Of a stretch of 42,774 nt of DNA, positions 1 through 42,774 are shown piece by piece. The position numbers and the translations under genes were made by a program. The notes under the pieces were generated by a model that was given only the letters and a program-made list of their open reading frames with translations, was not told the DNA's origin and ran no database searches. How positions within the stretch are numbered: position 1 is the first letter of the stretch; each line of letters begins with the position of its first letter. Source of the DNA: a virus; the IMG/VR virus record IMGVR_UViG_3300009100_000020, positions 1 to 42,774 of that record; one strand, given 5' to 3'.

Positions 1-483
1 ACCCTGGTGGGCAGCGAGAAGTACAATGTCCTTATCAAGGGCAATAAGCTGCACTCTGCGTGGGGTGCCTCCGACATCAATGTGCGCGGCGGTGACGGCA
101 AGGTCGATGGCGTTCTCATCACCGAGAACACCCTTACGAACGACGCCGGAAAGCCTAATACTCTGACCACCGACGATCACAGTTACAACGTCCAATGCTA
201 CGGCAACAATGGCCTCGACGACACCACTGAGCCCGAGCCGATCCCACCCGAACCGGAGCCACCGATGAAGAACACTGTCACCATCACTGTGACCGCCGAC
301 CCGCCCGGTAGCGTAAACTTCGTGACCGATCCAGCAATGTCCAGGTCTGCCACGCCGAAGGGGAAACCGCCCAAGCCGCCGCAGCCGCCAGCGCAAGTGC
401 CCACTGTCACCATCGCCGTGGACGTTGAGCCACCCGATAGCTCCAACATCGTGTTCGCGGGGAGCGTGACCCGCCGCGAGTGA
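1..483 (+). CDS. C-terminal part of a beta-helix protein (5' end outside window)
   Basis: The frame is open from the first base of the window, so the true start lies upstream and only about the last 160 residues are seen. The first 70 residues read as short beta-strand rungs with turns (YNVLIKGNKL, DGVLITENTL), the style of right-handed parallel beta-helix proteins such as pectate-lyase-fold spikes or polysaccharide-binding proteins. A Pro/Glu-rich linker follows (PEPIPPEPEPP), then two similar beta-rich segments (TVTITVTADPPGSVNF and TVTIAVDVEPPDSSNI) separated by a Pro/Lys-rich stretch. The two segments look like an internal duplication. It is on the opposite strand to the late operon and lies 3 bases before the next plus-strand gene. 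An adhesin, depolymerase or non-catalytic surface protein would all fit, and no catalytic residues can be assigned from this fragment. Confidence 0.65.
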   Translation, partial: TLVGSEKYNVLIKGNKLHSAWGASDINVRGGDGKVDGVLITENTLTNDAGKPNTLTTDDHSYNVQCYGNNGLDDTTEPEPIPPEPEPPMKNTVTITVTADPPGSVNFVTDPAMSRSATPKGKPPKPPQPPAQVPTVTIAVDVEPPDSSNIVFAGSVTRRE

Positions 484-486
484 GGC

Positions 487-726
487 ATGTTAAAGGCGCT
501 CGATCGCGCGGTGACATGGCTGGCGATGCATCTGTTCCCGGCCCCGCATCCGATGGGGACGATCCTCGGTCGCGAGATTGATAGCGTCGATGTTGCGCTG
601 GCGATCTACACGCTGTGCATCGGCGTTGGGCTGGCGCTGGTGTTCGGCAACTGGTTGTGGTTCCCGGCCACCTTGTTGTGCATGGTCATGGCGGCGATGA
701 TGTATCGGATGTTATGGGGGGATTGA
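487..726 (+). CDS. small membrane protein, function unknown
   Basis: A 79-residue protein starting with ATG three bases after the upstream stop. It has two hydrophobic stretches, roughly residues 35-52 (VALAIYTLCIGVGLALVF) and 55-73 (NWLWFPATLLCMVMAAMMY), which would make a helical hairpin in the inner membrane. The N-terminus is amphipathic with a few charged residues. The stop codon is directly followed by the TTG start of the next gene, so the plus-strand genes look like one transcript. Size and topology are compatible with a holin-like or accessory membrane protein, but it is away from the lysis genes and on the other strand, so no role is assigned. Confidence 0.6.
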   Translation: MLKALDRAVTWLAMHLFPAPHPMGTILGREIDSVDVALAIYTLCIGVGLALVFGNWLWFPATLLCMVMAAMMYRMLWGD

Positions 727-999
727 TTGAAAGATTGGCCGCGCTACGCCAAGGCGCTCGACATGCGGCTGGCGGGCGCGAAGTTAAATGACATCGGCCG
801 CCAGCTCGGTGTTGGGCGAGAACGCGCGCGGCAGATGGTCGTGCTGGCCAAGGCGCAGCTCGCTTATCGCGTCTTCAAGGGTGTGCCGCGACCCCTGCCG
901 AAACTATTATGGGATATCAACGCAGCCGCGGAAGCCCTCCGACTGCACCAATCAAGCAACTCAACAACGCAAAGATCAGATAAATCACGGCAATCATGA
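727..999 (+). CDS. small helix-turn-helix protein resembling sigma factor region 4
   Basis: A 90-residue protein that would start with TTG immediately after the preceding TGA. Residues about 17-38 (AKLNDIGRQLGVGRERARQM) match the helix-turn-helix of sigma-70 region 4, where the usual form is an IGxxLGVSRERVRQI-type helix. It is far too short to be a whole sigma factor. A DNA-binding regulator or a packaging-type HTH protein is possible. The last 28 codons or so overlap the convergent membrane-protein gene on the other strand (917-999), and the Ser/Thr/Gln-rich tail there looks less protein-like, so the true C-terminus may be constrained by the opposite gene. No regulatory target can be inferred from sequence alone. 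Confidence 0.5.
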   Translation: MKDWPRYAKALDMRLAGAKLNDIGRQLGVGRERARQMVVLAKAQLAYRVFKGVPRPLPKLLWDINAAAEALRLHQSSNSTTQRSDKSRQS

Positions 1000-1219
1000 T
1001 CACCGCCCAGATCACGATATTGAGCGCGGCGGCGATGAAGCCGAGCAAAGTGGTCGGCGACGGGCCGGACCATGGTGCGCTGACCGGCGGCCAGAATGCG
1101 GTGCCGGGAGCGCCGCCACCAAGTGCCATGATCAGCAACCGCAGCAAAGCCACGATCGCGATCAGAACCACAACCCACACGGCCACGGCTTCCCAGAATT
1201 GCAAACTTAAACAGGCCAT
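917..1219 (-). CDS. small membrane protein after the lysis genes
   Basis: About 100 residues starting MACLSLQFWEAVAVW. The start at 1219 is chosen because a GGAGG ribosome site sits five bases upstream of that ATG; a longer frame begins farther up inside a low-complexity array. Two clear transmembrane helices are visible: residues about 9-32 (WEAVAVWVVVLIAIVALLRL) and about 63-90 (LNIVIWAVIMIAVIYLIFAL), joined by a Gly/Pro-rich loop. It is the last minus-strand gene seen, lying beyond the endolysin and a strong hairpin. Its 5' leader contains the GGCNN pentanucleotide array at 1245-1309. It could be a second holin or antiholin, but this is only suggested by topology and position. It overlaps the convergent plus-strand HTH gene by 83 bases. 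Confidence 0.6.
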   Translation of the reverse strand: MACLSLQFWEAVAVWVVVLIAIVALLRLLIMALGGGAPGTAFWPPVSAPWSGPSPTTLLGFIAAALNIVIWAVIMIAVIYLIFALLSCLIGAVGGLPRLR

Positions 1220-1244
1220 ATTAGCCTCCATTGGTTTATGACGC

Positions 1245-1309
1245 GGCTCGGCCAGGCAAGGCGCGGCAGGGTGAGGCAAGGCCAGGCGCGGCATGGCACG
1301 GTAAGGGAA
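1245..1309. repeat. period-5 GGCNN array, copy 1
   Basis: On the plus strand GGC recurs exactly every five bases from 1245 to 1297, with GGT at 1270 and 1300 and GGG at 1305; the two bases between are variable (TC, CA, AA, GC, AG and so on). That is 13 pentamer units in strict phase. The array ends about 26 bases before the start codon of the minus-strand membrane gene and abuts the hairpin at 1309-1344. A second array of the same design and orientation is at 38133-38202. Because the dinucleotides differ, it is not a simple slippage microsatellite. Confidence 0.85.
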
Positions 1310-1344
1310 GCGGGGCGGGATTCTTCACAAAATCCCGTCCCGCT
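1309..1344 (-). terminator. strong hairpin after the small lysis-cassette gene
   Basis: A 14-base-pair inverted repeat (1309-1322 with 1331-1344, one G-T mismatch) around an 8-base loop. It begins at the stop codon of the small membrane ORF at 1344-1472. There is no clear T-run on its 3' side on either strand, so it may be a factor-dependent terminator, an mRNA-stabilising stem or a processing site rather than a classical intrinsic terminator. Confidence 0.55.
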
Positions 1345-1472
1345 CATTCCTGATAGAAGAACGCGCCCCACACGAACAAGCCGACCACCACCGCGGCGAG
1401 CACGGCAAAGACGCCGAGCGCCCACCATGGCGGGCCGCTCCTTGAGCCACGTCTTCTTCTTTTGCATGTCAC
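1344..1472 (-). CDS. 42-residue single-span membrane protein (lysis cassette)
   Basis: This short gene would start with GTG overlapping the endolysin stop codon in a GTGA arrangement. It encodes a basic N-terminus (KRRRRGSRSG) followed by one hydrophobic helix (PWWALGVFAVLAAVVVGL) and ends FFYQE. The position directly after the endolysin, translational overlap and topology suggest a lysis accessory protein such as a pinholin, antiholin or small spanin component. An alternative start at ATG 1467 in the neighbouring frame gives MQKKKTWLKERPA, which would join the hydrophobic helix smoothly only if one base were absent near 1425. A frameshift, natural or a sequencing error, is therefore possible. 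The hairpin at 1309-1344 begins at its stop codon. Confidence 0.5.
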   Translation of the reverse strand: MTCKRRRRGSRSGPPWWALGVFAVLAAVVVGLFVWGAFFYQE

Positions 1473-2962
1473 GCCACTTCGACGTCACGATCTACGTAGT
1501 CTTGGACCGCCCGGAACATGTCGTCAGCCTCGCGTTTGAGTTCGACCTCATGGCGGATGATCGGGCCGTAGTGATTGCACAGATTGCGCAAGGTCAGACC
1601 GTGCGTCTCCACCGCAAACGCCGGGCAGCTCTTGCATAGGTCCTGAAACTGGCGGCCCGCGCCCGAGCCGTACGAGTCCCACTCGCTCGAGCTGCACGAC
1701 ACCCCCTCGCGGAAGGCTTCGAGATAGCACGTCCCTTCGTTCTTCGCCTGCGAGTACTCGTACATAAGCTGATCGAACTCAGGGTCACTAGCGCCGTGCG
1801 CGTTGTATGAAGTCTGGAACAGTCCGGCCTCACACGTATCGCTCGACACGTTCTCTGCGCTCATGTCGCGGCCCTCGCAGTGGCGGCCTGACGACTCCCG
1901 CATACCGCTGCCGAGCATCAGGGCGTAGAGGTGCCGCAACGTGTTGACACCATCACGCTCGTTGTTCATGCCATGGGAGCGGAACTCGGCGAGGTACTCA
2001 TTGAGGGCGTCCTTCTCTGAGCTGGTGCGCGCCTTCGCCATCTCCCTCGCCGCGGGGTGATCGGCCTTGAGCTTGAGGTACGTCTGCGCGAACGCCAGCG
2101 CCATGCCCTGGATGTAACCAGGAGGAGCCTTTCCACGATCATCCCACGAGTAATCTGCGACGTCAGACTCGTTCGCGATCCGGATAATCGCCGCTTGCTG
2201 CTCATAGCTCAACGCGCCGGGCGGTGGCTCTGGCGGCGGCAGCGGCGGCTTGTTGTCATAGAGCGCGCGCCATGTCTCCTCGCCGACGATGCCGTCGACT
2301 TCCAGCCCGCGCGTGCTCTGGTAGCGCCGCACGTTCTCCTCGGTGATGTCGCCAAAATCACCGTCGATCTCGCCGGTGAAACGCGGAAGCATTCGTTGCA
2401 GATCGACCACATCGGGACCGCTGTCGCCGTTCTCCAGGTCCGGCCGATCTTCGACATCGATCTCCGGGATCGGCCAATCGCGCGGCCAGGCATAGGCGAT
2501 CACAGTGCTGGGATCGTAGGTGCTGACATTGACCTCGTTCGATTGATTGCCGCCCCTGCAACGGAGCATTCCGTTGTCATCCCATCCCTCGAACATGGTG
2601 ACGTGACCGCCACCCTCGCGTGTCATCACAACAATCGCGCCAGGCACCGGCGCGCCGAGCTTCACGAAGCCGGGGTCACTCGCAAACGACTGCGCCCACA
2701 TCCATTTATCCGTATCAGTGGGGCCGAACGGTCCGCTGATACCCTGCTTTGTGCAAGCGGCGAGGCAGAAATCCGTAGCAACGCCACACCAAGCGATGCT
2801 GTCGTCAGTGTAACCCGATGCGTACGACGCCTGCTCGGGAAACTTGCGCCCGATGTACTTCGCCATCGCCTCAATCTTCGGATTCGAGCCGTCTTCGTAC
2901 TCGCTCAACCCTGTGATCGCCCGCATGACTAAGAGCCACGGAGGTGTATCTTCCTGTGCCAT
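1469..2962 (-). CDS. multidomain endolysin (NlpC/P60-like, peptidoglycan-binding, lysozyme-like)
   Basis: A 497-residue cell-wall hydrolase. Residues about 1-165 match the TIGR02594-type cysteine peptidase fold: AWCG with candidate nucleophile Cys59, GGGHVTMFEG with candidate His120, and GGNQSNEVNV. Residues about 174-236 are a PG_binding_1 module (DVVDLQRMLPRF, VDGIVGEETW). A Pro-rich linker (PPLPPPEPPP) leads to a C-terminal domain of about 245 residues containing MRESSGRHCEGRD and CEAGLFQTSYNA, which resembles lysozyme or transglycosylase active-site surroundings with Glu356 as a candidate acid. No signal peptide is seen, so export would need the holin. It starts at ATG 2962 after a GGAGAG ribosome site, 12 bases after the spanin-like gene. 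Two lytic domains plus a binding module is larger than typical phage endolysins. The C-terminal domain assignment is less certain than the first two. Confidence 0.8.
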   Translation of the reverse strand: MAQEDTPPWLLVMRAITGLSEYEDGSNPKIEAMAKYIGRKFPEQASYASGYTDDSIAWCGVATDFCLAACTKQGISGPFGPTDTDKWMWAQSFASDPGFVKLGAPVPGAIVVMTREGGGHVTMFEGWDDNGMLRCRGGNQSNEVNVSTYDPSTVIAYAWPRDWPIPEIDVEDRPDLENGDSGPDVVDLQRMLPRFTGEIDGDFGDITEENVRRYQSTRGLEVDGIVGEETWRALYDNKPPLPPPEPPPGALSYEQQAAIIRIANESDVADYSWDDRGKAPPGYIQGMALAFAQTYLKLKADHPAAREMAKARTSSEKDALNEYLAEFRSHGMNNERDGVNTLRHLYALMLGSGMRESSGRHCEGRDMSAENVSSDTCEAGLFQTSYNAHGASDPEFDQLMYEYSQAKNEGTCYLEAFREGVSCSSSEWDSYGSGAGRQFQDLCKSCPAFAVETHGLTLRNLCNHYGPIIRHEVELKREADDMFRAVQDYVDRDVEVA

Positions 2963-2974
2963 CTGATGGCTCTC

Positions 2975-3331
2975 CTATCTCGGCCGTTGGGCTTGTTCTC
3001 GTTTCTCGATTGCTTCCATGCTTCTGATGTAAGCATCTCGCGCATTGCGCGCGCCGACCAAAGCCTTCGGCGGGATCTTCGGCTGATAGTTGTCCGTGAC
3101 CCAAACGCTGTAAAGCTGCGCGATATGTTTCTTGAATGCCTCACCTATCGCCTGCCTTTCCAGCTCATCAATCTGATCATCCCATTTCGATGATGCCACC
3201 GGTGCGCCCTGCGCTTCGGCTTCCCAGCGTCCCGATAGATATCCGATCAGTGCAAGTGCAAAAAGAATCACCAGCACGATGATGACCGTGATGGCGATGC
3301 GGTGGCCGACGCTCAAATTGCGCCACATCAT
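2975..3331 (-). CDS. spanin-like single-span membrane protein
   Basis: A 118-residue protein with a short N-terminus (MMWRNLSVGHR), one transmembrane helix at about 12-33 (IAITVIIVLVILFALALIGY) and a charged, largely helical C-terminal domain (DDQIDELERQAIGEAFKKH, RDAYIRSMEAIEKREQ). This is the topology of inner-membrane spanins (Rz type), which disrupt the outer membrane in the last step of lysis of Gram-negative hosts. It starts within the stop codon of the putative holin (ATGA overlap) and is followed 12 bases later by the endolysin. No embedded outer-membrane lipoprotein partner (Rz1) with a lipobox was recognised. It could also be an unrelated membrane-anchored lysis accessory protein. 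Confidence 0.55.
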   Translation of the reverse strand: MMWRNLSVGHRIAITVIIVLVILFALALIGYLSGRWEAEAQGAPVASSKWDDQIDELERQAIGEAFKKHIAQLYSVWVTDNYQPKIPPKALVGARNARDAYIRSMEAIEKREQAQRPR

Positions 3332-3480
3332 TGCGGCCTCAACGCCAGCAGAATGAAGGTGAACGCCAGCCAGAAACCGATGCCAGCGATGACGCTAATC
3401 TCGAACGCGATCCCGACCGCGACCAGTGCCACCAGGACCCAAGCGACGTGCCACAGCGTCGCGCTGCTGTTGTTGATCAT
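3328..3480 (-). CDS. putative holin, 50 residues
   Basis: This short protein has a polar N-terminus (MINNSSATLW) and two hydrophobic segments, about residues 10-28 (WHVAWVLVALVAVGIAF) and 31-47 (VIAGIGFWLAFTFILLAL). It ends LRPQ, with its TGA overlapping the ATG of the spanin-like gene. Two transmembrane helices, small size and place at the head of holin, spanin, endolysin order support a holin of the class II type. No strong ribosome site precedes the ATG at 3480; translation may be coupled to the overlapping Cys-containing ORF upstream. Confidence 0.55.
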   Translation of the reverse strand: MINNSSATLWHVAWVLVALVAVGIAFEISVIAGIGFWLAFTFILLALRPQ

Positions 3481-3583
3481 TGCGCTGCCGGCGGATAGCC
3501 GCTGAGCGCTGTGCTGCGGCTGTAAACTTGCCCCACATCAGCCTGGCGCGGCGGCGCATCTCCTCACAGTGGGCGCAGCTCAT
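3395..3583 (-). CDS. small Cys-pair, basic protein of unknown function
   Basis: A 62-residue frame with ATG at 3583, two bases after the stop of the fibre gene. It begins MSCAHCEEMRRRARLMW, a CxxC pair followed by a basic helix, a pattern seen in many small phage proteins of unknown role. Its last 86 bases overlap the putative holin in another frame, and that part is Arg/Gly-rich and less convincing. The true product may be shorter or the frame may be non-coding. Kept because it fills a 104-base gap between two genes and has a well placed start. Confidence 0.35.
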   Translation of the reverse strand: MSCAHCEEMRRRARLMWGKFTAAAQRSAAIRRQRNDQQQQRDAVARRLGPGGTGRGRDRVRD

Positions 3584-3584
3584 T

Positions 3585-6047
3585 CTAGCTCCCGTTGGGG
3601 ACTTCATAACCTACGACATAAAGATCCAGGTCGTTAGCACTGAACGATCCACTATAGACCGTATAGGCATGCCAAACCGACTGCGCCCGGTTTGGCAGCA
3701 TGCATTGAATCGCTTGCACTGGATTTTCACCAGCGAACGCCGCAGATAGCGGGTATTCATACATGGCCGCGCTGTCTCCGACTCCGAGATACCACCAGAT
3801 CGCACCAGCGCCGCCAGACGCGACACAAGAAACATTGCCCGATACCGTGACTGTCAATGCAATGGCGGGAACATAGGCGGCAGTTGAAACGGATCCCCAT
3901 ACGCCATTGCCAGCATTCAAAGTTGCTCCGATATTTTTCTGACCAGCATAAAAGCACCTGTTGCCACGAATGTGAACATATTCGAGGTTTCCGCTCGTGC
4001 GCTTAACCGTCGTCAGATAGGCCCAGTGCGTATAGCCGGAGGGCAAGGTCGGTCCCGCATTCGGTCCGGCGTTCGAGCAGATGCCCGCGAGCGTCGACGT
4101 CGTCGGGTTGTAGATCGCGTAGAGGTGCACGTCGCCATTCGACAGTGCCGCGTCAGGACCATTGGCACCGGCGGCGGCGCCTTGCGTCACCGTCAAGCTG
4201 CCGTTGGTGACGAGCAGGCTGCCAGCGCCAGTCTGGTGCAGCACGGCCTCGATGAACGTGACGGTGAATTGCGTCGCGCTAGTCAAGCCAGAAAGCCCGC
4301 GCACAGCGTAGACATCGCGCACCGCAGACTTGACGTGCGCCGTCGTCGCGATCGCCGTGCTGTTGTCATTGGCCGCTGGTGTCGGCGCCGCCGTTGTTCC
4401 GACGAGCGCAGCGTTGGTGATCTCGACCGGCGATGCGGTGTTGCTCTTGACCTGCGATTTGTTCTGGCCGCCGCTCAACATCAAAACGGTGTTGGCGGGA
4501 TTGGTGTCGAAGATCGACACCTGCATGCGGGTGAAATCACCAGTGTAGAAACTACTCGCCGCCGATGCTTTCGCGCTGAATGCAAGCCCGATGTTGGCGT
4601 CAGCGCCGGAAGCCTGGATTAAAACTTGCCCGGCACCGGCAGTTTGCGGCTGGATGTTGAGCCCCAAAGTTCCGCTCGCACCGAACGTCGTAACGCCGCT
4701 CAAGCGCGTATTGTTGAGTAGCGTATTGAGATCGACGCCCTCGATGGCAGTCGCCGAGATCCAGCGCGCGACTTGCGCGTTGAGCGGCGTGCCCGATGAC
4801 GATACGTTGCCGCCGGACGTCAACGACATCAGCGTGCCGCCGGAAAATTGCAGGCCGGTGCCAATACTGACTTGCGACCACACCCCGCTGCCGGAACGAT
4901 AATAGATGGTGTTGGTTCCGGAGAGCGCAGCGAGCGCAGCAAGATCGCTGTCGGCTTGCTGTGCGTCGAGCGTCGCCCGCATGGTCGCCGCGTCGGCATC
5001 ATCCAGCAGCGTGCGCGCAAACACCGACAGCGGCGTCAATGCTGCCGCGCCTGGTCCGGTGAAATACGGCGTCTGGTCGGCTGCGCCGGTCAAGCTCGCA
5101 AGCGCGGCCAGCTCGGCATCATAAGGCTGCGCGCCACCGGTGCCGACTCTGACGTCGAGCGTCCCGGCCGAATATGTCAGGTTGGCGCCGAGCGTGAGCG
5201 CGGACCAGGTATCGGCGCCCGAGCGATGATAAATGCCGGCGGCACCAACGCCGGTCGCCGCTGCCAGCGAGGTTAAGTCCGGGTCAGTCGTTTGTTTGCC
5301 TGCCAGCGCATTGGTGACAAACGCCGTGGTCGCGATGGTGGTATTCGAAGTCGCCGGGCTCTGTGTCGGCGCGGTCGGATTGTTGAGGAAATTCGGACTA
5401 TCGAGCGCCGCCAGGCCGGCGGCCTGGTAGCTCTGCCAGGATGTGCCGTAGCGCAGGTAATAGTTCCCATCCGTCGGCGCGTCAGCAACGATCCCTTGCG
5501 GCCCGGTCGGTCCTTGCGGGCCAGGGATGCCTTGGACGCCCTGCGGCCCTTGGATGCCCTGCGGGCCGGTCCCGCCAGCGGTGCCGGTGTCACCTTTCAC
5601 GCCCTGCGGTCCGATCGGCCCAGCCGGGCCGGGCGGCCCTTCCGGCCCCACCGGTCCCTCCGGTCCGCCAGGCGTTCCGGGCGGCCCCGCCGGACCGACC
5701 GGCCCCTGAATTCCCGGCTCGCCGGCCACCGACACGTTCCAGCTCGGATAAGTGCCGCTGCCCTTGGTGGCATCCGGCGCGACAACGACGGTTTCGCCGT
5801 CGTAACTCACCACCACGCCCTCGAGCCAGACATTGGAATAGCCTTGCGCGGTCGCGCGTACGCGCTGGCCGGGCAGGAACGAAAGCCCGTATTCGTTGAG
5901 CACGAAGCTCTTGTTGTCGAGATCGACGGTCTGCCCGCTGTCGCTTGTGCCCGCGGCACGCGGCCCGATAGCACCGTAAGGCGCGGCGATTGCGACCGCC
6001 GTGGGCTCGACAGTGCGCTCGACAACCGTAAGACCGATGATGGTCAT
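3585..6047 (-). CDS. collagen-like tail fibre protein, 820 residues
   Basis: A modular fibre. Residues 1-110 are a beta-rich head domain ([19 protein letters not shown]). Residues about 113-185 are collagen-type Gly-X-Y triplets ([24 protein letters not shown]). After this come repeated beta modules: units with IATTAFV ([15 protein letters not shown]) and units of the form DLxxLAAL...YYRSGxxxW...GGTL. The C-terminal 250 residues are a beta-sandwich-like tip domain. It overlaps the preceding small gene by ATGA. The same two types of repeat modules occur in the 1292-residue fibre at 11294-15172, which implies module exchange. It probably forms trimeric fibres on the baseplate for host recognition. 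No chaperone gene with a recognisable family follows it. Receptor and tip fold are not predictable here. Confidence 0.8.
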
Positions 6048-6442
6048 CGGGTGACTCCCAAGACGATTTCCAATGTGATGTCGGCTACACGGCGCGCGCT
6101 GTCAGGATCGCGGCCAACGATATCGGCGACGTAGTCGCCCGGTTGTTGCAACATCATCTCGGCGACGTCGATGTTGATGAGCAGATATCCGACGTCAGGC
6201 GGTTCGCCGATGGCGAGCCCGCCGGTTTTCGTGCTGGCCGAGATGACGACTTCATGATCCGGCGTCGAGCGCCGAACTTCCATCTCAAATTCAATCCCAC
6301 GCAGGTCGAGCTGCGGGAATGTATCCATATCGCCGCTGCCGGTGTCGACCAGCCACTTGATGGAGTCGACCCAATCCTCATTGGTGCCGGTGAATATTTC
6401 CATCGCCACCAGCGGCATGGCGAGCAAGTTCGACGCGGGCAT
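6044..6442 (-). CDS. small beta-rich protein between fibre genes
   Basis: A 132-residue protein without recognised catalytic motifs. It reads as an all-beta protein ([46 protein letters not shown]), a pattern like immunoglobulin-like or baseplate/fibre adaptor domains. It is translationally coupled to the downstream 820-residue fibre by ATGA overlap, which suggests a structural partner, for example an attachment or decoration protein for the fibre. It could equally be a tail-tip accessory subunit. Family name not recognised. Confidence 0.6.
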
Positions 6443-6459
6443 GGCGCGCGATCCTTGTT

Positions 6460-6936
6460 TTAGGCGATCGGTGTGATGATCGGAGGCCAGATTGAGTCGT
6501 CGGTCGGATCGACCGGCATGGCGGTAAACGAATTCGCCACGGCGCGCACGTCGTTCACGTAGCTCCAGCCGCGAGTGTATTCCGCGACGAATGCCTGATC
6601 CGGCCAGGTCGTTGTGTCGGTCCCGTGCTGCGACTGGTTCTGGTTATAGGTGGCGTTGTAATTGTTCTGCTTGAAGATCGGAAACGCATTGTTAATTCTG
6701 CGATTAGCTTCGCCGTTGACCACGGTCGTGTAATCGTCGCGCCATGTCGAGACGAGCGTCGAGACAATGTCGCCCTCGTCCGGCGATTTGATCTTGTCAT
6801 CCGCGACAGCCAGGACAGTGCACTGCGCACCATGCCAGTCCCGGTCGACAACTGTATCATTGCGGTAAGCCGCGACTACGCGGACGGTGCCGTCGATAAC
6901 TTGCAGATCTTGACGGATCACGAATGCTTGCGCCAT
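6460..6936 (-). CDS. hypothetical protein of the tail-fibre cluster
   Basis: A 158-residue protein with a good frame and position between the tail spike and the small beta-rich gene. The N-terminal part is strand-rich (IDGTVRVVAAYRNDTVVD, GAQCTVLAVADDK). The middle contains an Asn/Gln/Tyr-rich stretch (NNYNATYNQNQSQHG), unusual against the Ala-rich neighbours. The C-terminal third has aromatic residues (WPDQAFVAEYTRGWSYV). No transmembrane helix or catalytic motif is seen. Likely a structural accessory of the fibre assembly, by neighbourhood only. Confidence 0.55.
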   Translation of the reverse strand: MAQAFVIRQDLQVIDGTVRVVAAYRNDTVVDRDWHGAQCTVLAVADDKIKSPDEGDIVSTLVSTWRDDYTTVVNGEANRRINNAFPIFKQNNYNATYNQNQSQHGTDTTTWPDQAFVAEYTRGWSYVNDVRAVANSFTAMPVDPTDDSIWPPIITPIA

Positions 6937-6949
6937 CTCGTCCTCCCCG

Positions 6950-8671
6950 TTAGGTCACGACCGTATAAGCGCCGTTGTAGGCCAAGACTCCGGGCGCCGG
7001 AATGATCGTCCCGTAGCCGCCGCCCGCTGCCGTACTCAAAGCGATGAGATAAGACAGGTTCGAGCAGAACAGATCGGCAAATGAATTGCCGATTGCTTGC
7101 GACGTATGCCAAGTCCCCTGCGAATTGTCGCCGATCCCAAATCCGACCTCCGCATTGTAATTCGACCAACACATCCAACATCCGAGGAAGGAATTTTGGT
7201 TGCTCGAAAAACCAGATTTGTAATTTCCGAAACAGCCGGAATAATTGAAGCCATAGTTTGCGCCTGCGGTGGCGAGAACGCCGCTGCGCCAGTTGCCGAC
7301 TGCGAAGCAATAGTTGCCGACGAATCTGCCGCCACCAAAGAATCCGCCATCGCACCCCCACACCGAGACGTTGAGGGCATTAAAATTAGTGCCGACGCCG
7401 GTGAAGCCAGTGATGCCGTTGCCAGACCAGAAATTCGGTCCAGTGACGAGAATGTCCTGGATGGTCGGCATCTGCGGACCGATGTTCTCGATCCCAAAAA
7501 CGGTTGCCGTCCCTCCGCTCGATGGCACCAGAATTTCAACGCCGAACCTAGTGCGCAGCATGGCGATGTTATTTTGCGAGTCGTTGTTGATGTTGCCGGT
7601 CTGCGAGAACATCCCGCCGGTGAGATTGCCAGGGATCTTCATCTCGCCGCGGATCGTGATGCGGTCGGCATTGGCATGATTGACTTTGAACGGGGCATAG
7701 CAACCGGGAATTCCGCCGGGACTGGTGAGCGGTCCCGCGCCCTTCGCTATAAAAAACGTGACCCGCGCAGTGTGCATGATGGTCTTGCGCCGGATCGCCG
7801 CACATCCGTCTTCGACCGTGGCGAATTGCGATGGGATATTGAATTGACAATCAGCAGTGATGAATGGGTTGGGCTGGATCCAGAATTGCGTACCGTCATA
7901 GATGAATAGCATGACGTCGCCGGTCTGCATGTCGCCTTGCAAGAGCGGATTGCCACCGCCGCCATTGGCGCGGATCGGCCTGTCGCCGAGTGACCCGGTC
8001 GATGTTCTGAAACGCGCGATGCTGGCGCCGGTGCAGGTCGTGTTGAGCCGGACCAGGAACGGATCGCCTGCCACAAGCGTGTAATCCGTCGGCAATGTCG
8101 TGAACGTGGCGTCGACGATGTTAGCCGTGTTCGATTGATCGACGGCATAGGGAATGTTCACCAGATTGTTGACAACGCCGCCGGTGGTGCTGGAACCGAC
8201 AAAGTTCACCAGTTGGAAGCGCGTACCGTCAAACACCATTTCGGCAATGCCACCACCAGGCAAATCGCCCGGTTGCGTGCTGCCGCCGTTCATTCGAATG
8301 ATGCCAACCCGGCCAGCACCGGCATCAATTGTCGCCGCGCCGGTGCTGGTCTGATAGACCTTGACCCGCAGCGTGAGGCCGACGGTGTAGGATGTAATCG
8401 GTGGATCGAACGACACCGAAAGATTGTTGACCGAGCCGCTGTCTTCGGCCCAATTCATCCGCTGCGAGCGCACACCTTTGGCGACTTGCAGAAGATCGCT
8501 GTCACTCGGCGTGAATTTCGATTTCTCGATGATTGCGACAAGCTCGCGCATCGGAAATTCGAACGCTGCTGCCGGCGGCACCGAACCGCGCTGACCTTCA
8601 ACCGGATTGCCGTTGATGTAATGCGCGTCATCGCCTTCGGACTCGCGGCCATACGGCGGTTGATATCGCAT
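6950..8671 (-). CDS. tail spike/fibre protein with beta-helix-like centre
   Basis: A 573-residue protein starting MRYQPPYGRESEGDD, with GGGAG ribosome site about nine bases upstream of ATG 8671. The N-terminal 100 residues include MRELVAIIEKSKFTPSDSDL, a segment typical of baseplate-attachment ends of P2/Mu-type fibres. The middle is a beta-rich domain (YTVGLTLRVKVYQTSTGAATI). From about residue 270 onward the sequence becomes Asn/Gly/Ser-rich with short strands (FNIPSQFATVEDGCAAI, NFWSGNGITGFTGVGTNF), consistent with a right-handed beta-helix or pectate-lyase-like fold. It follows the gp48-like baseplate gene by 15 bases, the normal position of the first fibre gene in Mu-like phages. Depolymerase activity is possible but no catalytic residues can be named. 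Confidence 0.75.
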   Translation of the reverse strand: MRYQPPYGRESEGDDAHYINGNPVEGQRGSVPPAAAFEFPMRELVAIIEKSKFTPSDSDLLQVAKGVRSQRMNWAEDSGSVNNLSVSFDPPITSYTVGLTLRVKVYQTSTGAATIDAGAGRVGIIRMNGGSTQPGDLPGGGIAEMVFDGTRFQLVNFVGSSTTGGVVNNLVNIPYAVDQSNTANIVDATFTTLPTDYTLVAGDPFLVRLNTTCTGASIARFRTSTGSLGDRPIRANGGGGNPLLQGDMQTGDVMLFIYDGTQFWIQPNPFITADCQFNIPSQFATVEDGCAAIRRKTIMHTARVTFFIAKGAGPLTSPGGIPGCYAPFKVNHANADRITIRGEMKIPGNLTGGMFSQTGNINNDSQNNIAMLRTRFGVEILVPSSGGTATVFGIENIGPQMPTIQDILVTGPNFWSGNGITGFTGVGTNFNALNVSVWGCDGGFFGGGRFVGNYCFAVGNWRSGVLATAGANYGFNYSGCFGNYKSGFSSNQNSFLGCWMCWSNYNAEVGFGIGDNSQGTWHTSQAIGNSFADLFCSNLSYLIALSTAAGGGYGTIIPAPGVLAYNGAYTVVT

Positions 8672-8686
8672 AGTGTCCGCTCCCTC

Positions 8687-9433
8687 TTAAGGTAGACCCG
8701 CCATTGGATCGCTTGTCCCGATGTCGGAGAAGTTAAGCACCAACTCGGTGTGTGCCGGCTTCCATCTATTGAGCAAGCACAGCAGCTCATCCGGCACGCC
8801 GATTTCCAGATGATGATCGACACCAGCCTGGCCGCTGCCGGCGCGGAACCAGTAATAGGCGCGCTGACCGACGTTCACATACCAGGCGAATCGCTGTTCT
8901 TCTGGCCCGATATACCAACGGAATTCCTTGGCAGTATCGAGCGAAGCCGTGCCGTCTTCGGCAAACTTGAGCGGCCGCGTCTCGCCGCATTCCGACACGC
9001 CGGCCATGAACGGCGCAAATTCCCCGATATAATCGTCGACAACTTCATAACCGACGAACTCCATGAGCTTGATAAAATAGGCGCGCGACTGCCCGCCCAG
9101 CCAGGTCATGTAAGTCACAAGCATCTTGCGGCGCGCGTCGTCGGTCGTGGCCGACGGGAAGCACGGATCCGGCAAGCCCCAGCTCGCTTCCCAATCCGGC
9201 AACAGCTCGACGGTTTGGCGCGGGTCGCTTTCGCGCTCGAGCAAGTCGGCAGCGCGGTTGTCGACGAAACCCCAGATGTTCGCCAGGCCCCGGCAGGTCT
9301 TGGCCAGCACGCTATCCGGCTTGCGCGGCCAGGCAATGCCCTTCGGCAACAGTTGCAGCAACGCAACAAGATATTCGCGCCCACCTCGCCGGACGTGCCG
9401 ATCACGCTCGGGCGCCGCGAGATTGCGCGCCAT
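8687..9433 (-). CDS. Mu gp48/YmfQ-like baseplate protein (DUF2313)
   Basis: A 248-residue protein whose first half has the signature of the YmfQ/DUF2313 family: LLQLLPKGIAWPRKPDS, then LLERESDPRQTVELLPDW and WGLPDP. In Mu the equivalent (gp48) connects the gp47 wedge with the fibre. The gene lies 4 bases after the baseplate J gene, in the same order as Mu (45, 46, 47, 48). The C-terminal half (WYIGPEEQRFAWYVNVGQRAY shortened here) is aromatic-rich and ends HTELVLNFSD, also as in the family. Confidence in the family is high; the contacts it makes in this particle are inferred. Confidence 0.85.
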   Translation of the reverse strand: MARNLAAPERDRHVRRGGREYLVALLQLLPKGIAWPRKPDSVLAKTCRGLANIWGFVDNRAADLLERESDPRQTVELLPDWEASWGLPDPCFPSATTDDARRKMLVTYMTWLGGQSRAYFIKLMEFVGYEVVDDYIGEFAPFMAGVSECGETRPLKFAEDGTASLDTAKEFRWYIGPEEQRFAWYVNVGQRAYYWFRAGSGQAGVDHHLEIGVPDELLCLLNRWKPAHTELVLNFSDIGTSDPMAGLP

Positions 9434-9437
9434 GGCA

Positions 9438-10523
9438 TCAATTCCCGTAAACGATGTCGTGCAGCACGCCCATGTGTCCGGGGCTTGCCATCACATCATC
9501 GCGCCAATCGAGCAGGTCGAAAGAGATTACGCCCGGCGTGTTCATGATTGCCTGCGCCTTCCACGCCGCGAAGATGGTTTGGCCTGGTGCAGCGAGTTCG
9601 TACATCATCGTCTGCAAACTGGCTTCGATGGCTGCGCGCGTTTCGGGATTGTCGGGAATAAGCGCCGTCAGATGCACGTCGATGAATTGCTTGACCGGCG
9701 CCAATACCCAAAAGTCCTTCACCGCCACCGGCCGCTGTGAATCGATGTAAGTCGTCGCGGCCTCGAGATCTTCGCCGCGCGGCCAGCCATCATTGTCGGC
9801 GCGCAATTGATCGAACAGCACGCGCACCGTCACCGTGCCGATGCCCATTTCATTGGGCGCGCACCAGGCCCGCGTGCAGCCGGGAACAGCAAGTGCCCAG
9901 CGCACGTAATCATGCGCCGCGCCGCCTTGCGGCGGTTGCCGAATGCGCTGCAACACGCGCATGCGCAAATCGTCATCAATCTCGGTATCGGTGCCACCGG
10001 TCAGCGATAGGACTTCGGCATCGCTGTTGATATTGAGCGGCGGTGCCGGCAGCGAAAGCGTGGTGCCCGGTTCCTGATTGCTGGCAGCACCAGGATCGAG
10101 CGACCTGATGGGAATCTCGACCTCTGCACCACTCGCCCCGGTCACCCCTTCCTCGGTCGTTTCATAACCGATACCGCCGCCAGTCAATTGCGTGCCGACC
10201 GGAATCACAATGCCCTCGACCACGCCGCTGAATGTGGCGCTACCTTCGGCAAAGGTTGCCATCTTGCGGCCGACCGTGCCGTCAGCATTGACCAGCCAGA
10301 TGTCGCCGTGTCGATCCAGCCATTCCGTCTCGGCGGTCAGCGGCAAGAGCTGCAACGCCAGCCAGTCGATATAGCGCAGCGTGTGATGCGCCAGCCCGGC
10401 CATGGCGTCGGCCATGACCCGCAACACGTTGTTGCCGATGAAGGCGGCGCCGTACAGGCTGGCCGTGATGTCATCACGGACCATCTCGCGCACCTGGCGC
10501 AAGCTCGGAGTCGTCCAAGGCAT
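9438..10523 (-). CDS. baseplate wedge protein J / Mu gp47 family
   Basis: A 361-residue protein of the Baseplate_J family. Diagnostic segments are MPWTTPSLRQVREMVRDDI at the start, TAETEWLDRHGDIW, GSATFSGVVEGIVIPVGTQL and GYETTEEGVTGASG in the beta domain, and then PPQGGAAHDYVRWALAVPGC near the middle. The length matches Mu gp47 (about 360 residues). It forms the wedge ring of the baseplate with the gp46-like protein encoded just upstream. The start ATG 10523 is 12 bases after the stop of the gp46-like gene. Confidence 0.92.
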   Translation of the reverse strand: MPWTTPSLRQVREMVRDDITASLYGAAFIGNNVLRVMADAMAGLAHHTLRYIDWLALQLLPLTAETEWLDRHGDIWLVNADGTVGRKMATFAEGSATFSGVVEGIVIPVGTQLTGGGIGYETTEEGVTGASGAEVEIPIRSLDPGAASNQEPGTTLSLPAPPLNINSDAEVLSLTGGTDTEIDDDLRMRVLQRIRQPPQGGAAHDYVRWALAVPGCTRAWCAPNEMGIGTVTVRVLFDQLRADNDGWPRGEDLEAATTYIDSQRPVAVKDFWVLAPVKQFIDVHLTALIPDNPETRAAIEASLQTMMYELAAPGQTIFAAWKAQAIMNTPGVISFDLLDWRDDVMASPGHMGVLHDIVYGN

Positions 10524-10535
10524 GGGGATTCAGAC

Positions 10536-11042
10536 CTAGAATGCGGCGTCAGTCATTTCCGACCACAAATACTGCCAGCGCAGCTCGATCGCGGTTTTCG
10601 GCCCGCGATACATGGTGACGGCAACGTCGATGCGTTCCTTGCCGACGCGCATGGCGTCGACGTCGATGCGGGTGCAAACCCGCCGATCAATGAACGGCTG
10701 CAACGCCTCGCGCACATAGGCTTTTGCACGCACCACGGTGGCGCCTTCCTTGGCGCCGGGATCAGTGATCTTTGCCCGCCGCAACAGCCAGTGCTTGCAG
10801 CCGATCGGCCAGCCGTTCCAGATTTCTTCGGCGTCAATGTCGCCCCACCAGCCGCGGCGGTCCGGGTCATCAGGGTCGGGCAGCACATCTTCGACGCCAG
10901 CGAGCGCATCGGTGCCGACCGCCAGGCGTACCGCGGTCGCCAATTCTTCATCCTCGCTCAAGGCGCCGTCCGGCCGCTGGAGCCAATCCATCAAAGTTGA
11001 TTCCAGCTTGAGCTGCGTGTCACGGAGTTTGATATCGGTCAT
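10536..11042 (-). CDS. baseplate protein GP46 family (Mu gp46)
   Basis: A 168-residue protein of the phage GP46 family, with the N-terminus MTDIKLRDTQLKLEST, the internal RRGWWGDIDAEEIW typical of the family (GWWGD), and WLLRRAKITDP. It pairs with gp47 to form the baseplate wedge. Its ATG overlaps the stop of a tiny upstream ORF. In this genome it is separated from its usual neighbour gp45 by a 3.9-kb fibre gene and small ORFs. Confidence 0.88.
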   Translation of the reverse strand: MTDIKLRDTQLKLESTLMDWLQRPDGALSEDEELATAVRLAVGTDALAGVEDVLPDPDDPDRRGWWGDIDAEEIWNGWPIGCKHWLLRRAKITDPGAKEGATVVRAKAYVREALQPFIDRRVCTRIDVDAMRVGKERIDVAVTMYRGPKTAIELRWQYLWSEMTDAAF

Positions 11043-11134
11043 GACTTTACTATGCTGTCGCTGTCGTCGCCGCCGACCACATCAAGGTTGAACTCCATCG
11101 AGTCCATGTCGGCGGCGGCGACACCCCTATTCAT
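11039..11134 (-). CDS. tiny acidic ORF coupled to gp46
   Basis: A 31-residue frame beginning MNRGVAAADMDSMEFN and ending SDSIVKS. It starts inside the end of the Cys/His-containing small gene (ATGAATAG overlap) and its stop overlaps the gp46 start (ATGA). It would keep translation coupled across an 84-base gap. There is no strong ribosome site and no family. It could be only a coupling leader peptide. Confidence 0.3.
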   Translation of the reverse strand: MNRGVAAADMDSMEFNLDVVGGDDSDSIVKS

Positions 11135-11291
11135 CTTTGAAGCGGTAGGATGGTTCGCAGCGCCGATGCAGCCACACCAGCGCGCCAAAGATGAGATATT
11201 GCCAGACCGGTCCCTTGTAATAGACATGCTCGAAGCCGTAGTGACCCTCGAGCCCGCACCAGGCGCAGACCGGTCGCGTTGCTCCTGCCAT
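11127..11291 (-). CDS. small Cys/His (zinc-ribbon-like) protein
   Basis: A 54-residue protein with the ATG at 11291 preceded at six bases by AGGAG, which lies in the last codons of the fibre gene. It contains CAWCGLEGHYGFEH near the N-terminus and LHRRCEPSYRF near the C-terminus, together a plausible CxxC...H...C metal site, around a hydrophobic central segment (VWQYLIFGALVWL). Such small proteins are frequent after phage structural genes. The function is unknown. Its placement between a fibre gene and gp46 may only reflect transfer together with the fibre. Confidence 0.6.
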   Translation of the reverse strand: MAGATRPVCAWCGLEGHYGFEHVYYKGPVWQYLIFGALVWLHRRCEPSYRFKDE

Positions 11292-11293
11292 TG

Positions 11294-14200
11294 CTATCTC
11301 CTGCGCCGCGCGGCGATCATCGACCGATTGATCTGCGTGCCCGCCACGCCCGTGCGGACCATGAGCGTGACCGTGATCGGCGAGGCTGATGCGAAACGGA
11401 ACGGCCCAAGATTGATCTGATCCATCGCGCCAGCCGACGTATGCGACGTCATCTGATAGTTGGGAAAAACGCCGCTTAGCGTAGCGCTTGCGCTCAAGTC
11501 CCATTCTATACCGGTGCCGCTGCCGCCCGGCGCGATCATCTGCACGTTCGCCCACACATCCCAATCACCAGCCGTCAGCGACAAGGCATGGATGGCCGTG
11601 ACCGTGCTGACGGTCGGCGTGACAGGACTGGCAAGAATGTTTTGCTGATATTCACCAACATCGCCCGCAGTTGCGCTTGCCGTTCCATCGCTGCCCTTCA
11701 ATGCAGTTCCAGTCGCGGCAAATGAAGCGCCGATAACAAGTGCACCCGCGGCGTTCATGACTGAAAAATCAAAACGAGTCGGGATGATGCTTCCCGATGG
11801 AGCCGCGTTCACCTTGACATTTAATTGCGCCGCGTTGATCCAGGTCGTACCATTGGAACCGTAATACCAGAGCATCCCAAGATTATCGCCATTCACAACC
11901 GCGCCATGTGTTGCTATGGACGCGCCTCGCGATTTCGCAAAAACATTAGAAGCTCCAGTAGCGTTAGCTCCGAAGCCAACGAATGACGTCGACCAATCGG
12001 TGGCGGTCAGACTGGTTACTTGAAATCTTGTCGGAGCGCCGTCGATAGTCAGATCGGCGGTATGATTGACGAATATTTTTGCAGCACCGCCGATCTGATT
12101 ACTGTCGTCAATGATGACGCTGCTGTTCTGCACCACCTTGCCAGTCGCGAGATCGAAACGAACGATGGCGTTGTCGGTTGCGGAACCAGGACCGGCGACA
12201 TTGCCATAGTTCTGATTTGCGGCGGCGGTCACCAGACCTTTTGCGTTGACAGTAATTCCCTGAAACGTGCCGACATTGGAATTGACGGTTGCCAGTGTTG
12301 TGGCATTGCTGTCGGCCGCCGCTGTGACATCGCCGGTAAGCGCCGCGCGCTTGACCAACGCTTGGCCAGCCGTGCCGAAGTCCCAAGTGATGCTCGTGCT
12401 GTTGGTGCCAACTCGCTCGGCGCTCAGTGTCGCATCGGTGGCGGCAACGATATATTGAGCCGTGGTCGGTGCGCCGCCACCACCACCGGTCGCTGAAAGC
12501 GTGCCGCCTGTGAAGGTCAATCCGGTGCCAATGGTGACTGACGACCAGGCGTCAGTGCCGGACCGGTAGTAAATGACGTTCGTGCCAGTGAGCGCGGCCA
12601 GCGCAGTCAGATCGCCGTCGAGCGGCTGATAATTCCCGGCCGCCTGCGCACCGATGGTCGTCCGCACCGCCGCGGCGTCAGCGTCGTCGAGTATCGTTTT
12701 GACGAAGGTCGAGATGCCGAGCGTGGTCTGTGCTGTCCCGGCGTCAGCATCATCGACCAGCGAGCGGCCGAAGCCGGTGAAGGTCGCCAGCGCTGCGGTT
12801 CCTGCCCCGTTGAAGTAGGGCAACCGATCCGCCGCCGACGCTAGCCCCGCCAACGCCGTCAGCTCGGTATCGAGCGGCTGGAACGGACCGGCGCCCGCTG
12901 TGATCGTCGGCGTCAGCGTCCCGGCAGTATCGTTGTAACTCCAGGTGATCCCGGTGCCGTTTTGGATCAGCGCAGCGGCGCGATCATCGACGCGCTCATT
13001 GGTGAAGTAGAGATTGGTCGAGCCTTCCGGCACCGCGTCGGTCGAGCCTGGCGATGGCGAAATCTCGACATAGGCCGATCCCGACCAGCGATAAATCTTC
13101 TCGGTGTCGAGCGCGACATAAATCACGCCCACCGTACCGGTCGCCGGGAAGGCGGCGAGATTGGCATATTCAACGACGTCATCGACGTAGCTCGGTAGCT
13201 GCGCGGCCGGGACCTTGGCGCTAGCATCGAGCGAGGCGTAACCGTTTGCTGCCCCCTTGTTGGCGGTGAGTTCGTAGCCCTGCGCTTTGACAAATGCCGT
13301 AGTCGCAATCGACGTGTCGTTGTCCGCGCTCGCTGGCGTCGGTGCCCGCGGGTCACCGGTGAGCACCGGCGAGTCCAGCGTGGCGAAGATCAGCGAGGCG
13401 TCCGCCCATCCGCCACTCTGGCGGACGTAGGGAATTCCGCCGGTTCCGGCCTCACCGACGACGGCGTTGAGCGTGCCGCCGGAAAACGTCAGGTTGCCGC
13501 CGGTGACGACGCCGCTCCATGTGTTTGCCGCCGAGCGATAATAGATACGGTCGACCAGGCTGGCGGCGGCCAGCGACGTCAGGTCAGGGTCGAGCGGCTG
13601 GAAACCAAGCGACGACGGGGCGATGCCTTGGATGTGCGTGGCATCGGTCCATTGCGCGAGCTGCCCGTTGCTCGGCGTGCCGACGTTCGACACATTGCCG
13701 CCGCCGACACCCGCGATTGCCGTGACCACGAAGCCGGTGGTGGCGATGCTGGTGTCGGCATCGCCAGGCGACGGCGTCGGTGCGCGTGCATTGCCGGTGA
13801 ACACCGGCGAATCCAGCGGCGCATAGTTGGCGAGCGCTGCCAGCGTGGCGAAGTTGCTGGCGATGTCGGCCCAGGCCGCATTCCTGCGCGCGTAATAGAT
13901 GCCATTGCTCGGCGCTTCCGGGACGCCGCCACCACCGCCATCGCTCGGCGTGCCGACGATGGTGAGCCCGCCACCTATGGTCGAAATCGGCGCCTCAAGC
14001 TTGTAGCCGGGCGGCACCGGAATGTCCGGCCAACCCGCCAGCACGTCATAGGCAATGACATCATCGACGGTCGTGAGCGCGTTGACTTCGCCGATCTTCT
14101 GATTCTTGATAATGAACAGATCATTGGTGCGCTCGGCAATGCCGGACAGAATTGCGGTCTGCTCGTCCGGTGTGACATTGACCGGTGTCGTCGAACCAAT

Positions 14201-15172
14201 CGGGATCCATTGCGCGTTGGCGGGGACGACTTGACCGATATTCGTCCAGGTCAGACTGCGGATCGCGGTGACGTTGGAAAATGTTCCCGGCGTGATGGAT
14301 GAGATATAACCGAGAGTATAAGTCGAAACCGGCCCGAAGCTATATGGGATGTCCGGCATAGTCTCAGCCGGCGCCAATCCTGGCGCGGCTACATAATAGG
14401 TTGTCTCGCCAATGTTGAAGTTTATCCGAGCAATCGATGCATCAAGCTTAGCGTTGATCGTGTCGTTGATGTACCCGATGGTCATGTTTCCGGTGTAGCT
14501 GATCTCGTCATTGATCTCCCCCGCCAGCGCCGAGAATATCGAATTGGCCCCGTTGACCACCGTCGTGTTGACGCCGTTCACCACGATCGAATTGACTTGC
14601 GAGATCAGCACATTTCCGATGGCAGAAATTCCGCTGTTGATCGTCGAGACGATCGCATTCGTGTCGGTGACGATAACTGCGTTGATGTTCGGAATGAGCG
14701 CATTGAGCCGATTGATGACTTCGTTTAATTTCACCGTCGCCGATTGCAGGCCGCCCGCGGTCGATGCATAGAGCGAGCCGTCGGTAGCGTCCCACCAATA
14801 GTCCCCCGCCGCGACGATATAGTGATACGGCAACTGCCGCTTCGATTCGAACAGTTGCTTGATCAGGTCGATCTGGACTTTCTTGGCCTGATCCAGCAGC
14901 AGGTTCTTCGCCTGCATCCGTTCCAGAAATTGCTGGAACAGCGGCACATAGGGAGATACGTCATAAAACTCCTCACGCAACCCATTTAAGTTTGCATCAT
15001 CATCGCCGCCGTTGACGACCTCTTGCCGCTCGATCTCCCCCTTTCCTTCCTGCCAATGCACCATCCACAAGTCGGGATCGTCAATAATCAATTCAGAAAA
15101 ATCCATGCCTCTGACAGAGGCATTGTCTACGCTCATGATACAAGGCGGATCAGTTTGCAGCCACCAACGCAT
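11294..15172 (-). CDS. large modular tail fibre protein, 1292 residues
   Basis: The largest protein in the window. Residues 1-170 include WWLQTDPPCIMS, an acidic segment and a helical stretch (MQAKNLLLDQAKKVQIDLIK) ending YIVAAGDYWWDATDG, probably the attachment domain. Residues 170-260 are Asn/Ile/Val-rich (INAVIVTDTNAIVSTIN), likely coiled or beta-prism shaft. Then come repeated modules: ARAPTPSPGDADTSIATTGF-type units, DLTSLAAxxx...YYRSxxxxW...GGTL units and SLVDDADAGTAQTTLG units. The C-terminal 250 residues form a beta-rich tip. It starts six bases after the gp45 stop and separates gp45 from gp46, which are adjacent in Mu. The module types are shared with the 820-residue fibre. It most likely forms a long fibre or a baseplate-centre fibre for adsorption. 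Confidence 0.78.
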   Translation of the reverse strand: MRWWLQTDPPCIMSVDNASVRGMDFSELIIDDPDLWMVHWQEGKGEIERQEVVNGGDDDANLNGLREEFYDVSPYVPLFQQFLERMQAKNLLLDQAKKVQIDLIKQLFESKRQLPYHYIVAAGDYWWDATDGSLYASTAGGLQSATVKLNEVINRLNALIPNINAVIVTDTNAIVSTINSGISAIGNVLISQVNSIVVNGVNTTVVNGANSIFSALAGEINDEISYTGNMTIGYINDTINAKLDASIARINFNIGETTYYVAAPGLAPAETMPDIPYSFGPVSTYTLGYISSITPGTFSNVTAIRSLTWTNIGQVVPANAQWIPIGSTTPVNVTPDEQTAILSGIAERTNDLFIIKNQKIGEVNALTTVDDVIAYDVLAGWPDIPVPPGYKLEAPISTIGGGLTIVGTPSDGGGGGVPEAPSNGIYYARRNAAWADIASNFATLAALANYAPLDSPVFTGNARAPTPSPGDADTSIATTGFVVTAIAGVGGGNVSNVGTPSNGQLAQWTDATHIQGIAPSSLGFQPLDPDLTSLAAASLVDRIYYRSAANTWSGVVTGGNLTFSGGTLNAVVGEAGTGGIPYVRQSGGWADASLIFATLDSPVLTGDPRAPTPASADNDTSIATTAFVKAQGYELTANKGAANGYASLDASAKVPAAQLPSYVDDVVEYANLAAFPATGTVGVIYVALDTEKIYRWSGSAYVEISPSPGSTDAVPEGSTNLYFTNERVDDRAAALIQNGTGITWSYNDTAGTLTPTITAGAGPFQPLDTELTALAGLASAADRLPYFNGAGTAALATFTGFGRSLVDDADAGTAQTTLGISTFVKTILDDADAAAVRTTIGAQAAGNYQPLDGDLTALAALTGTNVIYYRSGTDAWSSVTIGTGLTFTGGTLSATGGGGGAPTTAQYIVAATDATLSAERVGTNSTSITWDFGTAGQALVKRAALTGDVTAAADSNATTLATVNSNVGTFQGITVNAKGLVTAAANQNYGNVAGPGSATDNAIVRFDLATGKVVQNSSVIIDDSNQIGGAAKIFVNHTADLTIDGAPTRFQVTSLTATDWSTSFVGFGANATGASNVFAKSRGASIATHGAVVNGDNLGMLWYYGSNGTTWINAAQLNVKVNAAPSGSIIPTRFDFSVMNAAGALVIGASFAATGTALKGSDGTASATAGDVGEYQQNILASPVTPTVSTVTAIHALSLTAGDWDVWANVQMIAPGGSGTGIEWDLSASATLSGVFPNYQMTSHTSAGAMDQINLGPFRFASASPITVTLMVRTGVAGTQINRSMIAARRRR

Positions 15173-15178
15173 CGCGCA

Positions 15179-16063
15179 TTACCCTTCCTTGCAATACTTA
15201 TCTTTTTTCACAAGGCATGGGATCGTCCACCAATTGCCGTCCGCGTCGTTAAAAATGCGGTGGTCACGAAACCGGATGTGCGTGTGTTCTTCGGTGACTT
15301 GCGTGGATTTTTTCTTGTCTTGCTCGTAATGCGTCGAGCTGTCGCTGTTACCCTTTTGCGTGGCGTAGCTTTTGCCGTGCTGCGAATAGGTGGCCGTGCC
15401 GTTCTGTTCAATCGCAACCTCGGATTTCTTGTTGTCGTCCTTGGCCGACTTTTGCCCGTATTCCTTTTTTTTCTTCTGTTGCTTCTGCGCCCGCTGCGGG
15501 CCGGGCTTCTGCTGGCTGTCATCATCCGGCTTGGGCACCAGCGCAATGCGCGTCAGCTTGTCCTCGCGCGTCGAAAGATAGGTGCCATCCTTCGACAGCA
15601 AGAATTGCTGACGGTCCTTCTGCAACCGATGCTGCGCAACGTCGCCTTCCTCCAGCTCGACCAGGCGATGGCGCCGGTCGCCGACCGCAATCATGACCGG
15701 ATGCGAGCGCGAACCGTTCATATACAGCACGATGGCTTCGGCAGCGTCGCCCTTCGGTTGCTCACCTTCCTCCCCTGGCGTACCACCTTCACCGCCAGGC
15801 CCGCCGCCGCCATTGCCACCCTGCTGGCCGCTTTGCTGCTTGCCTTTCTTCTGGTCTTCGTCTTCCTCATCCTGCTTGGCCGGAACGCTGGTGCTGCCAT
15901 AGTTCTCGGCGTATTCCACATCGGTCGCCGTCTCGCTCGCCATCACGTCGATGGCTTTGGCCTCACTCCACAGCGTCTTCGAATTCAGCTCGCGCAAAGT
16001 CGCGCGCGAAGCGCCGGTCTGCGCCCGCCGCGAAGCATCACGAGTCGATGTCCGCATTACCAT
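15179..16063 (-). CDS. baseplate assembly protein V / Mu gp45 family (spike)
   Basis: A 294-residue protein. The core EAIVLYMNGSRSHPVMIAVG followed by DRRHRLVELEEGDVA is the OB-fold signature of the Mu gp45/baseplate V family, the membrane-piercing spike. Two insertions set it apart: an acidic and Gly-rich loop at about 65-105 (KQDEEDEDQKKGKQQSGQQ, GGNGGGGPGGEGG) before the core, and a Lys/Gln-rich stretch at about 185-225. The C-terminus has EEHTHIRFRDHR, an HxH-like tip segment as in phage spikes that bind iron, followed by WTIPCLVKKDKYCKEG. Two starts are close (ATG 16063 and two codons on). It lies 14 bases after the gp44-like gene. Confidence 0.82.
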   Translation of the reverse strand: MVMRTSTRDASRRAQTGASRATLRELNSKTLWSEAKAIDVMASETATDVEYAENYGSTSVPAKQDEEDEDQKKGKQQSGQQGGNGGGGPGGEGGTPGEEGEQPKGDAAEAIVLYMNGSRSHPVMIAVGDRRHRLVELEEGDVAQHRLQKDRQQFLLSKDGTYLSTREDKLTRIALVPKPDDDSQQKPGPQRAQKQQKKKKEYGQKSAKDDNKKSEVAIEQNGTATYSQHGKSYATQKGNSDSSTHYEQDKKKSTQVTEEHTHIRFRDHRIFNDADGNWWTIPCLVKKDKYCKEG

Positions 16064-16077
16064 GTTATTGAGATTCC

Positions 16078-17217
16078 CTATTCGCCTAATGATGGGGGTC
16101 GATCACCGGAGGGCGCACTGGTACTGCCGTCACTTTGGGTCAGGTCGGGCCTGCCCTCGCTATCTTTGCCGCCCTCGCCGTCTTCACCGCCGGGCCGTTT
16201 CAGCTCGAGCGTGGTGCGCGTGCCCGACTTGTTGTCTTGCGTAAATGTCGCGCTGACCAGATCCAGCGTCTCATCGACAATCAACATCGGCGACTTGACG
16301 TGCACCTTCTCGCCGGGTTGCCACAACCCGCCGGATGATTTCAACCAGCCTTGCACCACGATGGTGACTTGCAACTGTTCCTGCCCGCGCACCTGGCTTT
16401 CGAACTTGCTGCGCGACTCGGCATCCTGCTGGTCACCAGGATGCTCGGCTAATTGTCGATTGGGCGCATGCACGCCTTTGCCGCCGGTGTTGACATTGGC
16501 TTTCGAGCTGGCGTTAGCCCCATGGGCAACCTTGGCGCCCCATCCGCGCAGATCGTGAGCGCCCTCTTGACTGATCGCGCTGTTGGGTCCGCCGCCTTGC
16601 TTGACGGTCATCACTTCGTTGCCCTCGAGGATGTTGACACCCTCGATCAGCGACTCGCCGCCGCCAGTCCATTGTATGCGAGCCGTCAGGTTACCTTCCT
16701 TGTCAGTGCCCATGGTGATGCCGCGTTGACGCGCCAGCATCTCGAGGAAGTCATATTTGCTCATGCCCGGCGGGATCGACGCGCGCGGGAATGGCTTGCC
16801 TGGCAGTCCAGTCTTCGGCACCACGTTGATGCCGGTTGGCTTGACCACTTCGTCGGCAATTTGCTTCCACGACTTATTCTTGAACTCGCCGGTCTTAGTC
16901 ATGGCCGCGCCATCGGCCAGCGCCTTGGTATAGCTGACGCCGATGATCTCGATGCCGTGTTGCTCGCCGGTATAGGCCACCTGGCGCGTCTCGACGTAGC
17001 CGGTGATGGCCAACACCCCGCCGAGCGTGATGCTGCAATGATCGCCCGGCCGAATGCGCAGCGCCGCGAAATCCTTGGCCAGCGGCATGCCTTCTGTCAC
17101 CGTCAACTTAAATGAATTGTTGGATTCGCCCTCGACCAGCTTGACCAGCACAGACTCCCAATCCCGGTAATTCATACCGTTGACCGTGATCTGTGCGACC
17201 TCTTGCGGCTTCGGCAC
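16078..17217 (-). CDS. baseplate hub protein, Mu gp44 (gpP) / gpD family
   Basis: A 379-residue protein with the family's order of segments: MNYRDWESVLVKLVEGESNN-type beginning, FKLTVTEGMPLAKDF, LRIRPGDHCSITLGG and ITGYVETRQVAYTGEQHG, then a LysM-like or hub domain with SYTKALADGAAM and SWKQIADEVVKPTGI. The last 80 residues are Gly/Glu/Asp/Pro-rich (RPGGEDGEGGKDSEGRPD) and look disordered, which is longer than usual. It forms the central hub on which the gp45 spike sits. It is followed by gp45 at 14 bases, in the Mu order. Confidence 0.85.
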   Translation of the reverse strand: MPKPQEVAQITVNGMNYRDWESVLVKLVEGESNNSFKLTVTEGMPLAKDFAALRIRPGDHCSITLGGVLAITGYVETRQVAYTGEQHGIEIIGVSYTKALADGAAMTKTGEFKNKSWKQIADEVVKPTGINVVPKTGLPGKPFPRASIPPGMSKYDFLEMLARQRGITMGTDKEGNLTARIQWTGGGESLIEGVNILEGNEVMTVKQGGGPNSAISQEGAHDLRGWGAKVAHGANASSKANVNTGGKGVHAPNRQLAEHPGDQQDAESRSKFESQVRGQEQLQVTIVVQGWLKSSGGLWQPGEKVHVKSPMLIVDETLDLVSATFTQDNKSGTRTTLELKRPGGEDGEGGKDSEGRPDLTQSDGSTSAPSGDRPPSLGE

Positions 17218-17228
17218 CGGCGCAACTC

Positions 17229-17900
17229 CTACGCGCTCAATGCCCTGACTCGGTTTTGAAAGAACGCGGGATGCACGATTTTATTTTCAGCGGCTAGTTC
17301 TTCCGCGCGCGAGCCCTCGCTATAGATGAATTGGCTCAACGCCAGGCCGGGCATCGGAATGAGCTGATATTCAAGCATGCGCGGCAGCGGCCGCGCGGTG
17401 TCGGCCAGGTAGCGGGTGATTGACCCAGCCAGCCCGATCAGCGCAGCGTAGCTTGGATTGTCTTGCTGACCGGCCGCCAGCTCGATCGCGATATCGAACC
17501 AATTCTTCATCCGCCTAAGCATGGACTCGACATCTTCGCGGCTATCAAATTCGGTCTTCGCCAGAATGCGCGCGTCCTGCGCCAGCGCAAACAAGATGCT
17601 GTTCTGCACCACCGCCACCGCTGCCAGGTAGCTCGGTTGCTCGCTGGTCAATTGCTTGAGTACGTTGTCCATCCACTTGACCGAAATGCCGGCATCGGTG
17701 GCCAGGCGATAGCAGACCAGCAATCGGCGCCCGAACGTGCCATCGCGCACGTATCTATTGATATGCGCGCGCAAGTCACCGACGGCATAGCGCAGTTGCG
17801 ATGCCGCGCGGCCCTTGGCTTCGGTGAAGGCCAAGAGCTGGTCGGTCGAGCGCACAATGATGCCCTCGATTTCGCTGAAAACTTTCTTGTTGAACTTCAT
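17229..17900 (-). CDS. C-terminal half of a split gpN (Mu gp43)-type protein
   Basis: A 223-residue, mainly helical protein. Its end (TARPLPRMLEYQLIPMPG, LALSQFIYSEGSRAEELA, NKIVHPAFF) matches the C-terminal part of Mu gpN/gp43-like baseplate proteins, where a similar ARPLPR...RNRIRHPxF pattern is usual. It starts at ATG 17900, overlapping the stop of the DNA-circulation N-domain gene by four bases (ATGA). In Mu these two parts are one polypeptide of about 490 residues; here 182 and 223 residues are encoded separately. Both frames are intact, so the split looks established rather than a recent lesion. Confidence 0.65.
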   Translation of the reverse strand: MKFNKKVFSEIEGIIVRSTDQLLAFTEAKGRAASQLRYAVGDLRAHINRYVRDGTFGRRLLVCYRLATDAGISVKWMDNVLKQLTSEQPSYLAAVAVVQNSILFALAQDARILAKTEFDSREDVESMLRRMKNWFDIAIELAAGQQDNPSYAALIGLAGSITRYLADTARPLPRMLEYQLIPMPGLALSQFIYSEGSRAEELAAENKIVHPAFFQNRVRALSA

Positions 17901-18445
17901 GCGCTACCTATGCCGCCCTGACCGATGGGCTTGCCGCCGGCAAGAACGCCGCTGTTGATGGAGCTGACGCCAGTGCTTTCGGCGGTGCTGGCCGAATTGA
18001 GCATCTGACTGCTGGCGTCGGCGAAGCCGGTCATTGCCGGCCGACCAGCTTCGACAAACTGCATGTCGAATTCGACGTAGCCGCCTTGCTGGCGCTTGTC
18101 GCCATAGGAGTAGCGCTCGCACATCACCAGCATGGTGCCGAGCGTCGGATGCACCAGGATGCCGGCGTCGTCGGCCTCGAGCGCACCAATCAGCGCAGCG
18201 ATTTGCGTGAGCAGATTGCCGCCGATACCCTTGTCGCGCAGGATCAAGTAACCGGTAAATTGCCAGCGCACCGCTTCGCGGCCCATGTCCTCCGAGTAGG
18301 GATCATTACGTTTGGGATACTGATGCACGACGGTACGGCGGCCGCTCGCGCGACTGCTAACCTCGACGTGAAAGATGGCGCCGCGAAACGAAGCCGGGAT
18401 AAGATTGTCCCGCCAGACATTCCTAATATCGCGGATAGAAGCCAT
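17897..18445 (-). CDS. DNA-circulation N-terminal family protein (N half of gpN)
   Basis: A 182-residue protein matching the DNA circulation/gpN N-terminal domain: NVWRDNLIPASFRGAIFHVE, then RRTVVHQYPKRNDPYSEDMG and AVRWQFTGYLI. In Mu-type phages this domain begins gp43 (gpN), a baseplate or tail-tip component despite its historic name. After about residue 125 the sequence goes to a Gly/Ser/Ala-rich tail (SSQMLNSASTAESTGVSS) and stops, while the rest of the family is supplied by the overlapping downstream gene. It begins three bases after the tape-measure stop. Confidence 0.78.
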   Translation of the reverse strand: MASIRDIRNVWRDNLIPASFRGAIFHVEVSSRASGRRTVVHQYPKRNDPYSEDMGREAVRWQFTGYLILRDKGIGGNLLTQIAALIGALEADDAGILVHPTLGTMLVMCERYSYGDKRQQGGYVEFDMQFVEAGRPAMTGFADASSQMLNSASTAESTGVSSINSGVLAGGKPIGQGGIGSA

Positions 18446-18448
18446 GGT

Positions 18449-21400
18449 TTATGCCGGTGATTGAATTTTCCCACCGCCGGTGGCGTCGGATTCTAGATCG
18501 CGATTGATGGTCGTATTGACCCCATCGCTCGGCCCCATTTTTGCGCGCACACCGCGCGGGCCTCGCAGATTGAGCGTGAGCGAAAGCGACATACGGTCCC
18601 GGCGCCGCCTCGGCAGCATGAAGCCAGGCCCGCCCGTCTCCGTCTCCACCTCTGGCTGACTTGGTTTCTGCTTTTTCAAGTATTCGTCGAAATCTTGTTG
18701 TGCTTGGATCTGCGCTTTTTTCTCGGCGCTGCCACCGGCGCGCCGTTCTAATGTCCGTTGCAGGATTGCGGCCAGCTCCGGTTTGTCTCTGTAATAGCGC
18801 GCCAGACCGCGTTGATAGGCTGCAATTTCGTCGCGTGTCCCGCCGCTGTATAGACTCAAGCCTTGGCCGATAATTCCCGCCGCACCAGTCAGGCCGCCAT
18901 GAATTCGTGCGCCGCCCATATATCCGACGCCGGTGCCACCACCACCACGCGCCACCATTTCCTCGAGGAAACGCAAGTAGCGCGGATCCCGGCGCCCAAT
19001 TAATTTTCCCCGCTCATCCAACAAATCGAAATCAGCGGCCAGACCACCGCCTGTTACCGGGTCAAGATTGTGTCGGCGCGATCCTTTATGCCGATGACCT
19101 TGCCCGCCAGATTCGATGTTGACCGTTGTAACGCCAGCCGCAATAGCCGCCTCATCTAAGACAGCCTCGAGACGGGGATCAATTTTGTTGTAGCGATACT
19201 TGCTATAATCGCCGAGCTGACTCTGCTTAACGCGAGTCACCTCATCGGCACCAGCCTTGTTGGGCTGCGATACCGCTGGCTGATTTTGCGAATCCGCCGG
19301 AGGGTTTTGCGATTGCGGGGGAGGCGCCTGGCTTCCATCACTCCTGATTCGTAGCGCCGCGTTGCGCGCTTCCTTCATGTCGTCATCGGACAGCGGGTTA
19401 CCATATTGATAGCCCGTCTCGAGCCGCGACATATAATGCAAAAACCGCAACCCGGCGGGTGACAACAGAAATTCGCGCGTCATCATGGTGTTTGGGGGGA
19501 CGCCAGCCGCTCTTGCAGCTTCGATACCGTATCCCCGTCGTTTGCCCGATGGGTCAACCCACGTTTGAATAACCTGCTCGATGGTGGCGCCGCCCCTCCT
19601 GCCGCCATAGAGTTCGCTTTCGAGCATCTTGCGGATCGCCGCAGCCGCGCCCGCCTTCATGTTCGGGAATAATGCACCAACATCGTATTGCGATGTCCGC
19701 TCACCCGGAATGCCGCCTTGCTGTGTGGCCCATTTATCGTGCCACATATTGAACGGATTATTTTTGCGCTGGCCGACCGTGCGCGACGTATCGGCACGTT
19801 CTGCTGGGGTAGGAATGCGTCCGCCCTTGATGCGGAATTCCTCATCCGTCGTTGTCGGTGTGCTCGGTGAGCGCGGCGCGTTCGTCGTGGTGCTGGTGCT
19901 GGTAGAACGCTGACGCGCCCCACCGCCACCGCCTCGAGGCGCCCGACCGCCGCCACCGCCGCCACCGCCGCCACCTCGAGGGGCACGGCCGCCGCCGCCA
20001 CCGCCGCCGCCACCGCGGAAGCTCGAGATCCGCCCCGCCAGGCCCGCCATCGGTCCCGCGCCCGATGCGTCGGTGTTCAACGCCAGCGAATTGACCACGT
20101 CAGCCAGCCGCGTGACGTTGGCCGTGACTTCCTTCACGGTCTGCCGCAGCTCGGCGGTGTCGCCGGGTTTCAGATAGCCATAGTTGGATTGCGGCGGCGG
20201 TTGCCATCCGCCAGCAACCCGGTAGGGCGCGGCGGTTTCAGGATCGAATAACTCGCTGCGCTTGCCGGGAACAACGACTTCCGGCAGTTGGATGATGCCG
20301 CCCGGCCCGGTCCCGCGCGGCACCGGCGACGTGAGTGGCCCCATGGGCGGCAACCCGCCACCGCCTGCACCTGGCGGCCGTGGCGTCGGCGCTGGCACCG
20401 ATGGCACTGACGTCGTCGGCCCTGTCGGCGCTGTCGTCGGCGCTGCCGTCGGCGCACCTGGTGGCCGTGGCGCCGGTGTCGGCACGGTGCCGCCTGCGCC
20501 TGCGCCTGCGCCCTCACCCTTGCCCATGGCGTTGGCAAGCCCTGCCAGCCCGCCCGCGGCAGCAACCGCGGTCAAGCCAGCCGCGACCGCGGCCAGTCCG
20601 CCCCCGAGCCCGCCAACCCCCAGCGCAACACCAAGCCCGATGAAGATCGTTGGCCAGCCGCCCATCTTGTTGACAATGGGATCCAGCGTTTCAATGAACT
20701 TGGTCGCCGCATTGATGATGGCAATGATTTTGTCGCCGACCGCATTCCAGTTGATATTGATTGAGCCCAACCAGGCGCCGAAGTCTTTGGCAATTTTCCC
20801 GCCCGGCCCCTGCAAGAATTGGTCAAACGCTTTGATCATGGCAGTTGCCGCCGGCATCAGCGCAACCGCGAGTTCCTTTTTGACGTTGTCGTAGCTGATA
20901 TTGAGCTTGAGCAATTCCAGGTTATAGCGCCGCATCTCGGCGGCTGACATTTGATAGATTTCGCCGAGATCGCTTTCCTTGATTTTCAGCGCATCTTTCC
21001 AGGCCGTCGATAAGCCGACGAAGTTCGCCAGGAACGATTGCCCGCGGCGATTCTGGACGTTGCTCATGCCGCCAAGGAAGGCTTCGATGCCAGCTTGTGT
21101 GCTGACTTGCGCCGCCTGCCTGACATGCGCGAGAAATTCGGGACCTTGTCTGCTCTTATAAATCTCGGCGAATTGCGCGGCCTTCGGCCCCTTCACCACC
21201 AGGTCGTCGATGACGCGCGCCAGGTTGGCAATCTGCCCCTGCGACTCTTGGGCGGTGAGGCCCAACGCCTGGCCACGCGCCGCCAGCGTTTCGAATTGCT
21301 TGGCGGTGAGCCCGACAGCGGCCGCCGTGTAATGCACCTGTTGCGTGTTGCGCGCGAGATCGCCGAACGATTGCGTCAGCTTGGCAACACCAGCAACCAG

Positions 21401-21628
21401 ACCGCCGCCGAGAAACGCGCCGAGCCCGGTCAAGCCCAGCAGCGAACTAAACTCGCGCCGCAGCGCGCCGACGGCCCGGCCAAGGCTCGCAAAACTTTGC
21501 TCGAGCGGCCGGAACGTGTTGCGCCCAAGCTCCTGGCGCAAGCGTCGTTGGGTCTGTTGCAGCGAACGCGACAGCTCATCGCGAATGATGACTTCAACGA
21601 CCGGGATGCGGCGCGAGCTGATGGCCAT
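18449..21628 (-). CDS. tape-measure protein 2 with lysozyme-like and M15-like domains
   Basis: A 1059-residue tape-measure-type protein. The N-terminal 290 residues (EVIIRDELSRSLQQTQRRLR, VHYTAAAVGLTAKQFETLA, NVQNRRGQSFL) are homologous to the same part of the gene just upstream. Residues about 320-365 are hydrophobic Gly/Ala-rich. Residues 370-450 are Pro/Ala-rich and 539-571 are runs of Gly with RAPRG, both flexible linkers. Residues about 620-740 (RKNNPFNMWHDKW, FLLSPAGLRFLHYMSR) resemble phage structural lysozyme or glucosaminidase-like domains. Residues about 835-915 contain GQGHRHKGSRRH, LAADFDL and ARIHGG, which fit a zinc peptidase of the M15/hedgehog type. The stop lies 3 bases before the DNA-circulation gene. 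It begins in a TAATG overlap with the paralogue. Confidence 0.78.
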   Translation of the reverse strand: MAISSRRIPVVEVIIRDELSRSLQQTQRRLRQELGRNTFRPLEQSFASLGRAVGALRREFSSLLGLTGLGAFLGGGLVAGVAKLTQSFGDLARNTQQVHYTAAAVGLTAKQFETLAARGQALGLTAQESQGQIANLARVIDDLVVKGPKAAQFAEIYKSRQGPEFLAHVRQAAQVSTQAGIEAFLGGMSNVQNRRGQSFLANFVGLSTAWKDALKIKESDLGEIYQMSAAEMRRYNLELLKLNISYDNVKKELAVALMPAATAMIKAFDQFLQGPGGKIAKDFGAWLGSININWNAVGDKIIAIINAATKFIETLDPIVNKMGGWPTIFIGLGVALGVGGLGGGLAAVAAGLTAVAAAGGLAGLANAMGKGEGAGAGAGGTVPTPAPRPPGAPTAAPTTAPTGPTTSVPSVPAPTPRPPGAGGGGLPPMGPLTSPVPRGTGPGGIIQLPEVVVPGKRSELFDPETAAPYRVAGGWQPPPQSNYGYLKPGDTAELRQTVKEVTANVTRLADVVNSLALNTDASGAGPMAGLAGRISSFRGGGGGGGGGRAPRGGGGGGGGGGRAPRGGGGGARQRSTSTSTTTNAPRSPSTPTTTDEEFRIKGGRIPTPAERADTSRTVGQRKNNPFNMWHDKWATQQGGIPGERTSQYDVGALFPNMKAGAAAAIRKMLESELYGGRRGGATIEQVIQTWVDPSGKRRGYGIEAARAAGVPPNTMMTREFLLSPAGLRFLHYMSRLETGYQYGNPLSDDDMKEARNAALRIRSDGSQAPPPQSQNPPADSQNQPAVSQPNKAGADEVTRVKQSQLGDYSKYRYNKIDPRLEAVLDEAAIAAGVTTVNIESGGQGHRHKGSRRHNLDPVTGGGLAADFDLLDERGKLIGRRDPRYLRFLEEMVARGGGGTGVGYMGGARIHGGLTGAAGIIGQGLSLYSGGTRDEIAAYQRGLARYYRDKPELAAILQRTLERRAGGSAEKKAQIQAQQDFDEYLKKQKPSQPEVETETGGPGFMLPRRRRDRMSLSLTLNLRGPRGVRAKMGPSDGVNTTINRDLESDATGGGKIQSPA

Positions 21629-23823
21629 TATTGAAAGCTCAAGCGATTATCGGGAACGTGGTGAGCATTCTGCATCTGCACCGCGCCGTCCATTGGCTGC
21701 GGCTTGAACAGGGCGCTGGGATTGCGGGCACCGCTAGCGAGGCCACCGACGTCGATGTCCACCGTGGCACTGCCGCTTAGGGCGCCGCTCTCTTGAGCGA
21801 GTAGTCGTGTGATCGAGCTGACGCCGCCGCCGCCAGGCTCGGCGCCCTGTAATCCACCAGGATCAAATCCGCGTTCGGTGAGTTGCGAGGTGAATTTAGA
21901 AACCAGGCTAGGCCAGAGTCTATTCGTTCCGCCCGGATCATTCGGATATGGCCTGCCGGTTCTCGGATCCGTTGATGGCGAATATTGTTCCGCCAAGCCT
22001 TCAAATGTGCCGCCGCCTCTGGTTATATTTTTTGCAACGACCGCCGCGGTTTTCTCGATCCCTGCCCCGATGGTTGGGAAGTTCATGAATTTGGTATTGC
22101 CGCGCCCCCCTCCCATCAGCCCGCCCGGATTGAGATAGGCCATGGTCGCGCGGCTCATTCCAAAAGGACCGCCCTGCGGCGCTTTCGATTCCAACGCCAT
22201 GATGCCTGCAAGCAACGATGGCGAAACATCTTGTTGAGCTGCGGCAGCAACGACGGCATCATACTGACCCGCCATTGGCCCCTGCCTAAACATTGTGTCG
22301 TAAGCCGCTCGGCTAAGATCGCCGCCGAGCTTGTCACCGCCATCGAGCTGGTATCCGCTCGCGCCGAAGCCGCCTTCCGGGCCGCCGATAGCTGTTTGCC
22401 CAAGATAATCGGCCAGATGGCCGGTCCCTATCGCCAACTGCTCAAGCTCGCGATTGAGCGCATCGCGCTCGCGTTCGTCTGCTGCCTGCGCCGCCCGCCG
22501 CTCTTGCTCATTCTGCGGCTTGCCCTCACCGCTCTGTGGTTTCGGCTGCGGCAGCGGCACTTCCTCTTTCTTCGGCCACAACTGCTTATAGATCCAATCC
22601 CAAACCCCCTGCTGTTTGAGATATTCTGGGATCGTGGTCGGCTTGCCTTCCTCGACATGTTTTTTGGTAGCTTCATCAATTTCTTTTTTGAGATCTTCCG
22701 GCGTCTTGCCAAGATGCTTTTTTATGTCCTCCCATGCCAGAATGAACGGCGTCAACGGCAACAACAATTTCATGGCCGTCTTAATGCCGTTGGCAACACC
22801 TAACAGTGACAGCGCAAACTTGCCTAGCGCCAGCCCCGCGATGACCTTTGGCCAGCTCAAGTTCATCGCCTGAATAACAGCGTCGGCTTGTTGGAATGCC
22901 CCCGTCAGCGTGTCGAGCGTCTTCTCGAGTCCGCCTTTGGTGATCCAGTCTGAGATGGCGTCGGATACTTGCTTCGCGATGTCGCCGATCTGCTTGGCGA
23001 ATTTCTTGCCGCTTTCGGTGCGCAGATAATCATCGAGCGCCTTCATGACTTTCGTCACGGCAGGCGTCAGCTCGGAACCAAGTATCAGGCCGATGTTGCG
23101 CGATGAGCGCTCATATTGCATGTTGGCAATTGCCAACGCCTTCATTTGCTCGGTGCTCAATTGCACGCGCTTGCCGAGCAACGGCAAGATCTCGGCGACA
23201 TCCTTGGCCGAGAACGGCAACCCCGCCTGCTTGAAGAATTCCGCCTGGCCGCGGCGGTCCTTGATCTTGTTCCCGACGCTGATCAGAAACTCGAGTCCGG
23301 CTTCCTCGCCTTGATTTTTGATGACGGCGCGCAAGCGGCGGGCGATGTCCGGCCCGGCAATGCTTTTCTCGAGGAAGGCGCCGAACGAAGATTTTTCGCC
23401 CTTGACGTAAAAGTCATCGAGCGTCGACAGCGCTTGCTTGATGGCGGACGTGGCCGCTTCCGGCGCCTCACCGAGCCCGGTCAGGGCATCGCGATAGTTC
23501 TCAATGAACTTGGTCGAAACGCCGAGCTGTTGCGCGGTGTAGTGCAGTTGGATCTGCTGCCGCGCCATGTCCTGCATGGCACGGACAGCGGTGGCAATGC
23601 CTGCCACCACACCGCCGCCGACCAGGCTGCCGAGCGTGAGCCGCGACAGCGTCGACAGCTCGCGATGCACCACGCGCACCGCGGGCGCGAGCCGTTGAAA
23701 GCCCGCATGCGCGGCATCAACTCGCGTGTTAGCGAGCTGGCGAAGCTGCGCGTTGATGGGGGCGAGCTGCCGCGACAGCTCATCCCGCAACACCAGTCTT
23801 ATTTCAATGGTCTGGTCAGCCAC
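21628..23823 (-). CDS. tape-measure protein 1 with lytic-transglycosylase-like domain
   Basis: A 731-residue protein directly after the tail assembly chaperone, the standard place of the tape measure. The N-terminal part (RLVLRDELSRQLAPINAQLR, LHYTAQQLGVSTKFIENYR, KIKDRRGQAEFFKQAG) aligns throughout with the first 290 residues of the downstream gene. A hydrophobic segment at about 330-375 (VIAGLALGKFALSLLGVA, LLLPLTPFILAW) resembles tape-measure membrane segments. Residues about 520-650 (DVSPSLLAGIMALESKA, GGPFGMSRATMAYLNPGG) are lytic-transglycosylase-like with Glu545 as candidate catalytic acid. A GLQGAEPGGGG linker precedes the end. In Mu one gene (gp42) does this job, so two paralogues in tandem are unusual. 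Confidence 0.78.
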   Translation of the reverse strand: MADQTIEIRLVLRDELSRQLAPINAQLRQLANTRVDAAHAGFQRLAPAVRVVHRELSTLSRLTLGSLVGGGVVAGIATAVRAMQDMARQQIQLHYTAQQLGVSTKFIENYRDALTGLGEAPEAATSAIKQALSTLDDFYVKGEKSSFGAFLEKSIAGPDIARRLRAVIKNQGEEAGLEFLISVGNKIKDRRGQAEFFKQAGLPFSAKDVAEILPLLGKRVQLSTEQMKALAIANMQYERSSRNIGLILGSELTPAVTKVMKALDDYLRTESGKKFAKQIGDIAKQVSDAISDWITKGGLEKTLDTLTGAFQQADAVIQAMNLSWPKVIAGLALGKFALSLLGVANGIKTAMKLLLPLTPFILAWEDIKKHLGKTPEDLKKEIDEATKKHVEEGKPTTIPEYLKQQGVWDWIYKQLWPKKEEVPLPQPKPQSGEGKPQNEQERRAAQAADERERDALNRELEQLAIGTGHLADYLGQTAIGGPEGGFGASGYQLDGGDKLGGDLSRAAYDTMFRQGPMAGQYDAVVAAAAQQDVSPSLLAGIMALESKAPQGGPFGMSRATMAYLNPGGLMGGGRGNTKFMNFPTIGAGIEKTAAVVAKNITRGGGTFEGLAEQYSPSTDPRTGRPYPNDPGGTNRLWPSLVSKFTSQLTERGFDPGGLQGAEPGGGGVSSITRLLAQESGALSGSATVDIDVGGLASGARNPSALFKPQPMDGAVQMQNAHHVPDNRLSFQ

Positions 23824-23826
23824 GGC

Positions 23827-24428
23827 TCAACGCTCGCTTGGACTCTCAGCCTCTTGCGCCGCGCGGATGCGCTCGGTCAGCTTCAACGTCCACATCTTGT
23901 GACGAGTGATCTCGCCAATCGTCTGTTCAAGGAAGACGCGCGGATCGACGTGGTAGAAGTGCGCCAACTCGTAACAACCGATGATGATTTCATCGGGTGA
24001 AATCATGCGCCCGGCGGCGTAAAAAAACGGAACAGCTTCCAAGCCACCGCGTTCCAATCTTTCGCCGACAGCATGCGCACGCTCGACGGCGGGACATTCG
24101 CCAGTAGCGACATCATCGCCGCCATCTTTTTCTCATTGAATGAAATCGTCGGCTGCGCCCCCGAGAAATCCAGATACACCGGATTGCCCGCGCGCTCGAT
24201 GTCGCCGCCGGTCGGCTCGCGCCAGCGCAGTGTAGTGATTTCCTCGCCGTGTGCCTGGATCGGCTTGATGAGCACATGGAACAGCTCGATCTCGGGCTCA
24301 TCCGACGGTGGCGGCGCCTGGTCCGCATTCGGGTCGTAAGACAAATCCGGCTGGTCGTCGGGCGCCGCCTGCGGCTGCGGCGGCACGTCGGGCTTGAGTG
24401 CATCGTGACGCTTGGTGATGTCGTCCAT
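23827..24428 (-). CDS. tail assembly chaperone, long -1 frameshift product (E+E' type)
   Basis: The zero frame (24428-24003) and the downstream frame (to 23827) overlap at a T-run. Shifting back one base on the T TTT TTT heptamer at 24027-24021 joins AWKLFRFF directly to YAAGRMISPDEIIIG, giving a product of about 200 residues. The downstream part is helical and charged (YHVDPRVFLEQTIGEITRH, LTERIRAAQEAESPSER). This is the conserved arrangement of long-tailed phages, in which short and long chaperone forms (gpG/gpGT in lambda, E/E+E' in P2) bind the tape measure before tube polymerisation. An in-frame ATG at 24006, overlapping the zero-frame stop as ATGA, means that E' could also be translated on its own. 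Confidence 0.75.
24003..24428 (-). CDS. tail assembly chaperone, short form (Mu gp41 / TAC family)
   Basis: A 141-residue protein made without frameshifting. After a 45-residue Pro/Asp-rich N-terminus (DVPPQPQAAPDDQPD) comes the conserved part: FHVLIKPIQAHGEEITTL, RWREPTGGDIERAG and MSLLANVPPSSVRMLSAKDW, characteristic of the Mu gp41/P2 E type of tail assembly proteins. It sits between the tube and tape-measure genes. It would act in the cytoplasm during tail assembly and be absent from the virion. Confidence 0.8.
   Translation of the reverse strand: MDDITKRHDALKPDVPPQPQAAPDDQPDLSYDPNADQAPPPSDEPEIELFHVLIKPIQAHGEEITTLRWREPTGGDIERAGNPVYLDFSGAQPTISFNEKKMAAMMSLLANVPPSSVRMLSAKDWNAVAWKLFRFFTPPGA
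24021..24027 (-). promoter_or_regulatory. -1 programmed frameshift slippery heptamer
   Basis: On the coding strand the codons CGT TTT TTT ACG give the heptamer T TTT TTT in the correct zero-frame phase for tandem -1 slippage. The -1 frame runs on open as YAAGRMISPDE. The ten bases after it (ACGCCGCCGG) are GC-rich. P2 E+E' uses a related T TTT TTG site. Confidence 0.78.
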
Positions 24429-24470
24429 GGATCCTCCATTTCGTTTGTTCTAGACAACGCAATGCACGCC

Positions 24471-24507
24471 GCGCGCCAGTCAAGACGCGCGCCGCTTCCC
24501 CAGCGGC
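24471..24507 (-). other. overlapping hairpins after the tail tube gene
   Basis: The 83-base space between tube and chaperone genes (24429-24511) holds two overlapping inverted repeats: GCGCGC at 24471-24476 with 24487-24492, and GCCGCT at 24491-24496 with AGCGGC at 24502-24507. They cannot both form fully. No T-run follows. They may slow 3' decay of tube mRNA or attenuate transcription into the chaperone gene, which is normally made in smaller amounts. A ribosome site GGAGGA precedes the chaperone ATG at 24428. Confidence 0.35.
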
Positions 24508-24511
24508 AGCA

Positions 24512-24877
24512 TCAGCCGCCGATTTCCTCGCAGGTCGTGCCCTCGAAGCGAACGCGGATCTGGCCTTCTCGGGTGTTGTTCTCGAAGGCCGATTTGCAAG
24601 CGGCTTCCTTGAGCACGTAGGTCTTGCCGTTCATCAGCTCGGCAGTCACCGTGACGTCAACCATGGCGTCGAGTACTTCCAAACTGACCTCTTGCGTGGT
24701 CGAAACGTCGCCCTCGATCCAGGGTACGCGCGGCAGCTCTTGATAGCCGTGCACGTAGTCCTGGCCCGCGAGCATGGTGCGTTCGACCGGCGACGATGAG
24801 ACGGTGAAGTTGCCACGCAACGGCAGTTGGTTGCCGTCGACCTTGAAATACGCCGTTCCGGCGATGGCTTGCGCCAT
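24512..24877 (-). CDS. tail tube protein (Mu gpM / FII-like)
   Basis: A 121-residue protein of the phage tail-tube family: AGTAYFKVDGNQLPLRGNF at the start, then SPVERTMLAGQDYVHGY, the conserved PxVPWIEGDV, and LMNGKTYVLKEAAC near the end. Its length equals Mu gpM (about 118 residues). It polymerises inside the sheath into the tube that crosses the cell envelope. It lies between sheath and chaperone genes, as expected, with its own leader containing a hairpin at 24926-24949. Confidence 0.9.
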   Translation of the reverse strand: MAQAIAGTAYFKVDGNQLPLRGNFTVSSSPVERTMLAGQDYVHGYQELPRVPWIEGDVSTTQEVSLEVLDAMVDVTVTAELMNGKTYVLKEAACKSAFENNTREGQIRVRFEGTTCEEIGG

Positions 24878-24925
24878 AGCGAGACTCCATCTGTTGGGGA
24901 ATGGCGCGCATCACTGCGGGCCGAG

Positions 24926-24949
24926 CGGCCGCGTCCCGCGTCGCGGCCG
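24926..24949 (-). other. hairpin between sheath and tube genes
   Basis: A perfect 8-base-pair inverted repeat (CGGCCGCG with CGCGGCCG) around an 8-base loop in the 113-base gap between the sheath stop (24991) and the tube start (24877). There is no T-run, so it is more likely an mRNA processing or stabilising stem than an intrinsic terminator. The rest of the gap shows no gene. Confidence 0.4.
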
Positions 24950-24990
24950 TTTGGATTGAGCGCGCGGGCGCTGACTCAAGTCGAGTCGTT

Positions 24991-26817
24991 TTAGCGGAGC
25001 ACTTCCTGATCTTGACCGCGCGAATACTGCAATCTGAACTGTACGAGCACGGCATATATACGTAACTGATTCACAAGATCTGGCGGCCATAGCACATTAA
25101 GCCTATTGGGGTTATTGGGGTCCCTTTCGACTATAAGGTGCTGCTTAAAGCTTTGGACGTCCTCCACTAAACCATTGAACTCATCTATCCTATATTGACT
25201 GACAAGCTCGGCCTTGACGATCTTTGGCGTGACGATCTTCTGCCCGACACCGAAGCGCGTGCCATCGTTCGCGAGCTTGTGGCGCGGGAACTTGGTGGTG
25301 ATGACATGGCGCTGATTGCGGATCAGCCTGGCGAGCGTGGCCATGGTGGTGACCAGCTCATAGGCATCGTCGCTCTGACTGTAGAGGTTGAGCTGATAAG
25401 TCGTGGTGTCGCGCATGATCATTGGCTGACCATCCGAGCCACGTTTCTGCGTCGACAGCCCGACACCCGACAGGGTGTTGAGTTCGGGCAGGATGAAAGA
25501 CTCTTCGGGATGCGCCGACAGCACCTTGTTGAGCGAAAGCGTCTGCAACGGCCTGGCCGGATCGTTGGTCAGGGCGCGCGCAGCTTTCGCGGCGTAGGCC
25601 GCCGCCCATTCCCAAGTCGGCGTCGGCGACAATTCTTCGACCGCCATCACTGCGAGCGGGCCGAAGTTCGGTGATACACCGCCCGCGGCCTGATCACCCC
25701 ACACCACCAGGTCGGAGAAGTTGTCACGCCGGGCGCAGAACAGATGGCCATAGAGCTGGCGCATCCATCCCCAGCGGCCGGTGTCGGTAAATCCCCATTC
25801 CTGGCAAAAATCGAATAGCGTGTTGCTTTCGGTGTTGGGCAACGCGACGTATTCGTATTCGTGCTCGCCGAGATTGGCGATGGCGTCGGCAAAGTCAGGT
25901 TCGCCGCCGCCGACCACGCCGCCGGTACCAGCGCCGAGATGCGGCGGCACGGCCATGGTCAGACCGGGAGGCAATTCCTGCCCACCCACCTTGCCGTAAT
26001 AATTGAGCTGCAAGGTGATGTCGTTGCCGTTCTTGCCCGGTGTCTTGCACGTGATCGTCACGTCAGGACCAGCCGCCACTGCCGTGACTTGCAACGACGG
26101 TTCGTCATTGATGGCAAAGGCCAGCTCGGTCGCCATGGTGGCTGGCGTGTCGGTTGTGCCGACGGCAATGCCGACATGATGACCGCCGATATAGAGATGC
26201 ACCATCCCGGCTTCGACCGGCGCCGTCTGAAACGTGATCTTGGCGGCGGCTTGCGTCGAGCCCGAAAGCGGCGCCACCGGTAGCGCCCAGATCTCGTGCG
26301 CGAAATTGTTGGCAAAGGCAGCGGCGAACATCGACGCGATTTCCGAGCCCTGACCATATTGGCGGTCGGCCTGCGCTTGCGTGCCGATGGGCTTGGGAAT
26401 GTTCGGCGTGCCAATCCCGGCGCCTTGCGAGACGACGTCCGGCACCCACGTCAGATTGAACGTCGCGCCGATGCCTGCGCCGTTGGTGGTAACTTGCATC
26501 ACCGGATTCACCGGCGGCGTCGCTTCGGCGGAAATGCTCCCGGCATCGGTGATGGTGACGGTCGCCACGGCGCCAGTCGTGATGGTGGCCACGGTCAGCA
26601 CAACGCCATTGTCCAGGTTGATCGTATTGCCGACCGCATAGCCGCTGCCACCGGCGGCGACGGTCGCGGTGGAAACCTTTTGCGTTGAGATGATCATGGT
26701 TCCGACGATCAGAATGGGTTGCCGGATGATCGGCAAGCCCGCCATCGACGGGTCGACTTCGGCCCAGAACAAAGGCATGCGCCATTGGGCGGGAATGGCA
26801 TCAAAGCTGATAGGCAT
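24991..26817 (-). CDS. tail sheath protein (Mu gpL family) with an inserted GGSGY domain
   Basis: A 608-residue contractile sheath protein. The beginning MPISFDAIPAQWRMPLFWAE and the segments GQGSEIASMFAAAFANN, HEIWALPVAPLSGSTQAA and the C-terminal NLYSQSDDAYELVTTMATL, IRNQRHVITTKFPRHKLA match Mu gpL-like sheaths. Between residues about 45 and 130 lies an extra beta-rich module with GGSGYAVGNTINLDNG, ATVTITDAGSIS and GAGIGATFNL; this module type is found as add-on domains in other phage structural proteins. Mu gpL has about 495 residues, so the insertion accounts for most of the extra length. It would lie on the outer face if it follows the first strand of the sheath fold, but that is inferred. 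Confidence 0.9.
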   Translation of the reverse strand: MPISFDAIPAQWRMPLFWAEVDPSMAGLPIIRQPILIVGTMIISTQKVSTATVAAGGSGYAVGNTINLDNGVVLTVATITTGAVATVTITDAGSISAEATPPVNPVMQVTTNGAGIGATFNLTWVPDVVSQGAGIGTPNIPKPIGTQAQADRQYGQGSEIASMFAAAFANNFAHEIWALPVAPLSGSTQAAAKITFQTAPVEAGMVHLYIGGHHVGIAVGTTDTPATMATELAFAINDEPSLQVTAVAAGPDVTITCKTPGKNGNDITLQLNYYGKVGGQELPPGLTMAVPPHLGAGTGGVVGGGEPDFADAIANLGEHEYEYVALPNTESNTLFDFCQEWGFTDTGRWGWMRQLYGHLFCARRDNFSDLVVWGDQAAGGVSPNFGPLAVMAVEELSPTPTWEWAAAYAAKAARALTNDPARPLQTLSLNKVLSAHPEESFILPELNTLSGVGLSTQKRGSDGQPMIMRDTTTYQLNLYSQSDDAYELVTTMATLARLIRNQRHVITTKFPRHKLANDGTRFGVGQKIVTPKIVKAELVSQYRIDEFNGLVEDVQSFKQHLIVERDPNNPNRLNVLWPPDLVNQLRIYAVLVQFRLQYSRGQDQEVLR

Positions 26818-26879
26818 GGGGGTTTCTCCATCGAGAGGGATTGGCGCGTCTCACGACGGGCCGGTGATGCAGGAAGGCG

Positions 26880-27266
26880 TTACGCCCTCGAGGCCGCGGG
26901 CGCGGGCTTGGTCGGCTCGGTTTCGGTCGCGGGCTCACGCGGCGGCTGGCGTTGCCCTTGCCGCGGCGCCTCGAGCTGCTGCTGGTGCGGCTCGGCCTGG
27001 TGCTCGCCATGCTCGGCTTGTCGATCGAGCACGATTGATCCCTCGCGTAACCGCCGGTGCGTGAATGTGTCGTTCGGCCACTCGACGGACTGATTTATGT
27101 CGGGCATGAAGCGCTTATGCGTGACGCCGTGGCGCAGCGCCTTGCGATATTTTTCTTCGCTTGCGCGTACGCGCACGACTTCGGGCTTAGTCGCGCCCCT
27201 ATGCTCCCTCCGCTTGGGCATGCCGACGCTGGTGCTGCCGTGCGTTTTCGAAACGATCTCAACCAT
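26880..27266 (-). CDS. small gp38-like (DUF2635-like) protein preceding the sheath
   Basis: A 128-residue protein. The part FMPDINQSVEWPNDTFTHR followed by RLREGSIVLD resembles the end of DUF2635 proteins (Mu gp38), which end in a YWRRRLxDGDVVL-like motif. This is preceded by a basic N-terminal half and followed by a disordered Gln/Pro/Glu-rich tail (HQQQLEAPRQGQRQPPREP). It is encoded directly before the sheath gene, the same place as gp38 in Mu. It differs in being about twice the usual length. The role in tails is unknown in the family. Confidence 0.55.
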   Translation of the reverse strand: MVEIVSKTHGSTSVGMPKRREHRGATKPEVVRVRASEEKYRKALRHGVTHKRFMPDINQSVEWPNDTFTHRRLREGSIVLDRQAEHGEHQAEPHQQQLEAPRQGQRQPPREPATETEPTKPAPAASRA

Positions 27267-27268
27267 GG

Positions 27269-27904
27269 TTATTCCTCTCGGGTTTGCTTGGCTTGCTTTG
27301 CTGCTTGTGAAGTCGGTACGGTCCAGTCAGCGATGATCGGCGGCCGCGTCGGGCTGTCGGGATCTTCGGGATAGGGATAGCTGACCTTGAAATGCATCTG
27401 TTCGAACACGTCGGTGACGATCGGCTCGAAGCGCGTGCGATAGGTCAGCGTCAGCGTCATCTGCATTTCGAGCGTCGGCGTTTCATTGTCGCGGCCGGCT
27501 GCGCCCGGCACATGATCGCAGTCGCCGCCAGTGATGGATTCGACCTGCACGCCATTCGGAAAGGTGTGCCAATCCGGGTCGTGCAACAGCTTCATGATTG
27601 ACCAGTGCCCGGCGTCGGCAAGTTCTTCTGCCAGCTCGGGATCATTATTCTGGACGATGTAGGACAAGCCGAGCTTGAGCTTGTGCAGAAAGTGCGGCTC
27701 GGTGAGATTGTTGGATCCATCCTCGCTGAATTGCTCGCCCATGTAGTAAACGCCCAAGTAAGGAATGTGCTCGGGCTGGATTGCCTTGGCCGTAGTGCGG
27801 CTGAATTTGGCAACCGACGTGAATGGCGGAATGAGCTTGCAGCGCTCGAGGATGCCGTTGCGGATCAGCAGACCATAGGAGTTGACATTGACGGTTGCGG
27901 TCAT
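27269..27904 (-). CDS. tail terminator-like protein (Mu gp37 position)
   Basis: A 211-residue protein with VNVNSYGLLIRNGILERCKL at the start and a central region (FLHKLKLGLSYIVQNNDP, ADAGHWSIMKLLHDPDWHT) ending in a beta-rich TPTLEMQMTLTLTYRTRFEP. Position between neck genes and gp38-like gene is that of the tail terminator or gp37-type protein, which caps the tube and joins it to the head. Sequence similarity to Mu gp37 is not obvious by eye. The start overlaps the preceding gene by four bases. Confidence 0.55.
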   Translation of the reverse strand: MTATVNVNSYGLLIRNGILERCKLIPPFTSVAKFSRTTAKAIQPEHIPYLGVYYMGEQFSEDGSNNLTEPHFLHKLKLGLSYIVQNNDPELAEELADAGHWSIMKLLHDPDWHTFPNGVQVESITGGDCDHVPGAAGRDNETPTLEMQMTLTLTYRTRFEPIVTDVFEQMHFKVSYPYPEDPDSPTRPPIIADWTVPTSQAAKQAKQTREE

Positions 27905-28293
27905 TGGTCAAACTCGTATGTCGCTGTCGGCGTCGGCTTCGCGGTGACGATCCTGCGCAGCGTCACGGTGATGGCGCCACCTGCATTGCCGGCACCTGCC
28001 AGATCCAGCACTTCGAACAAGCCGCCGGGCACGCCCTGATGAAACGGAATGTCGATGGTGTCGCCTTGCATCGGCAGCACCGGGAATTCGGCAATCAGGA
28101 TGTCGATATAAGAGCGCGCATCCGACAGGATGCCGCCGTCTTCGGTCATCACGTCCAATTCCTTGGTGTCGTAATAGCCGCGCGCGCCATAGGCCGGTTG
28201 GCCTGGCTGCGAGACGATTGGCGTCACCGTGATCGGCCGCGCCCAGGTGTCCCACAGCGGCAAGTAAAGGCTGTCGGTGAGATTGAATAGCAT
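27901..28293 (-). CDS. head-tail joining/stopper-like protein
   Basis: A 130-residue beta-rich protein (RPITVTPIVSQPGQPAYGA, YIDILIAEFPVLPMQGDTI, GGAITVTLRRIVTAKPTP). The order connector, neck (gp10-like), this gene and terminator suggests a stopper or head-tail joining subunit. It is linked to both neighbours by overlapping stop/start codons. No family name could be fixed by eye. Confidence 0.5.
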   Translation of the reverse strand: MLFNLTDSLYLPLWDTWARPITVTPIVSQPGQPAYGARGYYDTKELDVMTEDGGILSDARSYIDILIAEFPVLPMQGDTIDIPFHQGVPGGLFEVLDLAGAGNAGGAITVTLRRIVTAKPTPTATYEFDQ

Positions 28294-28829
28294 CAGGCCG
28301 CCGCCTTGGCTCGAGCTGCGCGCAGCCGCGTGACGAAGTTCTGTGCTTCATCGCCGGCAATGACGCGCAAGTGGAAGCGCTGACGGTTAGTCACACTACT
28401 GACGCCGACATACATCGGCTTGAGCTTGCCGCTGCCGCTGCCCACCATTCCGCGAACAGGAACACGCGATGATCGAACCGCCAGATATTTTTTACCGGGC
28501 GGGCGGATTAACTTGCCTTTGAAGTTGCGAGCCCTGCCGCGGTGCGGCGGGATCGGAATCCACAGCAACGGCTTGCCGATGCTGGTGCCGCCGTATTCGT
28601 ACATGTGCAGGAAGCCGGGCTTCAAATAGACGCCGATGCGATAGCCCATGCCGCCGGGCTCGGCCTTGAATTGGGTTTCCAGATTTTTTGCCCAACGCCC
28701 GCCGTTGTGCATGCTGCCGGCGATGTCCTTGCGCGAGCGCTCGCGAATGGTGCGCGAGGTTTCCACCACGGCGTCGCGCACCACGGTGGCGTAGTCGACC
28801 AGATTGGTTTTGAGTTCGATGGAAAACAT
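28293..28829 (-). CDS. neck/tail completion protein, HK97 gp10-like or DUF6441-like
   Basis: A 178-residue basic protein: MFSIELKTNLVDYATVVRD, RTIRERSRKDIAGSMHNG, GRWAKNLETQF, LLWIPIPPHRGRARN and a Lys/Ala-rich end. The pattern of an amphipathic N-terminal helix, a GRW segment and a LLWIPIP strand fits the gp10-like/DUF6441-type virion morphogenesis proteins. It begins in a TGATG overlap with the connector gene. In contractile phages this protein helps close the neck. Confidence 0.55.
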   Translation of the reverse strand: MFSIELKTNLVDYATVVRDAVVETSRTIRERSRKDIAGSMHNGGRWAKNLETQFKAEPGGMGYRIGVYLKPGFLHMYEYGGTSIGKPLLWIPIPPHRGRARNFKGKLIRPPGKKYLAVRSSRVPVRGMVGSGSGKLKPMYVGVSSVTNRQRFHLRVIAGDEAQNFVTRLRAARAKAAA

Positions 28830-29485
28830 CAGATGTAGAATCGGGTGAATTTCGACAGGATGTTTTTGACCGCGGTGGTTTGGATGCTCGGCCCGGTCGT
28901 GGTCGCGGCCGCGCCTGCCATGTCCTTGGGCGAGAAATAAATGACTCGGCTTTCCTTGTGCGCCAACATACGAATGCCGCTGCCGCCGGTGGCTGCGGCC
29001 GCCGCTTCGGTGCGGAAGCTGCGCACCATCAGGCCCGCGACCTGCTGCAACGGCAGCGGCGCTTCATCCGGCAGCACATAACCGCCGGTGTAGGTCACCA
29101 CGATTTCGCTCGAGCAACCGCCGAACAGAATGAGCTTGCCGGTGAGTTCTTCGATTTCGTAATCGAACACCAGATTGCCGCTCGGCGACTCGACGCTTTC
29201 GATGTCAACAGCCTTGACCGGATAATGCGTCAGCCAGATCCGGCAGGTGCCATCGGGGCAGCATACCGGCGCCACACAGCGCCAGATTTCTTCTACCTTT
29301 TCCTTGCCGAAGATGCGGTTGCAATCCCAGGCGATGGCTTCGGAGTTTTGCGAGATCAGCATTTGCAGTTGTGCGTCGGTGCTGACGTCACCGGCCGGGA
29401 TGCCGAGCAAGATCTTGCAATCGTCGACCGTGATCAGGTCGTGCGACGCCGCGGGCTCGAGGATGTTGACGGTGACGTCGCTCAT
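28829..29485 (-). CDS. head-tail connector (gp6-like adaptor)
   Basis: A 218-residue protein with the features of gp6-type portal adaptors: a start of beta-strand then ITVDDCKILLGIPAGDVSTD (as in ITLAEAKxxLxI...D), DAQLQMLISQNSEAIAWDC, and TYTGGYVLPDEAPLPLQQVA, followed by an Ala-rich helix. The phrase YTGGY..P...P..L..A is characteristic of this family. It would form the ring below the portal. A CCPDGTC motif (residues near 74-80) adds cysteines that are unusual here. Confidence 0.72.
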   Translation of the reverse strand: MSDVTVNILEPAASHDLITVDDCKILLGIPAGDVSTDAQLQMLISQNSEAIAWDCNRIFGKEKVEEIWRCVAPVCCPDGTCRIWLTHYPVKAVDIESVESPSGNLVFDYEIEELTGKLILFGGCSSEIVVTYTGGYVLPDEAPLPLQQVAGLMVRSFRTEAAAAATGGSGIRMLAHKESRVIYFSPKDMAGAAATTTGPSIQTTAVKNILSKFTRFYI

Positions 29486-29685
29486 GACTGCAACAACTCG
29501 ACCAGCTTGGCGTTGCGGCGGCGCTCGCGTGCCAGCAACAGCATCAGCGCATGGCGGGCGCGGGCAGGGTCGCGCTCGAGCGCCAGGCGCGCGGGCGGAC
29601 GGGCGGCTGCGGACAGCTCGGCCGCGCCGTGCTTAAGCTCGGCCACGCGTGCGCTGGCCAGCAGCGATTGCTTGAGCCGGTTCAT
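29482..29685 (-). CDS. small helical Ala/Arg-rich protein
   Basis: A 67-residue protein ([38 protein letters not shown]), predicted to be almost wholly alpha-helical. Both ends overlap neighbours by four bases (ATGA), which argues for translation. It lies between the collagen-like fibre gene and the connector, so it may be a scaffold or a chaperone-like helper for one of them. No family recognised. Confidence 0.5.
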
Positions 29686-30923
29686 TTGGTTTCCGTGTGG
29701 AATTGCTCGAACAGCTCGCGCAGCGGTAATGCCACTTCATCGCCGTCGGACATGACAGCAATTGCACGATAACTGGCGCGGTCGATTCGCCATTTGACGA
29801 TGCGGGCGCCGGGCGGGCCTTGCTCGCCCTTCACGCCGCGCTCGCCAGGGCGGCCAGGCTCACCATCGCGGCCAGGCTTGCCCGCGCGGCCGACGCCGCA
29901 GAGAAGTTGCCAGCCCTCACCAGGACAAGGGCCGGGCGCGTCCTTCAACGCAACGAAGCTCGAACCGTTGACCATGACTAAGTCGAGCCGGGCATATTCG
30001 GCTTCGGCCTGGTGCAGCCCGCGCGGGTTGATGGCAGCACCGTCGCGACCGCCGACCGCCAAGCAGATCCAATCGGCGCTATGGCCGGGCCTGGTCGCGG
30101 TATCCTTGAGCGCCTGGTAGCAGGCGCCATCGCAGGCGAAGACGTCGCCTTCATAGGCGACCGTATCCGGCCGCCACAGCTTGCCCTTCGGCAGCTTGCC
30201 GCGTGGACCTTCCGCGCCGCGCTCACCGGCGACCCCGCGCTCGCCTTGCGGTCCGGACGGTCCCGGTGGTCCGGGTGGGCCGTCAACGCCAGGCTGGCCG
30301 GGCGGCCCTTGCTCACCGATGGCCCCGCGTTCGCCCTGCGGACCGGGCGGGCCGTTAGCACCGGGCTGACCGGATGGGCCTTGCTCGCCTATCGGCCCCG
30401 TTGCCCCTGCCGCGCCGGGCGCACCGGGCTCGCCGTCTTTGCCAGGCTGACCGGCTTCGCCAGGCTCGCCCTTTTCGCCGCGCTCGCCTTGATCGCCCTT
30501 ATCGCCGATAGCGCCAGGCGGCCCCGCGGCGCCTGCTGGCCCTTGCTCGCCTTGCAGTCCTTGCTCGCCGACATCGCCTTTCTCTCCCTTGCTGCCGGGC
30601 TCGCCATTGATGCCAGGCGGCCCTGGTAGGCCGGGCGGCCCGCGCTCGCCGATTTCGCCAGGTTCGCCGGTGTCGCCTTTCTCACCGCGCTCGCCTGGCG
30701 CGCCGTCGCGCACGCGCGCCAGACAGTCATCCACGACACGCCGCACTTCCTCGCGTAGCTCGGCGTTTTGCGCGCGCAGCTCGGCAATGGTGGCGCGCGC
30801 CTGCGCCTCGATTGTCTCGCGCTCGCGTGCCCATTGGCGGCGCTGCTCGGCAATGACCTGGCCGAGTGCGGCGCGAAGTTCGTCAAGCTCGCCGTCGAGC
30901 TGCAAAGCGTAAGCGTGATTCAT
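29682..30923 (-). CDS. collagen-like fibre with coiled coil and carbohydrate-binding-like modules, in the head module
   Basis: A 413-residue protein. Residues 1-75 form a long charged coiled coil ([37 protein letters not shown]). Residues about 76-245 are uninterrupted Gly-X-Y triplets ([19 protein letters not shown]). Two short modules follow: [19 protein letters not shown]...CYQAL and [19 protein letters not shown], each like the W/Y-rich CBM5/12-type chitin-binding folds often fused to phage fibres. A second short collagen segment ([16 protein letters not shown]) then precedes a C-terminal beta domain. It is placed between the portal and the connectors, not in the tail-fibre cluster. A trimeric head or neck fibre is therefore likely. 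No known receptor. Confidence 0.75.
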
Positions 30924-33502
30924 TCTTCCTCGCTTTCGCCTTCATCGGATTCCCCGGCCTCGATGCGAGCCTTGACGGCATCAGAAATCTTTTTGGCCGC
31001 GGCGTCATCGCCGTCGTCGAGAATGTCCTGATGCAGCTCGGCGTCTTGGTAGTTGCCGTCGTCGTCGATGTAAAAGAATTCTTTCGACTTGGGATTTTTC
31101 GTTCCGGTCTTCGGCGGCAGGTCGTCGGCGCGCACGACGCGGAAATGTTTTGCCGCAGATTTCTTTTTGCCGACATAGGCATCGAAGCGCGCCATCGATT
31201 CCTTGTCGCCGAAAACCAGCTTGCCCTCCCATGACGAGCCCAGCAACATTTGCTTGCCAAATGCGCTATCGGCAATGGCCCATATTGCCTTCGGGTCGTT
31301 GCTCTTGAGCGCGCCGCCGATTTGAGATTGCACCATCGCCAGCACTTCGGGAGTTGATTTTCCCAGCCTGCGATTGATCGACTCGCGGATCTTGCTCCAA
31401 GCGCCTTTGGTTGGAACGTAGCCATATTTGGCCCAGGCATAGCCGCCGACGTCGAGATTGGCTTTTGTCTCAAGATGCTTGATGCCAAGGTCGCGGTAGG
31501 TCTGCACATTTCCTGCAAGCAACTTTTTGCCGACGCCCTTGGATTGCGCTTCCTTGCTGACTTCGAACAGATCCGAAGTTGCAACGTTGCGTTTGACATC
31601 TATCGAGCGCTGAAATTCGCCGACGGTTTTGCCGCCTTCCTTGAGCTTGCCGCTAATCTCTATAAGATGCTCGCGGGTCTGTTTGCCGCCCGGCTTGCTG
31701 GTGCCGACATTGAAGCTGCGCAGCGACACCGTCATGTCGCCTTGTGCATCGCCGAGAAATGATTTTTTGAAATCACCGGGATCCATTCCGACGCTATCGT
31801 TCCAGACTTCAAGAAACTCCTTTTCGTCCACAGTCGAAACTTTGACGCCCTCTTGCTTGAACTTGCTGGTGCTTTCGACCTTGACCTTTTCCTTGCCGCC
31901 GCCCTTGCCGCCGCCGCTTGTCTCATCGCCACCGCTGCCCGGTTCACTGCCGCACAATAAGCCCGTCTCGGGATCCTGGCAGAAGTCGCGCAGCACAATG
32001 CGCCGGTCATATTCATCCGCCAGTGCGAGCAAGCTGCGGCGCTCACGCACGATGTTGGCCTTTTTCGGCGGCGGCTTGTCTTCGTCGTCGGACTCGAGCT
32101 TGGCGGGTTGCGGTTTGCCGGGCGGTGGCGCACCAGGTGCAGGCGCGGGCGGCGGATGCGGACCGGTCGAGAACGGCGACGGGCTGGTGGGGATGCCTGC
32201 CGCGGCAGACAGCGGCACGACCTGCTGTTGGACGCGCGGCTCATCGCCATGCGCGACTTTGGGATAGCTCTCGAGGTTGCGTGCTTCGTTAGGCGCCAGG
32301 ATGCCGCCCTGCACGGCACGCGCCAGGCTTTCGATGCGATCCTTGAACAGCGAGCGCAGCAACGCCGCGGTGTCCAGCTCAAGGTATTCGTCTGGCACGC
32401 CTTTGAGCTGGAACAGCACGCCAAAGGCTTCTTCGATATGCGAAAGACAGAACCCGAGCCCGCTGCTGACCCATGCCTGGTAAAGCGCTTCCACCGATGA
32501 AAACGCGGTGCCGCGGCCGCTCTTGTCGGACACGCCGAGCACCGCCAGCGGAATGCGAAACGCGAGCGCGATCTGTTCGTCGCTCATCTGTTTCATTTCC
32601 GCGACTTGCGAATCTTTGCCCGGCGTCGACCACGGTTGCACTTTCAAGCCAGCGGTCAGAATCGGCGTGCCGCCTGGTCCGCAGCCGTCGAGCCCGGCGG
32701 CTTGCTCGCGCCAGCGCTGGCGCAGCTCATCGACTTGCTGGCGGTTGAGCACCAGATCGGTCGACAGGATGGCCGAAGGCCGCGCCTGGTTGAGATAGAA
32801 CGCCGTCTGCTGTGCATTGATTGCCGAGCTGGTAGCAATCTCGGACAGCGCAGCGGTCAGCGGCGTCTCGCCGACCAGCGGGAATGGTTGCCGGCGGCGG
32901 ATGCAATGCAGGCGCACGTGCAGCACGTCGCGCATTGGCACCACCAGGCGCGCGTCCGGCGCCAGGCGCTTTTCAATCACATCGTTGCCGGCCAAGTGAT
33001 AAAAAATCTCGCCGTTATAGGCGAGCTGCGGCTTGCACTGGAATGGATCGAACATATGCAACGATTCAATCTCGAAGCGATTGTTGCGCAGCGCCAACGC
33101 ATAGGCGTTGCCCTCGAGATAGACCGAGCGCGTCAGATTCAACATGAAATCTGAAATGCTCTGATAGTCATTCGGATGGCGCAGGATGCGCGATAGCGCC
33201 GAATTGGTCACGCGCTCGCGGCCGCCGTTGGCTTTGCTGCGCCAATGGTCGCCTGGCAGCATGGCCACGGTCTGCGCGTAGGCCGATACGCATGCTTCCA
33301 CCATGGCGGATTGGCTTGAGCCGCCATAGGGATCCATCCCGGTTTGCCACCAGTTGATGGGCGCCCCGTCAGGAAGCCAGCCGCCGGTGACGGGCAGATA
33401 GTACGGCCCCGACCGCGGCTCGCCTTCGACCGCGCGCAACACCGCATTGGCATAGACATTTTGCGCCGCCGAGATGACGACGGGCGCAAGCGCCGTATCC
33501 AT
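30920..33502 (-). CDS. portal protein fused to a C-terminal GNAT-like extension
   Basis: An 860-residue protein. Residues 1-430 are a HK97-type portal: [52 protein letters not shown], and [21 protein letters not shown] near 303-323. Residues 436-480 are a Pro-rich linker. Residues 500-545 contain [19 protein letters not shown] and a Gly/Lys run. Residues about 585-702 are a separate domain with [29 protein letters not shown] and [10 protein letters not shown]; the QxxGxG and following helix/strand order look like acetyl-CoA-binding GNAT enzymes. An acidic tail ends the protein ([22 protein letters not shown]). Typical portals are about 400-450 residues, so half of this protein is extra. Its start is preceded by a possible terminator and it overlaps the collagen gene by four bases. 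Confidence 0.78.
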
Positions 33503-33532
33503 TTTGAGCCTATGTGTGAAAGTGTAAAAAGT

Positions 33533-33563
33533 GAGTCCCCGCGCCGGGACGGAGAAGGGACTC
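33533..33563 (-). terminator. possible intrinsic terminator before the portal gene
   Basis: GAGTCCC (33533-33539) and GGGACTC (33557-33563) form a 7-base-pair stem with a 17-base loop. On the minus strand the stem is followed by AC and five T residues (33526-33530). It lies in the 75-base gap after the 103-residue gene and could reduce transcription from the capsid gene into the portal, which is needed in only 12 copies. The loop is long, so strength is uncertain. Confidence 0.4.
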
Positions 33564-33577
33564 CAAGTCGGGAGGAT

Positions 33578-33889
33578 TTACGTTGTCTGGCGCGGCGGCT
33601 GCGGCGTCGCTTGACGGGTTTGATACTGCGCGCTCGGCTTGCGCGCTTCCACCGTTTTCGCCTCGCTGGGCGGCGGTGCATTCTGCGGCAGGTTGTTGGG
33701 ATCCGGGCCGCTGCCGTCGTCCTCTTTCTCGAGCACATGAGCGCCGAGCGCAGCAAGATCATTCTCCTCTTGCGTCGGCGTGGGTTTGCCTTGCGACCGC
33801 TCGGCATATTCGCGCGCGGAGACTTCCTGCCGCTTGCGATTTTCCTCGAGCTGTTTGCGGGCAGCTTCGTTTGCAGGATCTTCGGCCAT
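33578..33889 (-). CDS. hydrophilic disordered protein between capsid and portal genes
   Basis: A 103-residue polar protein (NEAARKQLEENRKRQEVSA, ENDLAALGAHVLEKEDDGS, NNLPQNAPPPSEAKTVEAR) with a helical N-terminus and a Pro/Gln/Asp-rich end. ATG 33889 is preceded at eight bases by AGGAG, so translation is well supported. It sits between the capsid and portal genes, where scaffold-like or decoration proteins are often encoded. No family recognised. Confidence 0.62.
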   Translation of the reverse strand: MAEDPANEAARKQLEENRKRQEVSAREYAERSQGKPTPTQEENDLAALGAHVLEKEDDGSGPDPNNLPQNAPPPSEAKTVEARKPSAQYQTRQATPQPPRQTT

Positions 33890-33908
33890 GATGGTGACTC
33901 CTATGGAA

Positions 33909-33984
33909 GTTGCTTACTAAGTTGCTTACCAAGAGCGACGCTGTGTCCTGCGCTTACTAGCCAGGACACAAGGTCGCTTACCAG
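33909..33984. repeat. four GTAAGC-containing repeats after the capsid gene
   Basis: On the minus strand, copies of TRGTAAGCR occur four times in about 75 bases: one contains the capsid stop codon (TGGTAAGCGACC, 33984-33973), one lies in the loop of a hairpin (TAGTAAGCGCAG), and two form a 12-base tandem pair (TGGTAAGCAAC and TAGTAAGCAAC, 33932-33909). The rest of this gap contains no gene. Confidence 0.6.
33942..33970 (-). terminator. hairpin after the capsid gene
   Basis: A perfect 9-base-pair inverted repeat (TGTGTCCTG with CAGGACACA) with an 11-base loop, starting 8 bases after the stop of the protease-capsid gene. No T-run follows, so it may be a processing or stability element rather than an intrinsic terminator. 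Confidence 0.45.
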
Positions 33985-36329
33985 TTGACGTTGTTGACCC
34001 ATGCGACGCAACCGCTGCGCCGCATTAACCAGTTGAGCGGCATGATCATTCGCAATGCGATGCTGTCAGTCTGAAACAGCGAACGCTGCGGTGACGCCAC
34101 GGTTCCGGGCGAGCCGGTGCCGACCAGCTCAAGTGGAGTCGTGTCCTCCATATGAAGCGTAGCAGAATCGCTAAGCTCGAAGCGCGGCCCGCCACCGCCG
34201 GCCGTAACGAAGTCCGCCGCGTCGACCAGGATGACGGTCCGGGTCGGGATCGTTGCCGAGTCGATGATCGGGATGTTGAGCAACGTGCCCTGACCGATTT
34301 CCGCCTTGAACGGGAAGATCCCGTTGGTGTTGGCCAGCGACGCCGACAGCATCTCGCCGGGATTCATCAGGAACACCGGGTTGCGGATGTTGCCCTTGGT
34401 GCTGGTGGTCAGCACGCCGACCAGCAGCTTGAGATCGCCGATGATCGCGGGCAGACCTGGCCCGGTCGTTGGCGTCTGCGCCGCCACACCGTTGAGCAAG
34501 CCCGCGGGCCGCGTGGTGGTCGCCGGGTTGGCGTCGATGAGCACCGAGTCGATGGACACCGACGTGTCGGTCTGGATGGCTTCGCGCAACACGCCTTCGA
34601 TGGCGGGTGTGCTGTGCTCGCTCATTTCGCGAGTCCACACGGTGATGACGGCGAGTTTTTTCGGCGTAAGATTCTGACTCGTGAACGCGCCGATGCGGAC
34701 CGGGATGGCGGCGCCTTCTCCGACGAAGGATCCGGCAATGGTCGGCGTCACCGAACGAGTCGGAATCACGATTTTCGCGGCACGTCCGAATTGCAACGTC
34801 AGGCCCCTGGCCGCAAACCGGGTATAGACGGCTTGCGGGATGAGCTGCGGCATCAGCTCGGCATAGGTTTGCTGTGCCAGTTCTTGCGCCCAACCCGGTA
34901 CTGTGGTCATGGCGGGCGCAGTGGCCGTGCGCAGGATAAGACCGCAAGCGACCCTGGTGACTTCGTCGTCGCCGTAGATCTTTTCGCACGCCTTGATCGG
35001 ATCAATTTGCCAGTCTTTCGCGAATATCGCGACCGTGCCCGCGCGCACCAGATATTCCAGCGGTGCCAGCTCTTTCTTGCGCTTGGGGATGACGTGCGGC
35101 GCACTGATATCGTGGTCGTTGCCATCTTCCGGGCGGCGCTGGTCGTGCAGCACCGTCAACGCCCGGCTCGAGCTGCCATTGCCGTTGCCGTCAGTCGACT
35201 TCGCCAGCAGCTTTTCCGATTGCAGCCAGGCATCGAGCCGCTTGCGCATCTTGGCGATGTCGGCATTGAGCGCGGTCGTCGTTTCGATTTCGTCATCTTG
35301 GACGTCATCGTTGTCCATCTTCGCCAGAAGCGCCGTCAGCGCGTCTTCCTTTGCCACCAGATCGGTTTGCAAAGCGGCGATCCGTTCTGAAAGCGTGCTC
35401 ATGATTTTTGAGCCCTTTCTATTGCGAGAAGTTGCGGCATGCTCGCCGGTGGCACCGTTGCGCCGGATGGTCCCGTTTCCTTTGCGTTGCTCCGCGAAAA
35501 CGAGTCCGAGCGTGTCGGTGGAAACTTTCAGAGACTTGGCCAACGCCAATGCATTGGCGTTGGCAGGTACCGCAACCAGCGAGCATTCGACCAGCTCTTG
35601 CTCGAGGAAGCGGAATGGCCCGAAGAATGGATCCGACTTTTCAGTCAGCGGTTCGCGCTTGGTGGCGCGGAAGCCGACCGACACCGCGCGCAGGATGTCA
35701 GCGTCAACCAGGCGGCGGATTTCGTCGATGCGCGGTGACGTGCCTTCCGGCGCCAGCTCGAGGCGGCCACGAAGCTGCACGCCGTTGACCTTGACGTCAT
35801 GCCAGCGACCTACAATGAAGGTCGGGTCGTGCGCAAAAAGTGCTACGGGGTTGCGCTTGAACGAATCTGTTTTCCAGCCATCGGCGGAAATGATGTCGCC
35901 CATCCGGTCTTCGGATTCATCCGATAAGACGAAGTGCCAGCCGGTGCCAGCCTTGCGCGCTTTTTCGGCATGCGTGGCGCGGTGCACGTGATCGGCGCCG
36001 CTACTGCGCTCCGACCACAGCATGGCGCAGGCTTCCTCATCGTCGATGGCATCGACGCAATCGCTGATGAATTCTTCGCGGTCGTCATAGTCTTCGGGAT
36101 CCGGTGCTTCGGCTTTTGTCGTCAGCAACCTTTTCCAGAGCGCGATGATGCGTTTGACTTCGGCGGCCGGTGGCGCCGCTAAGTTTTTGCTGTCGCGCCA
36201 GTAGCCCATGCAGATCGCAACAGCCTGTTCCTGCGTGCGATCTTCCGGCGCGTCGTCGCCGAATGTCTCGCTCATGCAGCGGGCCATGAAGTCCGACTGG
36301 CTTTCGCCAGGCTTGGGTTTCATCGGCAT
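33978..36329 (-). CDS. prohead protease-major capsid protein fusion (HK97 type)
   Basis: A 783-residue protein. Residues about 130-275 are a HK97-type (S78) prohead protease: VALFAHDP with His167, RAVSVGF with Ser217, and ELVECSLVAVPANANALA with Glu248 are the family's key blocks. Residues about 310-385 are a coiled-coil delta/scaffold domain (MSTLSERIAALQTDLVAKED). Residues about 470-783 are the HK97-fold capsid (APAMTTVPGWAQELAQQTY, GEGAAIPVRIGAF, LIDANPATTTRPAGLL, SPQRSLFQTDSIALRMIM). A possible internal start exists at ATG 35402 (Met310), ten bases after AAGGG, which would yield capsid plus delta without protease. The N-terminal 110 residues carry a Cys/acidic extension with ESQSDFMARCMSETFGDDA, seen also in other phage capsid-assembly proteins. 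Start at 36329 is preceded by GGGAG. Confidence 0.88.
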   Translation of the reverse strand: MPMKPKPGESQSDFMARCMSETFGDDAPEDRTQEQAVAICMGYWRDSKNLAAPPAAEVKRIIALWKRLLTTKAEAPDPEDYDDREEFISDCVDAIDDEEACAMLWSERSSGADHVHRATHAEKARKAGTGWHFVLSDESEDRMGDIISADGWKTDSFKRNPVALFAHDPTFIVGRWHDVKVNGVQLRGRLELAPEGTSPRIDEIRRLVDADILRAVSVGFRATKREPLTEKSDPFFGPFRFLEQELVECSLVAVPANANALALAKSLKVSTDTLGLVFAEQRKGNGTIRRNGATGEHAATSRNRKGSKIMSTLSERIAALQTDLVAKEDALTALLAKMDNDDVQDDEIETTTALNADIAKMRKRLDAWLQSEKLLAKSTDGNGNGSSSRALTVLHDQRRPEDGNDHDISAPHVIPKRKKELAPLEYLVRAGTVAIFAKDWQIDPIKACEKIYGDDEVTRVACGLILRTATAPAMTTVPGWAQELAQQTYAELMPQLIPQAVYTRFAARGLTLQFGRAAKIVIPTRSVTPTIAGSFVGEGAAIPVRIGAFTSQNLTPKKLAVITVWTREMSEHSTPAIEGVLREAIQTDTSVSIDSVLIDANPATTTRPAGLLNGVAAQTPTTGPGLPAIIGDLKLLVGVLTTSTKGNIRNPVFLMNPGEMLSASLANTNGIFPFKAEIGQGTLLNIPIIDSATIPTRTVILVDAADFVTAGGGGPRFELSDSATLHMEDTTPLELVGTGSPGTVASPQRSLFQTDSIALRMIMPLNWLMRRSGCVAWVNNVNW

Positions 36330-36341
36330 GGGGAATGCTCC

Positions 36342-36917
36342 CTAGAATTGCGCGAACGCCAGCCAGGTTCCGGCAACGTGCGTGATCGGCCAGCCCGCGG
36401 CGCGCAATTGCTCGAGCGCGCCGGTCACTTCGACACCAGGGTTGCCGTAGTCGTGCCAGACGATGACGCCGCCCGGCTTGATCAGCTTGCCCGCGGTGTC
36501 GCTGTCGTGCATGACCGCGTCATAGGAATGGTCACCGTCGATAAATACGGCATCACAGGGCTCGAGCTGGTCGGCGACGTCGAGTGAGCCTTGCGGCCGC
36601 AGCACCAGGCGAAAGCGCGGGTCATGCGTTGCCCAGCGGCCGGGCTTGTGTTGCACTTCCGATTGCTGGCAGCGCAGCGTCGTCACAAAGTCGCTCGGCA
36701 CGTCGACGCCGTAATAGCGCTCAATCGTCGGCACGTGCTCGAGTACGCGTCGCGCGGTCAGACCGGATGCAATACCAATTTCGACCATGACCCGCGGCCG
36801 CACGCGCCGCAGCAACGCGACCAGCACGGCACATTCATTGGCGTTGAGATAGGCGCTAAACGGTCCGCGCAGCGCCGTCGGGCCGAACGACGCTCTCGCG
36901 ACTTGCGGTAAGGCCAT
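36342..36917 (-). CDS. class I SAM-dependent methyltransferase
   Basis: A 191-residue enzyme of the Methyltransf_24-like type. Motif I is VEIGIASGLTARRVLEH (VExGxxxG), the acidic end of strand 2 is YYGVDVPSD, and the segment FIDGDHSYDAVMHD followed by LIKPGGVIVWHDYG is the family's conserved second half. The substrate cannot be told; members act on sugars, small molecules or proteins. Its start lies inside the end of the glycosyltransferase gene (62-base overlap), and it is followed 12 bases later by the protease-capsid gene. The pairing with a glycosyltransferase suggests methylation of a transferred sugar or of its carrier. Confidence 0.75.
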   Translation of the reverse strand: MALPQVARASFGPTALRGPFSAYLNANECAVLVALLRRVRPRVMVEIGIASGLTARRVLEHVPTIERYYGVDVPSDFVTTLRCQQSEVQHKPGRWATHDPRFRLVLRPQGSLDVADQLEPCDAVFIDGDHSYDAVMHDSDTAGKLIKPGGVIVWHDYGNPGVEVTGALEQLRAAGWPITHVAGTWLAFAQF

Positions 36918-38112
36918 GCAGTGCGCTCGTCCAATCGCCCGGCGCCGCCTGGCGGCAGATCTTCATGCTCGGATACCACGGGGCCAGCCAGCGCCAGCTC
37001 GCCCAATGCGACAGCAGTAACGTTACCGGCCGCTCGAGCGCACCCGCCAGATGCGCGGCGGCGGTGTCGACCGTCACAATCTCATCGAGCGCCAGCATCA
37101 GCGACGCGCAGTCGGTGAAATCCTCGAATTCATGCGTGCGCACGCCGAGCGCTTGCGCCTCTTCGCGGCCCTGCGTCTGCACCGAATGCAGCTCGACATC
37201 TGGTAGCGCCGCCACCAGCTCAGCCAGCGGGATCGCGCGCGGATAATCATCCTTGAACATTTGCCCGACCGACCAGGCGATGCCGACGCGGCGCTTGCCA
37301 TTGAGCGACCAGGCGACGCTACGGCGCGGCGCTGACAGCTTGAAATTGGGCAGCACGTCGCCCGGCGTGGCGACGCCGCAAAGATACGGCAACAGCAGGA
37401 ATGGGCAGAAGTAATCGGCCGACGGGTCGTCAAGCACCGGCCCGACTTGCGCCGCCAGCCGCTCAAGCGCGGGCGCGGTTGCCAGCCCCATCACCACGTC
37501 GAGCCCTTGCGCGCGCAGCCAGGCGACATAGCGCAGCGCCATGATGCTGTCGCCGAAGCCGTGCGCATGCAGCGCCAGCAGGCGCTTACCTGCCAACGGT
37601 TCACCGTGCCAGGGCCGCATTCCGGCCGCGAGCGCGGCCTTGCATTGCGGGCGCTGGAACGGCGGCATAGCCTCGCAATCAAAATATTCGCTAAAACCTT
37701 CGTGCCACCGTCCGACCGCCAGCAACATGAAAGCTCGGTTGAAGCGCGCGTGCACGGTCGGCGCGATGACAATGGCAGCATCAGCCTCCAACAGCGCTTC
37801 ATGGTTCTGATTGCTGCGGAACAATGCAGCGGCGCGATTGAAGTGCATCAGGTAGCGGTCGATGCTGACGCCGGGCCGTTGCTCAATCGCGCGATAGCCG
37901 ACGGCTTCGCCGCTGCGCATGACCAGCAGCGGTTCGTTCGGCGGCTCGGGCTTGTGGCCATTGCGGCCGTGCACTTCGAGCAGCTCGCCGTGCTCGGTCA
38001 GCCCGCGCCAGCCGGTTTCGGTTACCTCACACGCGACGACAGGATCCAGGTCCGGCAAATCGCCGAATCCAGAAAAAATCGTTTTGCCCTTGTTTGTTTC
38101 CATGCAGATCAA
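36856..38112 (-). CDS. TPR-containing glycosyltransferase-like protein (GT-B, heptosyltransferase-like)
   Basis: About 415 residues. Residues about 85-150 are tetratricopeptide-like helices (YLMHFNRAAALFRSNQNHE, FMLLAVGRWHEGFSEYFD). The second half is GT-B-like: LLALHAHGFGDSIMALRYV (GFGD loop), VGIAWSVGQMFKDDYPRAI in the donor domain, and EIVTVDTAAAHLAGALERP, typical of the GT9/TPR transferases that use nucleotide-sugar donors. The frame opens at TTG 38112, but ATG 38103 (METNKG) is the more likely start. No ribosome site is clear. The GGCNN array ends about 20-30 bases upstream of the start. The gene lies between the second capsid gene and the methyltransferase, in a head-gene block, so the acceptor may be a virion protein, but a host target is equally possible. 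Confidence 0.72.
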   Translation of the reverse strand: MICMETNKGKTIFSGFGDLPDLDPVVACEVTETGWRGLTEHGELLEVHGRNGHKPEPPNEPLLVMRSGEAVGYRAIEQRPGVSIDRYLMHFNRAAALFRSNQNHEALLEADAAIVIAPTVHARFNRAFMLLAVGRWHEGFSEYFDCEAMPPFQRPQCKAALAAGMRPWHGEPLAGKRLLALHAHGFGDSIMALRYVAWLRAQGLDVVMGLATAPALERLAAQVGPVLDDPSADYFCPFLLLPYLCGVATPGDVLPNFKLSAPRRSVAWSLNGKRRVGIAWSVGQMFKDDYPRAIPLAELVAALPDVELHSVQTQGREEAQALGVRTHEFEDFTDCASLMLALDEIVTVDTAAAHLAGALERPVTLLLSHWASWRWLAPWYPSMKICRQAAPGDWTSALHGLTASRESVVRPDGAARTV

Positions 38113-38132
38113 GCGCTACTTTATTGAAGTTA

Positions 38133-38202
38133 GGCAAGGCCCGGCGAGGCTAGGCATGGCGTGGCTCGGCCCGGCGGGGTTTGGCCTGGCATGGCAAGGC
38201 AA
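38133..38202. repeat. period-5 GGCNN array, copy 2
   Basis: GGC occurs every five bases from 38133 to 38200 on the plus strand with one GGT (38178): 14 units in exact phase, with varied dinucleotides between (AA, CC, GA, TA, AT, GT and so on). It sits between the second capsid gene (stop 38243) and the glycosyltransferase start (38103-38112), and has the same orientation as the array at 1245-1309. Each array lies 20-30 bases before a minus-strand start codon. Confidence 0.88.
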
Positions 38203-38242
38203 GGAGGAAGGCCAGGAGTTCGCGCTTCTGGCCTTCCGATTG

Positions 38243-39301
38243 TCATTTCCAAACAGGAGTCATCCAAGCGAAAGCACGCGGGTCGCGCAAGGCCCAGGTC
38301 ACGGGCCAGCGCATTTTAAGGCTCATAGTATCCGTTTGAAACATCGAGCGTTGCGGCCCCATGGTCCCGGCGGGACCGGGCACGGTATCCATCACTAAGC
38401 TCGCGGCCTTCGATGTCTCAATTTCCGGCTGCGGCGAGAACGCTGCCACCAGCGCCGCGGGCGCAATCGCCAGCACGTCGTTGATGACCGCGCTCGAGCC
38501 CAGCACAATGACGTTGGTTCCGCTCGGCGCGCCGCTGGTGCGGGCATTGAACAACATCGCCCGGCCCGGCGACATGACCAGGATAAACGGCCCGTTGCCG
38601 CCGACCGGCGCGAGTTCATTGAACAGCACGCCCATGTCTTCGTAGAACGCATAGGTCGGATCGGCATTGTTCGACGCCGTCGATGCCGCGATGCCATAGC
38701 GCAGGCCCGCCGGGCGAGCGGCGTCGCCGGGATTGGCGTCGAATAGCACTTCGTCGAGCATCCGGCCGGCGGCGTGCGTCAGGGTATCTTCCACCAGCGC
38801 TTCGGCGTTGCTGCTTTCGATCATCTCCCGCGTCAGCACCGCGATGGCAGCGAGCTTGTGCGGCTCGAGAAGGGCAGGCGATGCCGCGAGCTGGCGCACC
38901 GGGATCGGAGCACCTTCGGCGACGAAGCCAGCATTGCCGAACTCGGCCACAAAGCCGGGCGCACTGATTGAGCCGAAGCCGTCGAAGTTGAGCACCAGGC
39001 TGTTGCGGAAGATCTCGGCGGCCGCCGACGCCGGACCAAGCGCCTTGAGATTGTCCGCCACCATGCGCTGCGCCAGCTCGGCGGCCCAGCCCGCCACCGA
39101 TGTCATGGCCGGCGCCACCGCCGCGCGTATCACCCGGTCGCTCGGATAACGCTCGGCCACCACGTCCTCAATCCGGCGCCCTCGCACTTGCGCAATGATT
39201 TGTGCCGTCACCAGGCGCACGAAGCTGTTGCCGCCCGGTAGCGATGGCTCGGGCTGGAATGACGGCTTCACCGGCTGCGGCGGCGTCATGAGCATGTTCA
39301 T
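38243..39301 (-). CDS. second HK97-fold capsid protein (minor or vertex type), 352 residues
   Basis: Homologous to the capsid domain of the gene at 33978-36329: VAPAMTSVAGWAAELAQRM, AEGAPIPVRQLAA, LTREMIESSNAEALVEDTL, VLFDANPGDAARPAGLRYG, and the ending PQRSMFQTDTMSLKMRWPV all have counterparts there in the same order. It lacks the N-terminal protease and the coiled-coil delta domain, starting instead with a short Pro/Gln-rich segment (PPQPVKPSFQPEPSLP). Both copies keep the structured blocks, and neither is frame-broken. In other phages paired capsid proteins divide hexamer and vertex sites, which is a plausible job here. The leader contains a 10-base-pair hairpin at 39340-39381. Confidence 0.82.
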   Translation of the reverse strand: MNMLMTPPQPVKPSFQPEPSLPGGNSFVRLVTAQIIAQVRGRRIEDVVAERYPSDRVIRAAVAPAMTSVAGWAAELAQRMVADNLKALGPASAAAEIFRNSLVLNFDGFGSISAPGFVAEFGNAGFVAEGAPIPVRQLAASPALLEPHKLAAIAVLTREMIESSNAEALVEDTLTHAAGRMLDEVLFDANPGDAARPAGLRYGIAASTASNNADPTYAFYEDMGVLFNELAPVGGNGPFILVMSPGRAMLFNARTSGAPSGTNVIVLGSSAVINDVLAIAPAALVAAFSPQPEIETSKAASLVMDTVPGPAGTMGPQRSMFQTDTMSLKMRWPVTWALRDPRAFAWMTPVWK

Positions 39302-39339
39302 GTTGCGGTGCCTCTACACGAAGTATTTCAAAGCTGAAA

Positions 39340-39381
39340 GGCGGCGCCTCCGAACAACAGGGAGAGGCCGAAGGCGCCGCC
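39340..39381 (-). promoter_or_regulatory. 10-base-pair hairpin upstream of the second capsid gene
   Basis: GGCGGCGCCT (39340-39349) and AGGCGCCGCC (39372-39381) form a perfect 10-base-pair stem with a 22-base loop. It lies 39-80 bases upstream of the capsid ATG in a 169-base gap (39302-39470) that otherwise shows no convincing gene. It may stabilise the 5' end of the message or attenuate transcription. No T-run follows on the minus strand. Confidence 0.45.
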
Positions 39382-39470
39382 CGGCGGACTGTCGGATGCG
39401 GCAGAGCACGATCAGCCCACCCTTCCGCGCACGTGAGGCTGCCGACATCACGCGCGGGGAATCATTAGCC

Positions 39471-39824
39471 TCATGTGCCCGGCGGACGCAGCGTAACGAT
39501 GAACGTCCGATCTGCCGTTTGAACAACCGGACCGGCGAGCGGACCGGACCGAAACTTCCACCAGCCAATGCCGGAAGACCACGGCTCTATGTTGATCATG
39601 CGCGCGCTTCCGGGAATGACAGCAAGCAACGCTTCCCTGCCTGAGAGATCAAGCAAGTTGTGATAGGTGACGCCGTCATGAGAGATTTGAAATGACAGGT
39701 TAGCAGGCGTCCATTGCAGCGGCATCTGAATCCGCGCAAGATAACCCTCGGTGCAATCCACCCCGGCCGAAAGCGATTGGCCAGCAAGAATTATAATGCT
39801 CACGGCGGGACGGGCGACAGGCAT
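39471..39824 (-). CDS. beta-rich virion-associated protein, possibly decoration-like
   Basis: A 117-residue protein: IIILAGQSLSAGVDCTEG, LQWTPANLSFQISHDGVTY, HNLLDLSGREALLAVIPGS, GIGWWKFRSGPLAGPVVQTA and DRTFIVTLRPPGT. The pattern is an eight-strand beta-sandwich like F5/8-type or galactose-binding-like domains encoded next to capsid genes in many phages. Position just upstream of the second capsid gene suggests a decoration or accessory head protein. No catalytic signature. Confidence 0.58.
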   Translation of the reverse strand: MPVARPAVSIIILAGQSLSAGVDCTEGYLARIQMPLQWTPANLSFQISHDGVTYHNLLDLSGREALLAVIPGSARMINIEPWSSGIGWWKFRSGPLAGPVVQTADRTFIVTLRPPGT

Positions 39825-39844
39825 TTTGTCTTTGCCTTCCCTAA

Positions 39845-40045
39845 TTACATCAGCAAGCGCCAGGCGGTCGGCTGCACCAGGTATTCGCTGTCAATCTGCA
39901 AACGATTGTTGACACACCGGGCCAGGAACACGTCGCCATTGCCGTCGAGAACTTCCACCGTGCGGCCATCGCGCGGGATGCTCTCGAGCGGATGCCACTC
40001 GGGCACCGCGTAGCCGTTGACCCGTTGTGCTGTGTGCAGTGCCAT
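39845..40045 (-). CDS. small protein of unknown function
   Basis: A 66-residue protein starting MALHTAQRVNGYAVPEW. ATG 40045 is chosen because GGAGG lies eight bases upstream; a longer frame begins farther upstream at 40108. The core HPLESIPRDGRTVEVLDGN followed by GDVFLARCVNN looks like a small beta barrel. No family recognised. Confidence 0.55.
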   Translation of the reverse strand: MALHTAQRVNGYAVPEWHPLESIPRDGRTVEVLDGNGDVFLARCVNNRLQIDSEYLVQPTAWRLLM

Positions 40046-40143
40046 CTGTTGTCCTCCAACCCCAATCCGGAACGGCCACGTCACAGCCAAATGTCCCCAA
40101 TGAGGCATGGGCTAACCTGCGATCATTTGTGTGAGCCATCTAC

Positions 40144-40383
40144 ATGCGCACGACGAACATGCCGACGCCTTGGCTGATCGACTTCCAAACCGGAACGATG
40201 CACGACATGGCGCAAGTGATGCGAGATCGCGTGCCAAAGATCTTCGTTGTTGCGGTCGCGCCGCAATTGCCGGAAGTCCTCATGCGCATGGCAAGCATGC
40301 CGATGGATGGCGTCATGATTGTTCCAGCTCATAGGAACACTTCCGCCTTGAGCCGATCGATGATTGCCATCACATCGGCGTAG
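40144..40383 (+). CDS. possible plus-strand ORF within the late operon (uncertain)
   Basis: The 79-codon frame is protein-like in its first 60 residues (MPTPWLIDFQTGTMHDMAQ, VMRDRVPKIFVVAVAPQLP), but it is opposite to all neighbours, has no visible ribosome site, and its last 55 bases run against the end of the DUF2384-like gene. A minus-strand frame at 40140-40316 (58 codons) competes with it. In this 283-base region (40046-40328) I cannot decide which, if either, is coding. Confidence 0.3.
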   Translation: MRTTNMPTPWLIDFQTGTMHDMAQVMRDRVPKIFVVAVAPQLPEVLMRMASMPMDGVMIVPAHRNTSALSRSMIAITSA

Positions 40384-40562
40384 GAACAGTCGACGGGCCT
40401 GCGATCTTCGAGCTGCGGATGCGGCGACATCATCCAAGTGTGCGCTTCGTCCTGGCTATAAAACTGCCGCAGCTCGGCCCACACCAGCGCGCGCGCGTTC
40501 GGCTTCATCGGAATGTCGTTCGGGCGCATGTTGAGCAACCCTAGAAATTCGAGGCCGTACAT
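40329..40562 (-). CDS. small protein resembling the antitoxin/DUF2384 C-terminal domain
   Basis: A 77-residue protein with the end AHTWMMSPHPQLEDRRPVD and CSYADVMAIIDRLKAEVFL. This follows the DUF2384 (MbcA/ParS/Xre) domain pattern, in which a WLxxPxxxLxGxxP motif precedes a short helix; the family binds toxin partners. The first 35 residues are helical (MYGLEFLGLLNMRPNDIPMK shortened here). Only the short domain is present, without the usual HTH. It starts three bases after the terminase large-subunit stop codon. No matching RES-type toxin gene is in the window. It may act in the virion or packaging pathway instead. Confidence 0.5.
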   Translation of the reverse strand: MYGLEFLGLLNMRPNDIPMKPNARALVWAELRQFYSQDEAHTWMMSPHPQLEDRRPVDCSYADVMAIIDRLKAEVFL

Positions 40563-40564
40563 TT

Positions 40565-42259
40565 TCAGCCAATCAACGCGCTAATGTCCACCACCGCCAT
40601 GCCGCGATCGCGCGCGCGCAACCCCATCATCATCGCCAGCGCCACAGCGCCGTCAATGCGAAACCTGGCTTTCTCTTTGTCCAGCTTCCGATTACCCGCC
40701 GGATCCGTGGTCGCAATCGCGTTGCTCATATTCCAGATCAAGACCGGATTGGAATCGTGCACCACCTGGTGCTCGAAGATCGCGTGCTCGAGCGCATCAA
40801 TGGCTGGCGACATATCGCGGTAGCCTTGCCCCCAAGGCACCACACGCAAGCCATCGCCACCGCGTGGCAGCTTGCCAAACTCCTGCGGCTCGGTGCTGTC
40901 GCGAAATGATTGCAAGCCAATGCGGTCGAACTCACGCATCAGATTGTCAATGCGCCAGGCATCGTAAGCCAGCCCACGCACGCGATAAGTCACCGTCAGC
41001 TCGGCAATGAAGTTCGCTACGACGGCCTGGTCAATGCTGCGGCCGGGCGACGTCATCAGCCAACCGGCATCGCGCCATTGCACATAACGCTGATTGCCCG
41101 AACCAAAATCCTTGTTCGATTGCTCAACCAATAATTCGTCCGGTTTCCAGAAGAACGACTTCACCTTGCACGGATCCGTCACCGAGCCCATCACCACCGC
41201 GGTCAAGTCAATGACGCTCGACAAGTCGACACCTAGATAAACTTCCTCTTGCGGCTCGAATTCCACCTGGCCCGCACAGCTCGACCACTCTGCACGCGAG
41301 ATCAATGTAGATGCCGGATCAACCCGCTGATTCAAAAAGAGGTTTCTAACTTTCGGTTCCTCCGCAGGCATGCGGACGGCCTTGCGGATCCCGGAAATGA
41401 AATCTTCCTTGTCGCGAAATGACCCGAGCGCCGGATTGGCCCGCAACCATTCCGCCTCATCCGTCAGCTCGCAATCTTCCTTGGCCGCATGCAAGTGACA
41501 GACAATGGTCGGATCAATTCCCGCTAGACCATCGTCAATCAATTTCGACAGCACGTGCTCGGGGTCGTTGCTCTGTGTGCTCATCACGATGAACAGCGGT
41601 TCCTCGCGCGCACCGAAACTTGTATCGAGCACATCGTACAAATCCCGATTCTTGGCTTGTGCCAGCTCGTCGTACACGACCAAGCTGGGGGCGAATCCAT
41701 GCTTGGTGCCCGCCTCCGCGCTCACCGCCCGGTAAACCGAGCCGGTGTCGCGCGCCACCATGGTCTTGGTCGACGGCACCACATCAATCAACTCGCGCAG
41801 CTCGGGCTCGAGCCCAATCAATTGCTGGGCGAACTTGAACACGATTGCGGCCTGGTCGCGGTCGTTGGCCGCGCTGTAGATCTCGCCGTAAGTTTCCTTC
41901 TCCGGGCCAACCAGATGCGCCAATGCGATCGCCGCAATCAAGGCCGTCTTGCCGTTTTTTCTCGCCATACTGAGGATTGCACGACGCACCGCGCGCTTGC
42001 CGTTCGGCAGCGTCGGCTCGTAAATGTCTTTGATGAATGCCTTCTGCCAGCGTTGCAGCTTGAAGCGCTTGCCCTTGCCAACGCCGGACGGGATCGTCAG
42101 CAACTCGATGAAATCAATTACTCGCTTTGCGCGCCTCTTGCCCGCGGCGCTGCGCGTCACCTGACTGTTCAACCAGGTCGCCGAACTTAGATTTTTGTCC
42201 AACAGCGATTGGGTTGATGCGGGCTCGAGCCGCGGGGGTAAATCCGAATTCAATGGCAT
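40565..42259 (-). CDS. terL: terminase large subunit (HK97/Terminase_1-like)
   Basis: About 564 residues with the start at ATG 42259 (MPLNSDLPPR); a longer frame begins at 42298. The ATPase carries Walker A in SMARKNGKTALIAA and Walker B in SLVVYDELAQAKN, with FIVMSTQSND after it as coupling motif. The nuclease part has VYLGVDLSSVIDLTA with Asp as first metal ligand and the late KEKARFRIDGAVALAMMM with the last Asp. It cuts and pumps DNA into the prohead. It overlaps the small-subunit gene by about 146 bases, longer than usual, so the exact start is uncertain. Confidence 0.92.
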   Translation of the reverse strand: MPLNSDLPPRLEPASTQSLLDKNLSSATWLNSQVTRSAAGKRRAKRVIDFIELLTIPSGVGKGKRFKLQRWQKAFIKDIYEPTLPNGKRAVRRAILSMARKNGKTALIAAIALAHLVGPEKETYGEIYSAANDRDQAAIVFKFAQQLIGLEPELRELIDVVPSTKTMVARDTGSVYRAVSAEAGTKHGFAPSLVVYDELAQAKNRDLYDVLDTSFGAREEPLFIVMSTQSNDPEHVLSKLIDDGLAGIDPTIVCHLHAAKEDCELTDEAEWLRANPALGSFRDKEDFISGIRKAVRMPAEEPKVRNLFLNQRVDPASTLISRAEWSSCAGQVEFEPQEEVYLGVDLSSVIDLTAVVMGSVTDPCKVKSFFWKPDELLVEQSNKDFGSGNQRYVQWRDAGWLMTSPGRSIDQAVVANFIAELTVTYRVRGLAYDAWRIDNLMREFDRIGLQSFRDSTEPQEFGKLPRGGDGLRVVPWGQGYRDMSPAIDALEHAIFEHQVVHDSNPVLIWNMSNAIATTDPAGNRKLDKEKARFRIDGAVALAMMMGLRARDRGMAVVDISALIG

Positions 42260-42647
42260 GACGTAACACCTGCCTTGACGCTTCGCGCTCTTGCGCAATC
42301 AACGGATTTGCAAGTACGCGCGTCCCACCACCGTGCGTCTTGCCTTCCTCAATGACCAGCTCCCCATCGGCAACTGCTTTCTTCAATGCCTCAACTAACT
42401 CTCTCCGCACCTCAACCGCATGGCAATACCCCGCCAACGGCTCGAAATCGACCCGGCTCAATATCCTCATCTCAATCAACAATTCAGCAACGCGATACCA
42501 CTCCGCTTGACCTACCTCGCCAAGCCAATCAGGCGCGTTCGGCAAGTCCGTCACCCGCGGCGCTTCCACCTCGGGCGGGATGATTTGCTTGCCAGGGTTG
42601 CCGCGCAGCATCTTGATGCGCGCAGGAATTGGGGTCGGTGCCGCCAT
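42114..42647 (-). CDS. terS: terminase small subunit (P27 family)
   Basis: A 177-residue protein. MAAPTPIPARIKMLRGNPGK is the P27-family start, where the LRGNPGK motif is usual, followed by APDWLGEVGQAEWYRVAELL and EFGFTPAARARINPIAV near the end. It recognises the packaging site and feeds DNA to the large subunit. GAGG lies seven bases before the ATG. It is the first gene of the late run in the window. Confidence 0.88.
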   Translation of the reverse strand: MAAPTPIPARIKMLRGNPGKQIIPPEVEAPRVTDLPNAPDWLGEVGQAEWYRVAELLIEMRILSRVDFEPLAGYCHAVEVRRELVEALKKAVADGELVIEEGKTHGGGTRVLANPLIAQEREASRQVLRHAIEFGFTPAARARINPIAVGQKSKFGDLVEQSGDAQRRGQEARKASN

Positions 42648-42774
42648 GGATTGCCTCGCATTCGGTCAGAGAACGCCAGAGAAGGATTTTTCTTGCCGCC
42701 AGGTCATCAGACAGCGGCCACCCGAAAATCGCGGCCCTAACGCGCCGAATCGGTTTCGGGCGTCAAAAAGAACA
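42648..42774 (-). other. upstream edge of the terminase operon
   Basis: The last 127 bases hold the end of an upstream minus-strand frame (a stretch ending CQ-like MTWRQEKSFSGVL or TPETDSAR, depending on frame), but too little is present to name it. No promoter with good -35 and -10 boxes was found. This region may carry the cos or pac site, which cannot be recognised from sequence alone. Confidence 0.3.

Follow-up and report, generated by a model that had tools for sequence, protein, structure and literature searches.

Why does a soil phage carry two tape-measure genes in tandem? The question is posed by the window, the whole 42,774-nucleotide stretch of viral DNA analysed here, in which two adjacent, overlapping genes lie on the minus strand. 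The first, A (beta type; 21628-23823 (-), 731 aa, GTG start), and the second, B (alpha type; 18449-21628 (-), 1059 aa, ATG start), were both identified as open reading frames with PHROG tape-measure matches, and the stop of A and the start of B overlap by 1 nt in TAATG. An earlier, sequence-only reading had described them as tandem paralogous tape-measure genes with different cell-wall domains, and its coordinates hold. BLASTP aligned residues 8-347 of A with 11-345 of B (30% identity and 48% positives over 346 residues, E 1e-34), and B was the sole other match (E 5e-35) when the record was searched with A. The homology that had been placed in the first 290 residues is thus real but extends to about 345, and the sequence blocks named for it are present (RDELSR in both, QLHYTA/QVHYTA and DRRGQ/NRRGQ). 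The C-terminal halves of the two proteins are different.

The shared region comprises residues 1-345 of A (22789-23823 (-)) and 1-357 of B (20558-21628 (-)). The whole tape is kept in both, each with two hydrophobic segments at corresponding positions (59-77 and 327-345 in A, 63-81 and 328-346 in B). The N-terminal parts alone match PHROG tape-measure families, that of B phrog_9570 (E 5e-8) and phrog_2276 (E 5e-7), that of A phrog_2276 (E 8e-6). AF2 predicted helices for most of A 9-415 and B 18-357, at low confidence except for A ~95-215; the models were poor (mean pLDDT 50 for A and 37 for B), that of B to the point of being unusable. The sequence of B continues with a Pro/Ala/Gly-rich linker of 107 residues (374-480; 20189-20509 (-)), which makes its total tape length uncertain. 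Orthologues of A were found in 11 relatives.

Both genes sit in a Mu-like contractile-tail operon at the position expected of a tape measure, downstream of a frameshifting chaperone and upstream of the hub genes. The tail assembly chaperone (24003-24428 (-), Pfam Phage_TAC_7) contains a slippery T7 run at 24021-24027, and its -1 frame extension, which reaches 23827, stops 4 nt short of A; B abuts A, and gpN-, gp44- and gp45-like genes follow. The genes of the module are in order: sheath (24991-26817 (-), identified like its neighbours by Pfam/PHROG-type searches), tube (24512-24877 (-)), a Mu gpN-like hub protein split in two ORFs (17229-18445 (-), the halves matching DNA_circ_N and phrog_184), a gp44/gpP-like baseplate hub (16078-17217 (-)), a gp45-like baseplate/spike protein (15179-16063 (-)) and baseplate wedge genes. 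The best GenBank matches of the sheath are Paraburkholderia phage IPK and SfV-like and Mu phages (35-43%). Sheath, tube, chaperone, tape and gpN-, gp44- and gp45-like genes are thus common to this phage and the Mu-like/SfV-like tails (Mu gpL, gpM, gp42, gpN, gp44, gp45), from which it differs by having two tape genes, each bearing wall-enzyme cassettes, and a split gpN.

We consider it probable, with some reserve, that A and B are both tape-measure proteins of a phage with a contractile tail and that they together make up a single heteromeric rod within the tail tube, which best explains the locus. One copy could instead have been converted into a tip or baseplate protein that is no longer inside the tube, as the sequence-only reading had also suggested. 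The differing C-terminal ends of A and B would suit such a role, as would the precedent of T4-like phages, in which a lysozyme is located at the hub. However, the operon has separate gpN-, gp44- and gp45-like genes for the hub, both copies retain the whole tape with matching hydrophobic segments and conserved ends, neither copy's tape is markedly shortened across the two-copy lineages, and in relatives purifying selection acts on both (dN/dS 0.02-0.24). A conversion of this kind is therefore highly improbable.

A and B differ in the wall-enzyme cassettes predicted in their C-terminal halves. Pfam found no enzyme domain in the whole proteins, and the cassettes were therefore searched separately. 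Residues 505-640 of A (21904-22311 (-)), previously read as a transglycosylase-like end, turned out to be a GH73-type glucosaminidase by fold and profile match, the activity being predicted. The fold of A ~490-620 is shared with the glucosaminidases of Staphylococcus aureus AtlE (4pia, Z 11.2) and the Clostridioides endolysin Ecd09610 (8yxk, Z 10.6), with a sequence identity of 11-20%; the family profile matched 8yxk at E 2e-7, and Pfam Glucosaminidase was above cut-off in a relative (L163, E 3e-7) and below it in A itself (E 0.06). In B, residues 600-765 (19334-19831 (-)) form a cassette conserved in L021 and L034. Its suggested lysozyme-like nature finds an echo in a weak PHROG endolysin match (phrog_873, E 2e-4) but not in Pfam, which gave no match, or the PDB, which gave no relevant one. 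Similarly, the proposed M15-like block (residues 810-945; 18794-19201 (-)) stands as a motif (SGGQ..GSRRH..AADFDL..H), kept as SGG/GSRRH/AADFDL/H in L025, L032 and L135, but profile searches of Pfam and the PDB returned no convincing M15 match.

These cassettes are modular and exchanged among relatives: orthologues of A carry GH73 or other domains, those of B M23 or M15-like ones. Such exchange would fit a division of labour in which one copy measures length while its partner is loaded into the tube to carry an enzyme, having kept the tape for that loading alone, and single-copy relatives with several cassettes per chain (for example, L158) also suit this reading. We nevertheless regard it as rather unlikely, since both copies have equal tape length, hydrophobic segments, conserved ends and similar selection.

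The arrangement is not the single oddity that it might appear to be. Related viral contigs and prophages provided 66 complete tail loci. A single tape-measure gene is present in 33 of these, two are present in 32 and three in one, and 31 of the 32 two-copy loci hold genuine N-terminal paralogue pairs (24-57% identity); the remaining locus, L167, has the look of one gene broken by a frameshift. Without exception, partners in genuine pairs have the N-terminal tape in common and differ at the C-terminus, and apart from L167 the intergenic gap in the other pairs is -1 to +10 nt. Mu-like prophage relatives (L098-L115) have a single tape gene of 480-660 aa. Paired tape genes therefore recur in many uncultured relatives of this phage, within a group whose members have one, two or three copies. 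An assembly artefact or a split gene is ruled out by the fact that pairs recur in about 25 distinct loci, one of them on a 907-kb contig of Bradyrhizobium sp. SRL28 (L086). When L086_1 was used as query in a search of the genus Bradyrhizobium, its own genome was the only match among 195. Among the isolated phages searched, none has a recognisable homologue of the A/B tapes; in GenBank phages the tape regions had no match at E 1e-5, that of B not even at E 1, and the GH73 cassette of A is the sole part of either protein with a match there, in Bradyrhizobium phage BDU-MI-1. Open-licence PMC papers were searched for phages with a duplicated or additional tape measure without a relevant result, and reports may exist elsewhere.

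The partners also differ at their extreme C-termini, which in A (residues 684-731, beta type, GSATVDIDVGG...LFKPQPMDGAVQMQN; 21631-21774 (-)) and B (residues 1012-1059, alpha type, LTLNLRGPRGVRAK; 18452-18595 (-)) are conserved and partly resemble the ends of single-copy relatives. The latter have one end anchor with two motifs, NAPxGTxV and RQTQMxPA, and hand-written patterns detected both in 14 of 19 single-copy tails. These patterns, picked after inspecting the tails, were backed by a scoring matrix whose training set comprised single-copy tails alone, namely the 14 with both motifs. For the first motif, the partners of all 25 distinct pairs differ by 3-32 bits; for the second, they differ in the opposite direction in 20 of 25, and this complementarity fails or ties in five (L044, L125, L148, L154 and L157), which by lineage amounts to about 10 for, 4 against and 1 tie. 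The alpha chain (B) retains a hairpin motif, P-x-G-[TV]-x-V, and the beta chain (A) an LF...QM tail. Correspondingly, the single-copy tail of L049/L081 unites the hairpin of L037_1 with the tail of L037_2, and single-copy L158 has a CHAP-like cassette, a second cassette and both motifs on one chain, all of which its sister L150 distributes over two, with the CHAP-like cassette and the hairpin on one and the other cassette and the QM tail on its partner. Judged from these motif scores, a first anchor motif that is asymmetric in every distinct pair and a second that appears complementary in most are newly described here.

A single ancient duplication behind all pairs was rejected for the tape region by tree comparison (p-AU 7e-64), which means that pairs arose repeatedly or that tapes were homogenised between partners. 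On the sheath tree, copy number must have switched between one and several at least 8 times. Within the window's own clade, the A and B clades mirror each other with the same branching, and the pair there is old and stable. In a few lineages homogenisation is confined to the tape, and the partners' tapes match each other: in L134, L154 and L086, parts of the mid-tape resemble the partner more closely than the orthologues (residues 301-350 of L134, 74% versus 21-30%), and the C-termini of L154/L157 follow gene position. Gene conversion as a general rule is unsupported; in the window's clade tape homogenisation is essentially absent, with one 40-residue window in one comparison.

Partners also agree in tape length. 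Over the first ~260-340 residues they differ by a mean of 5.3 residues versus 31 in shuffled pairs, a comparison confounded by ancestry, and their lengths co-vary (r 0.97), a real correlation that for the same reason is no independent proof. This bears on the possibility that each tail contains a homomer of either A or B, so that the virions would be of two sorts, differing in wall enzymes or in length. Two complete proteins, each with tape and end and with different cassettes, could in principle serve in this way. But the matched tapes disfavour the two clearly different tail lengths considered previously, the genes overlap within one operon with a single chaperone gene, asymmetric ends are unexpected if each chain does the whole job, and tapes are homogenised in some lineages. 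We hence judge such alternative use highly unlikely. Of the three options offered by the sequence-only reading, the heteromeric tape is favoured over two tail lengths and a tip protein.

In the heteromeric rod, the homologous N-terminal tapes, equal in length, would pack side by side in the same tail into a mixed bundle of helices and so determine how long the tube is. The C-terminal ends would be placed at the baseplate, where two types of contact would be available and each chain would use one, the alpha chain (B) through the hairpin motif and the beta chain (A) through the LF...QM tail, whereas in single-copy relatives one chain with both motifs would probably serve both kinds of site. Upon infection, the bundle would be expelled and each chain would deliver its own wall enzyme, A a glucosaminidase and B its two different cassettes, one of which is probably a peptidase.

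The tape of myophage A-1(L) is a six-helix bundle with only three ordered C-termini on a trimeric spike (PMC10966104), so that even the chains of a homomeric tape may end in two different ways. Pam3 has a six-fold tape bundle and Pa193 three ordered C-termini. The full-length tape of diffocin, a contractile bacteriocin, is homotrimeric (PMC11329794), and six chains therefore cannot be assumed. More tentatively than the rod itself, we propose a 3+3 heterohexamer, in which the two kinds of C-terminal contact, both of which a homomeric tape has to make with the same sequence, would be shared out between the paralogues and the six-to-three mismatch of tape bundle and trimeric spike thereby resolved; tandem duplication with complementary loss may have produced this division repeatedly, in some lineages aided by gene conversion of the tape. 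In A-1(L) and Pam3 (six-helix) as in diffocin, Pa193, 80alpha and T5 (trimeric or three ordered C-termini), the tape lies inside the tube with its C-termini at the hub or spike (PMC10966104, PMC11042391, PMC11329794), and it is encoded by one gene each; the phage studied here has two paralogues with divided end motifs.

Diffocin, A-1(L), Pam3 and Pa193 leave it unsettled whether a tape consists of three chains or six, and how six of them would be matched to a threefold spike. A natural system in which separate genes may encode two chain classes would allow each class to be tagged, deleted or lengthened alone, and since members of this family have one, two or three copies, the change can be followed within it. 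If the heteromeric tape is true, phages could gain wall enzymes by adding tape chains. The tapes of phiCbK (gp95, CHAP), TM4 and P1 (Sit, SLT) likewise carry an enzyme cassette near the C-terminus, whereas the enzymes of this phage are spread over two co-encoded chains. Among the single-copy relatives, the C-terminal cassette of L088 matches phiCbK-like tape measures at about 36%.

The window is an IMG/VR virus record in which terminase, portal and a capsid protein with a protease domain all lie on the minus strand. The same strand carries a Mu-like contractile tail operon, transcribed in the order sheath, tube, chaperone, A (the first tape-measure paralogue, 731 aa; 21628-23823), B (the second, 1059 aa; 18449-21628), gpN-like hub (two ORFs), gp44-like, gp45-like, fibre and baseplate wedge genes. 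In the searched collection, a 76-kb contig has A, B and sheath identical (100%) to those of the window. The N-terminal paralogy of A and B proposed in the sequence-only reading was borne out (30% identity over the first ~345 residues, E 1e-34). The two genes meet at a TAATG junction, and their products show hydrophobic segments in matching positions (A 59-77 and 327-345; B 63-81 and 328-346). Both copies are under purifying selection, as measured in relatives (dN/dS 0.02-0.24).

Sheath scans of viral contigs and bacterial genomes, using a single sequence and a profile, yielded 164 loci. Copies were counted in the 66 loci with a full tube-to-hub interval, near-identical ones included: 33 have one tape gene, 32 have two (25 distinct loci) and L032 has three tandem paralogues (12666-20102; 999, 740 and 737 aa). 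Among the two-copy loci, L167 probably represents one gene broken by a frameshift. Every other pair aligns best from near the N-terminus to a point between residues ~285 and ~555, with 24-57% identity. In Mu-like prophages that fall outside the group (L098-L115), there is a single short tape gene. Very long single tape measures with several cassettes occur in L168 (from 12638; 1607 aa) and L119 (from 13215; 1349 aa).

Single-copy relatives share the C-terminus '..GKIxVDVNAPxGTxVxAxGGGLFKxVxxNRQTQMxPA..'. In pairs, the NAPxGTxV hairpin is kept on one chain (alpha) and is missing from its partner (beta). The end motifs were picked after inspection of the tails and scored with a matrix trained on the 14 single-copy tails that have both; on this basis, NAPxGTxV scores lie 3-32 bits apart between partners in 25/25 distinct pairs, and the RQTQMxPA difference runs in the opposite direction in 20/25. 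The remaining five do not show this second half of the pattern, which by lineage amounts to ~10 for, 4 against and 1 tie. In the window, A scores -14.5 and +1.0 bits (NAPxGTxV and RQTQMxPA, respectively), and B +5.3 and -6.7. The beta chain comes first in the window's clade, L028, L030, L032 (beta, alpha, alpha), L034 and L150, and alpha comes first elsewhere. In L049/L081, both halves of the pattern stand in one tail, beside relatives that divide them.

We infer that A and B probably make up one heteromeric tape, possibly as 3+3, with the two paralogues each expected to fill one of two kinds of end site. A-1(L) and Pam3 have a tape built as a six-fold bundle. Of the A-1(L) C-termini, just three are ordered, sitting on the trimeric spike, and the authors of that work put the lack of the others down to proteolysis. 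The diffocin tape is a homotrimer. Tape lengths agree between partners, which fits a common bundle, but shared ancestry predicts the same. It is mainly because of the chain ends that we prefer a heteromer over cargo, tip or alternative-tail models.

In the tape tree, the window's clade splits into mirror A and B clades with identical inner branching, so its pair goes back to one old, stably inherited duplication. Outside this clade, partners are often each other's nearest relatives; a constraint uniting every chain of one end type was rejected (p-AU 7e-64). On the sheath tree, copy-number class must have changed at least eight times. Repeated duplication explains most of this history. Within the L086/L154/L157 set, the C-termini of L154 and L157 track gene position (45-90% in most first-copy windows) and the mid-tape tracks the phage (at residues 301-350 of L154, partners share 55% and orthologues 22-27%), where grouping by position is rejected (p-AU 4e-5). 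In L134 (13061-18800), first-copy residues ~281-360 are ~74% identical between partners vs 21-30% to orthologues, likely reflecting recent gene conversion. In some lineages, then, the tape has been homogenised between partners; essentially no such homogenisation was seen in the window's clade.

Cassettes in the C-terminal half are freely exchanged among relatives. A and several orthologues carry a GH73-type glucosaminidase, in whose place L013, L022, L031 and L033 have other domains. B's two cassettes gave no relevant profile match in Pfam or PDB; one contains an M15-like motif. An M23 peptidase is present in several B orthologues (PF01551, E 6e-15 in L021), and the B family profile matches M23 in the PDB. 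The cassettes and end motifs that single-copy L158 combines in one chain are divided between two chains in its sister L150.

Searching 50,697 phage records by tblastn with the A, B, L055 and L080 tapes found no relative; with the L028 tape, matches to annotated tape measures did not rise above chance level. A full-text search of open-licence PMC papers turned up no description of duplicated tape measures.

The tail chaperone gene (23827-24428, minus strand) contains a T7 slippery run (24021-24027) and a -1 extension of 65-66 aa that stops 4 nt short of A, a predicted lambda G/GT-like frameshift; one chaperone pair would serve two tape measures. The two ORFs of the gpN-like hub protein (17229-18445, minus strand) match phrog_184 positions 5-156 and 205-402, and the split recurs in one-copy and two-copy relatives alike. 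The major head protein (33978-36329, minus strand; 783 aa) is a fusion whose N-terminal part matches a head maturation protease, and a collagen-like tail fibre gene (29682-30923, minus strand) lies between the portal and head-tail adaptor genes. An endolysin-like gene (1469-2962, minus strand) has an N-terminus that matches the tail-lysozyme profile phrog_1259 (985-1133), a profile also matched by the glucosaminidase of A (838-969).

What the first reader, a model, noticed from the sequence alone, without database searches (positions are those of the whole stretch)
30920..33502. Portal protein carries a GNAT-like domain and a long acidic tail
HK97-type portals usually end near residue 430-450. 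Here 400 residues more follow a Pro-rich linker. A discrete block (about residues 585-702 of 860) has [29 protein letters not shown] and [10 protein letters not shown], which looks like the acetyl-CoA-binding core of GNAT enzymes. Some phage head proteins (MuF type) are known to carry effector domains that may be delivered with DNA. A portal-linked one would be present in 12 copies at the unique vertex, so it might act on capsid or host proteins at infection, during packaging, or on a host process. Activity is not shown by sequence.
Basis: partly seen in the sequence, partly recalled or inferred. Interest (0 to 1): 0.88.

Follow-up and report, generated by a model that had tools for sequence, protein, structure and literature searches.

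The report
Portal fused to acetyltransferase and partner
In this phage the protein ring through which DNA enters the head has gained a built-in acetyltransferase-like enzyme plus a small companion protein that in related phages is a separate gene right behind the enzyme, so the virus may carry this pair in its head and use it when it infects.

Summary
The 860-aa ORF (minus strand, 33502-30920) is real: an HK97-type portal (PF04860, E 9e-64) with about 350 extra residues. The 'acidic tail' is not just a tail: residues about 803-848 are homologous to a small protein encoded directly behind the GNAT gene in 58 of 62 related viral contigs (61 of 62 have it somewhere), usually with overlapping genes. 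The window is therefore a triple fusion: portal + GNAT + partner. All 74 complete close portals lack the extension, so the fusion is lineage-specific, but the GNAT module is also attached to lambda-type portals, PF06381 portals, MuF proteins and zeta-like kinases, or stands alone in head clusters. Both genes are under purifying selection. Best reading: a mobile, virion-associated acetyltransferase cargo with a near-obligate small partner, here carried on the portal. The GNAT fold is strongly predicted and the gene pairing is shown; activity, packaging, proteolytic release, injection and the partner's role are inferred. The concept (portal/MuF effector fusions, GNATs in polyvalent proteins) is published; this family, its partner and the triple fusion were not found described.

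The parts
30920..33502 (-). whole ORF, 860 aa: portal + GNAT + partner fusion
   Evidence: identical ORF in a second viral record
31991..33502 (-). portal part, residues 1-504 (PF04860 at 68-411), with Pro-rich stretch and the terminal helix on which close relatives end
31868..31990 (-). Gly-rich junction, residues 505-545 ([21 protein letters not shown]...), resembling the N-terminal DP/HPR...G..GG linker of stand-alone GNAT genes
   Evidence: homology to the motif is by eye
31169..31867 (-). GNAT unit, residues 546-778
   Evidence: AlphaFold2 model, Foldseek and VIA-align; family alignments
31526..31546 (-). putative acetyl-CoA pyrophosphate loop QSKGVGK, residues 653-659 (canonical Q/RxxGxG/A; K659 nearly invariant in the family)
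31418..31459 (-). family signature [14 protein letters not shown], residues 682-695
   Evidence: [10 protein letters not shown] invariant in 46 sequences; found by searches that themselves used this stretch as one seed
31169..31297 (-). C-terminal block [22 protein letters not shown], residues 736-778, part of the same fold (strand at 758-763)
30959..31096 (-). partner domain, residues 803-848 ([46 protein letters not shown] region), a separate downstream gene in relatives
30923..30952 (-). acidic C-terminal end, residues 851-860 ([10 protein letters not shown])
33978..36329 (-). prohead serine protease (S78) fused to major capsid protein: candidate protease for releasing head cargo
   Evidence: role in releasing this cargo is inference

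Best explanation
A mobile two-part cassette, a GNAT-fold acyltransferase plus a small dedicated partner, has been joined in frame to the C-terminus of an HK97-type portal. Because portal C-termini face the head interior, the fusion would put up to 12 copies of enzyme and partner inside the procapsid at the portal vertex. Most likely mechanism: (1) the portal carries the GNAT into the head; (2) the Gly-rich junction is cut, plausibly by the phage's own S78 prohead protease; (3) the GNAT enters the next host with the DNA and acylates a host target, in the manner proposed for MuF and polyvalent cargo and comparable to the phiKMV Rac acetyltransferase acting on RNA polymerase; (4) the partner binds the GNAT and controls it, most likely as an inhibitor or chaperone during virion production. 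Shown: the fusion, the conserved GNAT-partner pairing, attachment to several unrelated head proteins, purifying selection on both proteins. Strongly predicted: the GNAT fold. Inferred: catalysis, packaging, cleavage, injection, target, partner role.
For: GNAT fold: pLDDT about 95; Foldseek PDB best E 2.5e-5, 35 hits at E<=1e-3, all listed being GNAT/KAT; VIA Z up to 8.9, all 50 listed rows GNAT/KAT/Elp3. Head association: the module is fused to PF05136 portals (L053-L055), PF06381 portals (L041, L133, L139), MuF (L069, L073, L131, L142) and zeta-like kinases (L009, L012), shares an ORF with S78-capsid in L032, or stands in the TerL-capsid interval. Portal-fused copies fall in several separate places on the tree. 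Partner: directly behind the GNAT gene in 58 of 62 contigs and present in 61 of 62; partner-seeded searches found no partner lacking a GNAT in the contig where upstream DNA was available; start codon overlaps the GNAT gene, e.g. L131. dN/dS 0.07-0.39 for the GNAT module; partner dN 0.02-0.07 against dS 0.57-0.82. Precedents: GNATs in polyvalent proteins and PBECR/2H/InPase fused to MuF or portal (PMC5512222); Rac (PMC7824862).
Against: No assay or virion proteomics. The window's GNAT alone is below Pfam cut-offs. By motif spacing the usual catalytic Tyr position seems to hold an invariant Trp (W690), so chemistry may be unusual or absent. A portal-tethered domain cannot be injected unless cut, and no cleavage site is known. 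Partner fusions to the GNAT, capsid or kinases fit poorly with a stay-behind inhibitor. The triple fusion is seen in one viral lineage only.
Confidence: 0.5

Rival explanations
1. Toxin-immunity reading: the GNAT is a polymorphic-toxin-like effector used against cells and the partner is its immunity protein, which protects the producing lysogen; the window's fusion keeps them in one chain until processing.
For: Small ORF directly downstream, with gene overlap and near-obligate pairing, the pattern that Jamet et al. 2017 use as an argument for MuF immunity genes (89.4% of MuF toxin genes followed by an ORF under 150 aa, PMC5576092); the module occurs on MuF proteins.
Against: The partner is also fused to the N-terminus of capsid and kinase-type head-cluster proteins (L025, L049, L171, L201, L006, L038) and here to the GNAT itself, which suggests that it goes into the head. 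Toxicity not shown.
Confidence: 0.2
2. Partner as docking adaptor: the small protein is not an inhibitor but the piece that ties the GNAT to the head (or is its acyl acceptor); where GNAT or partner is fused to a portal, capsid or MuF protein the docking is covalent.
For: Partner or GNAT is repeatedly fused to head proteins.
Against: Many genomes have both as free proteins, and portal-GNAT fusions of the lambda and PF06381 types still keep a separate partner gene, which an adaptor would make unnecessary.
Confidence: 0.2
3. The GNAT works in the producing cell or inside the head (acylating capsid, terminase or packaged DNA) and is not injected.
For: Tethering to a portal that stays in the virion; position in the head cluster.
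Against: Optional: most close relatives with the same head genes lack it nearby, so it is not needed for assembly in general.
Confidence: 0.2
4. Degenerate, non-catalytic GNAT fold used as a structural or binding domain.
For: First Gly of the Q/RxxGxG loop is often replaced in relatives; Trp at the apparent catalytic Tyr position.
Against: Window keeps the canonical loop QSKGVG; the loop's last G/A, K659 and [10 protein letters not shown] are kept across distant phages; purifying selection.
Confidence: 0.15
5. Assembly artefact joining separate genes.
For: Fusion seen in one virus only.
Against: Two records agree with 1 mismatch in 19.3 kb, no frame break, and one intact GNAT-partner cassette joined in frame is hard to create by error. 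The two records could share a sample.
Confidence: 0.03

Closest known systems
Phage polyvalent proteins with GNAT, PBECR, 2H or InPase domains (Iyer et al. 2017, PMC5512222)
   Same: Multi-domain phage proteins encoded among virion genes, effector domains fused to portal or MuF; GNATs among the domains.
   Different: The two GNAT families described there are gammaproteobacterial phage GNATs beside ART domains and GNATs of conjugative elements; a GNAT-portal fusion and a small obligate partner were not found in the passages read. Whether this family is one of theirs by sequence was not testable.
MuF polymorphic toxins (Jamet et al. 2017, PMC5576092)
   Same: C-terminal cargo on a head protein, small ORF downstream; our module sits on MuF proteins in several phages.
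   Different: Window carrier is a portal, not MuF; the paper's text has no 'acetyl' term; toxicity unknown here. Their unnamed Ct_MAD extension of proteobacterial MuF proteins could not be compared.
phiKMV-group Rac acetyltransferase (cited in PMC7824862)
   Same: Phage GNAT acting on a host protein (RNA polymerase alpha).
   Different: Not known as a portal fusion; no sequence link tested.
HK97-type portal (PF04860, TIGR01537)
   Same: Residues 67-416 match both models above cut-off.
   Different: About 350 extra residues with two further domains.

Membership tests
HK97-type portal | match to PF04860 / TIGR01537 above curated cut-off | tested here: met
   216 bits vs 39; 144.5 vs 112
HK97-type portal | position in a TerS-TerL-capsid-portal head cluster | tested here: met
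HK97-type portal | dodecameric ring at one vertex | not testable with these tools
   general knowledge of the family only
GNAT superfamily | GNAT fold | tested here: met
   predicted model; listed Foldseek and VIA-align matches are all GNAT/KAT
GNAT superfamily | acetyl-CoA loop Q/RxxGxG/A | tested here: met
   QSKGVG at 653-658 in the window; first Gly not invariant in relatives
GNAT superfamily | sequence profile above Pfam gathering score | tested here: inconclusive
   13.6 bits vs 27 for PF13508; relative L073 had PF13673 at 21.5 vs 23.6. Not a defining feature of the fold: divergent members often miss the cut-off; the assignment rests on structure
GNAT superfamily | catalytic Tyr general acid | tested here: inconclusive
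   by motif spacing position 690 is an invariant Trp; no coordinates compared
GNAT superfamily | acyl transfer activity | not testable with these tools
   needs an assay
Phage polyvalent proteins | two or more fused carrier or effector domains encoded among virion genes | tested here: met
Phage polyvalent proteins | packaged and injected | not testable with these tools
   needs virion proteomics
MuF polymorphic toxins | N-terminal MuF domain | tested here: not met
   no MuF in the window protein; present in relatives L069, L073, L131, L142
MuF polymorphic toxins | small putative immunity ORF downstream of the toxin | tested here: met
   in relatives of the module; fused in the window
GNAT toxin-antitoxin pairs (TacAT type) | DNA-binding (RHH-type) antitoxin, usually encoded upstream | tested here: not met
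   partner is downstream and matches no such Pfam family

The most novel reading that the evidence does not exclude
A new virion-borne two-component system: a divergent acyltransferase family with an obligate small regulator that phages move between portals, MuF, other head proteins and free genes, and that one phage has fused into a single carrier-effector-regulator chain in the portal ring, delivering about 12 enzyme copies per infection.
Probability: 0.35. Interest if true: 0.78.

Novelty: new variant of a known kind. Interest (0 to 1): 0.6.

Why it matters
Head-delivered phage effectors are mostly inferred. This family offers a compact, testable case: an enzyme with a recognisable fold, a tiny conserved partner and several natural carriers, with relatives of the GNAT in isolated phages (Pseudomonas phage Lucjan on PAO1, Alteromonas phage R7M). 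Its copies behind three portal families suggest that the portal interior can serve as a cargo mount, and the partner gives a direct test of whether such cargo must be kept inactive during assembly.

Tried and rejected
Single-sequence Pfam, NCBIfam and PDB searches gave no significant GNAT hit; profile searches of PDB sequences stayed above E 0.03, so the fold rests on structure comparison. 'Simple acidic tail' was rejected once residues 803-848 matched downstream genes. Partner: no Pfam, PHROG (best E 0.0019, one member, unknown function) or PDB match that identifies it, and none in annotated phages by tblastn with one partner. Two alignment-seeded partner scans failed for lack of conserved stretches; single-protein scans worked. 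DNA similarity to phages: none. The family is rare in genomes of the bacterial family of its Bradyrhizobium carrier: 4 of 297 genomes. L032 first looked like a clean GNAT-capsid fusion; its frame runs through the partner gene in another frame, so it is a weaker example and is not counted on. The portal of the window as the only GNAT carrier was rejected.

Full report
WHAT IS THERE. The finding is on the minus strand: an ATG-started ORF, 33502-30920, 860 aa. Residues 68-411 are an HK97-type portal (PF04860 E 9.3e-64; TIGR01537 above cut-off). The gene lies in a head cluster with TerS, TerL, a capsid-like protein and an S78 protease-capsid fusion, and its stop overlaps the start of a collagen-like gene. 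The window is an IMG/VR virus record; a 76-kb record carries the same region with 1 mismatch in 19.3 kb.

GNAT DOMAIN. For the window alone, GNAT Pfam models score below cut-off. A search of viral contigs with residues 540-705 returned 65 loci; further searches reached distant phages and prophages, including Bradyrhizobium and Bacteroidota genomes. The family alignments show invariant [10 protein letters not shown] (partly a seed of the searches) and a nearly invariant K659 next to the loop QSKGVGK. AlphaFold2 on 61 sequences gave mean pLDDT 85.9, about 95 for most of residues 540-778. Foldseek against the PDB and VIA-align both return GNAT or KAT structures in every listed row, aligned over about residues 585-767. 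The C-terminal block [11 protein letters not shown]...YVGK belongs to the same fold and occurs with the GNAT in almost every relative. A helical insert of about 200 aa between the two, common in relatives, is absent here.

THE TAIL IS A SECOND PROTEIN. Residues 803-848 match small ORFs that start at or just before the GNAT stop codon in relatives. Of the 65 contigs, three are cut inside the GNAT gene; of the other 62, 58 have the partner within 500 bases behind (or fused to, or overlapping) the GNAT, three more have it 0.6-8 kb away, and one (L064) shows none. Several contigs are near duplicates, so these counts are not all independent. Among the close portal loci without a GNAT, none shows a partner apart from L171, whose upstream end still holds the end of a GNAT gene. 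Searches seeded with the partner found only contigs with a GNAT wherever upstream DNA was available. The two genes overlap in L131. In the window the pair lies behind the portal and all three are one frame. The partner has no named family. Its conserved residues correspond to Y811, D820 and H824.

WHEN AND WHERE FUSED. All 74 complete close portals end after the Pro-rich stretch and a short helix, without GNAT; the window's own portal part ends on a similar helix near residue 504. In relatives with this head cluster that have the module, it stands alone before the capsid genes. Elsewhere it is fused to lambda-type portals, PF06381 portals, MuF proteins, a portal-MuF protein and zeta-like kinases. 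On the tree these portal fusions lie in several separate places, some with starred support, while the window's own position is unresolved on a long branch.

FUNCTION. dN/dS of 0.07-0.39 (GNAT) and similarly low values for the partner show selection on both proteins. Repeated attachment to head proteins, with an S78 protease encoded nearby, points to packaging. GNAT cargo in phage polyvalent proteins, effector-portal fusions and MuF cargo with small downstream ORFs are published ideas (PMC5512222, PMC5576092), and a phage GNAT acting on host RNA polymerase is known (Rac, in PMC7824862). That portal C-termini face the head interior is general knowledge, not tested here. I therefore favour a head-delivered acyltransferase with a controlling partner. 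Packaging, cleavage, injection, activity and target are not shown. The partner could also be an immunity protein, adaptor or chaperone.

CAVEATS. The Trp at the apparent Tyr position is read from motif spacing only. The triple fusion itself is known from one viral lineage. The literature check covered an open-access library only, by four searches, and no paper found describes this family or its partner.

Noticed in passing
L018, L031, L035, L070, L121 and others, N-terminal to the GNAT; L028 ~res 495, L036 ~res 505 (portal ends): A junction motif (D-E-x-x-H-P-R...G-x-F/W..GGGG or DPxTGxF..GG) marks boundaries between portal, partner, GNAT and other cargo domains; 66 ORFs against 4 in shuffled proteins. 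Could be a linker or a cleavage signal.
   Followed up: partly
window 36345-38112: A GT9-like glycosyltransferase with TPR (418 aa) and a Methyltransf_24 protein (191 aa) sit inside the head gene cluster and are conserved there in many relatives: possible virion or capsid modification.
   Followed up: no
window 38246-39301: Second capsid-like protein (phrog_617, 352 aa) besides the protease-capsid polyprotein.
   Followed up: no
window 29682-30923: Collagen-like Gly-X-Y protein directly behind the portal, start overlapping the portal-fusion stop; conserved next to the portal in relatives.
   Followed up: no
L008 3214-4557 and most relatives: About 200-aa mostly helical insert (GYTPESWD...DPPDY...EYWD) inside the GNAT unit, absent in the window and in distant MuF-linked members.
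   Followed up: partly
L009, L012, L006, L013, L024, L038: Zeta-toxin-like kinases fused to the GNAT or, N-terminally, to the partner.
   Followed up: partly
L069 3267-5168 (Pseudomonas phage Lucjan); L067 3785-5698 (Alteromonas phage R7M): Isolated phages with the GNAT on the N-terminal side of a MuF or minor head protein: candidates for experiments.
   Followed up: no

Follow-up and report, generated by a model that had tools for sequence, protein, structure and literature searches.

A delta-less HK97-fold capsid protein encoded beside a protease-fused capsid gene in a phage head module, with its nearest relatives in satellite-like loci

The window, a stretch of 42,774 nucleotides from a metagenomic virus record (IMGVR_UViG_3300009100_000020), raises the question of what a second capsid protein does in a phage head module and where it comes from. 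An earlier note, made from the letters of the window alone, had described a capsid gene fused to protease and delta domains together with a smaller capsid gene having neither (MCP2), and had called the two proteins paralogous. Both open reading frames are indeed found where the note had placed them, on the minus strand (Table 1). MCP2 and the fused protein align by BLASTP with 116 identical residues over 324 columns (36%, 122 bits, E 1e-34), through the same blocks of shared residues that the note had picked out. By sequence, both are members of the phage major head protein family phrog_617, with E-values of 5.7e-77 for the fused protein and 4.1e-20 for MCP2, the latter match covering profile positions 295-503 of 626.

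The fused protein also matches the Pfam families Peptidase_S78 and Phage_capsid, and a Pfam scan of MCP2 matched no model. In an alignment of 17 relatives, H167 and S217 of the fused protein are invariant, and we take them to be the catalytic residues of the protease. The full-length model of this protein was too poor for use (mean pLDDT 45.6), and its delta domain is assigned from position and conservation, together with two helices in which the model is locally better. No protease domain was found in MCP2, which has no space for a delta domain either, because only about 25 residues precede its conserved N-arm. The A-domain, which probably spans about residues 616-707 of the fused protein, corresponds in MCP2 to a region about a dozen residues shorter.

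Table 1. Features of the head module, in positions of the window.
Feature	Position	Strand	Basis
Portal protein, extended at its C-terminus by about 400 residues	30920..33502	minus	PF04860, 9.3e-64 at residues 68-411
Acidic C-terminal module of portal (residues 806-849)	30956..31087	minus	Comparison with relatives
103-aa gene after the fused gene, kept in the module	33578..33889	minus	Conservation in relatives
Fused prohead protease (S78)-delta-major capsid protein, 783 aa	33978..36329	minus	Pfam, phrog_617, alignment of 17 relatives
Capsid domain of fused gene (residues 441-783)	33978..35009	minus	Phage_capsid (PF05065), 7.7e-9
Putative delta (scaffold) region of fused gene (residues 301-440)	35010..35429	minus	Position, conservation, helices 313-338 and 345-380
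Protease domain of fused gene (residues 131-270)	35520..35939	minus	Peptidase_S78 (PF04586), 4e-7 at residues 153-262
SAM methyltransferase-like gene (MT)	36342..36917	minus	PF13578, 7.4e-16
TPR and glycosyltransferase-9-like gene (GT)	36856..38112	minus	PF01075, 1.9e-4, slightly below its cut-off
MCP2, second HK97-fold capsid protein, 352 aa, without protease or delta domain	38243..39301	minus	phrog_617, model, homology to fused capsid
Terminase large subunit (TerL)	40565..42298	minus	PF20441, 3.4e-35; PF03354, 5.3e-19
Terminase small subunit (TerS)	42114..42647	minus	PF05119, 1.6e-17; family also in satellite-like locus L274

An AlphaFold2 model of MCP2, built from 29 alignment rows, reached a mean pLDDT of 78.9 and a pTM of 0.73. 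Among the matches listed by a structure search, this model resembles HK97-fold capsids and encapsulins, the top one being HK97 prohead I (8fqk_A; VIA Z 16.6, 243 residues, 3.9 A). As modeled, MCP2 thus has the HK97 fold that the earlier note had assigned to it.

MCP2 itself is borne by a phage and not by a satellite, since its module holds TerS, TerL, portal, sheath, and baseplate genes. The GT and MT genes sit between the fused gene and MCP2, and with the shared strand they make a single operon plausible. The GT gene is confined to the clade with paired capsid genes and is found in none of 80 solo-capsid loci, where the MT gene is absent as well (0/80). The acidic module of the portal is also encoded beside capsid genes in relatives and in satellite-like loci.

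The second capsid gene is present in all 39 related contigs that show both TerL and the fused gene, and paired capsid genes also occur in five prophages from 3 of 265 Bradyrhizobium genomes. Bradyrhizobium stylosanthis BR 446 (locus L123) is an example of a lysogen carrying such a pair. It is missing from all 49 loci of the neighboring (solo) capsid clade, whose phages occur in the same host genus. Another sample was gathered by portal and comprised 130 loci; 12 without fused gene, 14 partial ones, and 33 duplicates were left out, and the remainder included 18 loci with partner, 11 without, and 42 of unknown partner status. In this sample, each of the 18 contigs that have the second capsid gene has a fused capsid of other than solo type, and none of the 11 loci with a solo-type fused capsid has that gene. 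The fused capsids of four paired contigs are intermediate. Some contigs carry three capsid genes. Stenotrophomonas SOVA965 was not retained as a pair, its two annotated capsid genes looking like one gene in two frames.

The tree places MCP2 in a clade other than that of the fused capsids (50 rows, support 100/99). Many members of this clade are stand-alone capsid homologues encoded in satellite-like loci, and the nearest relatives of MCP2 are such homologues from Bradyrhizobium and other alphaproteobacteria. The AU test rejects a joint clade of MCP2 and the fused capsids of paired phages (p 0.0005), and with it an in-place duplication of the fused gene, as well as a single origin of all phage-borne partners (p 0.0004), both groups having been chosen after the tree was seen. 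MCP2 is therefore not a duplicate of its neighbor. Of the earlier interpretation, the conserved pair of a protease-fused and a delta-less HK97-fold protein stands, whereas the word paralogous, in the sense of duplication, has to be given up in view of the phylogeny. Members of the family to which MCP2 belongs lack a delta domain as a rule, and its absence here is not a local loss. As judged from this tree, phage partners came from the stand-alone pool more than once, and the transfer presumably ran from satellite to phage.

The stand-alone set comprises 25 loci of Bradyrhizobium and other alphaproteobacteria, which we regard as satellite-like elements. Ten of the 25 include a member of an integrase cluster (one blastp cluster with two Pfam-confirmed integrases), and primase, AAA_25, or replication-initiator matches were found in those loci that were scanned, a subset of the 25. 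Portal (PF04860) and TerL (PF20441), the two families searched, are absent from all 25 stretches. Four of the loci have a direct repeat linked to a tRNA gene, its two copies lying 9.8-10.5 kb apart; we did not accept as att sites the 17-20-base repeats of L172 and L268. One satellite-like locus, L274, has a TerS of the family of the window's phage (E 1.3e-59).

MCP2 is under purifying selection (median dN/dS 0.23). With median distances of 0.73 for the partner and 0.37 for the fused capsid, the partner evolves at roughly double the rate. MCP2 distances correlate with those of the fused capsid (r 0.61), the portal (0.59), and TerL (0.35); co-divergence with the fused capsid is not stronger than with the portal, and these values do not support a special co-evolution of the two capsid proteins beyond linkage.

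Among the substitutions that separate paired from solo fused capsids, 14 of 21 lie in the A-domain, which lines the capsomer centers; this signal is marginal among columns conserved in both clades (p 0.049) and weakens at a looser cut-off (p 0.09). In these comparison sets, the capsid domain shows one label change and 22 diagnostic columns out of 335, with corresponding values of 5 and 0 for the protease, 4 and 0 for the portal, 9 and 0 for TerL, and 3-5 and 0-1 for tail genes. The sets were gathered by fused-gene similarity and the clean split of the capsid by partner is therefore partly built in. In the portal-based sample, the label changes once each in portal, protease, and capsid, and twice in TerL (17 rows). 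Portal and protease splitting as cleanly there, we do not single out the capsid domain as tracking the partner.

We propose, with a probability of about one half, that MCP2 is a minority subunit of the shell, most likely in the pentamers, and that it derives from the satellite-like pool and not from duplication of its neighbor. The fused protein would provide the protease, the delta scaffold, and the hexamer lattice, and a smaller number of delta-less MCP2 subunits would be built into the same procapsid, where they would most likely form the vertex pentamers in the manner of Ccm in SaPIbov5 and gp24 in T4. MCP2 would belong to the stand-alone capsid pool of satellite-like elements in Bradyrhizobium and other alphaproteobacteria, from which phages of the paired group would have acquired members several times. 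From analogy with these systems we infer co-assembly with the fused protein and, as a best guess, a minor or vertex role; any effect of MCP2 on head size is likewise presumptive.

It seems unlikely that MCP2 is instead a resident satellite-type capsid protein that switches head size or counters satellites, by building a second, smaller head or by filling the sites of a satellite homologue and so blocking capsid redirection. Its nearest relatives in satellite-like elements, the repeated exchange of partners, and their faster divergence would fit such a function, as would SaPIbov5, where according to PMC8569155 a protein of this type is by itself enough to redirect head size. Nevertheless, the presence of the partner in 39/39 contigs of the clade is more like that of a fixed structural part, phages of the solo clade, which share the host genus, do without it, and nothing in these sequences points to two head sizes. 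We also doubt that MCP2 is mixed into hexamers of the fused protein, or acts in assembly only with no fixed place in the mature shell: although N-arm and capsid core are homologous, the MCP2 A-domain region is shorter, and the precedents of Ccm and T4 gp24 form separate capsomers for each protein (PMC8569155 and PMC3012670).

If the capsid part of the fused gene had been duplicated where it stands and the copy had then lost protease and delta domain, this would explain the common family, the common module, and the 36% identity, but such an origin is very improbable given the grouping of MCP2 with stand-alone homologues and the rejected joint clade. It is hardly credible that MCP2 is carried as passenger cargo or arose as an artefact in the assembly of the contig; the metagenomic source is all that speaks for this, the arrangement recurs in Bradyrhizobium chromosomes and in contigs, dozens of them, that come from separate samples, and MCP2 is under purifying selection.

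Only a small number of tailed phages are known to have dedicated vertex proteins, which are of uncertain origin. That the nearest relatives of MCP2 lie in satellite-like elements suggests a sharing and exchange of shell parts between phages and their parasites. More tentatively, this phage clade may have domesticated the capsid-hijacking protein of its satellites as a vertex subunit several times, some lineages having three HK97-fold capsid proteins, and the shell would then be a traded interface in the phage-satellite arms race. Related phages with and without the second capsid protein share their host genus with carriers of the satellite-like homologues, so that the conversion of a satellite capsid-redirecting protein into a phage part, or the reverse, is directly testable. 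The system also bears on the recruitment of a delta-less protein into an HK97-type procapsid. In titles and abstract openings, with subscription papers and preprints mostly outside the scope, we found no literature on a second capsid gene that resides in a phage and has relatives in Bradyrhizobium satellites.

Gram-negative PICIs such as PmCI172 combine an integrase, replication genes, and a capsid homologue, like the stand-alone loci here, but they have other hosts and, in the available text of PMC6092414, no link is drawn between their capsid homologue and a second copy residing in a phage. Ccm of SaPIbov5 occupies pentamers and shares 24% identity with the capsid protein of its phage, and its mature chain begins at residue 88, a delta domain being cleaved off before it (PMC8569155). 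Ccm and MCP2 are alike in standing alone as HK97-fold proteins that are homologous to a phage capsid partner at low identity; Ccm is encoded by a satellite, and the relatives of MCP2 by satellite-like elements that bear integrase and primase genes. MCP2 differs in being phage-encoded and in having no room for a cleavable delta domain; pentamer occupancy is established for Ccm, whereas MCP2 is known here from sequence and model. The one capsid gene of the phages PAJU2, JLK-2012, and RHph_X2_26 is likewise fused to a protease, and its matched part has about 25-29% identity to the fused gene of the window; no second one is annotated between terminase and portal. In T4, the protease is a separate gene. 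T4 gp24 beside gp23 resembles MCP2 beside the fused protein, as two HK97-fold proteins from one phage (PMC3012670), whereas the partner of MCP2 is fused to its protease and MCP2 itself belongs to a clade rich in satellite-like copies.

Both capsid genes lie on the minus strand of the window, at the positions that the earlier note had assigned to them. They belong to a head module that runs TerS, TerL, small genes, MCP2 (the second capsid protein, 352 residues), a TPR/glycosyltransferase-9-like gene (GT), a methyltransferase-like gene (MT), the fused protease-delta-capsid gene, a 103-aa gene, portal and a collagen-like gene. A sheath, baseplate J and a Mu-like hub are found among the tail genes, indicating that the window phage is a myovirus. 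The phage also encodes two collagen-repeat proteins, one of them after the portal, and the satellite-like locus L281 encodes a protein related to the C-terminal portion of the phage collagen-like protein (E 6.7e-15). A 45-residue acidic module lies at the portal C-terminus; in other loci it is found as a small ORF immediately preceding MCP2 or the fused gene, N-terminally in a fused protein (L308, L325, L327), or in the ORF that directly follows the capsid homologue (four satellite-like loci).

Coordinates of features in the window and in related loci
Feature	Sequence	Positions	Detail
Collagen-repeat protein	window	3585-6047
Collagen-repeat protein	window	29682-30923	after portal
Acidic module	window	30956-31087
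Fused gene	window	33978-36329
MT	window	36342-36917
GT	window	36856-38112
MCP2	window	38243-39301
TerL	window	40565-42298
MCP2, M3 and fused gene	L047	82-2731, 9971-12400
MCP2, M3 and fused gene	L362	1052-3176
Capsid gene annotated as two ORFs	L041	4182-5587	Stenotrophomonas phage SOVA965
Collagen-like relative	L281	8375-8815
Defence-like gene	L272	12479-13396
Defence-like gene	L174	11841-12995
Defence-like gene	L278	11330-13381
Defence-like gene	L265	4225-6189
Defence-like gene	L176	2186-4156
Direct repeat	L128		47 bases, tRNA-Asn
Direct repeat	L272		56 bases, tRNA-Trp
Direct repeat	L275		52 bases, tRNA-Asp
Direct repeat	L126		23 bases, tRNA-Ser

MCP2 is matched by phrog_617 and by none of the Pfam models. 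Its AlphaFold2 model, which is of usable quality (pLDDT 78.9, pTM 0.73), aligns 243 residues with HK97 prohead I (3.9 A, VIA Z 16.6), and MCP2 is thereby predicted to have the HK97 fold that the earlier note had given it, rather than another. Structure prediction of the whole fused protein gave no usable model.

The pair is real and conserved. Viral contigs were scanned with MCP2 (38 relatives kept from 41 matched stretches) and, in reverse, with the fused alignment (80 of 572 kept), and merging both scans and removing repeated contigs left 111. The second capsid gene is present in all 39 of these that show TerL and the fused gene, at least four of which are near-identical copies (L022, L023 and L025 of L021; L083 of L082), and 26 of the 39 were also recovered by the reverse scan. 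A further 32 contigs have the fused gene and no partner, but TerL is absent from them, suggesting that most are cut short. Median pairwise dN/dS values (0.23 for MCP2, 0.20 for the fused capsid) indicate purifying selection on both proteins. Among named-genome loci, the pair is present in Bradyrhizobium stylosanthis BR 446, and loci of Mesorhizobium, Aureimonas and Enterovirga have the fused gene only. The MCP2 alignment at 1e-20 matches 35 of 265 genomes of the BR 446 genus, with MCP2 beside the fused gene in five prophages from three genomes (G001, G019 and, three times, G204). In G046 the fused gene has a different partner, 28% identical, and in G031, G199, G106, G071 and G173 it was seen with no partner.

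The fused gene of G199, which is solo (without partner), was used as a query and gave 80 loci, 49 of them showing TerL and the fused gene; the second capsid gene, GT and MT are absent from all 80. Of 67 loci that have both capsid genes, 57 carry GT, and it is possible that GT and MT modify the capsid. A second retrieval by two portals, made to avoid selection on the fused gene, gave 18 loci with a partner and 11 partnerless loci that show both TerL and the fused gene. Each of these 11 is solo-type at 11 or all of the 12 capsid residues. Among the loci with a partner, paired-type residues number 11 or 12 in 13 loci and 7 in one, and four loci are intermediate (L288, L336, L289, L293), with a fused clade and a partner clade of their own. 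TerL is freely exchanged among these phages, with nine changes of paired/solo label on its tree.

The earlier note had called the two proteins paralogous. Their homology stands (36% identity over 324 columns, E 1e-34), but duplication of the neighbouring gene does not, since an AU test rejects a clade formed by MCP2 and the paired fused capsids (p 0.0005). A careful tree, built from 91 capsid domains and rooted with PAJU2, JLK-2012, SP-016, RHph_X2_26 and Mcat9, sets the alphaproteobacterial fused capsids (100/95) apart from a stand-alone clade of 50 proteins (100/99). This clade comprises MCP2 (22 rows, 100/99), the remaining partners borne by phages, and all but three of the 25 stand-alone copies from bacterial genomes (22 copies). 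Within it, a 28-row clade (100/96) unites MCP2, the stand-alone copies L172 and L174, and a third phage-borne type, M3, whose closest relative is L174 (100/97). The fused capsid of L177, which has a partner, is at the base of the paired clade in this tree and in the solo clade in a quick one. The AU test also rejects a single clade for MCP2 and all further partners borne by phages (p 0.0004). Phage partners thus entered, or left, the stand-alone pool more than once; the direction of transfer is one that we infer because the stand-alone copies branch deeper. The pair combines a fused capsid gene with a capsid homologue of a pool that satellite-like elements otherwise carry. L047 and L362 carry three capsid genes (MCP2, M3 and fused), and L084 has an MCP2 end fragment with M3 and the fused gene. 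In SOVA965, the capsid gene is annotated as two overlapping ORFs, which align with successive parts of one capsid.

The 25 stand-alone loci, from 23 genomes, contain integrases, of one blastp cluster in 10 cases (with Pfam-confirmed members from L128 and L175) and also in L272 and, weakly, in L275, as well as primase or AAA_25 helicase genes (L172, L175, L128, L268, L269, L272, L273, L274), and replication initiators (L174, L176, weakly L281). None of the 25 stretches has a PF04860 portal or PF20441 TerL, which are found elsewhere in 11 and 8 of the 23 genomes, respectively. Four loci are enclosed by tRNA-linked direct repeats spaced 9.8-10.5 kb, and in two other genomes of the genus a 36-base segment of the L272 repeat is present in single copy, as expected of an empty site. 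L274 has a TerS of the window phage's family downstream of the capsid homologue (E 1.3e-59). Defence-like genes in these loci include AbiTii, PDC-S15 with an FRG domain, and OLD/AriA-like ATPases. In the part of PMC6092414 that describes PICIs, these satellites have their own att sites, lack structural genes, measure about 15 kb, and some have TerS and capsid homologues; the stand-alone loci appear to fit this description.

MCP2 is most likely, by analogy, the pentamer subunit of the fused-protein shell: the fused protein would form the hexamers and MCP2 the pentamers. The A-domain lines capsomer centres, and it holds 14 of the 21 capsid columns that nearly separate the paired and solo sets, both retrieved by the fused gene (hypergeometric 9e-5; p 0.09 at a looser cut-off, and a marginal 0.049 among columns conserved in both clades), which agrees with such a division. 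MCP2 distances correlate with those of the fused capsid (0.61), portal (0.59) and TerL (0.35), suggesting a member of the shell-portal block with no special pairing with the fused capsid. We infer co-assembly and a vertex position for MCP2. In the sections of PMC8569155 on Ccm, the SaPIbov5 satellite capsid protein, this protein shares 24% identity with the capsid protein of the phage, takes up the pentamers, is unable to build shells by itself and changes the size of the head, and T4 gp24, as treated in part of PMC3012670, likewise forms pentamers and can be bypassed through mutations within the capsomer.

Follow-up and report, generated by a model that had tools for sequence, protein, structure and literature searches.

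Virion glycosylation is known in phages from few systems, and two HK97-fold proteins can occur in one phage, as in T4, where gp23 and gp24 are capsid paralogs. In mycobacteriophages Che8, Corndog, and Myrna, the capsid and the tail tube are glycosylated (Freeman et al. 2023, as cited in the excerpted text of PMC12363180 and PMC12619734). There, phage-encoded glycosyltransferases add sugars to a capsid and a tail-tube protein; we propose a role in virion glycosylation for the transferase described below (hereafter GT) as well, but the mycobacteriophage system has been shown experimentally, whereas ours is known from genes and predicted folds. The same excerpts do not mention linkage to a second capsid gene, and the two systems are likened by description, not by glycosyltransferase sequence or gene place.

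Two bacterial protein glycosyltransferases provide further comparisons. According to the excerpted text of PMC7591256, FlmG of Caulobacter is a flagellin O-glycosyltransferase with TPR and GT-B domains, and its N-terminal TPR domain binds flagellin, the protein acceptor. The phage GT has the same order, TPR then GT-B; however, FlmG has 596 aa, the TPR of the phage protein is short and comes with an additional beta domain, and the likeness is one of domain order, not of sequence. TibC is described in PMC4358343 as a protein heptosyltransferase that is inactive without its N-terminal beta-barrel, with Asp110, Lys230, Arg286, and Trp305 as catalytic Asp and donor-binding residues, an iron finger, and a dodecameric assembly. 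TibC and the bacterial autotransporter heptosyltransferases share the GT9-like GT-B fold with the phage GT (Z 15.4 over 236 residues for TibC), and a beta domain lies ahead of GT-B in both TibC and the phage protein, a likeness of position only. Unlike TibC, the phage GT has a TPR. A glycosyltransferase coupled to a second capsid gene was not described in the titles and abstract openings that we found in the open-licence PMC literature.

The DNA analyzed here (the window) is a stretch of 42,774 nt from a virus record; by a 50-base comparison, its first base corresponds to base 33281 in a record of 76,054 bases. In an ORF list with Pfam and PHROG profiles, its head region lies on the minus strand and is transcribed in the order TerS, TerL, small ORFs, MCP2, GT, MT, MCP1, a small ORF, portal, and a collagen-like gene. 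The tail genes of the window are of the contractile, Mu-like kind. The features on which the analysis turns are these:

33978..36329, minus strand: MCP1, an HK97 capsid protein to which an S78 prohead protease is fused
36342..36917, minus strand: MT, Methyltransf_24 family, 191 aa from an ATG
36856..38112, minus strand: GT, made up of a beta domain at the N terminus, a short TPR, and a GT9/TibC-like GT-B domain, 418 aa from a TTG at 38112
38113..38242, no strand: gap between MCP2 and GT, 130 nt with 15- and 30-nt tandem repeats
38243..39301, minus strand: MCP2, a second HK97-fold capsid protein, without protease, the conserved neighbor of GT

An alternative GT start, the ATG at 38103, would give 415 aa. 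GT and MT overlap by 62 nt (36856–36917), and the genes on either side, MCP1 and MCP2, both match phrog_617 (5.7e-77 and 4.1e-20, respectively), in agreement with the initial annotation, which had placed an overlapping glycosyltransferase and methyltransferase between two capsid genes. MCP1 comprises Peptidase_S78 and Phage_capsid domains. MCP2 is 36% identical to the C-terminal half of MCP1, and its model (pLDDT 78.6) is predicted to adopt the HK97 fold, with Foldseek matches to 8gta (7e-11) and to HK97 itself (1ohg, 3.8e-8) at a TMq of about 0.45. MCP1 and MCP2 thus resemble gp23 and gp24 of T4 as a paralogous HK97-fold pair in one phage; unlike that pair, MCP1 is fused to a protease and MCP2 is paired with GT. 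The earlier remark that a transferase pair in this place is foreign to the standard Mu or HK97 gene order stands as far as we searched, in that we found no GenBank phage closely related in GT, MT, or the capsid genes. Among GenBank phages, GT found two weak tblastn matches (24.1% and 22.7% identity) and MT none; MCP2 matched 16 records and MCP1 30, at about 25%–32% identity (near 38% for short MCP1 pieces). Sequence searches with all four genes found no close cultured relative, nor did a cultured phage with this arrangement come up in them.

Several further features of this DNA were recorded. The N-terminal stretch 40–130 of the tail sheath (24991–26817, minus strand) matches phrog_9703, “head decoration” (3.5e-6), and a second collagen-repeat gene (3585–6047, minus strand) lies near the tail end of the window. 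The portal protein is extended at its C terminus by about 420 aa (30920–32182, minus strand); this extension gives weak matches to GNAT acetyltransferases (E 0.035–0.072, below the cut-off), and parts of it match separate genes in two related loci (L014 12539–14078 and L019 3280–4691). Relatives of a small ORF that has no Pfam match (39471–39824, minus strand) turn up repeatedly in the head interval, whether or not the phage has MCP2. Beyond the window, the 76-kb record contains an integrase-like gene that scores slightly below the Pfam cut-off (L269 11276–12475, minus strand) and a RecT gene (L270 3142–4236, plus strand); from these two genes, the phage may be temperate.

The Pfam match of GT to Glyco_transf_9 is weak (1.9e-4), and because its score of 21.3 bits is under the cut-off of 22, we call GT GT9-like and do not file it as a GT9 member. 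Its AlphaFold2 model (pLDDT 89) has beta structure at residues 18–73, helices at 81–144, and a GT-B domain at about 165–403; model and PDB structural matches together predict the double-Rossmann fold of GT-B. The closest folds in the PDB are WaaF, WaaC, and TibC (Z 14.8–16.1, rmsd 3.2–3.7 over 218–237 residues), with WaaF at Z 16.1 over 227 residues and 3.4 Å, and TibC at 3.2 Å. The next structural matches are TPR chains (Z about 10–12.6 over about 70 residues), and the modeled helices 81–144 would form a TPR ahead of the transferase domain, as in TPR protein glycosyltransferases of the FlmG/OGT type. The TPR-linked GT-B enzyme of the initial annotation is recovered from predicted structure; at E ≤ 0.01, Pfam sequence models find no TPR in this GT. 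When the PDB was searched by sequence with a GT profile, one weak match resulted, in the TPR region. Residues 1–79 were spanned by few structural matches in a search made with the whole GT, which is no evidence of novelty.

Among 22 aligned GT rows, 45 residues are invariant, including D185 and the motif D346-T-A-A-x-H351; the median identity among GT sequences is about 49%. Bacterial relatives of GT number 216 in species genomes; the best 80 are 27%–36% identical, and in 79 of these 80 the match begins at GT residue 52 or later. A profile of the N-terminal part matched 108 viral ORFs and none of the ORFs of 80 bacterial loci, whereas profiles of the TPR and GT parts match viral and bacterial ORFs alike. 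The N domain is present in 181 of 182 viral GT ORFs (the sole one without it is in L005). On these profile comparisons, the N-terminal beta domain of GT is phage-specific. The odd one out (L005 949–1947, minus strand) is a TPR-GT on a contig with TerL and MT on the other strand, away from recognizable capsid genes.

MT scores well above the Methyltransf_24 cut-off (7.4e-16, 59.4 bits against 26.3), so that the family named in the initial annotation can be kept. Its invariant residues (11 rows) are E46-x-G48, D127-G-D-H130, and H155-D156..N159; motifs of the E-x-G, DGDH, and HD..N type bind metal in O-methyltransferases. PDB sequence matches of MT are weak (E 0.004–0.1) and mostly to O-methyltransferases, and MT is probably one as well.

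For comparison across viral contigs, loci were gathered via relatives of GT, MT, MCP2, and MCP1, the GT-led alignment scans covering the best 80 of 215 and the best 80 of 125 relatives. The main set holds 182 loci with GT above 150 bits, which fall into 105 clusters at 90% identity; a smaller set of 97 contigs (81 clusters), with the same cut-offs and with repeat views of one contig dropped, agrees with it. At about 50% GT identity, an MCP2-type gene adjoins GT in 101 of the 103 clusters with enough sequence, upstream in 98 and downstream in 3 (L012, L183, L273). The contig ends at GT in two of the 105 clusters (L145, L253), and two lack an MCP2-type neighbor (L005, L315). Six of the 98 upstream genes are a lower-scoring paralog (233–272 bits; L131, L133, L142, L153, L188, L301), up to 2.7 kb off. 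With GT starts chosen by position, a candidate start lies between −12 and +15 nt from the MCP2 end in 74 of the 98, 25 of them with a 4-nt overlap, so that the gap in most relatives is a few nucleotides or an overlap. The window is one of the 24 outside this range: it lacks tight MCP2–GT coupling because its GT starts 130–139 nt past MCP2.

Because the arrangement recurs in about 100 divergent clusters, the GT/MT cassette is no chance insertion. The proposed link to head genes is thus conserved, but the partner is MCP2 and not capsid genes in general. In one of the two exceptions (L315 4757–7149), a GT with the N domain sits in a 4-nt overlap behind a baseplate-hub-like gene (phrog_184, 2e-14), amid other baseplate genes; because of this case, we describe the GT family as keeping to virion genes, not always to a capsid gene. 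A further HK97 paralog lies beside MCP2 and GT in four loci (L034 4631–5641, L142 2160–3176, L163 2323–3333, L273 2319–4297), and some relatives have up to three capsid-type genes per interval.

MT behaves differently from GT. It is present in 27 of 55 complete intervals, every time with GT. Of the 105 GT clusters, 54 have MT no more than 1 kb downstream of GT and 6 have it at another place in the locus; 36 lack it although the sequence is long enough to tell, and 9 are undecidable. MT is an accessory, optional add-on, with about 10 changes on the MCP1 tree. The expectation that relatives would keep the GT–MT pair therefore holds for a unit of MCP2 and GT, whereas GT and MT are no fixed pair. 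Other genes also occur in the interval, as judged from 20 of 48 listed interval ORFs scanned with Pfam: a TylF/Methyltransf_24 protein right after GT in L014; a Methyltransf_23 protein after GT and then MptE-like and GDSL proteins in L151; a GH25 protein in L147; an HNH protein in L160; and large proteins without a Pfam match in some intervals. By their families, the extra genes of L014 and L151 would fit sugar tailoring; the GH25, HNH, and large proteins appear to have no bearing on it.

An MCP1-led contrast, not ascertained on GT or MCP2, took the best 80 of at least 539 relatives (70 clusters). Among its 28 clusters with a complete TerL–MCP1 interval, 17 have both MCP2 and GT, 11 have neither, and none has one without the other. 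Within the 42 incomplete clusters, 4 have MCP2 adjoining MCP1 with no GT between (L224, L239, L247, L250), and 2 have GT with no visible MCP2 (L228, L253), on contigs that begin within or close to GT. Over all scans, the 55 clusters with complete intervals comprise 43 with both genes, 11 with neither, one with MCP2 and no GT (the L026 cluster), and none with GT and no MCP2. MCP2 does not need GT, because it occurs without GT in the L026 cluster and because no GT lies between MCP2 and MCP1 in L011 and in the four incomplete clusters just named.

On the MCP1 tree, which comes from a quick search and leaves 11 of its 52 inner branches unresolved, MCP2 requires one change, GT two, and MT about 10. 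Thus, MCP2 and GT were gained or lost together once, GT was lost at least once with MCP2 kept, and MT turns over; the co-occurrence of MCP2 and GT is essentially one event on the tree. A Fisher p of 6.5e-10 for the MCP2/GT table was rejected as a count of independent events, because the tree needs only one MCP2 and two GT changes.

The divergence of GT runs most closely parallel to that of MCP2. Across 43 rows, the distances of GT correlate with those of MCP2 at r 0.54, MCP1 at 0.36, and TerL at 0.26, and the partial correlations are 0.46 (MCP2, given MCP1 and TerL), 0.21, and 0.14, respectively. With the portal added (33 rows; GT–portal r 0.55), partial values are 0.40 for MCP2, 0.23 for portal, 0.13 for MCP1, and 0.02 for TerL; with MT added (27 rows), they are 0.41 for MT, 0.23 for MCP2, 0.09 for MCP1, and −0.05 for TerL. 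Being adjacent is by itself enough to make distances correlate, and genome neighborhood can explain part of this correlation, yet the farther-off portal exceeds MCP1.

The identity of these genes, the predicted fold and domain make-up of GT, its conserved linkage, and its divergence in step are established by the comparisons above. The adjacency of a glycosyltransferase and a capsid paralog suggests that these phages put sugars on their own particles, and an enzyme that is predicted to be soluble, combines TPR and GT-B with an N-terminal domain of its own, and is linked to a paralog of the capsid protein would by analogy fit cytoplasmic glycosylation of a virion protein of the FlmG/TibC kind. 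We give an even chance to the reading that GT glycosylates a virion protein, most likely MCP2, and that MT O-methylates the sugar in some lineages. For the acceptor, the donor sugar, the chemistry and activity, the presence of MCP2 in the virion, and the benefit to the phage, we infer the following course. GT would be a cytoplasmic protein glycosyltransferase produced together with MCP2, and its N-terminal beta domain and short TPR would recognize the newly made virion protein, most likely MCP2. The GT-B domain would then take a sugar from a nucleotide-sugar of the host (ADP-heptose-like or of another kind) and attach it to a Ser/Thr or other side chain, and MT, where present, would O-methylate the sugar (less likely the protein), capping it. 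Modified MCP2 would co-assemble with MCP1 into a sugar-bearing head, where the sugars might shield the particle, help it adhere to matrix or host, or stabilize the head. Where GT follows a baseplate gene (L315), the acceptor may differ. A more specific version, which we put forward tentatively as somewhat improbable, is that MCP2 is a dedicated glyco-capsomer: a protease-less duplicate that carries the sugars, recognized by its own GT via the unique N-terminal domain, with interchangeable methyltransferases and tailoring enzymes varying the sugar cap by lineage.

GT (and MT) might instead act on another virion protein (baseplate, tail, or collagen-like fiber), the place in the head operon reflecting late expression only. 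This is unlikely in our estimation: in 101 of 103 clusters GT has MCP2, not a fiber or tail gene, as its neighbor, GT distances track those of MCP2 best, and relatives without MCP2 are also without GT (11 of 11 complete intervals), several of them keeping the portal and a head–tail adaptor gene. What speaks for it is the N-domain GT behind the baseplate-hub-like gene of L315, the tracking of the portal by GT distances (r 0.55, partial 0.23, 33 rows), and the glycosylation of the mycobacteriophage tail tube as well (excerpted text of PMC12363180). The collagen-like fiber, offered as an example of a target in the initial annotation, gained no specific support.

Less probable again is that, during infection or lysogeny, GT and MT change LPS or capsule at the surface of the host, as a superinfection block or a serotype change. 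The closest solved folds do include the LPS heptosyltransferases WaaF and WaaC, and the 76-kb record has its integrase-like gene outside the window; but GT is found among late structural genes in all clusters but one, not with lysogeny genes, no host-surface genes lie beside it in annotated loci, and it has a TPR and an extra N domain, like protein glycosyltransferases. Serotype-converting phage glycosyltransferases are mostly membrane proteins. Conservation of the pair with host-surface genes elsewhere, which had been named as the outcome that would speak against a virion role, was not seen among the viral loci retrieved, where the lone N-domain GT away from capsid genes is the one with baseplate genes.

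We also doubt, slightly more strongly, that GT is hitch-hiking cargo, fixed once in the late operon and kept by linkage with no virion function. Against cargo, the enzyme has stayed intact while its median identity is about 49%, with 45 residues invariant in 22 rows; it is kept in 43 of 44 MCP2-bearing clusters with a complete interval; and it moves along with MCP2 when the order changes (L012, L183). In favor of cargo, a single gain or loss accounts for MCP2 and GT, the interval varies in its content of MT and other genes, and GT was lost in the L026 cluster. A thymidylate-synthase-like gene (PF00303) is needed for making hydroxymethyl bases. That GT glycosylates phage DNA at a modified base is very improbable, DNA-acting phage glycosyltransferases being known (PMC12619734, citing Pyle 2024, in its excerpted text) but such a synthase gene appearing in 0 of 11 virus records (several possibly fragments), and GT having TPR and beta domains and linkage to a capsid gene.

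In this widespread uncultivated lineage, a protein-type glycosyltransferase is tied to a second HK97 capsid gene, which provides a concrete candidate for an enzyme–acceptor pair. The tie between MCP2 and GT is a possible reason for two capsid proteins in one phage, and the N-terminal domain, phage-specific by the profiles, may aim cytoplasmic protein glycosylation. If MCP2 is indeed a dedicated glyco-capsomer, the head of these phages would be a mosaic of two capsid proteins whose sugar coat can be tuned.
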